Positions 1 through 64,000 of a stretch of 64,000 bases of DNA are shown piece after piece; positions within the stretch are counted from its first letter, which is position 1; every line of letters begins with the position of its first letter. A program made the position numbers and the translations under genes. The stretch lies in assembly GCF_932294415.1 (NCBI RefSeq), contig NC_065542.1, positions 45,287,942-45,351,941 of the forward strand, read 5' to 3'. Under the pieces are notes generated by a model, which was given only the letters and a program-made list of their open reading frames with translations, searched no databases and was not told where the DNA came from. This DNA comes from Quercus robur (taxonomy: Eukaryota; Streptophyta; Magnoliopsida; Fagales; Fagaceae).

Positions 1-1235
1 GGGAAAACCTAAGATTCACTAGAAATAATTAATCAAAGAGGGAGTTTTTCACAAAACATTCTCAAGTCAGTTTGATTTGATTAGGACCTTTTCTGGCCTT
101 GATCCTTTGAGTTTAAAATTACTAATCACGTTTCTATTGAAAGCTTCTTTTTTTTAGGTATTCTTATAAATTTTCTTTTTCCATCTCTGAGTTAATCATT
201 TCTTTAATCTGTTTCTTTATTTAGTTTATGTTTAAATATGTTTGTTTATGTTAGTTTTAGGCTTTCTTTATGTTTGTGAAGATGTTTTGTTGTTAGAATT
301 AGGGTTTTAGTTCATGCTCTGTTTTTTGCTTAGGTTTTTTTATTTTTTATTTATTTATTTTAAATATTTTTTTTATAGGTTAGGGTTTTGAACAACCCTG
401 CATAAGTGTGCCATGAGCATGTGTACGCAGATCAAATCCTACATGCGTGGGATTTGGCTTGCGTACGCAGGCCTCTGCCTGTGTTCGCAGGTTGTTGCCC
501 ATAAACCTTAATTGTTTTGTTTCATCCTTTACTTCATATAATATGTTTCTGTTTTGGGTTTCATTTCACATGTTTTATGCTTCATAAGTTTCTGTTTACT
601 TTGTTCACATGCTTGTTTGTCTTTAACATGTTTAGATTAGGATTTTCTTGTTTAAGATGCTATGTACATGAATTCACATGCTCATACATGATGCCATAGG
701 TGCTGTGTTTTTGCAAGGTAAGTAAGGGTATGTCATGCATTGATATGAACATGCATTTTTGTGATGAACATGTTTGTGTGATGTTTGATCTTGAATATGG
801 ATGTTTATATGATTTTGTGATTGCCATGATACCTTGCTACCATGATCAAGTTGTTGCCTTTGTTTGAGATAAATGGTATGATTGGGTTTCACATGCTAGA
901 GTTTTCTTTTATGTGCATATGGGTTTGACTCTCTTTTTGTTTAAGGGTAGATATGTATGTGTTTAGGGATAATGATGCCATGTTATATGCTTAGATATAT
1001 GCTAGTGTGTGTGTGAGAATAGATACAAGTGTTGAAAATGTTTTTAATAAGGTTAAGATGTAAGACACAATGATTGGAGACCAACCTTAGGGCTGGGCGG
1101 TCTTGGGTGCCTAACACCTTCCCGAAACCATACCTATACTCTAAACCCATACTCTAATAGTAAGATCAATGGTCCTTCCTTAAAAGGACCCTATATTCAT
1201 GATCCCTAGACCATATAACTAGGTGGTGACTTTGA
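1..1235 (+). repeat. Probable gypsy LTR 3' portion (fragment)
   Basis: No gene is visible. The stretch is T-rich on this strand. It carries three copies of a GTACGCAG-like motif near 424-490. At about 1081-1230 it has a block (GGGCGGTCTTGGGTGCCTAA, then a run of CCT/CCC-rich text, then GGTGGTGACTTT) that resembles the end of plant Ty3/gypsy LTRs just before a TGGCGACTCC-type primer binding site. I infer the right-hand part of an old LTR whose internal region was lost. The left edge is outside the window. The assignment is by recognition only. Confidence 0.35.
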
Positions 1236-1244
1236 CACTTTCCG

Positions 1245-2246
1245 TTGTGTCCACAAGTACACTTTGTTCAAAGTATGGCATGCAGTGTTTACAGCTTCTC
1301 CCTAGAAAGACTTAGGCATACTTCTGTTATTCAACATGACTCTGGCCATCTTTTGAATTACTCTATTCTTTCTTTCCATAACCCTATTCTGTTAAGGTGT
1401 CTTGGGTGTAGAAAATTCTTACTTTGTTCCCTGATCATTGCAAAAGGACTTGAGTTTAGAGTTCTCAAACTTTCTTCCACGATCACTTCTGATCCAAACA
1501 ATCAAAGTATTCTTCTCTACTTGCAACTTCTTGCACAAATGAATCATCTTGTCAGAAGCTTTAGATTTATCTTTCACGAGAACCATCCAAGTGTACCGTG
1601 TGAAATCATCCACTAGAATAAGGATGTACTTCATTTCACCTAAGCTTTGAACTCTGGCAGGACCCATAAGATCAACATGCAGCAACTCTAAGGGTCTAGA
1701 TGTCCGAACTTCACTAATTGATGGATGCTTAACTTTCACTTGTTTACCAATCTAACATAGTCCACAAATACTTTTCTCTTTCTTTTCAAACTTTGGTCAA
1801 CTGAGAATTGCTTCACACTTGGAGATTTTCTCTATTTGCTTATGGCTAGCATGTCCTAACCATTGACGCCATAGGTCCACCTGATTAATTTTTACACTAT
1901 AACACTTATGATTTATGCTTGGTGTTATACTGTAACAATTATCAGCAGTCCTTATTCCAACACAAATGCAGTCACCACCATCATTAAGTATCTCATATTC
2001 ATACTTCGTGAACAACACATTTAGCCCATTATCACAGATTTGACGGATACTCAATAAGTTTGCCTTTAATCCATCCACGTACCACACATCTTCGAACATG
2101 GGCAACCTTAGAATGTCTATTGTTCCAATACCTCGGATGACTAACTTGCTTCCATCTCCAAATGTGACGGTTCCAATCATTCCTTCAAAAAGTGTCTTGA
2201 ACAACGCTTTATTACCTGTCATGTGCTTGGAACAACCACTATCCAA
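1245..2246 (-). pseudogene. Ty1/copia pol fragment (protease, GAG-pre-integrase, integrase)
   Basis: On the minus strand the reading starts at about 2246 with an aspartic-protease motif (DSGCSKHMTG). A GAG-pre-integrase segment follows (WLGHASHKQIEKIS, about 1797-1850), then an integrase core (LLHVDLMGP and LILVDDFTRYTW, with a degraded SDRGRKFEN, about 1419-1739). Weaker integrase text, including a run like RVMERKNRVIQKMARV, continues down to about 1245. Stops between the pieces and the absence of gag, RT, RNase H or LTRs show a decayed internal fragment. The protein style suggests the SIRE/Maximus side of Ty1/copia, but that is an inference. No function is expected. Confidence 0.85.
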
Positions 2247-2787
2247 ATACTAAAGACAAATATCCCTTTAAAGTAGTTAAAGCAGTATAACAAACATAAT
2301 TATTGCAACAAGTATTTATCCCTAGATACTCAAGGATAGGATTAACTCATTTAAAAAGCCACATAGTCCAAGAGGAAATAGATTCAATTCTCAACCTAAT
2401 TGCATTCAAGTATAAAGACAAAAAATCCATGACAGCAAGGGTCAAAGATCAACTTTAGGTATAAAAATATAAAAACAAGAGCTAACCCACTTTGATTCCA
2501 CTTGTTTGTTTGTTTAGACCCCTTAAAGTAGATTGTTTAACCTAACATATTAGCCAAGTGATTACTTAGGTTAATTATTTAGATCTTGGTCAAACAATAA
2601 TAAATCATATCATGTAAAATAGTGGAAAGTAAATAACACCACAACATGATGATCCAGAAAAATCGATGAAACGAATCGTTTTATGGTATAAACATGGGGA
2701 AGATTTGACCTAGCAATACTCTAGGTAAAGCAAATTCACTATAAGAGAATCGAAGATACATTTTTTTTTAATTACTATATATATATA
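2247..2787. other. No gene seen
   Basis: AT-rich sequence upstream (on the minus strand) of the copia protease fragment. It may be decayed gag or leader of the same element, but I could not recognise a gag frame or zinc knuckle. Nothing else is supported here. Confidence 0.4.
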
Positions 2788-2959
2788 GGGCAAGACTTAG
2801 GTACAATACTTAGGTGTTAGGTGCTATTTTTTAGGTTCTCCTCTTAAGATTCTACCATGTAAATTTTTTCTCATGGGATTGAAGTGTATTTTTTAGTTAA
2901 TTAGCTACATTGCTTAATCTTAAATGGGGAATCTAAGGAACAACACCTAAGTTTTGTCC
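2788..2959. mobile_element. MITE, about 172 bp
   Basis: The ends are inverted: GGGCAAGACTTAGGT on the left and, reverse complemented, GGACAAAACTTAGGT on the right (two mismatches in 15). Both sides abut ATATATATA, which may be a 9-bp target duplication but lies in AT repeat and so is ambiguous. There is no coding capacity. Family unknown; a 9-bp AT-rich duplication would fit a Mutator-type MITE. Confidence 0.6.
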
Positions 2960-3135
2960 ATATATATAGATATAAATAAAACTGAAAGCTTTGACTTTTG
3001 GTTGACCTCTCCACAATTTTAAACATCAACATTATTTAAATAAATAAAAACAAAAATTCTGATAGGATTGAAAAAGAAAACAGAAAAAAAAGAGACTCAC
3101 ATTGAAAATAGGACTCAAATAAAAAAAAAGACCCA

Positions 3136-3138
<3 letters not shown>

Positions 3139-3181
<43 letters not shown>
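3139..3181 (+). repeat. (GA)n microsatellite
   Basis: About 21 uninterrupted GA units. It lies at the start of a stretch built of diverged direct repeats. Confidence 0.95.
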
Positions 3182-3183
<2 letters not shown>

Positions 3184-3490
3184 CTATTAGGACTCTCTCC
3201 CCTCCTTTAAGTCCTAACAATTATCACCTCAAAACCTTAAACTTAACTTCACTTTAGGATTCAAAAAAAAGGAAAAAGAAGAGAGACTCACGTAACCAAA
3301 AAAAAAAAAAAAAGACTTAGGATTTAGAAAAAAAAAAAAAGAGAGAAGGACTCTTGTTAGGAGTCTCTTTTCCCTCCTCAAAACCTTAGCTGTTACCACC
3401 TCAAAACCCTAAGCTTAACTTTACTTTAGGATTAAAAAAAAAAAAAGAAAAAAAAAAGCGACTAACGTATAAAAAAAAAAAAAACTAAGA
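3182..3490 (+). repeat. Diverged direct repeat, about 165-bp unit
   Basis: Two copies share the order CTCTCCCCTCCT / CTTTTCCCTCCT, then ACCACCTCAAAACC / ATCACCTCAAAACC, then ACTTTAGGATT, then an A-rich run with GAGACTCACGTA or GCGACTAACGTA. The copies begin near 3182 and 3355. A partial earlier copy, with AGAGACTCACATTG, is visible near 3092. The unit is non-coding. Confidence 0.6.
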
Positions 3491-4265
3491 AATTTGATTC
3501 AACTTTCTTCTTTTATTAATGAATTTTATGTCGAATTTTTTTATATTGTTATTATTAATAAAATTTCAATTCAACATACGTGGATATTTGTTTATATTGT
3601 TATTAATGAATTTTTTCTTTTATGTTGAATTTTTTATTTGCTTTCATATGTGCCTGACATTTTCTTTCTATCTTATTCTTTTGTAATGTTTGGAATTGAT
3701 TTTCTTTTGAGTGTTTGGGTTAATCTCCATATTTATATTGACATTGTTTTCGTGGGTTTGGTTTTTGGATTAAAATTTCTACTAATTTTTTTTAATTTTT
3801 TTAATTTTTTATATATTGTACATTGTAAATAAAGCATCTCTATTTTTTTTGGAGAAAAATCAAAACTGCAACCTATGTCTTCCAGCCTAGGGAACAATAA
3901 ATTTTTAGTTGGTATGTTATATATAAATTTGTTGATTTTGGTTTGGTTTTGAAGTAGAATTTAGAGATTCTATAAATTTTGAAGTTTCAAGTCTTGAGGT
4001 TTTTGGTACTTGTATTTCAGTAGGTTGATCTTAATTCTTCACCTTAAATGTTTTTTATTTAGGTTTATGTGATTTTTTGTTTTCCCATTAACAGCTATGA
4101 TTTTTGGCTGATTAATTATTTTTTTGGATTAATTTCAATTAATTATTTGTTTGGATTCAATATAAAAGATAATGGAATTAGGTATTATAATTTTGATATT
4201 GTTCCATGTTTTAAATTGTCTATATTGTATATTACTATGAGAAAGTCATATTGCAACTCAAATTT
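3491..4265. other. AT-rich intergenic, no gene seen
   Basis: Low-complexity AT-rich sequence. Short open frames here have hydrophobic, F/L/I-rich translations typical of random T-rich DNA. Nothing is recognisable. Confidence 0.5.
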
Positions 4266-4280
4266 AAAACTTGGTGTGGC

Positions 4281-4282
<2 letters not shown>

Positions 4283-4332
<50 letters not shown>
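4283..4332 (+). repeat. (CA)n microsatellite at LINE 5' junction
   Basis: About 25 CA units lie directly between the left target duplication and the truncated LINE start. The equivalent position to the right of the element has no CA tract, so the repeat belongs to the junction and not to the original target. Confidence 0.95.
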
Positions 4333-4349
4333 AAGTTTTATGCTGAAAT

Positions 4350-6434
4350 GCTCCTCGTATAACTAATTTGCTTTTTGCTGATGACTCTTTGATTTTTTGT
4401 CAGGCTAGTAAAAATGAAGTGCAGGTTGTTTCAGATACTCTACAGCATTATGCTGATGCTTCTGGCCAATGCATTAACCTAGAGATGTCTTTTGCTTATT
4501 TTAGCAGCAATGTATCTGTGGAGCAAAAAGCATGGATTATTGATAAACTGAAGGTGAAGGCCGTGGAAAGGTTTGATTCTTATTTGGGGCTGCCTACTTT
4601 GATTGGACGGAGGAAATATGATTCTTTTACTTTCCTTAAGGAACGAGTTTGGAAAAAGATGCAAGGTTGGAAAGGGAAGTTGCTTTCTAGGGCGGGGAAA
4701 GAGATTCTGATAAAAGCAGTGGCTCAATCTATTCCCACCTATACGATGGGGGTGTTTCAATTGCCTGGAAAATTATGTGATGAGTTGGATGCTATGTGTG
4801 CTAGATTTTGGTGGGGCCAAGTTGGTGAAGAGAGGAAAATTCAATGGAAAAGCTGGAGCTTTTTAACACAGTCAAAGAAAGAGGGTGGGATGGGCTTTCG
4901 AGATATTAGATCCTTTAATTTAGCTATGCTAGCAAAGCAAGGATGGAGGTTGTTGCAAGATAAAAACTCTCTTTTGTATAATTGTTTTAAGGCAAAATAT
5001 TTTCCGTGGTGTGAGTTCCTTGAGGCGAAGGATTGTCAAAATAGCTCTTACGTTTGGAAGAGCTTGCTGGCTGCCCAACCGGTTTTGAGGAGAGGGTGTT
5101 ATTGGAGAGTGGGTAATGGTGCTTCTATCCATGTTCTAAAGGATTGTTGGTTACCTAATCAGCCAGCTAGAAAAATTTTGTTCCAACCCGAGGAGGATAT
5201 TTTGGAGTGGAGGGTTTCAGACTTAATAGATTGGCAGACCCACCAGTGGGATAGAGAACGAATTCAGGCTTTATTCCATCAGTTTGATGCTGAAGCTATT
5301 CTTCAGGTTCCTTTGAGCAGGCGGGTTGTGCAAGATTCCTTGGTATGGTTGTTTACAAAGAAGGGTAGCTATAGTGTGAAGTTCGGGTACCATGTTGCTA
5401 AGCTATTGAAGATGGCAGAGAGTTCCTCAGGAGAGACTTCAATGCAAAGAGCAAGCACTTCCTTATGGTTACGGGTTTGGAAAGCAATGGTCCCCAATAA
5501 GGTAAAACTCTTTTCTTGGAGAGCATGTCAAAATATATTGCCTACACGGGATAACTTGGTTCGGAGAAGGGTGGTGGAGGATGCGAGTTGTTGCTTCTGT
5601 CATAGAGCTATAGAAACGGTATTGCATGTGCTTTGGGAGTGTGGGGCTGCACAGGATGTGTGGGCGAGTAGTGTTATCAGATTTCAAAAATTTGGGACTG
5701 AGCAAGTGGATTTTAGACAGCTAGTAGCTGGTCTCATGTCGAAGTTGTCATTGAAGGAATGGGATTTATTTTGGGTGATTTGTTGGCAAATTTGGCTACA
5801 GAGGAACACGGTGTTGCATGGGGGTGTTTTCCAACACCCATCACGGTCTCACCAACGTGCATCAGATTATTTGAAAGAGTTTGTTGAGGCTCAAGGCCAA
5901 CTGAGTGTACCTGTATCAGTCCACATCCTTGCAAGTCAAGCATGGCAGCCACCAAAAGGAGAGTTCTTCAAGCTGAATTTTGATGGAGCCAGTTTTGATA
6001 ATGGTGTGACTTCGGGATATGGTGCTATTATTCGCAATAGGAATGGTGAAGTTATGGCTGTTGTATCTGCCAAGGGAGGTGCTGTGAGGGATAGTGAAGA
6101 ATTGGAGGTGATGGCTTGTCGCAAAGCTTTGGAATTTGCTATAGACGCTGGTTTTATGGAGGTGATACTAGAAGGTGATAATGCCCTGGTTATGAAGACA
6201 GTTTCACAGGCTCAACCAAACTTCTCTCGGCTTGGATTGATCTATGAAGATATTTGGTGCTTGGCTGCAGGTTTTAGATCCATTTCAACTAGCTGTGTTA
6301 GGCGTAGTGCCAATGGTGTTGCTCATGCTTTGGCAAAATTTGCTAGGTTATCTGATGATGATATCGTATGGATGGAGGAGGATCCTCCCCCTGCTGTGGA
6401 TGCTCTGTATTTGGATTCTAGTCTTTTGATTTAA
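4350..6434 (+). pseudogene. LINE ORF2 C-terminal part (RT remnant, zf-RVT, RNase H)
   Basis: One continuous frame of about 690 codons. It enters at the RT catalytic motif (LLFADDSLIF near 4368-4397). It continues through the RT thumb region and a zf-RVT-type domain (motifs WKAMVPNKVKLFSWRA and CCFCHRAIETVLHVLWEC, about 5470-5660). It ends with an RVT_3 RNase H domain (KLNFDGASFDNG near 5970, ELEVMACRKALEFA near 6100, EGDNALV near 6172), which is characteristic of plant L1 elements. There is no native start codon: the frame simply opens after a stop at 4344. It lacks ORF1, the endonuclease and the RT fingers, so it cannot be mobile on its own. The stop is followed within 30 bp by the A tail. 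Confidence 0.9.
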
Positions 6435-6482
6435 TGAAAGTCATTTGGTTCCGGTTTCAAAAAAAAAACTTGGTGTGTCTTC

Positions 6483-7000
6483 CTCATATCATGGTCTTTG
6501 TTTATATATTTGCAGTTTATATTAGTTTTGAGTGTGAGTATATATAATCATTGTGAGTTTTGCTTTATTAATTTAAGAATTGTAAATTACTTTGTAGGTT
6601 TCGGTAACTATGCACTTGCAACTCAATAACGTTCAATGTTAGACAACACTTCTAAACTATGGAAAAGTTAGAAGTTAAATATTTCTTCATTTAAAAAGAA
6701 AAAAAAAAATACTAACTAGCAAAATGTCTATTTACTCATTTGTTGGATTTTTTTTTTCAAAGTTAGTAGTTTTTCCGTGCATCACACGAGTTAGCGACTA
6801 GTTATTATTATTAAATTGAGCATTAAAACACCATCACAAATAAGAGAAAATTTTTAACCAAATAATCATGAGCATAACATCAAACAAACACAAACTATAT
6901 GCTAAGAACTTAAGGTTTGGGTTTTATTTAGGAAGAGGCCAAAAAAAAAAAAAAATTATATAATATGTTCTTTAAAATTTAACAATATATTAAATATAGG
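6483..7000. other. AT-rich intergenic, no gene seen
   Basis: No recognisable coding or RNA feature. Several A and T homopolymers are present. Confidence 0.5.
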
Positions 7001-7124
7001 GGAGTTGGGTCGAGTTAGGCGGATTGGTAAATCTCATTATTCGAACCCAACCCGACCCACTGTAAAAAAAAATTCATGATCCACCAGTTGAGTCGGGTTG
7101 GTTTTAGTGAGTTGGTGGGTTCTC
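7001..7124. repeat. GGGTTG/CCCGACCC-rich remnant, hAT-like
   Basis: Alternating GGGTCGAGTT / CCCAACCCGACCC / GAGTCGGGTTGG text resembles the subterminal regions of the two better-defined hAT-like elements at 17738 and 32038. No terminal repeats or target duplication can be assigned, so this is only a likely remnant. Confidence 0.4.
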
Positions 7125-7318
7125 TCCACACCCTACCAGCAAGGCAGCTCATGAATTAACTAAATGGTTTGAAAGCTATGGATATTTTGATAGTTTTTGG
7201 TGTGGGTCACTGCCCTCCTATTGTTGTTAGTGTAGTTGAGAAGGAGGCTACCCTTATCAAGCTTTGTAATCTTTCTTTGCTTTCCTCTAATAAAAGTTTT
7301 CAGTTTATCAAAAAAAAA
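7125..7318 (+). repeat. LINE 3'-end fragment
   Basis: The plus strand reads through a short RNase H tail similar in layout to plant L1 ends (AAHELTKWFESYGYFDSFW near 7143-7200). It ends in an A run at about 7310-7318 after a CAGTTTATC tail. Only the last 200 bp or so remain. Confidence 0.6.
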
Positions 7319-7328
7319 AGTACTATAC

Positions 7329-7625
7329 ATTTTTTTTTTTTGATGAAACACAAATTAACCATTAGAAACCCCAAAATCAAAATCAAATTCAAATTACACA
7401 ATAGCAATCTTAGCTCCAGCTTCCTCAAGCTGCTTCTTGGCCTCTTTAGCCTCATCTTTAGAAACCCCTTCCTTAAACTTCTTAGGCAACCCTTCAATCA
7501 ACTCCTTAGCCTCCTTCAAAGCCAAGCTCGTCAACGCCCTCACCGCCTTAATCCCTAAAATCCTCAAATTGTTGGGGACATCCTCGATAACCACGTCGAA
7601 CTTGGTCTTCTCTTTGACAATGGCG
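7329..7625 (-). pseudogene. Plastid ribosomal protein L12 C-terminal retropseudogene
   Basis: The minus strand from about 7618 to 7394 encodes some 72 residues that match the conserved C-terminal domain of chloroplast/bacterial L7/L12. The motifs are [38 protein letters not shown] and a final [10 protein letters not shown]. The stop is followed by a UTR-like stretch and a 12-nt A run (minus strand, at 7329-7340), which suggests a processed, 5'-truncated retrocopy. Upstream the frame stays open to 7855, but that 80-residue part (W/L/S-rich) is unlike any L12 N-terminus or transit peptide. The longer frame is therefore probably a chance fusion. A genuine plastid L12 gene would carry a transit peptide and the L12 dimerisation domain; both are absent. 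Confidence 0.8.
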
Positions 7626-7640
7626 AGTCCCGTGTCAGCT

Positions 7641-8199
7641 CCAACGAGGGCTAGAGAAACAAGCCACCACTGCCACCACGGCGTGGCAAGGTCACCACCA
7701 CCGTGACCTTGCCACGTCAAGATCCACCCTAAGTAGGCCACCATTGCACATCGAGAGAAACAGGGAGTGGAGATAGAGAGATAGAGTGGGAGTGAGGGAG
7801 AAAGGATTGAAGGAGAGAGAGAATCACGGAAGGAGGAGAGAGGATTGAAAAACACAGAAAATAAAGAGAGAAAAAGTCAGATTGAATAAAAAACTATTAT
7901 TTAATTTACAATTATGCTACCGTGCGATTCTACATTTTGAATTGTAGAATCGCATTGTAGCATAATTGCAATTTTTTTTACAATAATTAGGTTTTGCAAG
8001 ACCATCTGTTGGGGAGTTTAGAGTTTAAATGTTAAATACTACCAATATATAGCATATGCTGTTCCCATTGTGAATGCTGATTTGGACAATAAAAAAGATA
8101 CAGACTTTACCCCAAAAATATAAAAAAAACCGCGTAAGCCTTGAAGGCCGCAATAGACAAAATCTCATGGTTAGACCTTTTTATTCTAGTGTATTTCGT
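7641..8199. other. Intergenic with a 25-bp hairpin
   Basis: No gene seen. The stretch contains GAGAGA-type purine-rich sequence (7760-7880) and the inverted repeat listed separately. Confidence 0.5.
7909..7968. repeat. Inverted repeat (25-bp arms, 10-nt loop)
   Basis: The arms at 7909-7933 and 7944-7968 pair over 25 bp with two mismatches around a 10-nt loop. The core is GCGATTCTAC with its complement, flanked by ATTATGCTAC with its complement. It could be the tip of a fold-back MITE or a small hairpin. No target duplication is clear. Confidence 0.8.
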
Positions 8200-8397
8200 T
8201 AGGTTTAAATCGGGCAGCAAACAAGGCTGCCTATGAATTAGCAAAAGTCTTTCAGTAATTCTGTTTTTGGGTATTTTGGTCTAGCTCTTGGTCCTCCGAG
8301 TTCTGTTGATGTAATTTCAATGGAGGCTGAGGCTTAATTGTATTATGGATTCTGGTGTGCTGTTAAAGTTCATTGCTTTCATTTAAAAAAAAAAACC
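8200..8397 (+). repeat. LINE 3'-end fragment
   Basis: A degraded RNase H tail (NRAANKAAYELAKVFQ, about 8206-8257) is followed by a typical LINE 3' UTR and an A run at 8385-8396. It is the same kind of fragment as at 7125-7318 but a different sequence. Confidence 0.6.
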
Positions 8398-8946
8398 CAG
8401 ATAAGCAATAATTTGGAGGAAAATATGTTGCAAATCCAACACATTCTGTAGAGAAGTCTCAATTTTTGACCCTCTCCACCTGGTGGCCACTCCAATCCAT
8501 CTCCCCCCAAAATTCCCAAACCCACAAACCGCAAGAGAGGAGACCCATCTCTTCTAAATGGCGATAACACCCAATACAAGAAGAAATACAATCAGTACTT
8601 CTCTTAGTGCTTGCTTGTTCGAAAGTCCCTGTATCCTAATTCCCCTTCACCGCATTCATTTTCAATACACCAGGTACTGTACTTTTATCACTCTTTCTGT
8701 ATGTTTATAAATGTTTAAGTGTTTAATGTCTATGTTTTGTCAGATGAGAATTGTAATAAACATACATATGAGAATATGTAATAAACCGAATTCAACTAGG
8801 AAAAGGATTTTAATTGAAATTGTAAAAGCAAATAAATCCTAATTCCTCTAGGAAAGAGAAAACAACATAAAATATTAAAATATTCTATTCTCCCTTAACC
8901 AATCTGCATTAATCCGACTGCCACTAGGAATCCAAAATCCTTATCA
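8398..8946. other. Upstream region of MYB gene
   Basis: No coding feature is supported. The 3' part precedes the TATA-like box and probably contains the MYB promoter. Confidence 0.4.
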
Positions 8947-8958
8947 ATATATATATAA
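8947..8958 (+). promoter_or_regulatory. TATA-like box of MYB gene
   Basis: ATATATATATAACC lies about 95-105 nt upstream of the chosen ATG at 9052, a usual plant spacing allowing for a leader of 60-80 nt. This is inferred from position and sequence only. Confidence 0.45.
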
Positions 8959-9051
8959 CCCTCTCACTATGTAATAGACATTGTAATAAGAGTTTGAAAG
9001 AGAGTTGCAGTAGTTATTAAGGGGTTGGGTTATTCTTTGCTAGAGAGAACA

Positions 9052-11018
9052 ATGGTGAGGGAAAGAAAGTGCTCCCAATGTGGCCTCACTGGCCACAACT
9101 TTAAGAATTGCACCAGCTCTGTTATTAGCAATTCTGCCAATAATAACACTAACGCAGCTGCGTGCATCAAAATTTTTGGTGTTTATTTACAGAATAATGT
9201 TAATGGCAACGTCGAGAACAACAAGAGTAAAGTTGTTAGAGAGCCAAGCATTGCTGTTGATCAGAAACCGAAAGGTATATATTATGTCAAAAAACTGCTT
9301 TTAGTTTTAGTTTATAGAAAGTAAATCTTGTGTTTTCTTTCTTATGGAAGTAAAACCATTGTGTCAGTATTTTGTTTGCTGGAAAGAAGTTAGCATTGGA
9401 CATACGAATTATTAATTAGCAGTTTTTAATGTAGTTAATTTGCTGTTTGTTTCAGGGAAGCGATGGACTGAGGAAGAGCACAAATTATTTCTAATTGGTC
9501 TAAACCAGCTTGGGAAACATGATTGGAAAGAAATTTCACAGAAGTTTGTGATCACCAAAACCCCAGCCCAGGTTGCTAGTCATGCACAGAAATATTTCTT
9601 GAGACAGGCTGAAACTAATAAGATGAAACGTAGACCGAGTGTGTTTGACTTGACTCTGCAGAATGAAGCGGAAATCTCTCCGTCTGCTCCTAAGGATTGC
9701 CAAGTTTCACAAACTAAGAAAAGTGATGCTGAAAGCAGCTCTGAATCTTTGGCATTGGACATTCCACCACTTGCTCAAATTCCAGCCTCTGTATGTGGTG
9801 TTCCAAGTTATTGTCAGATTCCTTCCATGGTAATTAATAATTTGATTTTTGCCACCTTTTTTAATTGTTGAATTCTATTTCATATGGTAGTAAAATAAAA
9901 ATTATTTAAACTGATTTTAGGTCACAACATAGTGTGTATTTTATCTTTACTATTAGATTACTGGATAAGAACTATATCAACTATTACACTAAAAACCATT
10001 CATTGTTAGTGATCTTTAAAGCAACTTGTCAATGCAATGAACCTTTGAGGAATTAGACCATCATTTGCACACTGTTTACAAATTTAATATCTTGCAGTGC
10101 TTTTAAATAAAATAAAAATTCTTTATTCAATTTTTGGTGAGGGAAAGGGTTCTCCCGGAAATATGCTTGCTTAAATTGTGGTGAGTGGTAGCTGGCAAGA
10201 TTATGGCGAAACTTTTTACTTAATAGTGCTTTAAAATGGTGCTATAATCGTATGATCTTCTATGCTGTGCTTCATTAGGACTAATGTCAGTTGATTGGAA
10301 ATTTGCTACCTTACTTTATGCTCCATAGGCTGGTGGTGTCTGCGTTTTTAATAAATCACTGCAGAATTGATTAAAATTGGATTACAATTCTCTGAAGTTC
10401 CACAAATAGCATGTTGAATTATATGGTGAACTGGACTTATATATATATTATATATCCTTGATTCGAATCAAGATTGCAGCCTGAGATGTTTCTAATAGCT
10501 AGCCACATATGGCTTGTTACAAAGTAGATTTCTTTAAGCATGGAATTTTAATTTATTTCTTTTCAATCACCACTAAATGTAAATACTTCATCTCCTAGGA
10601 TATACCTAGTATCAATTTCCTTCTGTTTCTTTGATCTCTTAAATTCTCTTTTTTATATGAATCTTTCGCCTAGCCAAAGCATCTAACCAGTTTCTTTTTA
10701 TAATGATTTTGCTTGTCTTAACAGGTGGGAATGCCTGGCAGTGCACTGTTCATCCCAAACCCAATGGTGAATTTTGCCAGCCAAAGTTATTTGTGCTGGT
10801 TGCCTGGAACCCAGCAGAATTTTTGTACTTGTGCTTCTGATATTATCGATCCATCCAATATTCCTTCACCACCATCTTTCTGTCGCAATCTATCTGATTT
10901 AGGCAATAGGCTTTCATCAATTGCTAGAGATGTTGAAGAGCTTACAATAGGACAGCCACAGACCTCCCGAGGAATAAATGTATCAACTCAAACATCTGGA
11001 GCTATTGGAGTGACTTGA
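9052..11018 (+). CDS. SHAQKYF-class R1-type MYB transcription factor with N-terminal zinc knuckle
   Basis: Three exons (9052-9274, 9456-9829, 10725-11018) with GT-AG borders join to 891 nt, 296 residues. The chosen ATG is the first in frame after an upstream TTG, and the exon phases agree. Residues 7-20 form a CX2CX4HX4C zinc knuckle. Residues 40-44 (KIFGV) are a one-residue variant of the R/KLFGV repression motif seen in this family. Residues 76-125 are a single MYB repeat with W78, W98 and the SHAQKYF signature at 116-122, followed by a conserved RRPSVFDL block. Family members bind I-box/TATCCA-like elements and act as nuclear repressors or activators in sugar, growth and senescence responses. 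The specific target here is unknown. The third exon and part of intron 2 are duplicated 9.9 kb downstream. Confidence 0.9.
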
Positions 11019-12538
11019 AAATTTTTGATGAGTTGAAGCTTGATTTTTGCATTTTGATTTATCAGTTAAAAGGCTATAAATTTTTCCCCCTTGCATATAA
11101 AATAGGGGGCTGAAGGCTTGAGTCAGAAAAAAGTTAGAAGGCAATTTATTCTTTACTATTTAGTGTACTTTGAGATATTTTACCCTATCTGGATTCTTAT
11201 CTTTTTCCTTATAAGTAATTAATAAATCTGCGACAAATTCACCAAATTCTATCTATTTTTGGTTGTCAGTTTGCAATTGTAAGGACATTACAAATATGTT
11301 CCAACCTCTTTTTTTTTTTCGTCAATCTTAGTTATTGCATTATTCTCTCCCTAGTCCACCTCTCTAGTTCAACTTTGAGGCAACCACACGTTGATCACTA
11401 GGTTCCTAACAAATGAAATTAGAAAGATGACCTATGATTTTCAAGAATTGCGGCTAATGTTCAACAAAGTTTTTGAGAATTTCAAGGCTTTATGCAAATG
11501 AAGAAGGATGTTAAGAAAATGATTAAAAAAGAGTTACAATCTCTTGATTCAATAGAAATTAAAGAGAAAATTAAGTTTTAAAATATTTTTTCCAAATTTG
11601 ATCAAGTTTGATTGTGGTAAAACTGTGCTTGATCTAAAATTGACTAAGATCTAACCACACGATTAGGAATAATTTGGGTCCATATCAAAGAAAATAAAAT
11701 TCCTTTTAAAATAAATGACTACTCGTGAATTCAAATTGGAGTTAAACTAAGTGAGATATCTCGAAATTGTCAAAACACTCAATATACACTTATTAATTTT
11801 TATTAAATATTGGATGTAAATTTTACATTGGTTGTCTTTCAGTGCACACAATACATATTTGAAATCCAAAGCTTTATAAAGGGACATTTAAGGCTTTGCT
11901 CCATACAGAATCTCCACCTTAGTCTATTGAACCTAACTCTCTACCTAACAGCCCAACTCAGAACATGTCCACTATCAGGTCCATTTTTATTGCAAAAAGT
12001 CCCTTAAGGCACTTTAGTCTTTATCAAATGGATCATTCGTGAATAACAATAAAATTGTCCAAGGCCCAGCGTCCGAATACAAATCCTGGTTTAAGAGCGA
12101 ATAAATATCATCAAGAATCTGTCAAAAGAACCGACTGTACTATATAACCTATCCTGTTAGAAAGGCTAATAGGAAGAAATTCAGAAATCAATTTCTGGAT
12201 TATTGAGTTTAGGTATGAATATTGAGAAAGATTTTAAATTCTATTTAGATCGACCGGTTATGAGAATTGTTAAGACAAATATAACAATTAGAATACCTAG
12301 AACATTCCATTCCAAGAGGATTAGAAGAAGTGGACCTGAATGAAAATGTAGGCGTGAAATAAGATTTTCTAATTTCCTCTTGAGAAGAGAAAGAGATCAG
12401 AAGTCATTTGAAATTCCAACACGTGAGAGACTTTAAAGATAAAAGACAGACAAAAAACTTTGACTAACAGTATTCCAACACGTGAGAGACTATAGAGATC
12501 CAGCCCTTCTATCAGGGTATGGAAAATTGGTTACGGTG
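11019..12538. other. Duplicated spacer, no gene seen
   Basis: This is the 3' flank of the MYB gene and intergenic sequence, shared with 20906-22780. No open frame shared by both copies looks coding, and the short frames here are not conserved between the copies. About 300 bp present in copy 2 (about 21955-22255) is missing at about 11950, at an AGCCCA microhomology. Confidence 0.7.
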
Positions 12539-12870
12539 CTTAGTGTTAAATATTATTATTGATACACCATGTTGAATATGTTAGTATGGATGTAGAAGCG
12601 AAAGCATAAAGTATAAAATATAATAACACACGAGGGTTACGTGGTTCAGTCTAACGACTTACATCCACGGAGGAAACCCTAAAGGGCTACATCAATAATA
12701 TATTAGAGTGTAGTACAAATCATGTATTACAATGAATCATAACACGTGTATATATAGTAGACTAAATCCTAGACTAATAGACTTCTAGTACAAGTAGGAG
12801 ACTTGGCTTGTACACAAAGTAGAATTAGGCTTGAACCTAGGTTCCCAAGCTCCTGTTCCGTCCTCGGATC

Positions 12871-13053
12871 CTATACAATACACCCAGAATAATCAAATAT
12901 AATGCGATAACCTAACTCAACTAATTGTCCCACAGAAAATAAATTGTAAGAAAGGTCAAAAACATTAAAGACTCCAAGAATTGAGAGGGTAGAGGTCGCA
13001 CTTTCACCATATTCACAGATGACCTTAAAAATATCATCGCCAATGTCATTCAT
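12871..13053 (-). pseudogene. Copia protease/GAG-pre-integrase remnant
   Basis: About 60 residues on the minus strand resemble the stretch downstream of a copia protease (motifs GVFNVFDLSYNLFSVGQL and RIIFDYSGCIV). They lie inside the short LTR element and are the only coding trace left in it. They show that the element derives from a Ty1/copia parent in minus orientation, in agreement with its primer binding site. Confidence 0.7.
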
Positions 13054-13498
13054 ATGGTTAGTAATGCATTTTATTCCTCTTCTCTCTCAGCTTTATTTGG
13101 TATGTCTCCTTTCTCTTGGCTTATGGATTCCGTTTATTACAATCACATGACTCCTCACTCGTCCTTGTGTTGATGCAACTTTTAATGGTGACTTGACTAT
13201 ACCAGAGAGTTTTGACGGTAGTAGTAGGAAGCCAAAGTAGATGAACGCAGCAAAGAAAAACACTAAGGAAGACAAAGATTGCTCTTAAATATACCGTAAG
13301 AACGGAAAACCATGGCCACAAGAAGGTAGCTCTGATACCATGTCAAATATTAGCATTGATACACCATGTTGAATATGTTAGTATGGATGCGGAATCGAAA
13401 GTATATCCATGGAAGAAACCCTAAAGAGCTACATTAATAATATATTAGAGTGTATTACAAACCCTGTATTGCAATGAATTATAATGTGTGTATATATA

Positions 13499-13795
13499 GG
13501 GTCTGTTTGGATTGAGCTTATTGTTGCTGAAACTGAAAACTGAAAACTGAAAACTGAAAACACTGTAGCAAAATAATTTTTAAATGTGTAAATAGTACCG
13601 TGGGACCCATTTTTAATATTTTTTAATGCGTGAACAGTGTCAGCACAGTATGTGAACAGTGTATTTACTGTTCATAACAATAAAATTTGTCCCCCCAAAG
13701 TCAACAAATGCGGGCCAAAAAAAAAAAGAAAAAAAAAGGAGAAAACTTGACACTAGAAATGTGAACGCAGGATTCATCTGAATCCAAACGCCCTC
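13499..13795. mobile_element. MITE nested in LTR, 297 bp
   Basis: The terminal inverted repeats are GGGTCTGTTTGGATT and, reverse complemented, GAGGGCGTTTGGATT. The flanking ATA (13496-13498 and 13796-13798) is a possible 3-bp target duplication. The sister LTR at 12544 has the uninterrupted site TATATATAGTAGAC, so the borders are well defined. The interior repeats CTGAAAACTGAAAACTG. PIF/Harbinger-like by duplication length, though the target is not TTA/TAA. Confidence 0.8.
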
Positions 13796-13906
13796 ATAGT
13801 AGACTAAATCCTAGACAAATAGACTTAGTACAAGTAGGAGACTTGACTTGCACACAAAGTAGAATTAGGCTTGGATCTATGCTAATGGACTAATATATCT
13901 CTAACA

Positions 13907-14245
13907 CTTAGAAATATCGTAATTTCTCATCCTATATTCCTAAGGCTAAATGCGAGATACAATACTGAAAGAGAGATAAAAATTTCTACTAAAAAATGAA
14001 GGGTGTGTATACATGCTGCTTCAAATGCCATAATTGATGGGGAGTGACAACTTGAGCTATAGTGAGGCCAACACAGAGACTTCCTAAGTACAGCTACTGG
14101 TGCTGGTGGAATTCACCCAATCTTGTATGCATGCCATTTCATATTTCATTCCATTTGTCTATAAATGATCTACGCATTCATTTCCTTGCTAATCCAGGAG
14201 TTGTAAACACATAAAAGATACTACTAGATAACTTATACAAACACT
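13907..14245 (+). other. LRR gene 5' flank, copy 1
   Basis: Nearly identical to 23590-23924. It includes a possible TATA motif (CTATAAATG, about 14159-14167). It probably held the promoter of the receptor-like protein gene before the coding region was lost. Confidence 0.6.
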
Positions 14246-16687
14246 ATGAGGCTAGCATTAATATCTCACTGGTGGAACTCAAAAGTCCCACTCTAGAAAG
14301 CCTAGTACAAAACTTAATCAACCTAGAGAAACTTGATCTCTCTTTGGTAGACATATCTTCTCCAGTTCCAAATCAGTTGGCAAATATATCCTCCCTGACT
14401 GCTCTTGCCCTCCGTGATTGTAGGTTGGTTGGACAATTTCCAATAAGGATTTTGCAGCTACCAAACCTACAGTTTCTTGGGCTAGGGAACAACTTTGATC
14501 TCAAAGGTTATTTACCTCACTTGCATTTGAGCAGTCACCTTAAGCATTTGTCAGTGTGGCATATCGGATTTTCTGGTGAGATACCTGCCTCAATCGAAAA
14601 CCTTGATTCCTTGGAGCATTTGGATCTTGGAGATTGTAAGTTCTCAGGGTTGATTCCCCCTTCACTAGGTAACCTTTCTAAGCTCACTATTCTATACCTT
14701 TCAGGAGATCAATTTAGAGAACAGATGCCTTATTTCTTCTCAAATCTCTACCAACTATTTGTGCTATCAATTTCCTCTTATAACATGAGTAGTGGGAGCT
14801 TGTCATGGCTTAATCAGCTCAACAAAATTATTCATTTGCGCCTTTCCAAAAACAATTTAAGAGAGATCCCACCATCTCTTGCCAATTTCACCCAACTCAC
14901 TGATTTGGATTTAAGCTCTAATGATTTCACTAGTCGCATACCATTTTGGGTTTTCAATCTAACCAAATTAGTTTATCTGGATTTTTCATTAAATGAGTTG
15001 AGTGGTGCCATTTCAAGCTCAATCTCTCAACTTGAGAATCTGGAATCTTGATCTTTTTTCAAATAATTTAAGTGGCACGGTGGAGCTAGACATGCTACTT
15101 GGGCTTAAAAACTTAACAGCATTGTGTGTGTCATTGAACAAATTATCATTGCCCCCCCCCCAAAAAAATTCCAATTCTACTCTTCAAAAGTTCATGATGT
15201 TGGGGTTGGCTTCATGCAATCTGAGTGAGTTCCCGAACTTCTTACAAAATCAAGATAGATTGGGTTCCTTAGATTTAGCCTTCAACAATATTCATGGCCA
15301 GATACCCCAATGGTTTTGGAAAACAAGCACACAAAATCTGGTCTTTTTGGATCTCTCTCACAACTTTCTAACCGGCTCTCAAACTCTTGTTGTTCTTCCC
15401 CGGTCTGGTTTAGAATTTCTAGACATAAGCTCAAACAAGCTCCAAGGATCATTGCCAGTTCCACAATCCCCCATCTTCTTCTATTCAATCTCAAAAAATG
15501 AACTTACAGGAGAGATCTCACCATTGTTTTGCAATTTAATATTTCTTGAAGTTCTTGATTTGTCGGAGAACAACTTGAGTGGAAAAATTCCAAAATGTTT
15601 GGGAAACTTTAGCAATTCTCTCACCATATTGAATTTAAGAAGAAACAACTTGCATGGCATTATTCCTCACATGTGGAAAAGTGGGAACAAATTAAGGATG
15701 ATTCACGTTGGTGACAACAAGTTGAGAGGGCAAGTCCCAAAATCAATAGTCAATTGTATGTTGCTCGAGATTCTTGATCTTGGAAACAACCAGATCAACG
15801 ATAGTTTTCCCTTTTGGTTGGCAACCCTTCCTGAGTTGAAGATTCTCATATTGCGCTCTAATTATTTTCATGGTCCAATAGCAGCTCCTGAATTTAGTCT
15901 TGTGTTCCCTAAATTGCGCATCTTTGACATTTCTTGCAATAGTATCACTGGTAGTCTACCTTCAAAATTCTTCCAAAGTTGGAATGCCATGAAAATTGTT
16001 GATGACGGCCAGTTAGGTTACATGCAAGTAAAGACATTTGTTTTTCAGATGGGATCACTTGGTCATTTTTCTGATCATTATGACTATTCGATGATAATGA
16101 CAAACAAGCACTTGAAAACAAAATATTATAAAATAATAGAAGGCTTGGAAATCATTGATTTCTCACACAACAGATTTGAAGGATTGATTCCAAAATCTAT
16201 TGGAACTCTTAAGAGGCTTCGTGCATTAAACTTATCCAATAATATATTTATTGGTCATATACCATCATACTTGGGACACTTGGCACTACTTGAATCACTA
16301 GACCTTTCTCACAACAAACTCTCAAGAGAGATTTCTTAACAACTAGTACAACTCACTATCCTAGCATCTTTTGACATATCTTATAATAATTTCACAGGAT
16401 CCATACCACGAGGAAACCAATTTGATACATTTCTAAATAGTTCATTTGAAGAGAATTTAGGATTGTGTGGGAACATGTTGTCAAGAAAATATGAAAGATC
16501 GCCTTTAACGTTCAAAGAGAATCTAGAGTACTCTAGATCTTCAATTGAAATTGATTGGACATTTGTTGTGATTGGATATGGAAGCGGTTTTATAATTGGA
16601 CTAGTTATGGGCCACAAAATGAGCGCTAGGAAACTTGACTGGCTTGTGAACTCGTTTGGAATAAGGAAGCAGAAATGGCAAAGATAG
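14246..16687 (+). pseudogene. LRR receptor-like protein (RLP) pseudogene, copy 1
   Basis: It encodes the C-terminal two thirds of a Cf-9/HcrVf-type receptor-like protein. More than 20 LRRs of the LxxLxxLxLxxNxLxGxIP type are followed by a short acidic spacer, a transmembrane segment (about 16555-16615, FVVIGYGSGFIIGLVMG) and a brief basic tail with no kinase. Three lesions are clear by comparison with copy 2 and with the frame. First, a 502-nt out-of-frame deletion right after the first seven codons removes the signal peptide, the LRR N-cap and the first repeats. Second, a 2-nt deletion lies near 15043. Third, an in-frame TAA stands at 16337. The family normally acts at the plasma membrane in pathogen recognition or development; this copy cannot. 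The C-terminal part is absent from copy 2. Confidence 0.9.
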
Positions 16688-16838
16688 AAGAGATGGGGAC
16701 GTTGGAAATAAAATTTCGTGTCCACGTGCGTTCAAATATGTATCTGCTTCTCGCATTACTATATTTTTCTCTTTTTTATATTATCTTTTTTTAGAGGGGT
16801 GGGGACATGGGGCATATGAAAGCACTCCAAAATAGATA

Positions 16839-17099
16839 CTCCCTCTGTCCCACTTTGTTTGTCCTCTATTCCATTTTGGGATGTCCCAAAATATTGTCCT
16901 GTTTCTAAAAATAAAAGTCATTAATTTACTAATGTTCCTATTATATCCCTATTAATTTACTAATTCAATTTTTTGATAAATTTATTTAAGGTTAGTTTTG
17001 GAAATTTATACATTTTTAAAAGGTAAACAAGATACTAAATGATGTTCCCTTAAAAAGTTTGACTTTTCAAATAGGACAAACAAAGTGGGACGGAGGGAG
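16839..17099. mobile_element. Stowaway-type MITE (Tc1/mariner), 261 bp
   Basis: Terminal inverted repeats of 27 bp with one mismatch begin CTCCCTCTGTCCCACTTTG and end in CAAAGTGGGACGGAGGGAG. They are flanked by TA on both sides (16837-16838 and 17100-17101). CTCCCTCYGTCCC termini with a TA duplication are the hallmark of plant Stowaway elements. There is no coding capacity. Confidence 0.95.
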
Positions 17100-17101
17100 T
17101 A

Positions 17102-17559
17102 TAAAACTTAGAGTAATTAAGTATTATCATATATGAATAAGATTCCTTCTTTTCTCTCCTTCTTTCTTTCTTTTTATTTTATTTTATTTTATTTTATTTT
17201 TTATTATATTTAAAATAGACACCATTGGATTTAATATTTATGGTGTTCGTTTCATGATATATATATTTTTTAATTATCAAATTAAGATATTAATTAATTT
17301 CATTTTTTTCTTTTGTACGTGGGATTTGAATCTAAGTCCCTTATTCAGCAATAAAAAAATTTACCAATGTAATCAACTTGAACTCACCCCTATAAGTGTT
17401 GCTTAACATGCTACGTGGTGGTTATCTCTTTATTGTTGATTGGACTGTTATGTCTTAGCACTGGCTTGAACTTACTATATTGCAAGTTGCATAAACTATT
17501 AACAAAAAATACAGCAATGAATAGATCCAAGAAGCTGTTTACTTAAAGAGATTTTTCCA
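17102..17559. other. AT-rich intergenic, no gene seen
   Basis: Contains TTTC and TTTTA short tandem repeats at about 17155-17205. No coding feature. Confidence 0.5.
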
Positions 17560-18549
17560 AAGCCTAAGGGTGACATCTCTTGCAGATGAAGCCGTAAAAA
17601 TGTATTGTGACAGTATGGTAGCCTTGGTTCATGCTAAAGATCCTAAGTATCATAGCAAAAGCAAACACATACAGACTCGTTATAATTACGTTTGTCTTGC
17701 TATTACACAAGGAGAGGTGATCCTCCAACATATCTCCAAGGGGTGTGCAGAAAACCCACCGACCCGCCAAACCTGACCCAACCCAACCCGACCCGCCGGG
17801 TTGGGTTGGTTTTTAAGGCTTGGTGGGTTGAGTTGGGTTACAAAAAAAAATTTTATAGCGGGTCGGGTTAGGTTTGGGTTATAAAATTACAAACCCGCCA
17901 AACCCGACCCGAGCCACCCATATTTAATATATATTTAAAATATATTTTATATTTAATAATTTTTTTTAAATTAATTGTAAGGCACTTATATATATATTTA
18001 AATATATATTATATATTTAATAATAATAAAAAACCAGCTGTAGAGCAGCATTTCCTCAGTTCCTTCTACTAATACTAATTTAATATATATATAATATATT
18101 ATATAATTAATAAATTTTTTTAAATAACCAGTTCTTCTTATCCTATATAAAAGCCAATTAGTTCACACAAATCCTAATAAATTACTATTGTTATTTAGTG
18201 AATAGTATTGTTTGCCTTTAAGGAGTTACATTTATATTAATTTTTAGGTTTTTTTTAATATATTAATATTTATATTATTTTTCTACTCAATTTAATAATA
18301 TTAATAATAAAAATTTGTCAAACCCATGGGTTCAACCCGACCCAACCCGACCCATGTGAGTTGGGTTGGGTTGGGTTGAATTTTTTTTGACTCACCATGG
18401 TGGGTGGGGACAAAAAATCCTCTCAACTCGACCCATGCACACCTCTAATATCTCCACTATCTGGATGGTGGTTCATCCACTTACTAAAGCCATTGCTGGA
18501 GATGCTTTTCAGGCTCATGTTAGGTGTTTGAGACTTTGTAGGATTTGAT
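17560..18549 (+). pseudogene. Ty1/copia RNase H C-terminal fragment split by a hAT element
   Basis: The reading 17570-17737 (motifs EAVKMYCDSMVALVHAKDP, HSKSKHIQTRYNYV and GEVILQHIS) resumes in the same frame after the hAT insertion, from 18456 (VVHPLTKAIAGDAFQAHVR), to a stop at 18546. This is the usual end of copia RNase H, where a catalytic-fold segment, HI.TRYH and D.LTK motifs close the polyprotein. Everything upstream (gag, protease, integrase, RT) is missing. The LTR of the same element is probably 19663-20160. Confidence 0.85.
17738..18447. mobile_element. Non-autonomous hAT element, 710 bp
   Basis: The 8-bp duplication ATATCTCC flanks it (17730-17737 and 18448-18455). Its removal restores the copia reading frame exactly. 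The ends are AAGGGGTGTGCA and, reverse complemented, TAGAGGTGTGCA. Both subterminal regions are dense arrays of CCCAACCCGACCC and its complement (17760-17910 and 18325-18435), with an AT-rich centre. There is no transposase frame. Length, duplication size and termini fit the hAT superfamily. Confidence 0.9.
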
Positions 18550-19662
18550 ATGTTTTTGGATACCTTATGGACATTTATGTTTATTCATACTTTATGCAAT
18601 AATGATGTTATTCATTTTGATTCATCTTGTGATGTGATTGATATTGCATATTGATCACACATTTTTTGAGATTATGTCACCAGGCTTAGATCGGTCTACT
18701 CACATAGACGATCACCCTAGCGCTTGAGTAGCGAGTAGGATGAGACATAGTGATCACTTTGTTTTTCTATAAATCAAGTAAGTGATCATCTTGACGCTTA
18801 GGGAGGCATGCAAGATAATATAATGAATGTCACCTTAGCTAGGCTAAGATGAGATTTATGGGAGTCGCACTTGAGGTGTATCCACAACTTCATGAAACCT
18901 GAATAAAGCCAAATGTGAGATCTTGGACAGGAACTTGATGTGTAACTGTGCTGGGAAACTCAAGTTGGTTGCCTTTGTGGCAATTGGACTAAGATTTGTA
19001 CGGTATTTGAGTGTGGCAAGCCCAGATGAGTGGGAGCTCCACCATAGCATATAAATTATACTGTATATGCTATAACAGACCACTTAAGGGAGGGATTGGA
19101 TAGATCCCTACTCTGTCACTATGTGAGCCCTAGTTGACCATTATATGGTCCATTCTGTGCCCTTTTCAACCTAGAACTATGTCATGAAGTGAATGGTTGA
19201 TGTCACTACTTTAGCATGTCATCTCAGGGCCATGATATATACGGTCTCACGGATTATGTCTAGGAAAGCGGTCAAGTATGAATGAATTGACATAAGTGTT
19301 TGGAGAAGGCTATTTAGAACACACCATTTATTTTATGGCTCATAGCCTAGGCGATTATGAGGAATTTGTTTTTCAACATAATCATGAGCATATTATATGG
19401 TATAGGATCAAGTGTTGTTTTGAGTTTTGAACTCATGGGGGATTAAAGAAACTTGATCGGGTGTGATAAAATAATCTGGGGCATAGACAAGATATTATGA
19501 GTGATGTACTATGTTAGTTTAGATGGTGACTTAATATAGTACTCCTACCTTACACCTTCTTGTCAAGTCACACACTCCATTTTTCTGTATAAAGAGAGGA
19601 TTGGACAAGAGATTGAGAGGAGCCAGTTCTGACTGTAGTACTTAGTGTGGACAAGTGGGAAA
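18550..19662 (+). mobile_element. Copia 3' internal region before LTR
   Basis: Non-coding stretch between the RNase H stop and the LTR. It ends in the purine run ACAAGTGGGAAA directly before TGTTAGAA at 19663, which fits a polypurine tract. No further gene is visible, and a short minus-strand open frame near 18856-19083 has no recognisable features. Confidence 0.65.
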
Positions 19663-20160
19663 TGTTAGAATTTGGCTGGTTTTGACCTAACCCATAAACC
19701 ATGACCCATGGATCATCCATATAGGTTATCTGATAAGTAAGTTTAAATTTAAACTTAACAGATATTGATATGAGTTATCAATATTAGTAGTGGAGTAATT
19801 TAAATTTAACAGATGAGATCTTTTAGGGATCACATATATCTGATAGTAAGTGAATCTTTACTAGTATTTAAAATACTCCTACATCAGTTAGATGACAATG
19901 AGTGAACATATGTATAGTTTTTGAGTTTTCTCTCAAAATAAGCCATCTTTTTGAGACACCATCTACTGTTCCCTAGAATTTGGAGTGAGGAAATTAGGAG
20001 AGACTCTAGTAGCCTCTCCTACAACTTGGAGGTGTTCCACAAAGGAGATCGTGAGGAGTTCGTAAAGCAAACAAAGAACAAGATCCGGTAATTTAGTGAT
20101 CTATTCCACCAAAGGTATGTGTCTATATGATCTCTAGTAAAGTATATAGTTTTTTTAACA
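19663..20160 (+). repeat. Copia 3' LTR, about 498 bp
   Basis: It starts TGTTAGAATTTGG after a purine tract and ends TTTTTTAACA. The very next base begins the homology with MYB intron 2 of duplication copy 1. The matching 5' LTR is not in the window, so the element is 5'-truncated. Confidence 0.75.
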
Positions 20161-20609
20161 CTCTGCTTATTAGGACTAATGTCAGTTGATTGGAAATGTG
20201 CAACCTTACTTTACACTCCATAGGCCGGTGGTATCTGCGTTTTTTATAAATCACTGCAAAATTGATTAAAATTGGATTACAATTCTTTGAAGTTCCACAA
20301 ATAGCATGTTGAATTACATGGTGAACTGGAATTATATATATCCTTGATTTGAATCATGATTGCAGCCTCAGATATTTCTAATAGCTAGCCACATATGGCT
20401 TGTTACAGAGTAGATTTCTTTAAGCATGGAATTTTAATTTATTTCTTTTCATTCACCACTAAATGTAAGTACTTCATCTCCTAGGATGTACATAGTATCA
20501 ATTTCCTTCTGTTTCTTGATCTCTTAAATTTCCTTTTTTATATGAATCTTTCGTCTAGCCAAAGCGTCAAACCAGTTTCTTTTTATAATGATTTTGCTTG
20601 TCTTAACAG

Positions 20610-20905
20610 GTGGGAATGCCTGGCAGTGCATTGTTCATCCCAATCGCAATGGTGAATTTTGCCAGCCAAAGTTATTCGTGCTGGTTGCCTGGAACCCAGC
20701 AGACTTTTTGTACTCGTGCTTCTGATATTATTGATCCATCCGATATTCCTTCACTACCGTCTTTCCGTCGCAGTCTCTATCTGATTTAGGCAATAGGCTT
20801 TCATCAATTGCTAGAGATGTTGAAGAGCTTACAATAGGACAGCCTCAGACCTCCCGAGGAATAAATGTAACAACTCGAACATCTGGAGCTATTAGAGTGA
20901 AATGA
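20610..20905 (+). pseudogene. MYB exon 3 copy (pseudogene fragment)
   Basis: This is the duplicated last exon of the MYB gene, preceded by the same CTTAACAG acceptor. Compared with 10725-11018 it has a 2-nt insertion near 20773 (CGCAGTCTCTATC against CGCAATCTATC), which shifts the frame and brings an early TAG. Exons 1 and 2, with the zinc knuckle and the DNA-binding repeat, are absent, because the duplication starts inside intron 2. It cannot make a functional factor. Confidence 0.9.
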
Positions 20906-23540
20906 AAAGTTTTGATGACTTGAAGCTTGATTTTTGCATTTTGATTTAGAGAATCTGTTGGAGTGTGAAAAGTGGGGGGTTTTTCTCTAAAAAATAGATA
21001 TTACCAATCTATTGGAGATGCTCTTAGAAGACTATAATTTTTTCCCCCTTGCGTATAAAATAGGTGGGCTGAAGGGTTGAGTCAGAAAAAAGTTAAAAAG
21101 GCAATTTATTCTTTACTATTTACACTATCTGGGTTCTTATCTTTGTCCCTTAAAGTAATTAACAAACCTGTGGCAAAATCACCAATTTCTATCTATTTTT
21201 TATTATGTCACAGTTTGCAATTGTAAGATCATTGCTAATATGTTCCAACTTTTTTTTCTTTGGCGTCAATCTTAGTTATTGCATTATTCTCTCCTAGTCC
21301 ACCTCTCTATTTCAACTTAGAGGCAACGACACGTTGATCGCTAGTTTCCAAACAAATGAAATTGGAGCTGTCATCTTGATAAGTGTAAAGATGAACTATG
21401 ATAAGATTTGCAAGAATTGCGGCTAATGTTCAACAAAGTTTTTGAGAATTTCAAGGCTTTATGTAGATCTCACAAGGCTATGGAGGAAGGACCCTAAAAC
21501 TTGAAGAAGGATGTTAAGAACATGATCGAAGAAGAGTTACAATCTCTTGATTCGATGGAAATTAGAAAGAAAATTAAGTTTTAAAATATTTTTTTCCAAA
21601 TTTGATCAAGTTTGATCATGGTAAAACTGAGCTTGATCTAAAATTGACTAAGATCTAACCACACGATTGGAAATAATTTGAGTTCATATCAAAGATAATA
21701 AAATTCCCTTTAAAATGACTGTTCGTGGATCTAAATTGGAGTTAAATTAAGTGAGATATCTCGAAATCGCCAAAACGTCTAACATATAGTTAGTAATTTT
21801 TACTAGATGTTGGAGGTAAATTTTATATTGGTTATCTTTCAATGCACACAATACTTATATGAAATCCAAACCTTTATAAAGGGGCACTTAAAGCTTTGCT
21901 TCATACAAAATTTCTACCTTAGTCTACACAACCCAACTCTCAACCTAACAGCCTAGTCTTGCTACCAGCCCACCGTATATTAGGCTTGGACACCGTCTGA
22001 GAGCCCATGAGAGTAGCCCAACACTATCCTCACAAAATTTGCAACATTTGTCAGACCGCAATCCAATGCCACCCCAACACTTATATAGCATGATCCAACA
22101 ACGCAACACAAGCCCAATATCACATCGCCCTCACTTGTATAGCATCATACAAATACGCTCTTAATTGATGGACAGACCAGGTTTGCTTTTCACAACGTTT
22201 CTTGCCCACTGCACAACAACCAGCCCACGGCCCAGCATGTTAGACCACCATATAGCCCAACTCAGAACATGTCCACTATCAGGTCCATTTTTATTGAGAA
22301 AATTCCCTTAAGGCCCTTTAGTCTTTATGAAATGGATCATTCGTGAACAACAATAAAATTATCCAAGGCCCAGCGTCCAAATACAAATCCTGATTTAAGG
22401 GTGAATAATAATAATATCATCAAGAATCTGTCAAAAGAACCAACTGTACTATATAACCTATCATGTTAGAAAGGCTAATGGGAAAAAAATTCAGAAATCA
22501 ATTTCAGGATTATTGGGTTTAGGTATGAATATTGAGAACCATTTTTAATTCTATTTAGATTGACCAGTTATGAGAATTGTTAGGACAAATATAATAATTA
22601 GAATACCCAGAACATTCCATTCCAACAGGATTAGAAGAAGTGGGCCTGAATGAAAATGTAGGCGTGAAATAAGATTTTCTAATTTTCTCTTGAGAAGGGA
22701 AAGAGATCAGAAGTCCTTTTAAATTCCAACATGTGAAAGACTTTAAAGATAAAAAACAAAGACAAAAAACTTTGACTACAGAAACCCCAGAAACACGACG
22801 TGACCTACAATAAATGGAAGATGCACATGAATGGATTCAATTTCAATGACCCTTTTCTTGGATTAAGTGAATGAGCTCAAAATGGACGCTAAAGAACAAC
22901 TTACACTCCTTTCTTTCTAGGAAGGTTGCAATTACAAACTAACAGTTGCTATCCCACTTGACTGTTGTTTTCTTTCTAGAATCTTGGTCTTTTCTGAGTT
23001 GTATTTGTTTCTTGTTGTTGCTAGTTGGCCATAATATTTGCTGTAAACAAACTAACTTAATTAAGATTTCCAACTTGGGTGTAGTGATTTTAAGTGAAGT
23101 CACAATTTCTTTTTCTTTTATTTTTTAGATTGCATAAAACAATTTATGTGTAATAAACATAGCCCATGATCCAAAATAAATATACTCTTTGTTAGGTTAA
23201 AGAAAAATAGTGTTTTCACAAATGCACGAGCTTTATACTGTTTGGTGTTATTGAATTTTTCATAGGCGAAGAAATTTGCCTTTCAGCAAATAGTTTATTT
23301 TCTGGCACAAAAATGAAGCTAGAGGCTAGCAAGGAACAAAGCCAGGGTTGTAGTATATTACTTGTATTTTTTTTTTTAATAGATATAATAATAATATTTC
23401 AAATTTATACCAACATATTTTTTTTAAATTTTTTATTTTTTTTATTGTCGAATAAAAATTCTATCTCCAACCTATTATTTAATTGATTTTCATTTTGTTA
23501 CTATAAAGTCTTGGTCTTGGTCTTATATTTTCTTTAAGTC
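20906..23540. other. Duplicated spacer (copy 2), no gene seen
   Basis: Matches 11019-12538, with 300 and 760 bp of additional sequence. No conserved open frame is found. One small MITE (20949-21023) is listed separately. Confidence 0.7.
20949..21023. mobile_element. 75-bp MITE (PIF/Harbinger-like)
   Basis: It is flanked by TTA on both sides (20946-20948 and 21024-21026). It is absent from the corresponding place in copy 1, where GATTTATCAG is uninterrupted. The ends GAGAATCT and (reverse complement) GAGCATCT are short inverted repeats. The TTA duplication suggests a PIF/Harbinger-type element. Confidence 0.75.
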
Positions 23541-23924
23541 GTAGATCCAGCCCTTCAATCAGGGTTTGGAAAACTAGTTACGGTGCTTAAAAATATCATA
23601 ATTTCTCATCCTGTATTCCTAAGGCTAAATGCGAGATACAATACTAAAAGAGAGATAAAAATTTCTACTAAAAAATGAGGGGTGCGTATACATGCTGCTT
23701 CAAATGCCATAATTGACGGGGAGTGACAACTTGACCTACAGTGAGGCCAACACAGAGACTTCCTAAGTACAGCTATTGGTGCTGGTGGAGTCCACCCAAT
23801 CTTGCATGCATGCCATTTCATATTTCATTCCATTTGTCTATAAATGATCTACGCATTCATTTCCTTGCTAATCCAGGAGTTGTAAACCCATAAAAGATAC
23901 TACTAGATAATTTATACAAACACT
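23541..23924 (+). promoter_or_regulatory. LRR gene 5' flank, copy 2
   Basis: Conserved with 13907-14245. A TATA-like CTATAAATG lies near 23839, about 85 nt before the ATG at 23925. The promoter role is inferred. Confidence 0.45.
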
Positions 23925-25614
23925 ATGAGGCTAGCATTAATATCTTGCTTCATGTTCTTGAGCTCACTCTTTCATCCCGCTTACTCTTCATCTTCTATTC
24001 GTCCATTGTGTCGCATTGATGAGAGTTCTACCTTGTTGCAATTCAAGGAAAGCTTTATTGCCAACTCCACTTGTCGAGGTCCTGATGATTATCCTAAAGT
24101 TGCGTCATGGATGCTTGAAGGAGAAAACAGCAGTTGTTGCTTATGTGATGGGGTTGATTGTGATGATGACACTGGTCATGTGATTGGCCTTAACCTTAGC
24201 AGCAGTTGCCTCTATGGTTCCATCAACTCTAGTAGTAGCCTTTTCCGCCTTATCCACCTTCGGCAACTTGACCTTAGCTACAATTTCTTCAACTACTCTC
24301 AGATACCATCTACTATAGGCAATCTTTCCATGCTGACATATCTAAACCTTTCTAATTCCTTCTTTCTCGGTCAAATTCCATCAGAAATTTCACTACTCAA
24401 CAAATTGTCTATCCTCGATTTGTCTTATAATTTTCATTCATTTTTACAACGTTTGGAACTCAAAAGAGCCACTCTAGAAAGCCTAGTACAAAACTTAACC
24501 AACCTAGAGAAACTTGATCTCTCTGTGGTAGACATATCTTCTCCAGTTCCAAATCAGTTGGCAAATATATCCTCCCTGACTGCTCTTGCCCTCCATGATT
24601 GTAGGTTGGTTGGGCAATTTCCAATAAGGATTTTGCAGCTACCAGGCCTACAGATTCTTGTGCTAGGGAACAACTTTGATCTCAAAGGTTACTTACCTCA
24701 CTTGCATTTGAGCAGCCACCTTAAGTATTTGTTAGTGGGGCATACCGGATTTTCTGGTGAGATACCTGCCTCAATCGGAAACCTTGATTCCTTGGAGCGT
24801 TTGGATCTCGGAGATTGTAAATCTCAGGGTTGATTCCCCCTTCACTAGGTAATCTTTCTAAGCTCACTATTCTAAGCCTTTCAGGGGATCATTTTAGAGA
24901 ACAGAATCCTTCTTTCTTCTCAAATCTCTCCCAACTAATTGAGCTATCAATTTCCTCTTATAACATGAGTAGTGGGAGCTTGTCATGGCTTAATCAACTC
25001 AACAAAATTAATCATTTGCCCCTTCCCAAAAACAATTTAAGAGAGATTCCACCATCTCTTGCCAATTTCACCCAACTCACTGCTTTGGATTTAAGCTCTA
25101 ATGATTTCACAAGTCGCATACCATTTTGGGTTTTCAATCTAACCAAATTAATTTATCTGGATTTTTCATTAAGTAAGTTGAGCGGTGCCATTTCAAGCTC
25201 TATCTCTCAACTCGAGAATCTTGAATATCTTGATCTTTTTTCAAATAATTTAAGTGGCACGGTGGAGCTAGACATGCTACTTAGGCTTAAAAATTTAACA
25301 GCATTGTGTGTGTCATTGAACAAATTATCATTGCTCCCCCCAAAAAATTCCAATGCTACTCTTCGAAAGTTCGTGATTTTGGGGTTGGCTTCATGCAATC
25401 TGAGTGAGTTCCCGAACTTCTTACAAAATCAAGATAGATTGGGTTCCTTAGATTTATCCTTCAACAATATTCATGGCCAGATACCCCAATGGTTTTGGAA
25501 AACAAGTACACAAACTCTGATCTTTTTGGATCTCTCTCACAACTTTCTAACCGGCTTTAGCCAAACTCTTGTTGTTCTTCCTTGGTCTCGTTTGTTCTTT
25601 CTAGACATAAGCTC
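23925..25614 (+). pseudogene. LRR receptor-like protein (RLP) pseudogene, copy 2
   Basis: It keeps the N-terminal part that copy 1 lost. There is a signal peptide (residues 1 to about 22, MRLALISCFMFLSSLF), an LRR N-terminal cap with paired cysteines (CCLCDGVDCDDDTGHV, near 24140) and then LRRs. A 1-nt deletion near 24822 (AAATCTC against AAGTTCTC in copy 1) shifts the frame; the reading resumes from 24830. The coding region then stops abruptly at 25614, where a copia element is inserted. The repeats, transmembrane segment and tail present in copy 1 do not reappear beyond the element. Receptor-like proteins of this type sit in the plasma membrane and signal with partner kinases. This copy is broken in two independent ways. 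Confidence 0.9.
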
Positions 25615-25891
25615 TGAAAGAAACTATGTTTGTGGAAAATGGCAGCTTAAGTATATCAGCTGTCCATGCTTGTATTTATAGAAGTATCAATATACAAGTG
25701 ATAAATATCACTAAAGAATGTGATAATTACAAGTAAAAGGAAAAGATAAAGATAAACTTTACAATCATGATTACACCTATCTAGCATAATACTAATCTAC
25801 TGGTACGGACTGCAATCTGGTGTTGGATACAATCTTAGCCTGATTATCATCTCTAACAAACTTGATTTTATCTTTACTGGTTATGCTAACA
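25615..25891 (-). repeat. Copia 3' LTR (minus orientation)
   Basis: 277 bp, TG..CA. Identical to 30243-30519 except at 25776. The polyprotein stop lies inside this LTR. Confidence 0.95.
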
Positions 25892-28800
25892 TCCCCCCTC
25901 AAGCTGAAGGGAAGTGTGGAGACCCTAAGCTTGGATCGAAGAAATTCAAATCTATCAGATGTTAAGCCTTTTGTAAAGATGTCTGCAAGCTGTGCATGTG
26001 TTGAAATGAATCGAAGTTGAATATCCTTATTAAGCACCTTCTCTCTAATGAAGTGATAATCAACTTCAATATGCTTAGTTCTAGCATGGAACACCGGATT
26101 TGCTGCTAAGGACAAGGCACCTAAATTGTCACACCATAAAGTAGGCGCAGCAGAAAGTAATATATGAAGCTCACGAAGAAGCATGCGAATCCAATAAAGT
26201 TCTGAAGTTGCAAAGGCCATAGCTCGATACTCAGATTCAGTGCTTGACTTGGACACAACAGGTTGCTTTTTGGCACACCAAGAAACAAGACAAGGTCCAA
26301 CAAAAACAGCATATCCTGTTGTTGATCGACGATCATCGACACTCCCAGCCCAATCTGAATTGCTAAAAGCATGTAGTTGAAGTGAGCCCTTCCCATAGTA
26401 TAAACCATGATGGAGAGTACCCTTAAGATACCTAAGAACCCTTTTGACTGCTGACCAGTGAGCTGTAGTTGGGGAGTGTAGAAATTGACATAATTGATTT
26501 ACTGTAAACGCGATCTCTAGTCTGGTGAGCACACAATATTGCAAAGATCCCACAATTTGTAGATAGGCTGTAATATCGTCAAGAGGGTCTCCATGAAATT
26601 GAGACAATTTTGTGCTTGAAGAGAGAGGTGTGGAGCATGGCTTAGCCCCAGCCATTTTTGCCTTGTGAAGTATATTTGCAATGTACTTGGCTTGGGACAG
26701 GTGGACTCCTTGATCATCTCGACTTACTTTGATACCCAAAAAATAATGCAGTGGCCCCAAGTCTTTCATAGCAAAGTCTCTCTTCAAATAGGAGATAAGC
26801 CTAAGAATTAATGAAGGATGTGTCCCTGTAACAATAATGTCATCCACATATATTAAAACAAATATATGAGCATGAGGGGTATGAAAGGTAAATAGAGAGT
26901 AGTCAACCCGAGACTCTGTGAAACCAAGTGCAACTAAAGATTGTGACAATCTATGAAACCAAGCCCTAGGTGCTTGCTTTAGACCATATATGGCTTTCTT
27001 GAGCTTGCAAACATGAGTAGGATGATGCGAGTCAATGAAGCCAGGTGGTTGTTCCATAAAGACTTCTTCCTCCAAAGTTCCATGTAGAAATGCATTTGAA
27101 ACGTCCAATTGCCTAAGTGGCCAACCAAAGTGAACAGCAAGTGCTATAATAACCCTTATAGTTGCTGGTTTGATTACTGGACTAAAAGTCTCAGAGTAAT
27201 CTAAACCATCTTGTTGTTGAAACCCCTTTGCAACCAATCTTGCCTTAAATCTATCAACAGACCCATCAGCTTTCTGCTTTACTTTGTAAACCCACTTATT
27301 TTTTATCACATTTCGATTATGTGGTCTTGGACATAGATGCCAAGTATCATTAGACTTGAGTGCAGTGAACTCATCTTGCATCGCCTGCTGCCACTCAGTG
27401 AACTTTACAGCTTGGGAAAATGATGATGGTTCAATAGGTATAGCTTGGCTGTATAAGGCACACAATGGATGCTTGGTTGAGTAATAGATTTTGTAATCTG
27501 GAAATGTCTTTGGCTTGAGAGAGTTGGTTTTGGATCTGGTAACCATTGAATGAGAGGGCTGCAGAATAGGTTGAGGAGGAGGAATTGGAGGTTCAGGTTG
27601 ATCACTAATTGAAGTGGAACGGAATACTGGTAATTGATTTTCTGGTAGAATGTTGGAAGATGGAGATTCTGAGATTTCTGGTTGATTATGATGCAGTGGG
27701 ATTGAAGGAGATTCATGTGTTGATAAAGTGCTGTGTGAGTGTGAAAGTAAATGATCTATAGATGCAACATTATCAACAGGAGCATGAGATAAAGAGAGAG
27801 TAGAGGAAATAAACCTTGGTGCAGCCACAGTTGCCATGGTGAGAGAAGGATCATTGCTCTTTGGTGTAGACTTCTTTGCAAATGGTTCAAATAGAGAGTA
27901 GGCAGTATCCTGTGCTGGAAATTTGACCTCATCAAATACAACATTTCGACTTATGTAAACACGATTAGCAACTGGATCTAAGCATCTATACCCTCGATGA
28001 TTAGAACTATATCCTAAGAATATGCATCTTTTTGACCTAAACATTAACTTATGATCATTATAAGGTCTGAGTAAGGGGTAGCAAGCACATCCAAAGACTT
28101 TGAGAGAAGAGAAATCTGGTTCTTTGTTTAAGAGGACTTGATAAGGAGATTTGTTATCCAAGACACTTGTACGTAGTCGGTTTATAAGATAAATTGCAGT
28201 GCTAAAGGCTTCAACCCAATAAGTATTTGGAAGATGGGATTTTGCAAGTAAAGAGAGCCCTGTTTCAACAACATGTCTATGTTTCCTCTCAGCTACTCCA
28301 TTTTGCTGAGAGGTATATGGACATGTTAGTCTATGTTGAATACTATTAGTGGCAAGGAGGTGTTTGAACTGATTGGATAAGAATTCTCCACCATTGTCAG
28401 ATTGCAAGCATTTGATTTTACAATTAAACTTATTTTCAGCTAGGCATTTGAATTGCACAAAGTAATTGTAAACTTCAGATTTGAATTGCAATGGATATAT
28501 CCAAGAAAATCGAGAATAATCATCTATTAAGATCAAATAAAATTTGCAACCTCCAACTGAAGGTACAGGTGAACACCATAAGTCAGAGTGGATTATTTCA
28601 AGAGGACTAGTTGAGACTCTAGATGACAATGAAAATGGAAGACTTTTGCATTTGCCTAACTGACAGGACTCACAAACTGACCTATGATCAACATTTCCTC
28701 TAATAGGAAGTTGATATTTAGATTTTAAAAGCTGAAGAACTTGAGAGGATGGATGGCCCAAGCGATGATGCCACATTGAGGAGTTTGCAAAAACACCGAT

Positions 28801-30210
28801 GAAAGCAGTGAGCTTTCGAGCCTTATTTTTGGAGAGTGAAAGAAGTTGAATTGGATACAACCCGTCTCTACTTGGCCCTTGCAAAAGCGTCTGCCTCGTG
28901 AGATTGTCCTTCACCACAAAATTATCAGCTGTTAGCTTAAACCAGCAGTTATTATCCTTACAAAATCTTTGGATGGATAAAAGATTAGTGGCAGCCTTTG
29001 GGCGATGAAGAATATTGGATAATTTAAAATTTGAGTTTGAAGTTGTTTGAAATGTAGAGAAACCAGTGTGTGAGATATACAGACCTGTGCCATTGCCTAC
29101 TGTTACATCATTGTCACCTTGATAAGGTTCACTGACTTCGAGGTTGCTGAGATCACTAGTTATGTGGTTGTTAGCTCCACTGTCAACATACCAGGTTTGA
29201 TCACCATTGGCATGACTCCTTGCAGCCATTGCTGCTAACTGGGCTGGTGGATGATGGCCTTGATAGGAGAAGTTCATCCTATGGAAGCAATCCAAGGCTT
29301 GATGTCCATGCTTGCCACAAATTTGACATGAAGGTCTATTGTTAGATGAGAACCCACCAGGTAAAGACCCTTGTTGATTGGATTGAAAGGAATTTTTCTG
29401 CTGATTAGACTGCGAGTTGTTGTACTGTTGTGAGAACTGATGATTGTTCTTGTTTGAGCCATTGTACTTGTTTTTCTTGTTGGAGTTGTTCTTAGGTTTC
29501 TGAGAATACAGAGCAAAGCCTCCAGCATTTGTATAAGTTGAAGTTTGGTTAGAGTTTATCAACATCTCATAGTTTAATAACTCAGTCTGAAATTCATCAA
29601 ATGTTAGTGGCTTATCCCTAATTGCAAAGGAATATGAAGTAACAAATGGATGAAAAACAGGATTTAAACCACTGTTTATATAAGATATTAAGTCATCGTC
29701 ATCAACTGGTTTACCAGCCACGGCAAGTTGATCAGACCAAGATTTGGCAGATTGCACGAACTCTGCACAGGTTTTGGTCCCTTGATGTAAGGACTGAAGC
29801 TGTTTCTTCAGATGTGCTACTCATGATCTCGAATGAGATGCAAACTGAGAAGCAAGCAAATTCCACACTTTTTGAGAGGTATTGAGTCCATATACAGAAG
29901 ACAATACATTCTCAGTCAAGGTGGCATTTAACCAGCTCAACAAATACTGGTCTTTCTTCTGCCAGATAGCAAAATCTGGGTTGATGGTTGTAGTCTCTTT
30001 TCCTTCTTCATCTAGGTGAAACTTTGGTGGACATGGGTCTGTGCCATCTACAATTCCCATGAGATCATGACTTCGAAGGATTGGAAGGAACTGAGATACC
30101 CATAACAGATAGTTTGAGCTGTCAAGTTTGATTGAAACAAGTGGAGTAAGGTTTGGTGCATTGAATGATGGAAATGAAATAGAGGATGATGATGAGGCCA
30201 TTGAAGGATC
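25792..30210 (-). pseudogene. Copia gag-pol polyprotein with one in-frame stop
   Basis: Read from about 30210 down to 25792, the frame contains these domains in order. A copia gag (UBN2-like, LDSSNYLLWVSQ near 30120) comes first, then a zinc knuckle (CQICGKHGHQALDC near 29310) and protease (WYVDSGANNHIT near 29190). GAG-pre-integrase and an integrase core follow (HSDLW, SDNGGEF and QQNGVAERKHR). Reverse transcriptase (YVDDIIVTG near 26850) and RNase H (SDWAGSVDD, SSTESEYRA and ADIFTKG) close it. The only interruption is a TGA at 29821-29823, in gag upstream of the zinc knuckle. It is readable as a CGA-to-TGA change. Because everything else is open, the copy is either very recently dead or could be a sequencing/assembly difference. 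Confidence 0.92.
25892..25903 (-). other. Polypurine tract
   Basis: The minus strand reads TTGAGGGGGGA directly before the 3' LTR. This is the expected site for plus-strand DNA priming. Confidence 0.8.
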
Positions 30211-30230
30211 GATAGTGCTGCTGAGCCGTA

Positions 30231-30242
30231 GCTCTGATACCA
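30231..30242 (-). other. Primer binding site
   Basis: The minus strand reads TGGTATCAGAGC directly after the 5' LTR. This is the usual initiator-methionine tRNA site of plant copia elements. Confidence 0.9.
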
Positions 30243-30519
30243 TGAAAGAAACTATGTTTGTGGAAAATGGCAGCTTAAGTATATCAGCTGTCCATGCTTG
30301 TATTTATAGAAGTATCAATATACAAGTGATAAATATCACTAAAGAATGTGATAATTACAAGTAAAAGGAAAAGATAAAGATAAACTTTACAATCATGATT
30401 ACATCTATCTAGCATAATACTAATCTACTGGTACGGACTGCAATCTGGTGTTGGATACAATCTTAGCCTGATTATCATCTCTAACAAACTTGATTTTATC
30501 TTTACTGGTTATGCTAACA
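30243..30519 (-). repeat. Copia 5' LTR (minus orientation)
   Basis: 277 bp. One difference from the other LTR (30404). Confidence 0.95.
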
Positions 30520-30524
30520 AGCTC

Positions 30525-31100
30525 GAACAGATATATACAACGGAATGTGATCATGACTTAAGTATATCTTTGTGGGAGTTTCAATTTCTAAGTGGATGTA
30601 TTAGACATCTTTTATGCAAATTTATATATATGATTTCAATATACAACGGAAGCTCTTTTTCCAATTATGGGAGTTTCAATTTCGAAGTGGATGTATTAGA
30701 CCTCTTTTTTCTTTTTCTTTTTTTTCTTTTTTGGTAGTATATGTTGTTGCAATTTAAGATGCATTAGACCTCTTTTTTGTAGTATAAGTTGTTGCAATTT
30801 AAGATGCATTAGACTTCTTTTTTTTAGTGTAGTTTTATCTCTCTTTTTTATTTAAATTCTATCCTTAGATAATTCTATTCTATTGATTTTAGGCTTTGTT
30901 GATAACATTTTAGATAGACACAACTGTTATAGTTGTAAATTAAATACTACTTTCTTTCATTTCTTGATTTGTCATATTTATCCAAAAAAATATGTATATA
31001 TCTATTCTTAAAATTTAGAAATTTACTAAAATTTCTGTAATTTGGTGAAGCCACGTGGCGTAACCACGGCGTCTAAGCCCAACTTTTATTATATATAATA
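30525..31100. other. Intergenic with short direct repeats
   Basis: No gene. GGGAGTTTCAATTTC[T/G]AAGTGGATG... occurs near 30573 and 30668, and GTTGCAATTTAAGATGCATT near 30744 and 30791. The sequence does not match the part of copy 1 that follows the corresponding breakpoint. Confidence 0.6.
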
Positions 31101-31114
31101 TGATTTCGACTTGT

Positions 31115-31539
31115 AAGAAATTGACACGTCAATAATTGTGAAAATATTGTAAAATTTGTTGTGTTAGTACAACAATATATATACCAGCTTACATAAATAT
31201 TTGAAAGAAAAAAAAAAAAAAAAAAAAAAAAAAACTTCAAGCACTGTAGCTACAATGCCGCTTGGTACTGTAGCTACAATGTCACTGCTCAGCAAATGTA
31301 CCGTCTGTCAATAATTGTGAAAATATTGTGAAATTTGTTATGTCAGTATAACAATATATATAAAAAGAAAAAAAAGTATAAACGGAAGACCGAAAGAAAA
31401 AGGAAAAAAAAAATCTGTAGCAACTGTAGCTACAAAATGGCAATGTAGATGTACAGTATAAAAACAATGAATGTAGAGTGTAAGCTTTACATCTCAATAA
31501 TTGTAAAAATATTGTAAAATTTGTTATGTCAGTATAACA

Positions 31540-31573
<34 letters not shown>

Positions 31574-31640
31574 CAAACGGAAGGAAAAAAAGGAAGGGGC
31601 TCACTAACCCAAAGCACCGCTACAGTGCATAAAAAAAAAG
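31115..31640 (+). repeat. Three imperfect tandem repeats, about 180 bp each
   Basis: A block TCAATAATTGT(G/A)AAAATATTGT, then AAATTTGTT(A/G)TGT, then AG TATAACAATA recurs at about 31127, 31308 and 31494. Each copy is followed by an A homopolymer stretch and then by CTGTAGCTACAA-type boxes (31243, 31266, 31420, and further along near 31748). It is non-coding; the minus-strand open frame across it is simply F-rich homopolymer reading. Confidence 0.75.
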
Positions 31641-32029
31641 AGAAGACAGGATATTACCCTGAAAAAAAAATGCAGAAAAAAAAGGAAAAGAAAAGAAAAT
31701 AGTGAAAAAAGAAAAAGAAAAAAAGAAGAAGAAAGGTCACGAAACTAAAGCAATGTAGCTACGGTGCTTGGTGAGCAGTATAAATACACTGAATGAACAG
31801 TACCGAAATACTGTATATAAAGATATCTTGTTGATGAACTCAAATCTTAGATCGTACTCTCATTATCAACCCTCCTGCTATAGGCCTGACTGGTTACCTT
31901 ACCTTACTTTCCCCTTATTATTCTTCAATTTTATTAGTCAAGGCAAAATATTAAAACAGAAAAAGGAATGAAAATAACTCTCACCACAAAACTCGTCCCA
32001 AAGTAGGACCAGACAAATAAGTGTCGGAG
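31641..32029. other. Purine-rich intergenic, no gene seen
   Basis: A/G-rich low-complexity sequence followed by ordinary AT-rich DNA. No feature recognised. Confidence 0.5.
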
Positions 32030-32037
32030 ATGGAGAT

Positions 32038-33236
32038 TAGACATGGCAAAACGGGCGGGTCGGGTCGGGTTCGGGTCGGGTCAATCGGGTCACGGGTCAA
32101 ACGGGTCACGGGTCAAAAACGGGTCATTTTAAGCGGGTTGAAATCGGGTTCGGGTCAATCGGGTTGCGGGTCGGGTCGGGTTGGGTTGGGTTGACCCGTA
32201 TTTTTCACATGAAATTTTTTATTTTTTATTTTTTATTTTTTTTATTTTTTTTATAAAGAAAACAATATGTATTTGCCATTTGGATAGTTATGCAACATAT
32301 TACTTGATGTAAAATGCATTATTTTGCATTCACTACTTATATCAAGAATAAACTTATTAACATTTATTCAATAATTTTAAAATTATACAAATCCTAACAT
32401 TGCTATCTAAAACAAAACAACACAAAAATAAGTAAAACAAATATACAAGTTTTATTTTTACACAATATCAACATTCCAAAAAAAAAAAAATTACAAATGA
32501 CTTATTGGATAACTCATTTGATAAAGAATAAAAACATATAAGAAAGTTACAATTTTAAAAATTAATTTTATAATCTATTATCAATTATGGTTGACACTCT
32601 ATTTCAATTTGAGATATACATTAAAGTTTGATTGCTTACTTATTTATACCTAGTCTCTTTTATGAAGATCATATCATTGTTAAGCAGCACACACTTTAGG
32701 AAATATCATAATTTATTTTGAAAAGCCGTTTATTTTGAACATAAATTGTTAAAAAATAGATCTAAGCATTCATAATTTATGCTAATTTGATACTTTGGCT
32801 TTACTATTTTCACACTCGTGAATGTGTCTCACACATATCTACAATTTTAAATATGTTTTTAACTTTACTGTAACTAGATTATCTTGGCATGTACTTTGCT
32901 ATTTGATATCTAAAAATCTTTACTCATTACAGAATGCTCAACCATTTATTTTTCAATTAATTTGCATGCAGTTATGTAAATGTATCAATTTTTTCCTTAA
33001 AACTCACAATAAACAATTAAACCAATATTGTCTTAATTTCACTATTTTTTTTACCAAAAAAAAAAAGTTTTAAAAAAATGGTTCGGGTTCGGGTTGGGTC
33101 GCGGGTCGGGTCGGGTTGACCCGCACAAAACACGGGTCGGGTCACGGGTCAACCCGTTTTTGCTTCGGGTCAAAAAAATCGGGTTCGGGTCGGATCGGGT
33201 CGGGTCAGAAAATTCTGACCCGTTTTGCCATGTCTA
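32038..33236. mobile_element. Non-autonomous hAT element, 1,199 bp
   Basis: The 8-bp duplication ATGGAGAT lies at 32030-32037 and 33237-33244. Perfect 18-bp terminal inverted repeats TAGACATGGCAAAACGGG are at the ends. Subterminal arrays of CGGGTCGGGT/GGGTCA on the left (32055-32200) and the same words on the right (33080-33215) flank an AT-rich centre of about 870 bp with no transposase. It is the same general design as the element at 17738 but with different termini, so a separate hAT family. Confidence 0.95.
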
Positions 33237-33244
33237 ATGGAGAT

Positions 33245-33605
33245 TGAGTAATGTTATTGGAGTGTTTTTAATATATACGTATAAATAGTAAGCAGAAAAA
33301 TATGTAAATAGAAAAATGTGTAAAAAAATATGAAATATTATTTAAAATACTCAAGAGTGCGTCCAAAACACACGGCCAAGGTGCCAGAAAAAGTTGTGAA
33401 CATGTGACTTTCATTCAGTCAATGCATTTATGAAACAAAAAAGTAAGTCTCTGCGTGATAATATGACATAACTATCCAAATGATGGAGGCGAAGACCAAA
33501 AACACCCACCTCTTCTACCACCACCACAATCATCACCATCATTATCGTCATTATTCTGCTTGAAACCAACTCCAATTTTTTTCCTACCCTTTTTGCTCTG
33601 CATGC
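33245..33605 (+). promoter_or_regulatory. 5' flank of receptor kinase gene
   Basis: No other feature is seen. It includes a CCACCACCACAATCATCACC-type leader just before the ATG. No convincing TATA box was identified. Confidence 0.35.
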
Positions 33606-36218
33606 ATGGGTTGCTTCTCATTCTCATTCTTCTTCTTTATATGCTGCGTTTTCCTTCCAAGTCTTACTTTCTCAGCCTCCATTTCCACGCACTCAATCAG
33701 CCCCGACTTCACAGCCTCACACTTCCAATTCACCGACACCAAAGGCGCTTTCTTACGCTCTCAAAATGGTACTTTCGAAGCCACAATTGATGCCAGACCA
33801 CCCTCCTCAAAATATTTCTTCTCTATCGTCCACAGAGCCAACAAAATCATAATCTGGTCAGCCAACCGCAACACACCCATGTCAAGCTCTGACAAGTTGT
33901 CACTGACTGTCAACGGCCTCATAGTCACAAACCAAATAACTGGTCAACCACTCTGGTCAACCCCGCAATTCAAATCTGATATTTCTGCTATGCAGCTTTC
34001 AGAGACAGGAAATCTCGTTTTAGTTGATGGAGGAAACAATACGTTGTGGGAGAGTTTTGCTCATCCGACGGACACTATTGTCATGGGACAGAGAATTCCT
34101 GTTGGAAAATCCTTGCAAAGCGTTGTGACAGTCGACGAGGACATGTCGGTGGGTGATTATCGACTTGAAGTTACTGACAGGGATGTGGTGCTGCAATGGA
34201 AGAAGATGAATTATTGGGAATTGTCCATGGATCCAAAGGTTGTTAGGAACTCTAACAAGTCCGTATCGTTGATGGTGATGAATGGTACAGGTTTGTATTT
34301 GCTAGCAAGTGATAATTCCGCGGTTGTTCAAGTAGCTTGGAATGGATCATCAAGTTTTAGGAGTGGTAAGTTGGGTCCCGAAGGCAGATTTAACATCGTA
34401 AGTTGGAGCCGGAGGGATAAATGGGGGTTGGAATTTGCAGGACCATTTGAGGATTGTGATCTTCCTCTCCGTTGCAAAGAAATTGGATTGTGCAAAAGAA
34501 AGCCTCTGGGTGGAATTTGTTCTTGTTTACCAGAATTCAGTTCTCAAAACAATGGTGATTGCATGCCGGTGAATCGTTCGCTTTCTCTGCCTTCAGCTTG
34601 TACTGCAGCTAGAAATGGCAGTCAATTGAATTCCTCGATTTCCTATCTAAAATTCGGCCCCGGTATGGAGTATTTTGCTATTAATTTCAAAAAACCCGTG
34701 AAAAATAATGTAACGTTGTCGGTTTGCCAAGATTTATGCTCTCAAAATTGTTCTTGTTTGGGCTTTTTCCATGAAATTTCTTCTGGTTCTTGTTGTCTTC
34801 TTGAAAACTATTTAGGTTCTTTCATTTCGACAGACGACAATAATAAGGACCGCTTGGGTTATATTAAAGTTCTGGTTGGTTCTTCTAACAGAAATCAGAA
34901 ACAAAAGTTACCAGTCGCTGCTTTGGTACTATTACCTTTAACAGGATTCTTAATACTAGTAGTGTTTGTAATCATTGCAATCCTTTGGTTAAGGAAAAAG
35001 CGGCTTTCTAAAACCAAAACTGTAAAACTAGACCGGGGTAACTCGTCATCGTCTGCAGAGCTAGAGATGATCTCTATCCCAGGCTTACCGAGAAGGTTTG
35101 CTTATGAAGAGCTTGCAGCTGCTACTGAGAACTTCAGGACTCAGATTGGTAGTGGTGGATTTGGTACTGTATACAGAGGTACTCTGTCAGACAAAACTGT
35201 TGTGGCGGTCAAGAAGATTACTAATTTGGGAATCCGAGGGAAAAAAGAATTTTGTACTGAGATTTCAATAATTGGGAACATCCACCATCTCAATTTGGTT
35301 AGATTGAAAGGTTTTTGCGCACAAGGGAGGCAGCGCTTCCTTGTTCTCGAGTACATGAACAGAGGTTCGTTGGGCAGTACACTCTTTGGTAATGGTCCTG
35401 TTCTGGAATGGCGAGAGAGATTGGAAATAGCCATTGGAACAGCCAGGGGGCTTGCTTACTTGCATAGTGAATGTGAGCACAGAATCATCCACTGCGATGT
35501 GAAGCCAGAAAACATTCTCTTGAACGACAATTTACAAGTGAAAATCTCAGATTTTGGGTTGTCGAAGCTGCTTAATCCTGAACAATCTTTTCAATTTACA
35601 ACAATGAGAGGAACTCGAGGCTATCTTGCACCTGAGTGGATAATGAGTTCCACAATTTCCGACAAGGCTGATGTATATAGTTATGGGTTGGTTTTACTAG
35701 AGATTGTGAGGGGAAGAAAAAATTGCTCAATGCAAACATGGAGCCATAGCACAAAAACTAGTAGCAGTGAAGGAAATGCCTCATCCTCATCCCCTTCTGT
35801 TTCGGAACACAGACTAATATATTTCCCTCTATTTGCGCTAGAAATGCATCAGCAGAGAAGGTACTCGGAACTGGCAGACCCAAGGTTAGAGGGACGAGTG
35901 ACAAGTGAAGAGGTTGAGAAGCTAGTGCGGATTGCCTTGTGTTGTGTGCATGAAGATCCAGCGCTGCGGCCTTCTATGGCTCACGTTGTTGGCATGTTGG
36001 AAGGTGGTTTGTCTTTGGGTGAGCCGAGGTCTGAGTCACTAAATTTCTTGCGGTTCTATGGCCAGAGATTCATCGAGGAGTCAAGAATGGAAGGGTTCAA
36101 TGAGCTGAAGGACTTGGGGTTGTATCCAGATATAAATGCTACTTCTAATAGTGCTGCAGGTGTTTCATATAACCCAATGTCTTACATCTCTTCACAACAG
36201 CTTTCTGGCCCCAGGTAG
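33606..36218 (+). CDS. G-type lectin S-receptor-like serine/threonine protein kinase
   Basis: An intact single-exon gene of 870 residues, likely an orthologue-type of Arabidopsis At5g35370-like kinases. A hydrophobic signal peptide (1 to about 24) starts at ATG 33606; an overlapping frame from 33560 is a shadow. A B-lectin domain spans about 35-155. A cysteine-rich EGF/S-locus-like part lies at about 280-325, and a PAN-type module near 345-425 (CQDLCSQNCSCLGFF). The transmembrane helix is at about 437-463, followed by a basic stop-transfer. The kinase domain spans about 507-800: glycine loop GSGGFG near 514, lysine in VAVKK near 535, HCDVKPEN near 629 and DFG near 649. The catalytic loop has C, not R, before the aspartate, so it is a non-RD kinase, a class often linked to innate immune signalling. 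The protein should act at the plasma membrane; the ligand is unknown. Confidence 0.95.
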   Translation: MGCFSFSFFFFICCVFLPSLTFSASISTHSISPDFTASHFQFTDTKGAFLRSQNGTFEATIDARPPSSKYFFSIVHRANKIIIWSANRNTPMSSSDKLSLTVNGLIVTNQITGQPLWSTPQFKSDISAMQLSETGNLVLVDGGNNTLWESFAHPTDTIVMGQRIPVGKSLQSVVTVDEDMSVGDYRLEVTDRDVVLQWKKMNYWELSMDPKVVRNSNKSVSLMVMNGTGLYLLASDNSAVVQVAWNGSSSFRSGKLGPEGRFNIVSWSRRDKWGLEFAGPFEDCDLPLRCKEIGLCKRKPLGGICSCLPEFSSQNNGDCMPVNRSLSLPSACTAARNGSQLNSSISYLKFGPGMEYFAINFKKPVKNNVTLSVCQDLCSQNCSCLGFFHEISSGSCCLLENYLGSFISTDDNNKDRLGYIKVLVGSSNRNQKQKLPVAALVLLPLTGFLILVVFVIIAILWLRKKRLSKTKTVKLDRGNSSSSAELEMISIPGLPRRFAYEELAAATENFRTQIGSGGFGTVYRGTLSDKTVVAVKKITNLGIRGKKEFCTEISIIGNIHHLNLVRLKGFCAQGRQRFLVLEYMNRGSLGSTLFGNGPVLEWRERLEIAIGTARGLAYLHSECEHRIIHCDVKPENILLNDNLQVKISDFGLSKLLNPEQSFQFTTMRGTRGYLAPEWIMSSTISDKADVYSYGLVLLEIVRGRKNCSMQTWSHSTKTSSSEGNASSSSPSVSEHRLIYFPLFALEMHQQRRYSELADPRLEGRVTSEEVEKLVRIALCCVHEDPALRPSMAHVVGMLEGGLSLGEPRSESLNFLRFYGQRFIEESRMEGFNELKDLGLYPDINATSNSAAGVSYNPMSYISSQQLSGPR

Positions 36219-37690
36219 TGCTCAAAGTTTCTGTACTAGTTATTGGGAAATATTGGCTGAATAAGTATGTGTATGTGTTGAGAGTTTTGGCTGCAGGTTT
36301 CTGAACCTGCAGACTCTCTATGCTTGAATTGTATCTACCAATATTGCCTGCAATTTCCGTTGCCCAGTTGTAGATATGCAGGTTTTGGTTCTCTTGGCTT
36401 AGATAGTAAAATTATTGTTAAATAGCGTGGTAGAAGATTCCACCTTTGTGACTCTTCATGGTTAATCTTATTTGATTTTGATATGAAAAATTGGTATTAT
36501 CATTAATACCTTGGAGTCCTGGTATAATTTGAACAGTTCCAATTGTATCAACTAGTCCTCCATTTTTAACCAAAGTAGTTAAATAATAAAGATAACAATT
36601 AATGCTCTTGCAAACTTTCTTTCTCAAATCAATGCATCAGTTCTTGCTCTCCATTGGAACTTGTTACAAAAATTTGGTGCCTCAGTGTAATTGTGTAATA
36701 TATATCAATACAGCACAAAGATGGTATAACTCTTCATGTTCTGCTCAATGTGAATTTCAACCGCAATTTGGCCAATGTGCTTGATATCCTAGAGCATTCT
36801 GTTCTGTTATTTGAAATGATCAAACTTGGCCAAATTTGCTTTGGCTATAGGTGGTGACTTGCAATTCTTAGCATGTTAAACCAACATCTACCGAACCAAG
36901 GTTTTATCTTTACAGACCAAATTAAAAATGAACCAAAATTATTTGGTCAATCAAAAATAAGAAATATACTAAAATTTAGGATTAACAAAGTTAGTATCTT
37001 TTACTAAAAAAAAATGTATCTATTTAGAATTAATAAAAGGAAAGGATTTAGCTCCAATCACCAATAGGAATATGACATTTGTCATTGTTATGTACAATGC
37101 ACATGATCACTTAAATTATTTAGGTTAAGTGAGTGATAAAGACAAATATTATCTTCCTATTGGTGTTTGGAGCCAAATTTTGTCCTTAAAATGGCATAAT
37201 TTTTCTCACAACTAGTTTGGAGGCAAGTTCCTCCAGCCCACTACATAGCAACTCAACAAATCATCCACGTGTACTTCTAGTTACATGACCTATTTAATAT
37301 AGTCAAGTGACAAATTTAATTATTTAATTAAAATGTGATTTAATCTACATTGATGGTTTTTTAAACCACCACATGTTAAGTTAAAAGAGATTTCTCCAAT
37401 CCGGTTTGGAGGATAACATTCTCCATAACAAAATATAAACAAAATAAAAGAAATAAAATTTTCTCGATACATTTTAACTCAATCATTTATGATATATCCA
37501 AATGAAAATCAACCTTCTTTTAAATCCTGAAAATAATTTATGATTGATTTTGTACTAAATTTCACAACAATTTCACTTTCTATATACAAAATCAAATATT
37601 CCGTTAGAATAGCATCTTCCATTTTGTTGCAACATTTTTGTTAGGATTTGAATATGTAGATTTATATTGGCGAACACATAAATAAAAAAC
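36219..37690. other. Intergenic, no gene seen
   Basis: 3' flank of the kinase gene and AT-rich DNA. Short open frames here have no recognisable features. Confidence 0.5.
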
Positions 37691-37694
37691 TTGT

Positions 37695-37970
37695 CTTGTT
37701 ATAGTCTTTAGGGGTATTTTGGTCATTTTTTGGATTTTGGGGGTATTTTGGTAATTTTTAGGTTTCGGGGGGTATTTTGGTCATTTGCTAGGTTTTGGGG
37801 TATTTTGGTCATTTTTTGGGTTTTAGGGGTATTTTGGTCATTTTTTTTGTTTTAGGGGTATTTTGGTCATTTTTTAGGTTTCGGGGGGTATTTTGGTCAT
37901 TTTTTGGGTTTTGGTAGTATTTTGGTCATTTTTTAAAGTTTCAAAGGTATTTTAGTCATTTTCTAGAAAT
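37695..37970 (+). repeat. Minisatellite, about nine copies of a 29-31 bp unit
   Basis: The core GGGGTATTTTGGTCATTTTT is repeated head to tail, with linkers such as TAGGTTTC, TGGGTTTT and TGGATTTT. Copies toward the right end are more diverged (AGTATTTTGGTC, AGGTATTTTAGTC). It lies directly left of a hAT-like end. Confidence 0.9.
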
Positions 37971-37984
37971 TTAGATTTTATGTT

Positions 37985-38172
37985 GTTTATTTAAATTTCA
38001 GATGGGTTTAGTGGGTATTAGTGGGTTTATCCATTTAGACCCATCTAATTAAATAACCAAATGGGTCTTTACCCATTTAACCCAAATATTCAAATGGGTT
38101 GAGTTAAGATTTATCCAAATAAGGTGAGTAATGGGTGGGTTCATAGATATGGATAAAAATTGCCACCCCTAA
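37985..38172. repeat. Possible hAT right end
   Basis: ATGGGTT/AACCCATTT-type inverted words, followed by TTGCCACCCCTA at 38161-38172, resemble the end of hAT elements with TAGGGGTGGCAA termini. The matching left end was not found, so the element is truncated or mis-assigned. The minisatellite to its left may be internal to it. Confidence 0.4.
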
Positions 38173-38925
38173 CTGATGCTGTCCAGCACCATTTTTTCAC
38201 TTTTTTGGATTATTGGTTGACTAGGCATAGTGTAGACTATATGATTTGTGCCTACTCTGTCTTTAGCCTTTCCCGTGAATTTGTATCTCTTTTTTTGTGC
38301 TGACTGCCTTGAGTAGAGTGTAGTTGGATTTCCAATGCCAAACAGTTTGCATCTCTTTTTTTGTGTTGATTGCCTTGAGTAAAGTGTAGTTGGATTTCCA
38401 ATGCCAAACAGTTAAAATATGTTTTACATGGTACTCGAGTTTTTAAAACTCAAGTTTCTTGTGACATTTTTTAATTGAAATAATCCATAAACTTGAGTTT
38501 TAAAAAAGTGATATATTGCTCAATATTTCTCAAACAGTGGTAAAACACTAATAATTTTGGCCAATAGTAATATTTGGCCATTTTCACCATTTGTTTTAAC
38601 ATGCATCGGATGCATGGTAGAGTTTTTCCTTATATGCGAGTACAACATATAAGACAAAACTTTGCTACTCCTTTTAGTTAAAGTAGAATTTTAATTTATG
38701 ACATTTGTTTTATGATGATTATTTTTTATCATTAGATCTAAGACATCAATTAATTTTCAGGATAAACAGGATTTAATTTCAAGACTCTAATTGGATAACC
38801 AAAAAAAAAAAAAAAAAAAAAACTTTAAAACCTGCACTAAAGAAAAACTTTTACTTCACATGTTAAACATGATATAAATTATAATAGTCGATAGATATAC
38901 AGATGAGAGTCTCCCAAGCCAAGCA
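38173..38925. other. Intergenic upstream of terpene synthase
   Basis: No gene. It contains a 59-bp-scale near-exact direct repeat (GTTGGATTTCCAATGCCAAA at about 38323 and 38390, with CTCTTTTTTTGTG before each) and an A homopolymer at 38799-38822. Confidence 0.6.
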
Positions 38926-38926
38926 A

Positions 38927-38936
38927 TATATAAAGG
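38927..38936 (+). promoter_or_regulatory. TATA box of terpene synthase gene
   Basis: ATATATAAAG lies about 80 nt upstream of the ATG at 39011, well placed for a short leader. Confidence 0.55.
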
Positions 38937-39010
38937 TATATATGTAACGTAATGTTTCTAAGCAATAACTACCAAGAAACCATAATAAGCCATACCAAAG
39001 GCCTTTGTCA

Positions 39011-42478
<3,468 letters not shown>

Positions 42479-43204
42479 CTCATCAATTGTATTACATTTT
42501 ATTATGGAGATTTGTGAGTTAGTTTGTTTCTGTGGGAGTTTTGTTATGTTTGTGAGTTTTGGGAATGTTGTTTGTGTGAGATTTGAGAGTTTGTGAGTAC
42601 GTTTAGTTTGTCAAGTTTGATTGAGTGTGGTTGTAATCCATGTGGACCATGTCATTGATTGTGAACTTTGGTTGGCATTATACATGGATGTAGGCTTGGA
42701 TTTGACCAAACCACGTTAAATATTTTTCTTTTGTTTGATCACTTTATTTTCTTATTTGTGTGAAGGCACTTCCACTAGTCCTAAATCACAACGAATTAGT
42801 ATCAGATCTCAAAGTCTGGTCTTGGTCAAGTTAAAGATAAGATTATGTTAGTGCATTTTCAGTAGCTTATTTGTATAGTATTTATCAAAATATACACTTG
42901 TTGGTAATTTTTATGTTAAATATGTGACAAAAAGCTAAAAACTAGTTTATTTTCAAATAAACAAAAAGTTAGAGAATTTGTAAAAAAGTTAAGATAAAAG
43001 GCAAAAGGCAATTTTGTTTTTGTTTTTTTTTTTTTTTTGCTTTTTTCCAAACACTCTCTTAATTACACGCTCATTCCCTCCTCTGCTTAATGCATTTTAT
43101 GATGCCCATTACCTAGGATGTCTTGACAATCAATGCTCTACTAGTGCCTTTTGTGTTTATCTAAGTACGAATTTAATCTCACAAAGCTCCCAAAATCAAA
43201 CCTA
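42479..43204. other. 3' flank of terpene synthase, no gene seen
   Basis: T/G-rich sequence after the stop (repeated TTTGTGAG words, 42500-42600), then AT-rich DNA with a T homopolymer at 43022-43038. Confidence 0.5.
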
Positions 43205-43556
43205 CAATTGCTTGTAATTCAGTCACTGAAGTGAAGTATAATGCTATTGTCAACACAGCTACTAAATTATTATCGATTCAATCTATTTTATGTGATCTTG
43301 GCATCTCCCAAGTCCCAACCTCATCCTCCTTGGTTATAGTCTGACAATATTGGTGTTATGTATCTCACTGCTAATCCTATTTTTCATGCCCTCATTAAGC
43401 ATGTTTAAATTGATTTTCATTTTGTTCTGGACAAAATTGCAACTAAGGCCTTGGATGTCTGATTTATTTCTGAGAAAGATCAATTGGCAGATGAGGTCAC
43501 AAAACCTCTTGTTTCATCCCATTTTCATTGGTTGATTTTTAAACTCAACGGTTAGG
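43205..43556 (+). pseudogene. Ty1/copia RNase H fragment
   Basis: The decayed reading contains EVKYNAIVNTATKLL, SILCDLGISQVP, a damaged form of the metal-binding and HARIKH segment, and EKDQLADEVTKPLVS. These follow one another in the order found at the end of copia RNase H. Frameshifts and stops are frequent, which marks it as older than the other copia pieces in the window. No connection to a complete element is seen. Confidence 0.75.
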
Positions 43557-43870
43557 AATTTAACATAATTCTTATAACTTTGAGAGATTCAAAAATAGAG
43601 AAAATTACAAATGGAAACAATCACATGACACACGGAAATTTATGTGGTTTAGCAATGTGCTTACATCCACAGAGTTGCAGGAATTTCGCTATTTCATGGA
43701 GAAAATACAAAGACAAAAGTACAATACATCAATACAGCAAACCCTCCGCTCCATGGATTAAGCCTCATAAAAATCTCATTTCAAACCCTAATGCATCTAG
43801 GTCAAGTCAGGTCACAAACCATATCAAACATAAACCAAGCTCCACATAACACAACATCAACTTATGTCCA
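43557..43870 (+). repeat. Likely copia LTR remnant
   Basis: It follows the RNase H fragment. It has LTR-like wording (CACGGAAATTTATGTGG, then TTTAGCAATGTGC and ACATCCACAGAG), also seen in a similar form in the LTRs at 12544/13341. Ends cannot be fixed. Confidence 0.45.
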
Positions 43871-44591
43871 CCCTTGTTGAGCTTATGTTGGAAGGGACAG
43901 GGTAATTGAAGCACAACTATCAAATAAGCACAAGCTGACTGAATCAAATACAACACCAAAGAAGATTTAGTTCAGTTCAAAGCTATCAAAATAATGGAAA
44001 CTTCTCCCACCTCATCTATAATTCATATTTTGAGTTTATTGTAGTCTTTCTAAATACCTTATCAAGTGCAACTGTATTGTCTATTTAATTAATGAAATCA
44101 TATTCCCACTATTCAAGTGTAGAAACCAAAAAACATTCAAACAATATTATGGTTTTATAATTATTGATAGATGTAACACTTGGGAGTGAAAGTTTTGGTT
44201 GTGGCCTCTGCATTAATTGTTGTGTTGTTTGTCTATGACTCGGTGGTACTCCCTTATTCTGTTTCCTAAGTATGGGTATGAGTTTTTACATTTTGGTAGT
44301 GACATGTACAATGTTTGACATGTAAGATACATATCTATGAAAGAAATACTGTAGTAGTAAACAGATTAAAAAAATAAGGCATTCCATGGAATGGTTCTTT
44401 CTCATCAATTTTGAAGTCAATAGTAATGCAAACTAAAAAATTTGAATTTCATTTAAAATATTTGATATGGATATTGTTCAATATATTCATAAGAATCTGA
44501 CTTGAGTAATTATTGCCGAAGGTTTGTATGTCACTCAAACCAGGGCTTCAATTGGGTTAAGAAAGAGAGTCAAAGAGACAGAGGAGTTTTA
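43871..44591. other. AT-rich intergenic, no gene seen
   Basis: No coding or repeat feature recognised. Confidence 0.5.
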
Positions 44592-45598
44592 TGTTAGGAC
44601 GTATGTGTTCACATGTTAGGAACATATGTCACTATTTTATGTAATTGGCTAATCTTTTGACAAAACGCACTTTACTTGTATTTGGGTAGATCTAGGATAT
44701 GTTTAATACTTCAAAAAACAATGTTTCAAGTTTAAGTGTTAAAGCTATGCAAGTCTGTCCAAGATTCAAATGTGAAAAGTGTTGTTCATTAAAACTCGAT
44801 AGCTAGCATCTATTAAGCCTTGAAGAGCTGTTCCAGCCCGTGGCTCGACAACAACTCGACAGATAGGGTATCTGTTGAGGTTTATGAAACTCAGAATTTT
44901 TGGTATGTTTTTCATCCAATCCATGATTGTATGTTTGGGCTTTCTTTTCTCACAACCCTAAACATATATAAGGATTATTTTAAGGGTCGTAAAAAGTTAC
45001 ACACAATTGCACAAAAGCATAGTTCCATAAGTGTGAAGAAAAGTGTAACCGAAAATCTAGTTTACCCTAGTTTATCTTTCTTGTGAAGAAGCTGTTGTGT
45101 TTGTACACCGTAGAGTTTTGTAACCAAGGAGCTTCTTGATCTTCATCGTGTGATGAACTGATGAACTTTGTAGCCAACAACCTTCTCTAGTTGGTGATTG
45201 AAGTCACGTATTGGGATCCGCGCAATTGGTTAGTTACATACTGAGAGTCATGTATTAAAAAGGAGAGATTGTCACTATAGAACAAGTCCAATTGGATATT
45301 GGGGTAAGGGTTCAACTGTAGGTTGGTAGAAGGTACTGAGATTCCTTTACTTATTACCGCTTGTTGTGATAATAGTGAATTCTCGAAAGTAGTGACCTTA
45401 AAATCACTCGGTGGGGTTTTTGCCGTGTAGATTTTCCCCATTCATAAACAAATCATCGTGTTAATTTAATTTCCACTGCATACTTAGTTTAATTGGTGAT
45501 TTATTTGTGCTACCACACATCTTGCATGTTAATTTGATTAATTAATAAACTTGGCTAATTAATTCATCACAAGGGGTTAATTCGTTTTTGACCTATCA
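44592..45598 (+). repeat. 5' LTR of a gag-only copia-type element, about 1,007 bp
   Basis: It starts TGTTAGGACGTATG and ends ACCTATCA, followed after AG by a primer binding site. Internal words such as CTCGACAACAACTCGACAG occur near 44840. No second copy of this LTR lies within the window, so the element is either truncated or its 3' LTR has been displaced by later insertions. Confidence 0.75.
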
Positions 45599-45600
45599 AG

Positions 45601-45612
45601 TGGTATTAGAGC
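45601..45612 (+). other. Primer binding site
   Basis: TGGTATTAGAGC lies two bases after the LTR end. It is one change from the TGGTATCAGAGC site used by copia elements. Confidence 0.8.
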
Positions 45613-45670
45613 AGGCACACTCTGATTAGGTTTTAATTTTTGCTGTACGATCCATTGACCCCTGTTTGTC

Positions 45671-47516
45671 ATGGATAGAGGATAGTCTCTTATTATACCT
45701 CCTTTATTTGATGGCACTAACTATGCATACTGGAAAATACGCATGAGAGCTCTCTTGCAATCTTTAGATGAGAAAGTGTGGCAAGCTGTGGAGATAGGTT
45801 GGACCAAGCCTATAGAAGCACCGGCCGATTGGGATGATGCTAAGATCAAGGCGGCAAACTTCAACAGCAAGGCATTGAATGCTTTGTGCAGTGCAATCAT
45901 TAATGAGGAATTTAAGAAGATATCCTCCATTGAAACTACGAAGGAAGCATGGATCATCCTCTAGAAAACCTATGCAGGAACAAAGGCTGTCAAGGATTCA
46001 AAACTTCAGAGGCTTACTACAAGTTTTGAAGAGATCAAGATGGAGAAGGATGAGTTGTTCGATGAGTTCTATGCCAAGCTTAAGGACATAGTGAACTCAG
46101 TGTTCAATCTTGGGGAAACCATTCCTGAACCCAAGATTGTGAGAAAGGTACTCAAATCTCTACCTGAGAGATTCCAAGCCAAGATCACCGCGGTTAAGGA
46201 ATTAAAGGATATTGACAAAATTTATTTGACAGAGCTAGTTGGAAATCTGCAGACCTATGAGTTGGGTTTGACAAGGATCGGGAAATTGAGCAAGAGCAAG
46301 AGCATGGCATTGAAAGCCAAGAACGATGATACTAATGAGTCTTCAGACGATGAAGATTCTAAGATGAAGTCCTACATTACTAGGCAATTCAAGAAGTTCA
46401 TAAAGAATGCCAATGGGAAGGGCTTCGATAAGGACCGTAGGTAATCTAGCTTCTCCAGTTCAAGAGCCAAGACAAAGGGAAGAAGGATGCTAGGGATAGC
46501 GGTCAGTACACTGTTCCCTTAGGACCAAAGTGCTTTGGGTGTCAAGGTTTCGGTCACATGAAACAAGTGTGCCCCACATATCTCAAGACCATTGGGAAGA
46601 GCAAGGCACTTGCGGCTACATTAAGTGACATCGAGCCTGAGGATGATTCTGACAATGAGAATGACGGAATCCTAAATGCCTTCACTGCCATTGTCAATCC
46701 TACTGAAAGGATTGTTGAAGATGTGGATGAAGAAGAGGAATTGGTGGAGTCTAAGTTTGAGAAGATGGATGAACAAGATGACATCTACACAGCCTATGCA
46801 AAACTATACAAAATCTTCGAAAAACATGATAAGCTGTATAGGTTAACCACTAAGAAGCTTGGTGATGTGGAGCTTAAGCAAGAGGAAATCTCTAAAAAGT
46901 TTGATGAAGCCAATCAAACTATTAGAGCACTGAGATTTGAGAACAATTTCTTGACTGAGAAAACTAAGAAGCTTGAGGCAGAACTGTTCCAAGTCAGAGC
47001 TCAGCTGGAAAGGACTTCAAGCGCTAAGCTCGATGAGATGCTAAGTCTTTAGAAATCTACTTTCGATCGAACTGGTTTGGGGTATGATTTCTCTTCTCCA
47101 AATATTGCTTCTACTAGTGCTACTATTTTTGTTCCTCCTAGTAATAATGTTGAAACTAAGAACAATAATGTCAAAACTGATTTAGCTAGTGAGAACATAG
47201 ACAAAGTTAAATCTATCTTAGGAGCACCCCCTAAGCAGGATAGGAAAGAAGTTAAAAACCCTAGGGCTAAGAACGCTAACTCTCAAAAGCCTAAACATAA
47301 GAAGCAGCATCTCTGTCATCACTGTGGAGCAGCAAGTCATACTCGACCAAATTGCTATAAGTGGTTAGCCACTCAACAGAGCAATGGCATGATCGCATTG
47401 GGAAACCAAAATCAGTTTACATCCTCTTTTGCTCCCCTTAGAGATTTTCTCAAAGCCCTCATGTTCCTTTTGTACTTGAACGGTTTCAATTCTTCCCCAT
47501 TACCTCCGATTCAATG
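45671..47516 (+). pseudogene. Copia-type gag pseudogene (SIRE-like, gag-only element)
   Basis: It begins at ATG 45671 (MDRG, then a stop). It then runs through a UBN2/gag domain (LFDGTNYAYWKIRMRALLQS, about 45700-45760; ELFDEFYAKLKDIVNSVFNLGE, about 46050) and a first zinc knuckle (CFGCQGFGHMKQVC near 46530, reached across a frameshift). A long acidic and coiled-coil part follows (46620-47040). Last is a second CCHC knuckle (CHHCGAASHTRPNC near 47310). Several stops and at least one frameshift interrupt it. No protease, integrase or RT follows: after the gag stop at 47515 the sequence turns into a long T-rich non-coding region. That layout fits the gag-only (TR-GAG) group of non-autonomous LTR elements. 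Confidence 0.8.
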
Positions 47517-49487
47517 ATTTACTCAAAGAAAAGGTTCTTCCAAGGTGTGGAAGGAAAAGGGCTCCAAGTGATTCTATCACATTTTCTCTTTCTCTTCTTT
47601 TTTTTTTCCTTATGTTCGCATTACTTGTGTGTTTTGCTTTCAAGTTTTGAGTCAGTCTAGTTTTATGCTTTCCTTTTTTTAACATGTTTTTTTTTTTTTT
47701 TTTTTTTTTTTTTTTCAGTTTTATTTATTTTGTTTTTCATATAAAAATAAAAAATTTGAAAAATCAGAAAAATACAAAAATAGTGTGTGTTTTGTGTACA
47801 TTGGTACTTGTGTACCTTGGATGGCCATTGAAACAAAGTTTACTAAACTTTGTATCTTCTGTAACTTAGATGAGCATCTCTATGCACAACTAAGCAAGTG
47901 AGCTTTGTGGCTCATGTTTGTGATGAGTAAGGTTAAGTGATCTCTTGTACTTAACACTCGTATCACTCTTTTTGACGGAAAGAACTAGAAAATCCTAAGA
48001 GAAAGGCATAAATAACCATCTCATCACTGTTGTCCGCCAATCATGAAATAACATTTGTATGCTTCGGCATAGCAAAAGTGGAATGTCAAATGCTTAACAT
48101 AATTGGGTATTTCTTTTCTTTCTCTTATATGCCTATACATGATATGCTCAAAAAGAAAAATATGTAAAGAAAATAAAAAGCAAAAAGAATAAAATGTTTT
48201 ATATATGATTGCAAGCGTGTATTCTAGGAGATGTGGGAGTTATAGGATGTACCTCAAAGGTGATAGTCTCTATCAAACAGTTATGATTGTGTGTGAGTTA
48301 AAGTGATTTTCTCATATCTCAAATCGTCATAACATGTAGACACTTATGCAATCTTGGATGTTTTTCACACACAACACGCAATATTCTTTACTACTTTTGA
48401 TACATGTGCAAGTACAATGTGATTTGGCCATCACCAGGTTTACATGTGTTAATGTATGCTTACTAAACTATCGTGACTTGTTTTTGAAATATAAAATTGG
48501 TTAGACTTGTTTAGTGTGTATTTGTGTTTTGGAATCTATGTGCTTATCATGTTTCTTCTTGAGAGATGTTTTTAATAGGTCAAAATGTTGTTTGGATCCT
48601 TGGTTGAGTTGCATGTTTGATTGCATTCATGTCTGTTTTTTTCTCTTCTTGAAAAAACTTTATTTTAAGCAATCTCGACAGCTTCTCAACACCTCTTGAT
48701 ACCTAGCTTATCTGTCGAGTTCTTCAATTGCTTTTTATCACAATCTCGACACCTCTCGATAGTTAAGTGGATCGATCGAGAAACCTTCTGTCCCCTCGAT
48801 AGCTCTTCGACAACTACCTTGATCCATCGAGCTTGTTTTTGCTGTGGACACCTCTGGACACCTTCTCGATAATTGCATTTGTCGAAGCATTTAAAGTTCG
48901 ACACCTTTAGACACTTGCTATCTGACGAGAATTACTGAACCTCCATATATAGGGTTAGCGCAATCCGGTCTTCATTTTCCTCGATCTATCTGTGTCCTTT
49001 GACCTCTCAAACCTCTCTCTCTCTCTTACTCCAAACCTCTTCCTCTAGGATTTTTCAGCCTCAATCAAGTTTTCTTCACTTGGTAAGTGTCTTAATCCTT
49101 CCTTTTCATGCTTTTTCATATCTTTTGACCTAAAAATTGGGGGTTTTTGGAAAATGTTTGGGATTTTTTTTAATTGAAGAGGTTTTCGCATAATTTTTGG
49201 GGTGGGTTTTGTGTTTTTTATCTTAACTCTTCTTGCATTGCATCTCATGTGTATTATAACTATATTTTCATGCATTTAGATGTGTGTTATATATGTTATC
49301 TAATTGTGTGCTGGTAGGATTGGATTGGGCTGAGCCCATGATGCAATTTCCTTTGCATGTCACATGTTCATGCATTCCCATGCATACATACTCTCTATTC
49401 AATATATTTTGATATATGTTGTTGTTTTGGGACTTTTCTGATTGTCTTTTTCTCCCCCCCTCACTCTTTAGTTTATGTTAGTGCGTC
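47517..49487. other. Non-coding internal region of LTR element(s)
   Basis: No gene. It contains a 35-nt T run at 47681-47715. A cluster of TCGACA/CTCGATA words lies at 48675-48930 and resembles wording in the LTR at 44592. There is a TATA-like CATATATAGGG at 48943, then CTCTCTCT. At 49488 an ATG opens a ten-codon frame (MAPKRKSAPS) that looks like the start of a further retroelement gag and is cut off at 49520. Confidence 0.5.
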
Positions 49488-49520
49488 ATGGCACCTAAAC
49501 GTAAGTCTGCTCCGTCCTAG

Positions 49521-49770
49521 AATTGGTGTGCTGTCGCAGGCAACCAAAAATAAAACCTATACTCCTAAAAATATATGTAGTAGTGCGAGTAAGGATCGTT
49601 CCCACGGAGAGTATCTACCTAGTTTTATGCTACGTGAACAAGGAAGGGGGGGGGGAGTATAATGAAAACAATTTTATGAAAAAAAAAAAAAAAAAAAAAC
49701 AACAACAACAACAACAACTAAGGAACAATTCAAATTAAAGTATTAAAATCAATCAAAAGAACAAACCTTG
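49521..49770. mobile_element. Unidentified retroelement segment hosting the gypsy insertion (left part)
   Basis: Non-coding. It contains GTAGTGCGAGTAAGGATCG, CCCACGGAGAG and ACAAC repeats, wording typical of the non-coding ends of plant LTR elements. It is interrupted at CCTTG (49766-49770) by the gypsy element and resumes at 63554. Family unknown. Confidence 0.4.
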
Positions 49771-49929
49771 TGTTGAGGTCTAAAAAAGAGTCCTAGTGAA
49801 GTAAGCCCAAAAAGAATAAGTCAAGCCCAAAAGGAAAATTCAAGCTAAGCCCAAAGTAATAGATACAGGAGACCCATGAGGGAATAAAAAAAAGGCCTAG
49901 AGGATCCTGAAGCCCAGAAAAAGAAGCAT

Positions 49930-49960
<31 letters not shown>

Positions 49961-51045
49961 CACGGCAAAGGATAAGAAGCAAGGATCCTCAGGAACCATC
50001 AATAGGCGCGGATCCCTTCAGGCACAAAGAAAAAAGGAAGATTGGGACAGCTCGATAGAAAAAGACAGAAGAAGAAAACAAGAAACAAAAAGCAAAAAGA
50101 ATGCGAGCGACCTCTCATGGCACAGACAGAAAAGGCCTCGGGGAACTAGGACAGGGAAGAAGAATGATAACAAACGACTTTCAAAATGGCAGAACAGGAT
50201 TCCGCCCAAATAGGAAAGAAAAGGGAAAAGTGGAATAAGCCAGAAATGGGGATGCCGAGAAGGGCATACCTCAGCACGTCCCAAAGAAGATGGCCAACCA
50301 GGAACTTTCAAAAGAATCAAAGCTAAAAGAAGGTAAGAATGAGAAAAAAACGGAAAAGGGACTTACCGAGACGATGGGAACAAGACATGCTCTGTTTGCA
50401 AAAGAGCAAAACAGGGGAACCAACGATTCCCCGGGAAGACCAAAAAACTCCATTATAAAAAGAGGGGATGGGTTGTGAAGAAAAGGCAACGAAAAAAAAA
50501 AGGAGAAACACCAGAAAGAAGAAATTCTCTAGAAAAAAAACTATCAGAAAATCTATGCAGAAGAGAAAATACTAAGGGAAAAACAAATTTTGCTTCTCGG
50601 TATCCTGTAAAAGCCACTATTGCACATGCTCGGATTCAACGAGAATCAAATTTTGCAAGTTTTGAAGGCTGAAATAGCCATTCAAGACTGTAATTTTTGA
50701 GCTTGATTGAACCTTGTATCACGTCCTAGTGAGCTTTCTGTAATCCAACAGATAATATATTAATGAAACATGCTTCATATTTCCCAAGATCCCCACAGCA
50801 TTAATTTCTTATCGCTTTGCTAATCCTGTTTCTTTCCTTTTGAATTTACCTTGTTAATCTTTGGCACTCTTCGATATCCTCTCTTGTCATTTTTTTTTTA
50901 TATTGTCAGGAGCATCCTCTGCATCCCACTTGATTCTTAAACAGCTCGTTAGCTGCGGTGAGTCAAGGCCCGGTTCACCAAATCCTCCTTTTCACTTAGG
51001 CCCGGGATCCTTGGGCTTGAGTGTCACAAAAAAGGCACTCTCACA
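49771..51045 (+). repeat. Gypsy 5' LTR, 1,275 bp
   Basis: TGTTGAGGTC...CTCTCACA. A TATA box (TATAAAAAG) is at about 50454-50462. The difference in length from the 3' LTR comes mainly from an A run at 49929-49954. Confidence 0.95.
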
Positions 51046-51048
51046 TTT

Positions 51049-51067
51049 TGGCGACTCCACTGGGGAC
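51049..51067 (+). other. Primer binding site
   Basis: TGGCGACTCCACTGGGGAC starts three bases after the LTR. This type of site is known in Tat/Ogre elements. Confidence 0.85.
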
Positions 51068-51106
51068 TAGGCAAAGAAGAAGGAAGAAGCAATCCCTTCA
51101 CAGAGT

Positions 51107-53332
51107 ATGCCTCCAAGACAAAGAAACAGCAAAGGAACTAATGTGCCACCTACGGCCTCTGAGCCCGTAGGAGAAAACGAGGTAGCTTCCAGGCAAAGAG
51201 GCGGGATACCCCTGGCAGAACAGGAGGTTGTGTCAGAGCAAAGACACGCAAGACAGGAACCAAACCTCATGGCCAGGATGACAGCAATGTTGAAAGATCT
51301 AGAGCAAGAAGTTCGTCTTCTCAAAGAGGGCAGGACACAGGAAATCAGAGACAATGTTCCCTCTACTGGTCACCAAGATGGGACGCAACCAGAAGGAGGG
51401 TCAGCAGTGGGAGGAAGAGCCAACCCTCAGTACTTAACATTGGCAGATGTCAATGCCCTCCTGGAGCAAGAAAGGGAAAAACTCTCAGGGATCCCCAAGC
51501 AATTCTCTCGGGATCCCCCATTCCCTCCAGAACTGCTCGGCAAACCATACCCTAAGGGGTACGAACCCCCAAAGTTTCATCCTTTCGATGGAAGAAATGA
51601 AAGTGCCGTGGAACATGTGAGTAGGTTTGTCCACACTATGGGCCCCTATGCAGGAGACAGAGAATTATGTCTAAGGGAGTTCGCCAAGTCCTTAGTGGAT
51701 AGGGCATACACTTGGTACACCACGCTGAGACCCAGGTCCATCAAAACCTGGGATGAGATGATGGAAAAATTCTGCGCCAAATATTACCCTGGTGAAGACA
51801 AGATCACTTTCCAGAATTTGCAAATGGTGAGGCAGAGACCTGGAGAGGATCCCGTCCAATTCATTAAAAGATTTGAAGATGTGTCCCTAGACTGCTATGG
51901 GGACTATGAAGAATAGGAGCTCGTGGAAACCTGTATAACCGACATGCATTTTGATTACAGACTCAACCTTGAAAATCTATGTATCACGCAGTTTGCTGAC
52001 TTGCTACAGAGAACCAGAAGGACGGTGCAAACCATGAGGACGAAAAGGCTGCCTGCGTCCCAAGCTATGACAGCATCAATAGGAGAAAAAAGGAAGAGAC
52101 CAGATGGGAAGGTGTTCGAGGAACCACCAGTGATCCCATGTACAGCTGAAGAGTTAAGCCATGTCTTAGACAAATGGATCGAAGATAGGGTTGTTAGGCC
52201 ATTCACTGTGTCCAGGCCACCAACTGAAGAAGAAAGGAAGAATCCTTTATTTTGCAGAATCCATAATTATGTCAAGCACTCCACCAAGGATTGTTGGACC
52301 CTTCGCAGACTCTTCCACAAAAAGTTGAGAGAAGGAACCCTGGAGCTCACTCAGAAGGAACCAAAAGTGCAGAGGAACCCCTTGCCGAACCACAAAGGAA
52401 AAGGGGTGGTAGCAGTAGTAATACATGGGAACCCGACAGAAGCAGGAGAATCTGAAGGATCCTTCCACCCAAGCATAGTCAAGACCCTCCAGAAGAATCC
52501 TAAGTTCAGGTCACTATTCAATCAATTAGGATTCGGACCAGAAGTAAGAAGAGTGGCCACAGAGTCTCTCATGAGCATAGCAGCAGATTCAGGGATGGAA
52601 TGCTTTACAGTAGAGTCACATGCTAGTCGAGCTTTCCTGGAGATAACCAATGCAATAACCTTCACTGATGAAGACATGGAGATTAAGCACCCAGTCCACC
52701 GTAGACCCCTTTATCTAATGGCCACCATAAACGGCGTTCAAGTCAGAAGAGCACTGGTGGATATGGGGGCATCACTCAATCTCATAGCCTTGAGTACCCT
52801 GGAAGTTGTTGACTTAGTTGACAGAAGGATCCTGGGGGCTCCCATGGAAATAACAGGATTTGGAGGATCGGTGGAATCAATAGAAGGATACGTGCAGCTA
52901 GCCTTAAGGGTAGGGCCAATAGTAGCCCTGACAAGGTTTCATGTGATTAATGTAGAAGTTTCTTATCATGTGTTGCTGGGACGCTCGTGGCTTCATAAAC
53001 ATCGCCTAATTCCATCCACGTTCCATCAATGCATTAAAGGGAGACTGAATGGGAGGCCCATAAGGATCCCTGCCAACCATAATCTTTTCAGTCAGGGAGA
53101 AGTGAACTTTGCAGAAATGATGTTTTATGATGAATTAGAGCCAGATGTTGAGGACCCCGCCCCGAGGACCCCAGGGGCACCTATCCTAGAAGAAGAAGAA
53201 GGAGGGAGAGGCACCCGTGACCTGAGGAACCTTCTAGAAAGAAAAAGACAAAAAAGGAAGCCCAGCTCTTCAGGATCCCGAGAATGTGTGGTGGTGCAGG
53301 AACCCGAGGGAAGGCTAATCTATCGTTTGTGA
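51107..53332 (+). pseudogene. Gypsy gag and protease, degraded
   Basis: From ATG 51107 the frame encodes a retrotrans_gag domain (residues about 155-290: FHPFDGRNESAVEHVSRFV, REFAKSLVDRAYTWYTTL and FCAKYYPGEDKITFQNL). A basic region and a retropepsin-like domain follow near 52720-53000. The protease active-site triad reads DMG (at 52758-52766) where DTG is expected, so the protease should be inactive; ACG to ATG would explain it. In-frame stops are TAG at 51914 and TGA at 53330. The same frame continues on both sides, so gag, protease and pol were a single frame. Confidence 0.9.
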
Positions 53333-56300
53333 AGGTGCGCGGGACCCGAATGCATTGTGCAGGAAGGTCCCAGACTACCAAGCTGCATGATGGCCCAAGA
53401 AGAAATTCCAGAAGAACCAGTTAAGAAGGCCCAAATTCAGCCTGAGGAAGAATTAAAGGAAATAGATTTGGGGATAGAACCGGGATCCCGAAAGCCTGTC
53501 TTCATTAGCAGTCAATTGGTGGCGCAAGAAAGAGAACAACTGGTAACCTTGCTTCAAAAATACAGAGATGTGTTTGCATGGACCTATGATGAGATGCCTG
53601 GTCTAGACCCAGGGTTGGTAGTCCATTCTCTTAATGTGGACCCAGGGATAAGGCCAGTAGTCTAACCGACTAGGGTCTTCCACACTGAGGTAGAAGCTCA
53701 AATAGTTCAAAAGGTCAAAAAATTGCTAACAGCTGGTTTTATCAAACCCATCCAACACCCAAAATGGCTTTCCAACATTGTACTTGTGAAGAAGAAAAAC
53801 GGTCAGATCCGTTGCTGTGTAGACTTTCGCAACTTGAACAAGGCATGTCCTAAAGATGAATTCCCCTTGCCCAATATCGACCTCCTTGTAGATTCAGCTG
53901 CAGGAAGCTCAATGTTCTCATTTATGGATGGGTATAGTGGGTACAACCAAATCCGCATGGCAGCCAAAGATGTAGAGAAGACGGCATTCAGAACTCCGAT
54001 TGGGAACTTTTACTACACTGTAATGCCCTTTGGCCTCAAAAATGCGGGGGCTACGTATCAGCGGACCATGACAGCCATTTTCCATGACATGATGCATGAG
54101 GAGATGGAAGATTATGTAGATGATATTGTGGTCAAGTCAAAAACCAGAACAGGACATTTCTAAGTACTTGAGCAAGTCTTTGAAAGATGCAGGAAGTATA
54201 AGTTACGTATGAACCCCATGAAGTGCGCCTTTGGAGTGTCTGCTGGAAAGTTCCTTGGGTTCCTGGTACATCACAAAGGCATAAGTGTGGATCCAGCCAA
54301 GGCTACAGCTATCGTCACAATGAGAAGACCAACTACTGTTAGGGAACTCAAAAGCTTCCTGGGAAGGGTCTCCTATATTAGGAGATTTATGCCTGGTTTA
54401 GCCTCAGCTACAGCAGGCCTATCCAAACTGTTGAAAAAGGGGAATGAATTTACCTGGGGGACCGAGCAGCAGGAAGCTTTTCAAAGAATTCAGGGCATCA
54501 TAAATCATCTGCCCACACTCCAGGCACCAGTACGTGGGCGACCTCTGTTGCTATACTTAGCATCAAACTCCCAGGCAATAGGAGCTTTGCTGGCACAAGA
54601 AGATGACCAAGAAAATGAGTAGCCTGTATATTATGTAAGCAGAACACTCAAGGATACCGAGACCAGGTATCCCAGAATAGAGAAAGCCTGCCTAGTGATC
54701 ATTTATGCATCCCAAAGGCTGAAGAGGTACTTCTCAGCTCACCAAATCCTCTTGGTAACCAAGTCCCACCCCATAAAAGCACTCCTGCACCAGCCCGTTC
54801 TTACGGGAGGGGTAGCACAATAGCTAGTGTTGCTCTCTCAATATGATACAGGCATAAGAACTCCCAAGGCTGTCAAGAGCCAGGCCATAGCAGATTTGCT
54901 AGCTCAATTCCCAGGAAAGAAGGAAAGCCCGCTGAGCGAAGAAATCCCTGGTGAGGTAGCAGTGATGGAGATCCCAGGGAAGAAATGGACCATGAGGTTC
55001 GACGGGTCGGCTACAACAACTTCAAATGGGGTAGGAATTGTACTAAGCTGTGAAAATGGGGATATCATGCCCCTGTCTTTCAAGCTTGGTTTCTCATGCT
55101 CTAATAATGCAGCTGAATATGAGGCATACTTAACTGGGTTGACTATAGCACTCAGCATAGGAGTGAAACATATGAGAGTGTTGGGAGATTCCGATCTTGT
55201 AGTCTCCCAAGTGAAAGGTGACTTTGCATTACGGGAACAAAGCTTAGCAGCCTACAGGACTTGGGCACAAAGGCTGGAGAGAGAATTTCAGACCTTCAGC
55301 ATAGAGTATGCTCAAAGAAGTGAAAACAGGTTTGCTGATGTGCTCGCCACCCTGGGATTCCAAATACCATTTAATGGGAGAGATACGCTGATAAAAATAG
55401 GAAGGCAGGAACATTCTATTGTAAGGATCCTCCAAGGGATGTACCCCGGAGAGTCCAAACAATGGGACTGGAGGGGCGAAATCAAAGAAAAGATGAAAGA
55501 AGCAGGGCCTAGGGGGAACATCAAAGAACTAATGGATTACACTCAGATAGAAGGAGAATTGTATAGAAGGCTGCCAGGAGGAATACTGTCCAGATGTATC
55601 ACCGAGAAGGAAGGAAAGTCGAAACTAGAAGAATTACACGCCCAAGCATGTGGAGTTGCAGAAAAGGTCAGCCTATATAGAAGGATGCAACGCATAGGGT
55701 ATTACTGGCCAGATATGGACAAGGAAGCAGCAATTATATAGGAGAAATGCCAGCAATGTCGTTTGGCAATTGATAAAGAAGAAAGCTACGCGGTGTTTAT
55801 TGCGGAAGATTGGCGGGTTCCTTTCATAGGATACCTGGCTCAGGGGATCCTGCCAACCGATAGGAAACTGGCCCACAAGCTCAAAAAGCTAGCAGGCAGG
55901 TATTTCCTGCAGAACGACATTTTATTCAAAAAGGGATACCATGGGGATCCCTTCAGGTGCCTGAGACCAAAGGAAGCCAGAGAAGTAGTCAGAGAAGTAC
56001 ATTCTGGAGATTGTGGAAGTCACCCGGGGAAGAGAAGGCTGTACAAGCAGTTACTGTTGTTGGGATATTACTAGCCAACGATGAAAGGAGACTCTGAGGA
56101 GCTGGTCAAAACATGTCATGCTTGCCAAGTCCTGGGAGATGCAATTCACACTCACCCAAATGTCCTACAGGATATGACGACGTCATGGCCTTTTCATACT
56201 TGGGGGCTTGATCTCATAGGGCCTATAAACCCTCCATCCAACGGTTATATATGGATCCTGGCAGCCACCGAGTACTTTATAAAATGGGTAGAGGCCATCC

Positions 56301-57063
56301 CTTTAAAGAAAGCCACTGGAGCAGCTGTAGCAAATTTCATTTGAAACCACATCATTACAAGGTTCGGGATCCCCAGAAGATTGATCAGTGACAACGGAAC
56401 CCCATTCATAAACAAAGATATGAAGGGGTTAACTGAAGCATACCACATCAAGCATGGAAGATCTACCCCATACTACCCACAAAGAAACAGCCAAGCTGAA
56501 GCTACTAATAGGGTAATGTTGAAGATCCTTAAGAAAATGAAGCATGAGTATGGAGGGAAATGGAGTGACCATTTGGCAGATGTGCTTTGGGCATGTAGAA
56601 GCTCTGTAAAGATAGCCACAGGATTCTCCCCATTCTCCCTGGTCTATGGAACAGAAGCCATCAGCCCTTGTAGTTAGTCATTCCTACACCAAGGGTAGTT
56701 CTGGAGGAAAATCAAGGAGAAAGTAAGGACACAAACAATGAAAAGAGGCTAGCAGATCTGGAAGGGGTAGAAGAAGAAAGGGAGCTGGCCAAGAAAAGGA
56801 GCCAGAGATACCAGCAAAGAATGACCAGAGCATATGCACAAGCAGTACGCCCAAGAGTGTTCACTGAAGGGCAATTAGTACTAAGGATGGCGGAGCACGT
56901 GAGGAGGAATCTGCTAGGGCCTTCCAAGTTCACCCCAAAATGGGAAGGACCCTACATCATCAATGCAGCTCATGAGAGTGGGTATTATTACCTTGCCAAA
57001 GAAGATGGGACAGTCCTGACAGAACCCATAAACGGGAAATGGCTGAAGCAATACTATGCATAA
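53333..57063 (+). pseudogene. Gypsy pol (RT, RNase H, second RNase H, integrase), degraded
   Basis: RT spans about 53720-54250 (IVLVKKKNGQIRCCVDFRNL, MPFGLKNAGATYQR and YVDDIVVK). A first RNase H lies at about 54430-54800. A second RNase H at 54990-55360 (MRFDGSATT, NNAAEYEAY and LGDSDLVVSQVKG) marks Tat elements. The integrase has a zinc-binding part (ending CHACQ near 56113), a core with aspartates in GLDLIGP and ISDNGTPF and the glutamate in NSQAEATNR, and a C-terminal part ending at 57063. Stops: TAA 53663, TAA 54161, TAG 54620, TAG 54821, TAG 55739, TAG 56072, TGA 56342 and TAG 56675, then a frameshift before 56821. It is non-functional. Confidence 0.92.
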
Positions 57064-57764
57064 GGACAAGGGGATCCCGGTACCTCAGGGTCCTTTTACC
57101 AGCTTCACTATCTGCTAAGTTCTTTTTTATTTTTATCTTTTTTTTTTCAGCCTTTATCATGAATTCTGGTCTAAGATGATTTTGTTCAGGAACATGTGAT
57201 AGATTGACACTTTGTGGTCAATACTGCACTAAATGATTTTTTCTTTGTTCCTTAAAAATGACCATGTTTTAATGAAGTTCCTGTTCCTTCAACATTTAAG
57301 TCTTTTTTTAAATACTGCAAAGACCAAGTTTGGATAGATTTAAGGAAGGATACCTGAGTAAAAAAAAAGGTATGTAATACCCTTTTACATATGGCCCAGG
57401 ATCCACCTCACAGATAACTTCAAATATCCCACAGACAGTTCTAAGTGCATAGGTCTAGGACCACAGATAAAAGTAAGGTATCCAGGATACCTAGCCTAGC
57501 ACTTGGCAAAAGGGGAACCTGTCAAAGTTCATGAATTGAGACCGTATCTCAAAAAAAATATATAGGAAAAGATACTAGTGTACCCAGTTCAGTACTTGCA
57601 TAATAGATTACTGGGTACCTGGACCGGAACTTACAGTGAAGCCTGTGAAAACCATGGTCCAAGACTCAGGGAAAAAAAAAAGTCATAGAAAAGAAAAAGC
57701 AATATATATCAAAGAGAAAGGCAGATTCACATACTAAGAAATGAGAAGCAGTTTTGAAACACAG

Positions 57765-57806
<42 letters not shown>

Positions 57807-57871
57807 AGTAGAGCAATGTTCAAAAAAAAAACTTATACAACCCTAAATAGTTTATGTAAATCTAAAATAAG
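57064..57871. other. Spacer between gypsy pol and the antisense gene
   Basis: No gene. It contains repeated (T/G)CC(T/C)AGGATCC wording and A homopolymers (about 57763-57804). It is the likely 3' UTR/terminator region of both the sense pol and the antisense gene, which converge here. Confidence 0.5.
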
Positions 57872-58814
57872 CTAAGGAATGAGGCCGGCCAACATGGAGG
57901 CATCCGGAGAAATAACAGGCACATTCAAAGTAGAAAGGATCCTCTGCCGCTTGACCTTCAAGTCTTGTAGAACCTTGTGAGCATGAGCCAAAGCTTCCTC
58001 AGCAGCAGCTATCTCGATGTCTATACCCTTGGACGATTGCCTCTGAAACAACATATGGGCCAACAAACGCAAGTGATCCAACAGAAAAGACAAATTGAAC
58101 TTGGCCTCCAGAAGGTCTTGGACCACCACTCTCCACTCCAAAAGTTTTTCTTCAGACAAAGAATCTACAGAAGAATTCCTCAGGGAAACCAGCACAGCAC
58201 ATAGCAACTCCATCAAAATATTGCCCAGAAAAACGCCTCCCTTGAAGCCACTGGTGAAATCCTCGTGACTCTTGAGCAGACTCTCTAACAGCGGCAGGCC
58301 TTCAACAAGAACAGAGAAGCGCAAGAAGTTGCCATAAGAAGACCCAAAAACATGGAAATGGCTGGCAGGAAGACTGTTAAATTCCAAGAGATCAAAACGA
58401 GCCAGGAAGGAGGAAAGCCTTGAATCAAGATCTGAGTCAGCCACTTTCGAGGCGTCCCCCATCACTGTGTCACCACTTGTAGAGACAGGAGGACTTGCAG
58501 CCTTTGGCTCTGGATGAAGGTCAGCAACTTGAACGGGTCTCACAATTCCTTCAGGGATAACAGGCTCAGAATCTGCAAAGCCTGTATCAATATTCAAAAA
58601 AAAAAAAAGAGAAGGAAAAACAGATTTATTCTTAAAAAAAAGAAAAGGGGAAAAAGAAGGACAAACCAGTTCCGTCTTCTTGGGGCAGAGCCTCTTCTTC
58701 CTAATCCCCTGACTTCCCCGAGGATTCTGGGAAAGAACATAAGGCAAATTGAAGAAAAGGTGAAGGACCAATGGCAAAGTGGCTAAAGGAAGGAATAGAT
58801 GCAGGGGGCTTCGC

Positions 58815-58859
<45 letters not shown>

Positions 58860-61768
58860 GAGCAGCTCGTACTCACCTTCTGAACTTTCTGATTCTAAAG
58901 AAGAGGCAACACTAGGAGCGGATTTCTCACTGGTTTGACCTAAAAGGAGAAAGAAAAGGAGGAACTCAAAAAAACTGGAAAAGAAAGTAAAGATATAACA
59001 CTATTTCAAGGAAACAAGGCTCACCCGTCTGTTTGGATAAAGGAGTGTCTCCCAAAGCGCCTTTATCTGACAATGTTTGAGGAAACACAGTCCTGATGGG
59101 ACTAGAAGTGCGCTCAAGATGGGGACTTTGAGATGAAGGGATCCTAGAGGCTTTGGGGTCCTGAGAATCCTGGGAACCCTGCATCGGTTGCCCGGTTTCC
59201 TCAGCTGGGCCACCAGTAGGGGGCTCCTCCCCCGCAGTAGGAAAAGCAACAGAAAGAGCTGTGACGGTTTCCTCTCCCAGAGCCTTGCCAGTCATAGGAG
59301 GAGATACCTCCACCTAAAGGAAGAAGAAGAAGAAGAGGCAATGCCAAGTAAAAACAATAGGGTAATGCTAACAACACAATGTCAGAACAGAAAAAGGGGG
59401 GGGCACATACCACGTCGTCACCAGAAGATTGGCTTTTGCCCTTCTTGTAATCAAACTTGCGTTTGGACTGCAAAGGAAACCACCACTCGTCAGCAAAAAA
59501 TAGAAACGAGTGCAACAAGGTGAACAAATGAAAAAAAGAGAAGAAGGAAAGAGGTCTTGCCCTTCTCTCTCTCTCTACAGATTCTCTGGAAGTCTTTTGC
59601 TTACTACGAGTACGCCCAGAGGGTCCTAAAGGAGGCTGGGAAACAAGACCAGAGGATCCTAAAGAACCATGGACTGAAACAGTCACAGGAACCTGGGAAA
59701 AAGAAGACTCTACCTTGGTCTTCTTCCGGGTCCTTGAAGCCAAAGGTTCCCTGGCATCCTTGCCTTCCTGAGATGCCAAGTGTGTTTAAGATTTCCCAGT
59801 TTTTCTTCTTTTTGTCTCAGAACCTATCTCCACACTTTCATCGACATTAACAGCTTTCATTTTCTTCGGCCTGACATCCTTACCTTTACTCGGAGCAGTG
59901 GCAGCACTTATTGTCTCCATTGCACCTTTCTTGATGGGCACTCCAGAGGAAGCGCCAATGATGAGACTATAACCCAACCAAGTCTCAGGAAAATCCTGTC
60001 CATAAGTCACCCAACCTCCCCTGGAGGCATGCCACTCTGCAAACCCAATCTTGCTGCTTGCAGCAGCTGAAACAATCCCAGCAGTAGGAAGGGATAAACG
60101 CCTATTGGATGTCGGAGCAGAAACAATACTAGGATCTGGGGTTTCCCGAACTGTACCAGAGCCAACATAGTCAACAAAAGACTTTTGTACTCTTCTCCAA
60201 TAACTGGTATAGCCACTAGAAGCAAAGACTCCTCTCTGGGAGCTAGGCACTGCAAATTGGGGGCTCCTCCGTGACCAATAAGAAAAGGCCTGCAACCTCA
60301 GGAAAGGATCCAAAGAAGGAAGAGACGGCACCACGTCCTTAAAAACTGGAGGAATGTCTTGATCAAAACCAAACTGTCGAAGCACCCGGTGTGCTGAATA
60401 ATAAGTATATTTTGGGCCACTTGAAGAAGGCACAGGAAGCCAAGAGGGGCTAATGCAGGCAAGATAAGCCAGACTGCCCTCATCACCACGGCGCAAGTCA
60501 AAGGTATTACCTGTAGAAGATAAAAAAGAAGACAATACAGAATCACACGCAAAGCCAGGGCCAAACTCACGAGGGGATCTCCAATGTAAGCTCCCTGCTT
60601 GGTCAAATAACTCCACAAGATTGAGACCACCACCTTTCAAGCTAATCCAACGAAAGATGATGGGAAAGGCATTGGTAGAATTGCCACAAAGACCCTTCAC
60701 TATGTCGGGGGATCCTTGGAACTTGTCCTTCACAAATTTCAAATTCCTGCACTTGGCCAAAGTAGCTGCAGAACGGTCCCACATGAAAATCTGAAGGATG
60801 GCACAGTGAAGAGATGAAGTGATCACATAACAAGAATCACCCTCAGTCTCATCTCCATGAAGCTGGTCCAATTGAGAGTAAACATGACCCAAAAACAGAG
60901 GGGCCAAAGGATACTGGGTACCTCGAGCCAACTTGATTGCCAACGGAAAAAATGAAGACTTAACTCCGTACCCAGGGAACTCACTAAACAAGAACTTACT
61001 AAGCCAAAAAGCCAGAAAACCGGCCCACCTCACTTCCTTATCCTTCTCACGAGAGAGGGTCATCACCCATCTCCCCATCCTAGCCGGCTTACCACCAGAA
61101 GAGGCAGCGCGACCACCAAAATGACCAAACAATTTATCTTCTATCACGAGATCCTCACCAGAAAGGTTAATATCAAAGGGGCTCTCTTCACCAAACATCG
61201 GGAGGAGGAAGTTATTAACCACATCTTCCAAGGTGATCGTCAATTCACCAGCAGAAAAGAAAAAAGTATGAAGGGAAGGGCACCAATGACGTACCAAATG
61301 CCTGAGCCCTTTGGTGTCTCTGAAGCCCTCAAGGTTTCTGGAAATAGCCACTGCCTTTAGGATACCGGCGCGCTCCAAGCGACCCACAAACTCAGCATCA
61401 GACAGTTCCTTGTCTACCCATATAGGCCAACCTTGAATCTTTCCCGGAACAAAATCAAAGAAAATAGGAACCGCCTTTCGAATTCCTTGTCTAATCTGAA
61501 GATCAAAAATCTCTCTAGGGTCAGGAACCTGGGCGGAACCAGCGAAACCCGCTTGGCCAGAAAACATCCAAACATGAGGGGATGGAGGAGCCTCACCATG
61601 AGATACATGAGGGAAAAATAAACTGGGAGAATACCAAGGATCCCGTAAAGGGAAGGCCAAACGTTCTGTAACCTCGTGAGAATCACTCGGAGCAGAACCA
61701 GAAGAACCTTCACCCTCAGAAGGACTGGGAGTACGCTCTCTCCTCTTTCGGAAAGAAGAAGAAGCCAT
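57872..61768 (-). pseudogene. Antisense six-exon plant mobile domain (PMD) gene inside the gypsy element
   Basis: Minus-strand exons, in order: 61768-59579, 59467-59411, 59313-59025, 58939-58877, 58726-58667 and 58581-57872. All introns are GT-AG with T-rich 3' ends. Phases agree, giving 3,369 nt (1,122 residues plus stop) with two nonsense codons: TAA at 59788-59786 and TAG at 58703-58701. ATG 61768 is the first ATG of the frame; the upstream open part is hydrophobic leader. Residues about 80-430 resemble the plant mobile domain (VRHWCPSLHTFFF and GELTITLEDVVNNFLLP at 159-191; then WAGFLAFWLSKFLF). Basic nuclear-localisation-like runs occur near 640-660 (KGKDVRPKKMK, KRRK). The C-terminal exon has a coiled-coil-like segment (EIAAAEEALAHAHKVLQD). 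PMD is shared by host proteins of the MAIN/MAIL type and by transposons. The role here is unknown. Confidence 0.8.
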
Positions 61769-62290
61769 CAGAACAACACGTACTATGAGAAGAAAGGAGA
61801 TTGAAAGTGCAAAAAGGGGGAAGACCGGAGTAACAGAGAAGAAGGGAAAAAGAAAGAGAAACTCAAAGAGTGAAAGACTCAGAGAAGCAAAGTGATAAGA
61901 TGAAACGGCTACAATAAAGGCGCAAATAGCAGTTGGGGAAAACAGTTTATGGAAAGACGCGCTAGTTGCCAAAAATTTAATTTGAAGAAGGGGTTAATCA
62001 ACGGTTATTAATGAGAAGTAACGGGAAACGAGAAAAGTGGGTAGAGGAGTTTTACCTCAAATACTCAACTGCCACGTCCCGTGTAAAAAGAAAGCTGCAA
62101 AAAGTAATAATTATAAGGGAACGCGACATGCAAAAAGGAGGTGACCAAAAGCAGCAAAAAAGGGCAGGGATCCCAAGTAAAAAGGAAGGGAACCCAGTAG
62201 AAATTGAGAAAAAGGGGATCCCACGAAAATCTTAGGACCTAAATCACTCACGCGTGGGTTTCAGGCAACCCACGAGCTCGGGGGACTAAA
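61769..62290. promoter_or_regulatory. Region between antisense gene start and 3' LTR
   Basis: Upstream of the antisense ATG and immediately inside the 3' LTR. It probably contains the antisense promoter, although no clear TATA box was found. It ends in the purine tract CTCGGGGGACTAAA that borders the 3' LTR. Confidence 0.4.
62280..62290 (+). other. Gypsy polypurine tract
   Basis: GGGGGACTAAA directly before the 3' LTR TGTTGAGG. Confidence 0.75.
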
Positions 62291-63553
62291 TGTTGAGGTC
62301 TAAAAAAGAGTCATAGTGAAGTAAGCCCAAAAAGAATAAGTCAAGCCTAAAAGGAAAATTCAAGCTAAGCCCAAAGTAATAGATACAGGAGACCCATGAA
62401 GGAATAAAAGAAAGGCCCAAAGGATCCTGAAGCCTAGAAAAAGAAGCATCAAAAAAAAAAAAAGGACCACGGCAAAGGATAAGAAGCAAGGATCCTCAGG
62501 AACCATCAATAGGCGCGGATCCCTTCAGGCACAAAGAAAAAAGGAAGACTGGGACAGCTCGATAGAAAAAGACAGAAGAAGAAAACAAGAAACAAAAAGC
62601 AAAAAGAACGCGAGCGACCTCTCATGGCACAGACAGAAAAGGCCTCGGGGAACCAGGACAGGGAAGAAGAATGATAACAAACGACTTTCAAAATGGTAGA
62701 ACAGGATTCCGCCCAAATAGGAAAGAAAAGGGAAAAGTGGAATACGCCAGAAATGGGGATGCCGAGAAGGGCATACCTCAGCACGTCCCAAAGAAGATGG
62801 CCAACCAGGAACTTTCAAAAGAATCAGAGCTGAAAGAAGGAAAGAATGAGAAAAAAATGGAAAAGGGACTTACCGAGACGATGGGAACAGGACATGCTCT
62901 GTTTGCAAAAGAGCAAAACAAGGGAACCAACGGTTCCCCAGGAAGACCAAAAAACTCCATTATAAAAGGAGGGGATGGGTTGTGAAGAAAAGGCAGCGAA
63001 AAAAAAAAAAGGAGAAACACCAGAAAGAAGAAATTCTCTAGAAAAAAAACTATTAGAAAATCTGTGCAGAAGAGAAAATACTAAGGGAAAAACAAATTTT
63101 GCTTCCCGGTATCCTGTAAAAGCCACTATTGCACATGCTCAGATTCAACGAAAATCAAACTTTGCAAGTTTTGAAGGCTGAAATAGCCATTCAAGACTGT
63201 AATTTTTAAGCTTGATTGAACCTTGTATCACGTCCTAGTGAGCTTTCTGTAATCCAACAGATAATATGTTAATGAAACATGCTTCATATTTCCTAGGATC
63301 CCCTCAGCATTAATTTCTTATCGCTTTGCTAATCCTGTTTCTTTCCTTTTGAATTTACCTTGTTAATCTTTGGCACTCTTCGATATCCTCGCTTGTCATT
63401 TTTTTTTATATTGTCAGGAGCATCCTCTGCATCCCACTTGATTCTTAAACAGCTCGTTAGCTGCGGTGAGTCAAGGCGCGGTTCACCAAATCCTCCTTTT
63501 CACTTAGGCCCGGGATCCTTAGGCCTTAGTGTCACAAAAAAGGCACTCTCACA
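62291..63553 (+). repeat. Gypsy 3' LTR, 1,263 bp
   Basis: Same ends as the 5' LTR. TATA box at about 62961-62967. Open frames on either strand inside both LTRs are parallel and non-coding. Confidence 0.95.
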
Positions 63554-64000
63554 CCTTGATCTAAGTCAACATCCACCATTGGAATTTTACAACTGATCAT
63601 CGATGCAAGTATATATCAATTCACACTTTGAATATTCATCATCGGAACAATTTTCCTATCTCTCCTTAGTCGTAGTTAATTAGAAAACAAGCGATCTAAT
63701 AAACCCTAAGTACTAAACAACCCAAGACAAGCGCTAAAGGTTTAATCTAGTAGTAGCCTTAAGAATTAGAGAGATCAACGAAACTAAACAACACAAACAC
63801 AAGCGGTTGCATTTAATTTAGTCAAGCATTCTTCCTGAGATCTAATAATTTCTGACGCAGTAAATCATTAAATCTTGGTTGCTTCACAAGTTAGAGAGGT
63901 CAAATAATTACGGATTTTATATCTAACCTAGCAGTAGATTGCAACGAACAATAAACTAGGAGGCCTCCTAGTAATTAAACGAGACAATCATGAAAATAGG
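63554..64000. mobile_element. Unidentified retroelement segment hosting the gypsy insertion (right part)
   Basis: Non-coding continuation of the sequence interrupted at 49770. It is AT-rich with repeated CTAATAA/AAACAAC words. It runs off the right edge. No open frame of interest. Confidence 0.4.

Follow-up and report, generated by a model that had tools for sequence, protein, structure and literature searches.

Analysis of a 64,000-nucleotide stretch of Quercus robur DNA (hereafter the window) revealed a Ty3/gypsy retrotransposon that carries, antisense to its gag-pol region, a gene of several exons encoding a plant mobile domain (PMD) protein. The exon-intron plan predicted for this gene is conserved in other copies of the same genome, and its coding sequence bears a signature of purifying selection. 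Function apart, we place the probability of this reading of gene identity, exon structure and selection at roughly 85%. The element spans positions 49771-63553, and the gene lies on the minus strand in the region that separates pol from the 3' LTR.

The earlier note on this DNA had proposed six minus-strand exons that are separated by GT-AG introns and join in phase, and its coordinates were verified. Exon 1 (59579-61768) starts with the ATG at 61768 and is followed by exon 2 (59411-59467), exon 3 (59025-59313), exon 4 (58877-58939), exon 5 (58667-58726) and exon 6 (57872-58581), the last of which contains the C-terminal part and the terminal stop; together they sum to 3,369 nt, or 1,123 codons. 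Introns 1 to 5, on the same strand, occupy 59468-59578, 59314-59410, 58940-59024, 58727-58876 and 58582-58666, respectively. Contrary to the earlier description, the six joined exons do not form an open frame in the window: exon 1 has an in-frame stop at codon 661 (59788-59786) and exon 5 another at codon 875 (58703-58701). With two internal stops in 1,123 codons the window copy of the PMD gene is thus a pseudogene. Codon scoring, with the 660 PMD codons as training set, put the proposed frame ahead of the five others in exons 2, 3, 4 and 6 and ahead of the two other same-strand frames in the tail of exon 1, but did not rank it first in exon 5; the score is unreliable for short pieces, introns reaching up to 7.8 bits in some frame versus 6.7 bits for exon 4. 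The donor of intron 1 is weak (3 of 9 positions match the U1 consensus), as is the acceptor of intron 5 by pyrimidine count, and the gene strand of intron 4 has an extended run of T.

A search of the same genome for other copies, as the earlier note had proposed, identified 66 further scored copies of the PMD gene with 93-97% identity, and the 29 that scored best by protein match to the window sequence were read; two copies with a large insertion and a deletion (L021 and L028, respectively) were retained among them and their gaps set aside. Related copies were found to follow the proposed exons. The donor GT and acceptor AG were kept, respectively, in 29 and 29 of the 29 copies for intron 1, 29 and 28 for intron 2, 28 and 27 for intron 3, 28 and 26 for intron 4, and 26 and 28 for intron 5. 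Exons 2 to 5 had the window lengths of 57, 289, 63 and 60 nt in 28, 27, 28 and 26 of the 29 copies, whereas the lengths of each intron fell into all three classes modulo 3. Indels occurred at 0.65 per kb in exons versus 22.8 per kb in introns, and a single recurring 9-base difference made up 23 of the 56 exon indels; outside homopolymers, exons had 53 indels (31 distinct; 0.65 per kb) and introns 99 (35 distinct; 9.2 per kb). In-frame retention of intron 1 is excluded by length or by a stop in 27 of the 29 copies. The start ATG was present in all 29, the codon-661 stop of the window copy in none, and its exon 5 stop in one of the 28 copies with letters at that site; the terminal stop was in place in five of the six copies read there, the sixth having an insertion. 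Seven of the 29 had no in-frame stop over the stretch read. The 5' flank of the gene (61769-62290, minus strand), which reaches the edge of the 3' LTR and would hold the leader and possibly a promoter, was matched upstream of the gene in 29/29 copies, in several pieces or rearranged in three of them. The two stops of the window copy, the weak donor of intron 1 and the lack of codon-score support for exon 5 could suggest that the exons were read by chance out of a decayed open frame and that there is no spliced gene, but splice sites and exon lengths are conserved in 29 copies and length drift is mostly intronic, which makes such a reading barely credible. As predicted from sequence, all six exons, exon 5 included, are supported by the splice sites and fixed lengths of the copies.

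The host element was borne out as an LTR retrotransposon. The 5' LTR (49771-51045, plus strand) shares 95.6% identity with the 3' LTR (62291-63553, plus strand), with 39 mismatches over 1,260 sites (K2P 0.032), and the target site duplication CCTTG stands before the former and after the latter. A primer binding site-like stretch, TGGCGACTCCACTGGGGA (51046-51070, plus strand), directly follows the 5' LTR, and the 3' LTR is preceded by a short tract rich in G. The former stretch may be complementary to tRNA-Arg, which is a criterion of the Ogre lineage. The plus-strand gag and protease frame (51071-53332) matched PF03732 (E=1.6e-10) and, slightly below the cut-off, PF13975 (E=4.3e-6), with one internal in-frame stop at 51914-51916. 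The pol region (53333-57063, plus strand), which comprises RT, RNase H, a second RNase H and integrase, matched PF00078 (6.5e-21), PF13456 (7.7e-18) and PF17919 (1.2e-7). LTRs, target site duplication, gag and the order RT-RH-INT all agree with Ty3/gypsy, with the integrase pieces matching below their profile cut-offs. In the window copy gag-pol is broken: one frame holds ten stops up to 56677 and shifts near 56674, pol itself having several stops and the frame change. One of the ten stops, at 53330-53332, could be where gag-protease normally terminates. Another criterion of the Ogre lineage is that gag-protease and pol form two frames separated by an interval; by hand count, 33 of 150 RT matches (one with a stop inside the match) share a single open frame of 1,243 codons, whose start would fall near 53333, right after the in-frame stop ending at 53332. 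Stops are more numerous in gag-pol than in the antisense gene of the window copy, an observation that carries no weight here.

A second RNase H between RH and INT is the criterion of the Tat clade (Ogre/Retand type) in the available text of PMC6317226, and it was found in this position, with PF17919 at 54164-54619 and PF13456 at 54824-55741 followed by the integrase pieces. The element is a Tat-clade Ty3/gypsy retrotransposon. It also has the Ogre trait of an extra ORF with PMD, which is not exclusive proof of lineage. TRP28 (PF04195), a Retand trait, was matched neither by the 660-codon PMD frame nor by that of exon 6 at a maximum E of 10, HMMER filters discarding most matches above about 0.1. 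The element is most likely of the Ogre lineage.

The distribution of variants among the copies was informative about selection. In the PMD exon, variants shared by at least three copies fell 26/26/127 on the three codon positions, compared with 117/97/116 for singletons; variants seen in exactly two copies (21 nonsynonymous and 15 synonymous in the PMD part) belong to neither class and are likewise omitted from the codon-position counts. At biallelic codons of the PMD part (codons with more than two codon types were omitted, and gapped copies were omitted per codon), shared variants were 14 nonsynonymous to 74 synonymous, and singletons 79 to 54 plus 7 stops, against a neutral expectation of 2.24:1; the two classes differed significantly (Fisher p = 6.7e-11, nominal because variant sites are not independent, as for the p-value below), and the singletons were themselves somewhat under the neutral ratio. 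No such nonsynonymous deficit appeared in the two other reading frames of exon 1. After codon 661, shared variants fell 29/23/51 and singletons 109/113/106 (p = 5e-4), and pooled dN/dS was 0.19 for codons 1-660 and 0.53 beyond. The third-position excess of shared variants was slight in exon 3 (12/11/16) and was not found in the tail of exon 1 (5/3/4), and among the few shared biallelic codons nonsynonymous changes equalled or exceeded synonymous ones in exon 3 (3:3) and exon 6 (3:0). Because shared variants concentrate at third positions and singletons do not, the protein is under purifying selection in the transposing lineage and decays after insertion; the window copy is one that decayed after insertion. 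A role of the antisense transcript as RNA, through sense-antisense pairing or small RNAs and with the protein incidental, is suggested for antisense ORFs generally in the available text of PMC7264820, but the third-position bias of shared variants, the fixed exon lengths and the conserved splice sites point to selection on the protein, and we regard such a role as very unlikely.

The earlier note's impression that the first exon resembles the PMD was confirmed by a profile search, in which PF10536 matched residues 136-524 of 660 with E=2.2e-31 and 109.8 bits (cut-off 34.9), covering profile positions 2-346 of 347. Exon 6 gave a match to PEARLI-4 below the cut-off (E=1.4e-4); among one reversed and four shuffled controls there were zero PEARLI-4 matches, and one shuffled control matched the unrelated family Croc_4 (E=0.16). 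Read from the translation, with exons that are conserved among the copies, the family product would be a protein of about 1,120 residues with the PMD, lysine/arginine-rich stretches that follow it as basic clusters, a serine-rich acidic linker and a C-terminal region. A PDB sequence search gave no matches, and none of the 5 and 16 pattern matches to relatives in viral_contigs and genome_contigs, respectively, was confirmed.

The genome holds other PMD genes, some locally clustered, including one cluster (C37) with eight full-length PMD matches and two partial ones, and gene transduction by retrotransposons is known according to the available text of PMC7264820, which would be consistent with the window copy having captured a host PMD gene recently and in a single event. 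However, the gene is present in the 66 further copies, with position and strand alike in those examined, and eight other PMD genes (L001-L008) are about 25-28% identical to the element gene, which leaves such a capture highly improbable. In 27 of the 67 PMD copies (window included), the opposite strand matched RT at a distance of 6.8-7.0 kb, and one copy with an open pol frame also had an open PMD stretch of 555 codons within the 1.7 kb examined. The PMD loci L001-L017 are all distantly related to the element gene and showed no match (E up to 1e-3) to the gag, RT, RNase H or integrase pieces of the element. An ancient capture of a host PMD gene is possible. Recent capture, chance reading and RNA-only function were all rated low on copy, splice-site and codon evidence.

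How a spliced gene persists in a retroelement would follow from its orientation. An antisense promoter on the integrated DNA presumably drives the gene, and the host would splice the transcript; with the introns in antisense orientation, splicing would not remove them from the sense genomic RNA, and every new copy would inherit the intron-containing gene. This argument of the earlier note holds: introns were found in all 29 other copies read (with coverage of intron 4 below 20% in one), and an intronless junction of exons 3 and 4, the one searched, was found in 0/40 scored copies, window included. Antisense introns would thus account for a multi-exon gene riding in a retroelement, and also for ORF-based surveys reporting possibly the first exon only. 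The protein is kept by purifying selection while the element spreads, decay beginning once a copy has inserted. As this selection along transposing copies is distinct from post-insertion decay, the PMD protein seems to pay its way and merits testing. PMD proteins encoded by transposable elements are already suspected counter-silencing factors.

We tentatively suggest a nuclear role for the protein, in which it would target the PMD-dependent silencing of the host (MAIN/MAIL1-PP7L) by mimicry or competition that favours expression of the element. A service to the element's own cycle instead, e.g. in nuclear import of the preintegration complex, element transcription or chromatin targeting, is also conceivable at a comparable, less than even, level: selection operates at the level of the element, the translation has the basic clusters, and among antisense accessory proteins of the same group Grande gene23 is nuclear and TRP28 is predicted to bind DNA in the available parts of PMC7264820 and PMC11963269. 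Against it, any connection of this protein with gag, integrase or the DNA of the element would be conjecture, and the PMD is known from host silencing proteins in the available text of PMC5418596. Within the silencing reading, the selected, spliced antisense gene might encode a PMD decoy of the host MAIN/MAIL1-PP7L machinery by which an integrated copy shields its own expression, a narrower proposal that we consider rather unlikely. Owing to the antisense introns, integrated nuclear copies would be the sole source of the decoy, which the sense RNA in particles could not yield; a copy would thereby guard its expression and leave its genomic RNA intact.

A PMD gene in a retrotransposon is a gene type with precedents. 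Steinbauerova et al. (2011) reportedly described PMD-carrying Ogre elements, with extra ORFs containing pfam10536. Such genes are already published for gypsy and Ogre elements in the available texts of PMC6317226 and PMC5418596: 57% of Ogre elements were found to carry PMD (Neumann et al., 2019; PMC6317226), and the PMD-A1/A2 clades are encoded by gypsy retrotransposons only (Ikeda et al., 2017; PMC5418596). The present element is likewise a gypsy element that encodes a PMD protein; the available text on those clades does not give strand or exon organisation. Among non-canonical domains, PMD was also the most frequent one when plant LTR elements were surveyed (available part of PMC9289625), and a counter-silencing role for element-encoded PMD proteins was proposed earlier (available part of PMC8616336). 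The Ogre PMD elements are alike in being Tat-clade gypsy elements with a second RNase H between RH and INT and a PMD gene outside gag-pol; PMC6317226 surveyed them as open frames of at least 250 codons and its available text does not describe introns, whereas here five are backed by 29 copies. Retand, Grande and others likewise have, downstream of pol and before the 3' LTR, a gene in antisense orientation (PMC11963269 and PMC7264820, as available), but Retand has TRP28 (PMC11963269) where the present element has PMD, with no PF04195 match in the two frames scanned here. Host MAIN/MAIL1 (PMD-C) have the PMD in common with the element protein, but are host silencing genes (PMC5418596 and PMC7156037, as available). 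HTLV-1 HBZ works alike, its spliced isoform coming from an antisense accessory gene of a retroelement (available text of PMC12088518), although its protein and retroelement are unrelated to those described here. Compared with the literature found, two features of a retrotransposon PMD gene, both drawn from sequence comparison, appear to be new: its selection signature and the conservation of five antisense introns.

The LTR retrotransposon at the end of the window (49771-63553) was delimited by an LTR pair of approximately 1.27 kb, differing at 39 of 1,260 sites (K2P 0.032), and by a target duplication, CCTTG, at either side. On its plus strand lie gag, protease, RT, two RNase H domains and pieces of integrase, with gag-pol forming one frame with ten stops up to 56677 and a frame change near 56674. 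A second RNase H placed between RH and INT is described as a mark of the angiosperm Tat clades Ogre and Retand (PMC6317226).

The antisense gene lies between pol and the 3' LTR. On the minus strand the earlier note had proposed six exons (1-6: 59579..61768, 59411..59467, 59025..59313, 58877..58939, 58667..58726 and 57872..58581) joined in phase over 1,123 codons; the joining in phase held, with stops, however, at codons 661 and 875 of the window copy. Exon 1 (61768-59579) matched the plant mobile domain (PMD) profile with E=2.2e-31. When codons were scored with the 660 PMD codons as the only training set, exons 2, 3, 4 and 6 each had their best value of all six frames in the proposed one, and the exon 1 tail its best of the three frames on that strand; in exon 5 the proposed frame did not come first. 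Introns, too, reached as much as 7.8 bits in one frame or another, which leaves the short exons undecided by this score. The intron 1 donor (U1 consensus) and the intron 5 acceptor (pyrimidine count) were weak, and exon 5 and intron 1 would be doubtful if judged from the window alone. The C-terminal exon (57872-58581, minus) showed a sub-cut-off likeness to PEARLI-4 (PF05278; E=1.4e-4), absent in five reversed or shuffled controls, which may possibly link a host family to the element's protein.

Comparison with other copies decides most of the predicted gene structure. A search of the window's own genome (785.7 Mb, 42 contigs) with the PMD frame yielded 1,410 candidates, of which 67 were scored as matches, namely the window and 66 others at 93-97% identity; the best 30 of the 67, the window among them, were read, and counts refer to the other 29. 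The donor GT of introns 1-5 was present in 29, 29, 28, 28 and 26 of these copies, and the acceptor AG in 29, 28, 27, 26 and 28, respectively. Exons 2, 3, 4 and 5 kept the window length in 28, 27, 28 and 26 copies, while the lengths of each intron occupied all three classes modulo 3, and in-frame retention of intron 1 was impossible in 27 of 29. Exons 1-6 were without frame-shifting indel in 26, 28, 27, 28, 28 and 24 copies (exon 6 partly read). A stop at codon 661 was found in none of the 29, and at codon 875 in one of the 28 with letters there, indicating that both are lesions of the window copy rather than family design. The other copies are also decayed, just 7 of 29 having no in-frame stop over the stretch read.

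If the protein was needed during the active life of the lineage, filtering would be expected among variants that several copies have inherited, and not among private ones. In the PMD exon, variants at codon positions 1/2/3 numbered 26/26/127 when shared (three or more copies) and 117/97/116 when singletons (one copy). Among biallelic codons, the shared variants were 14 nonsynonymous (N) to 74 synonymous (S), against 79 to 54 for the singletons, which included a further 7 stops (Fisher test on N and S, p = 6.7e-11); this and the following p-values are nominal, because the ranking of the copies used their protein match to the window and the variant sites depend on one another. Against a neutral N:S expectation of 2.24 to 1, singletons of the PMD exon were also somewhat lower. 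The deficit was absent when exon 1 was read in its two other frames (shared 72:11 and 63:11). The effect was weaker in codons after 661, with 29/23/51 shared and 109/113/106 singletons (nominal p = 5e-4) and biallelic shared variants of 10 N to 13 S (nominal p = 0.009). The third-position excess of shared variants was slight in exon 3 (12/11/16) and absent in the exon 1 tail (5/3/4). Pooled dN/dS was 0.19 for codons 1-660 and 0.53 for later codons.

The arrangement of the element recurs in the copies examined. The stretch from 3' LTR to ATG was matched upstream of the gene in all 29 copies (in pieces or rearranged in three), and on the other side of the gene the integrase end lay on the opposite strand in five of six small stretches read, the remaining one having an insertion. 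Among the best 67 PMD and 150 RT matches, coordinates alone showed 27 of the 67 PMD copies, including the window, to have RT on the opposite strand at a distance of 6,816-6,973 bases; four other RT matches within 15 kb of PMD copies were differently arranged. In one copy the pol frame is open over 1,243 codons, and the PMD is open over 555 codons within the 1.7 kb read there. A direct exon 3-exon 4 junction was found in none of 40 scored copies out of 312 candidates. Across the 29 copies, minimum coverage of introns 1, 2, 3 and 5 was 94, 94, 56 and 32%, and intron 4 fell to 19% in one copy. This persistence fits an element that replicates by way of its sense RNA, where introns in antisense orientation go unrecognised; the antisense RNA is presumably spliced in the plant. 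Two same-strand RT pairs of the same genome, C4:28993563/29006037 and C35:15187401/15199880, lie 12,474 and 12,479 bases apart, near the 12,520 LTR-to-LTR period of the window element, and are possibly head-to-tail copies with a common LTR.

Other PMD loci were observed in the same genome. Within roughly 250 kb, a cluster at C37:13.17-13.42 Mb (loci L001-L005 and L007) brings together eight complete or almost complete PMD matches, which lie in open frames, and two more that are partial. A second repeated family (e.g. C35:10044138, C35:37011474, C3:59762154, C41:16021581; loci L009-L011) had seven matches listed at equal score (175 bits, profile 5-194), with the remainder of the PMD further on, and in the stretches read no gag or pol pieces of the window element were matched. 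At L016:2-1729, one frame carries a MULE transposase and a SWIM zinc finger, with a PMD match nearby on the opposite strand. Elsewhere in the window, the element at 25615-30519 looks young and, judged by eye from its frame, of copia type, with 277-base LTRs (99.6%) and a long minus-strand frame, adjoining a leucine-rich-repeat-like frame. Stretches 10265-15432 and 20161-25614, approximately 10 kb apart and 80-96% similar in pieces, include leucine-rich-repeat frames (Pfam on the first copy), and 33564-36215 is a long open frame for a receptor-like kinase, whose domains are B-lectin, S-locus and protein kinase.

Regarding function, PMDs are present in host MAIN and MAIL1, which together with PP7L silence TEs (PMC5418596, PMC8616336, PMC7156037), and counter-silencing by TE-encoded PMD proteins has already been proposed (PMC8616336). 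The element's PMD was about 25-28% identical to the eight other PMD genes of its genome with which it was compared, and any mimicry would therefore lie more in the fold than in the sequence. The element's protein might counter silencing (probability roughly 0.35); that it serves the nuclear cycle of the element itself is about equally plausible.

A literature search of openly licensed papers brought up no account of an antisense gene of this sort with introns, which is weak evidence that such introns are undescribed; given that scope, and since Ikeda et al. ran a gene predictor around TE-borne PMDs (PMC5418596), multi-exon models may exist. Related findings are in print: extra antisense ORFs are covered by reviews (PMC7264820, PMC11963269), gypsy-only PMD-A clades are known (PMC5418596), and the PMD is reported as the commonest non-canonical domain of plant LTR elements (PMC9289625), found in 57% of Ogre elements (PMC6317226).
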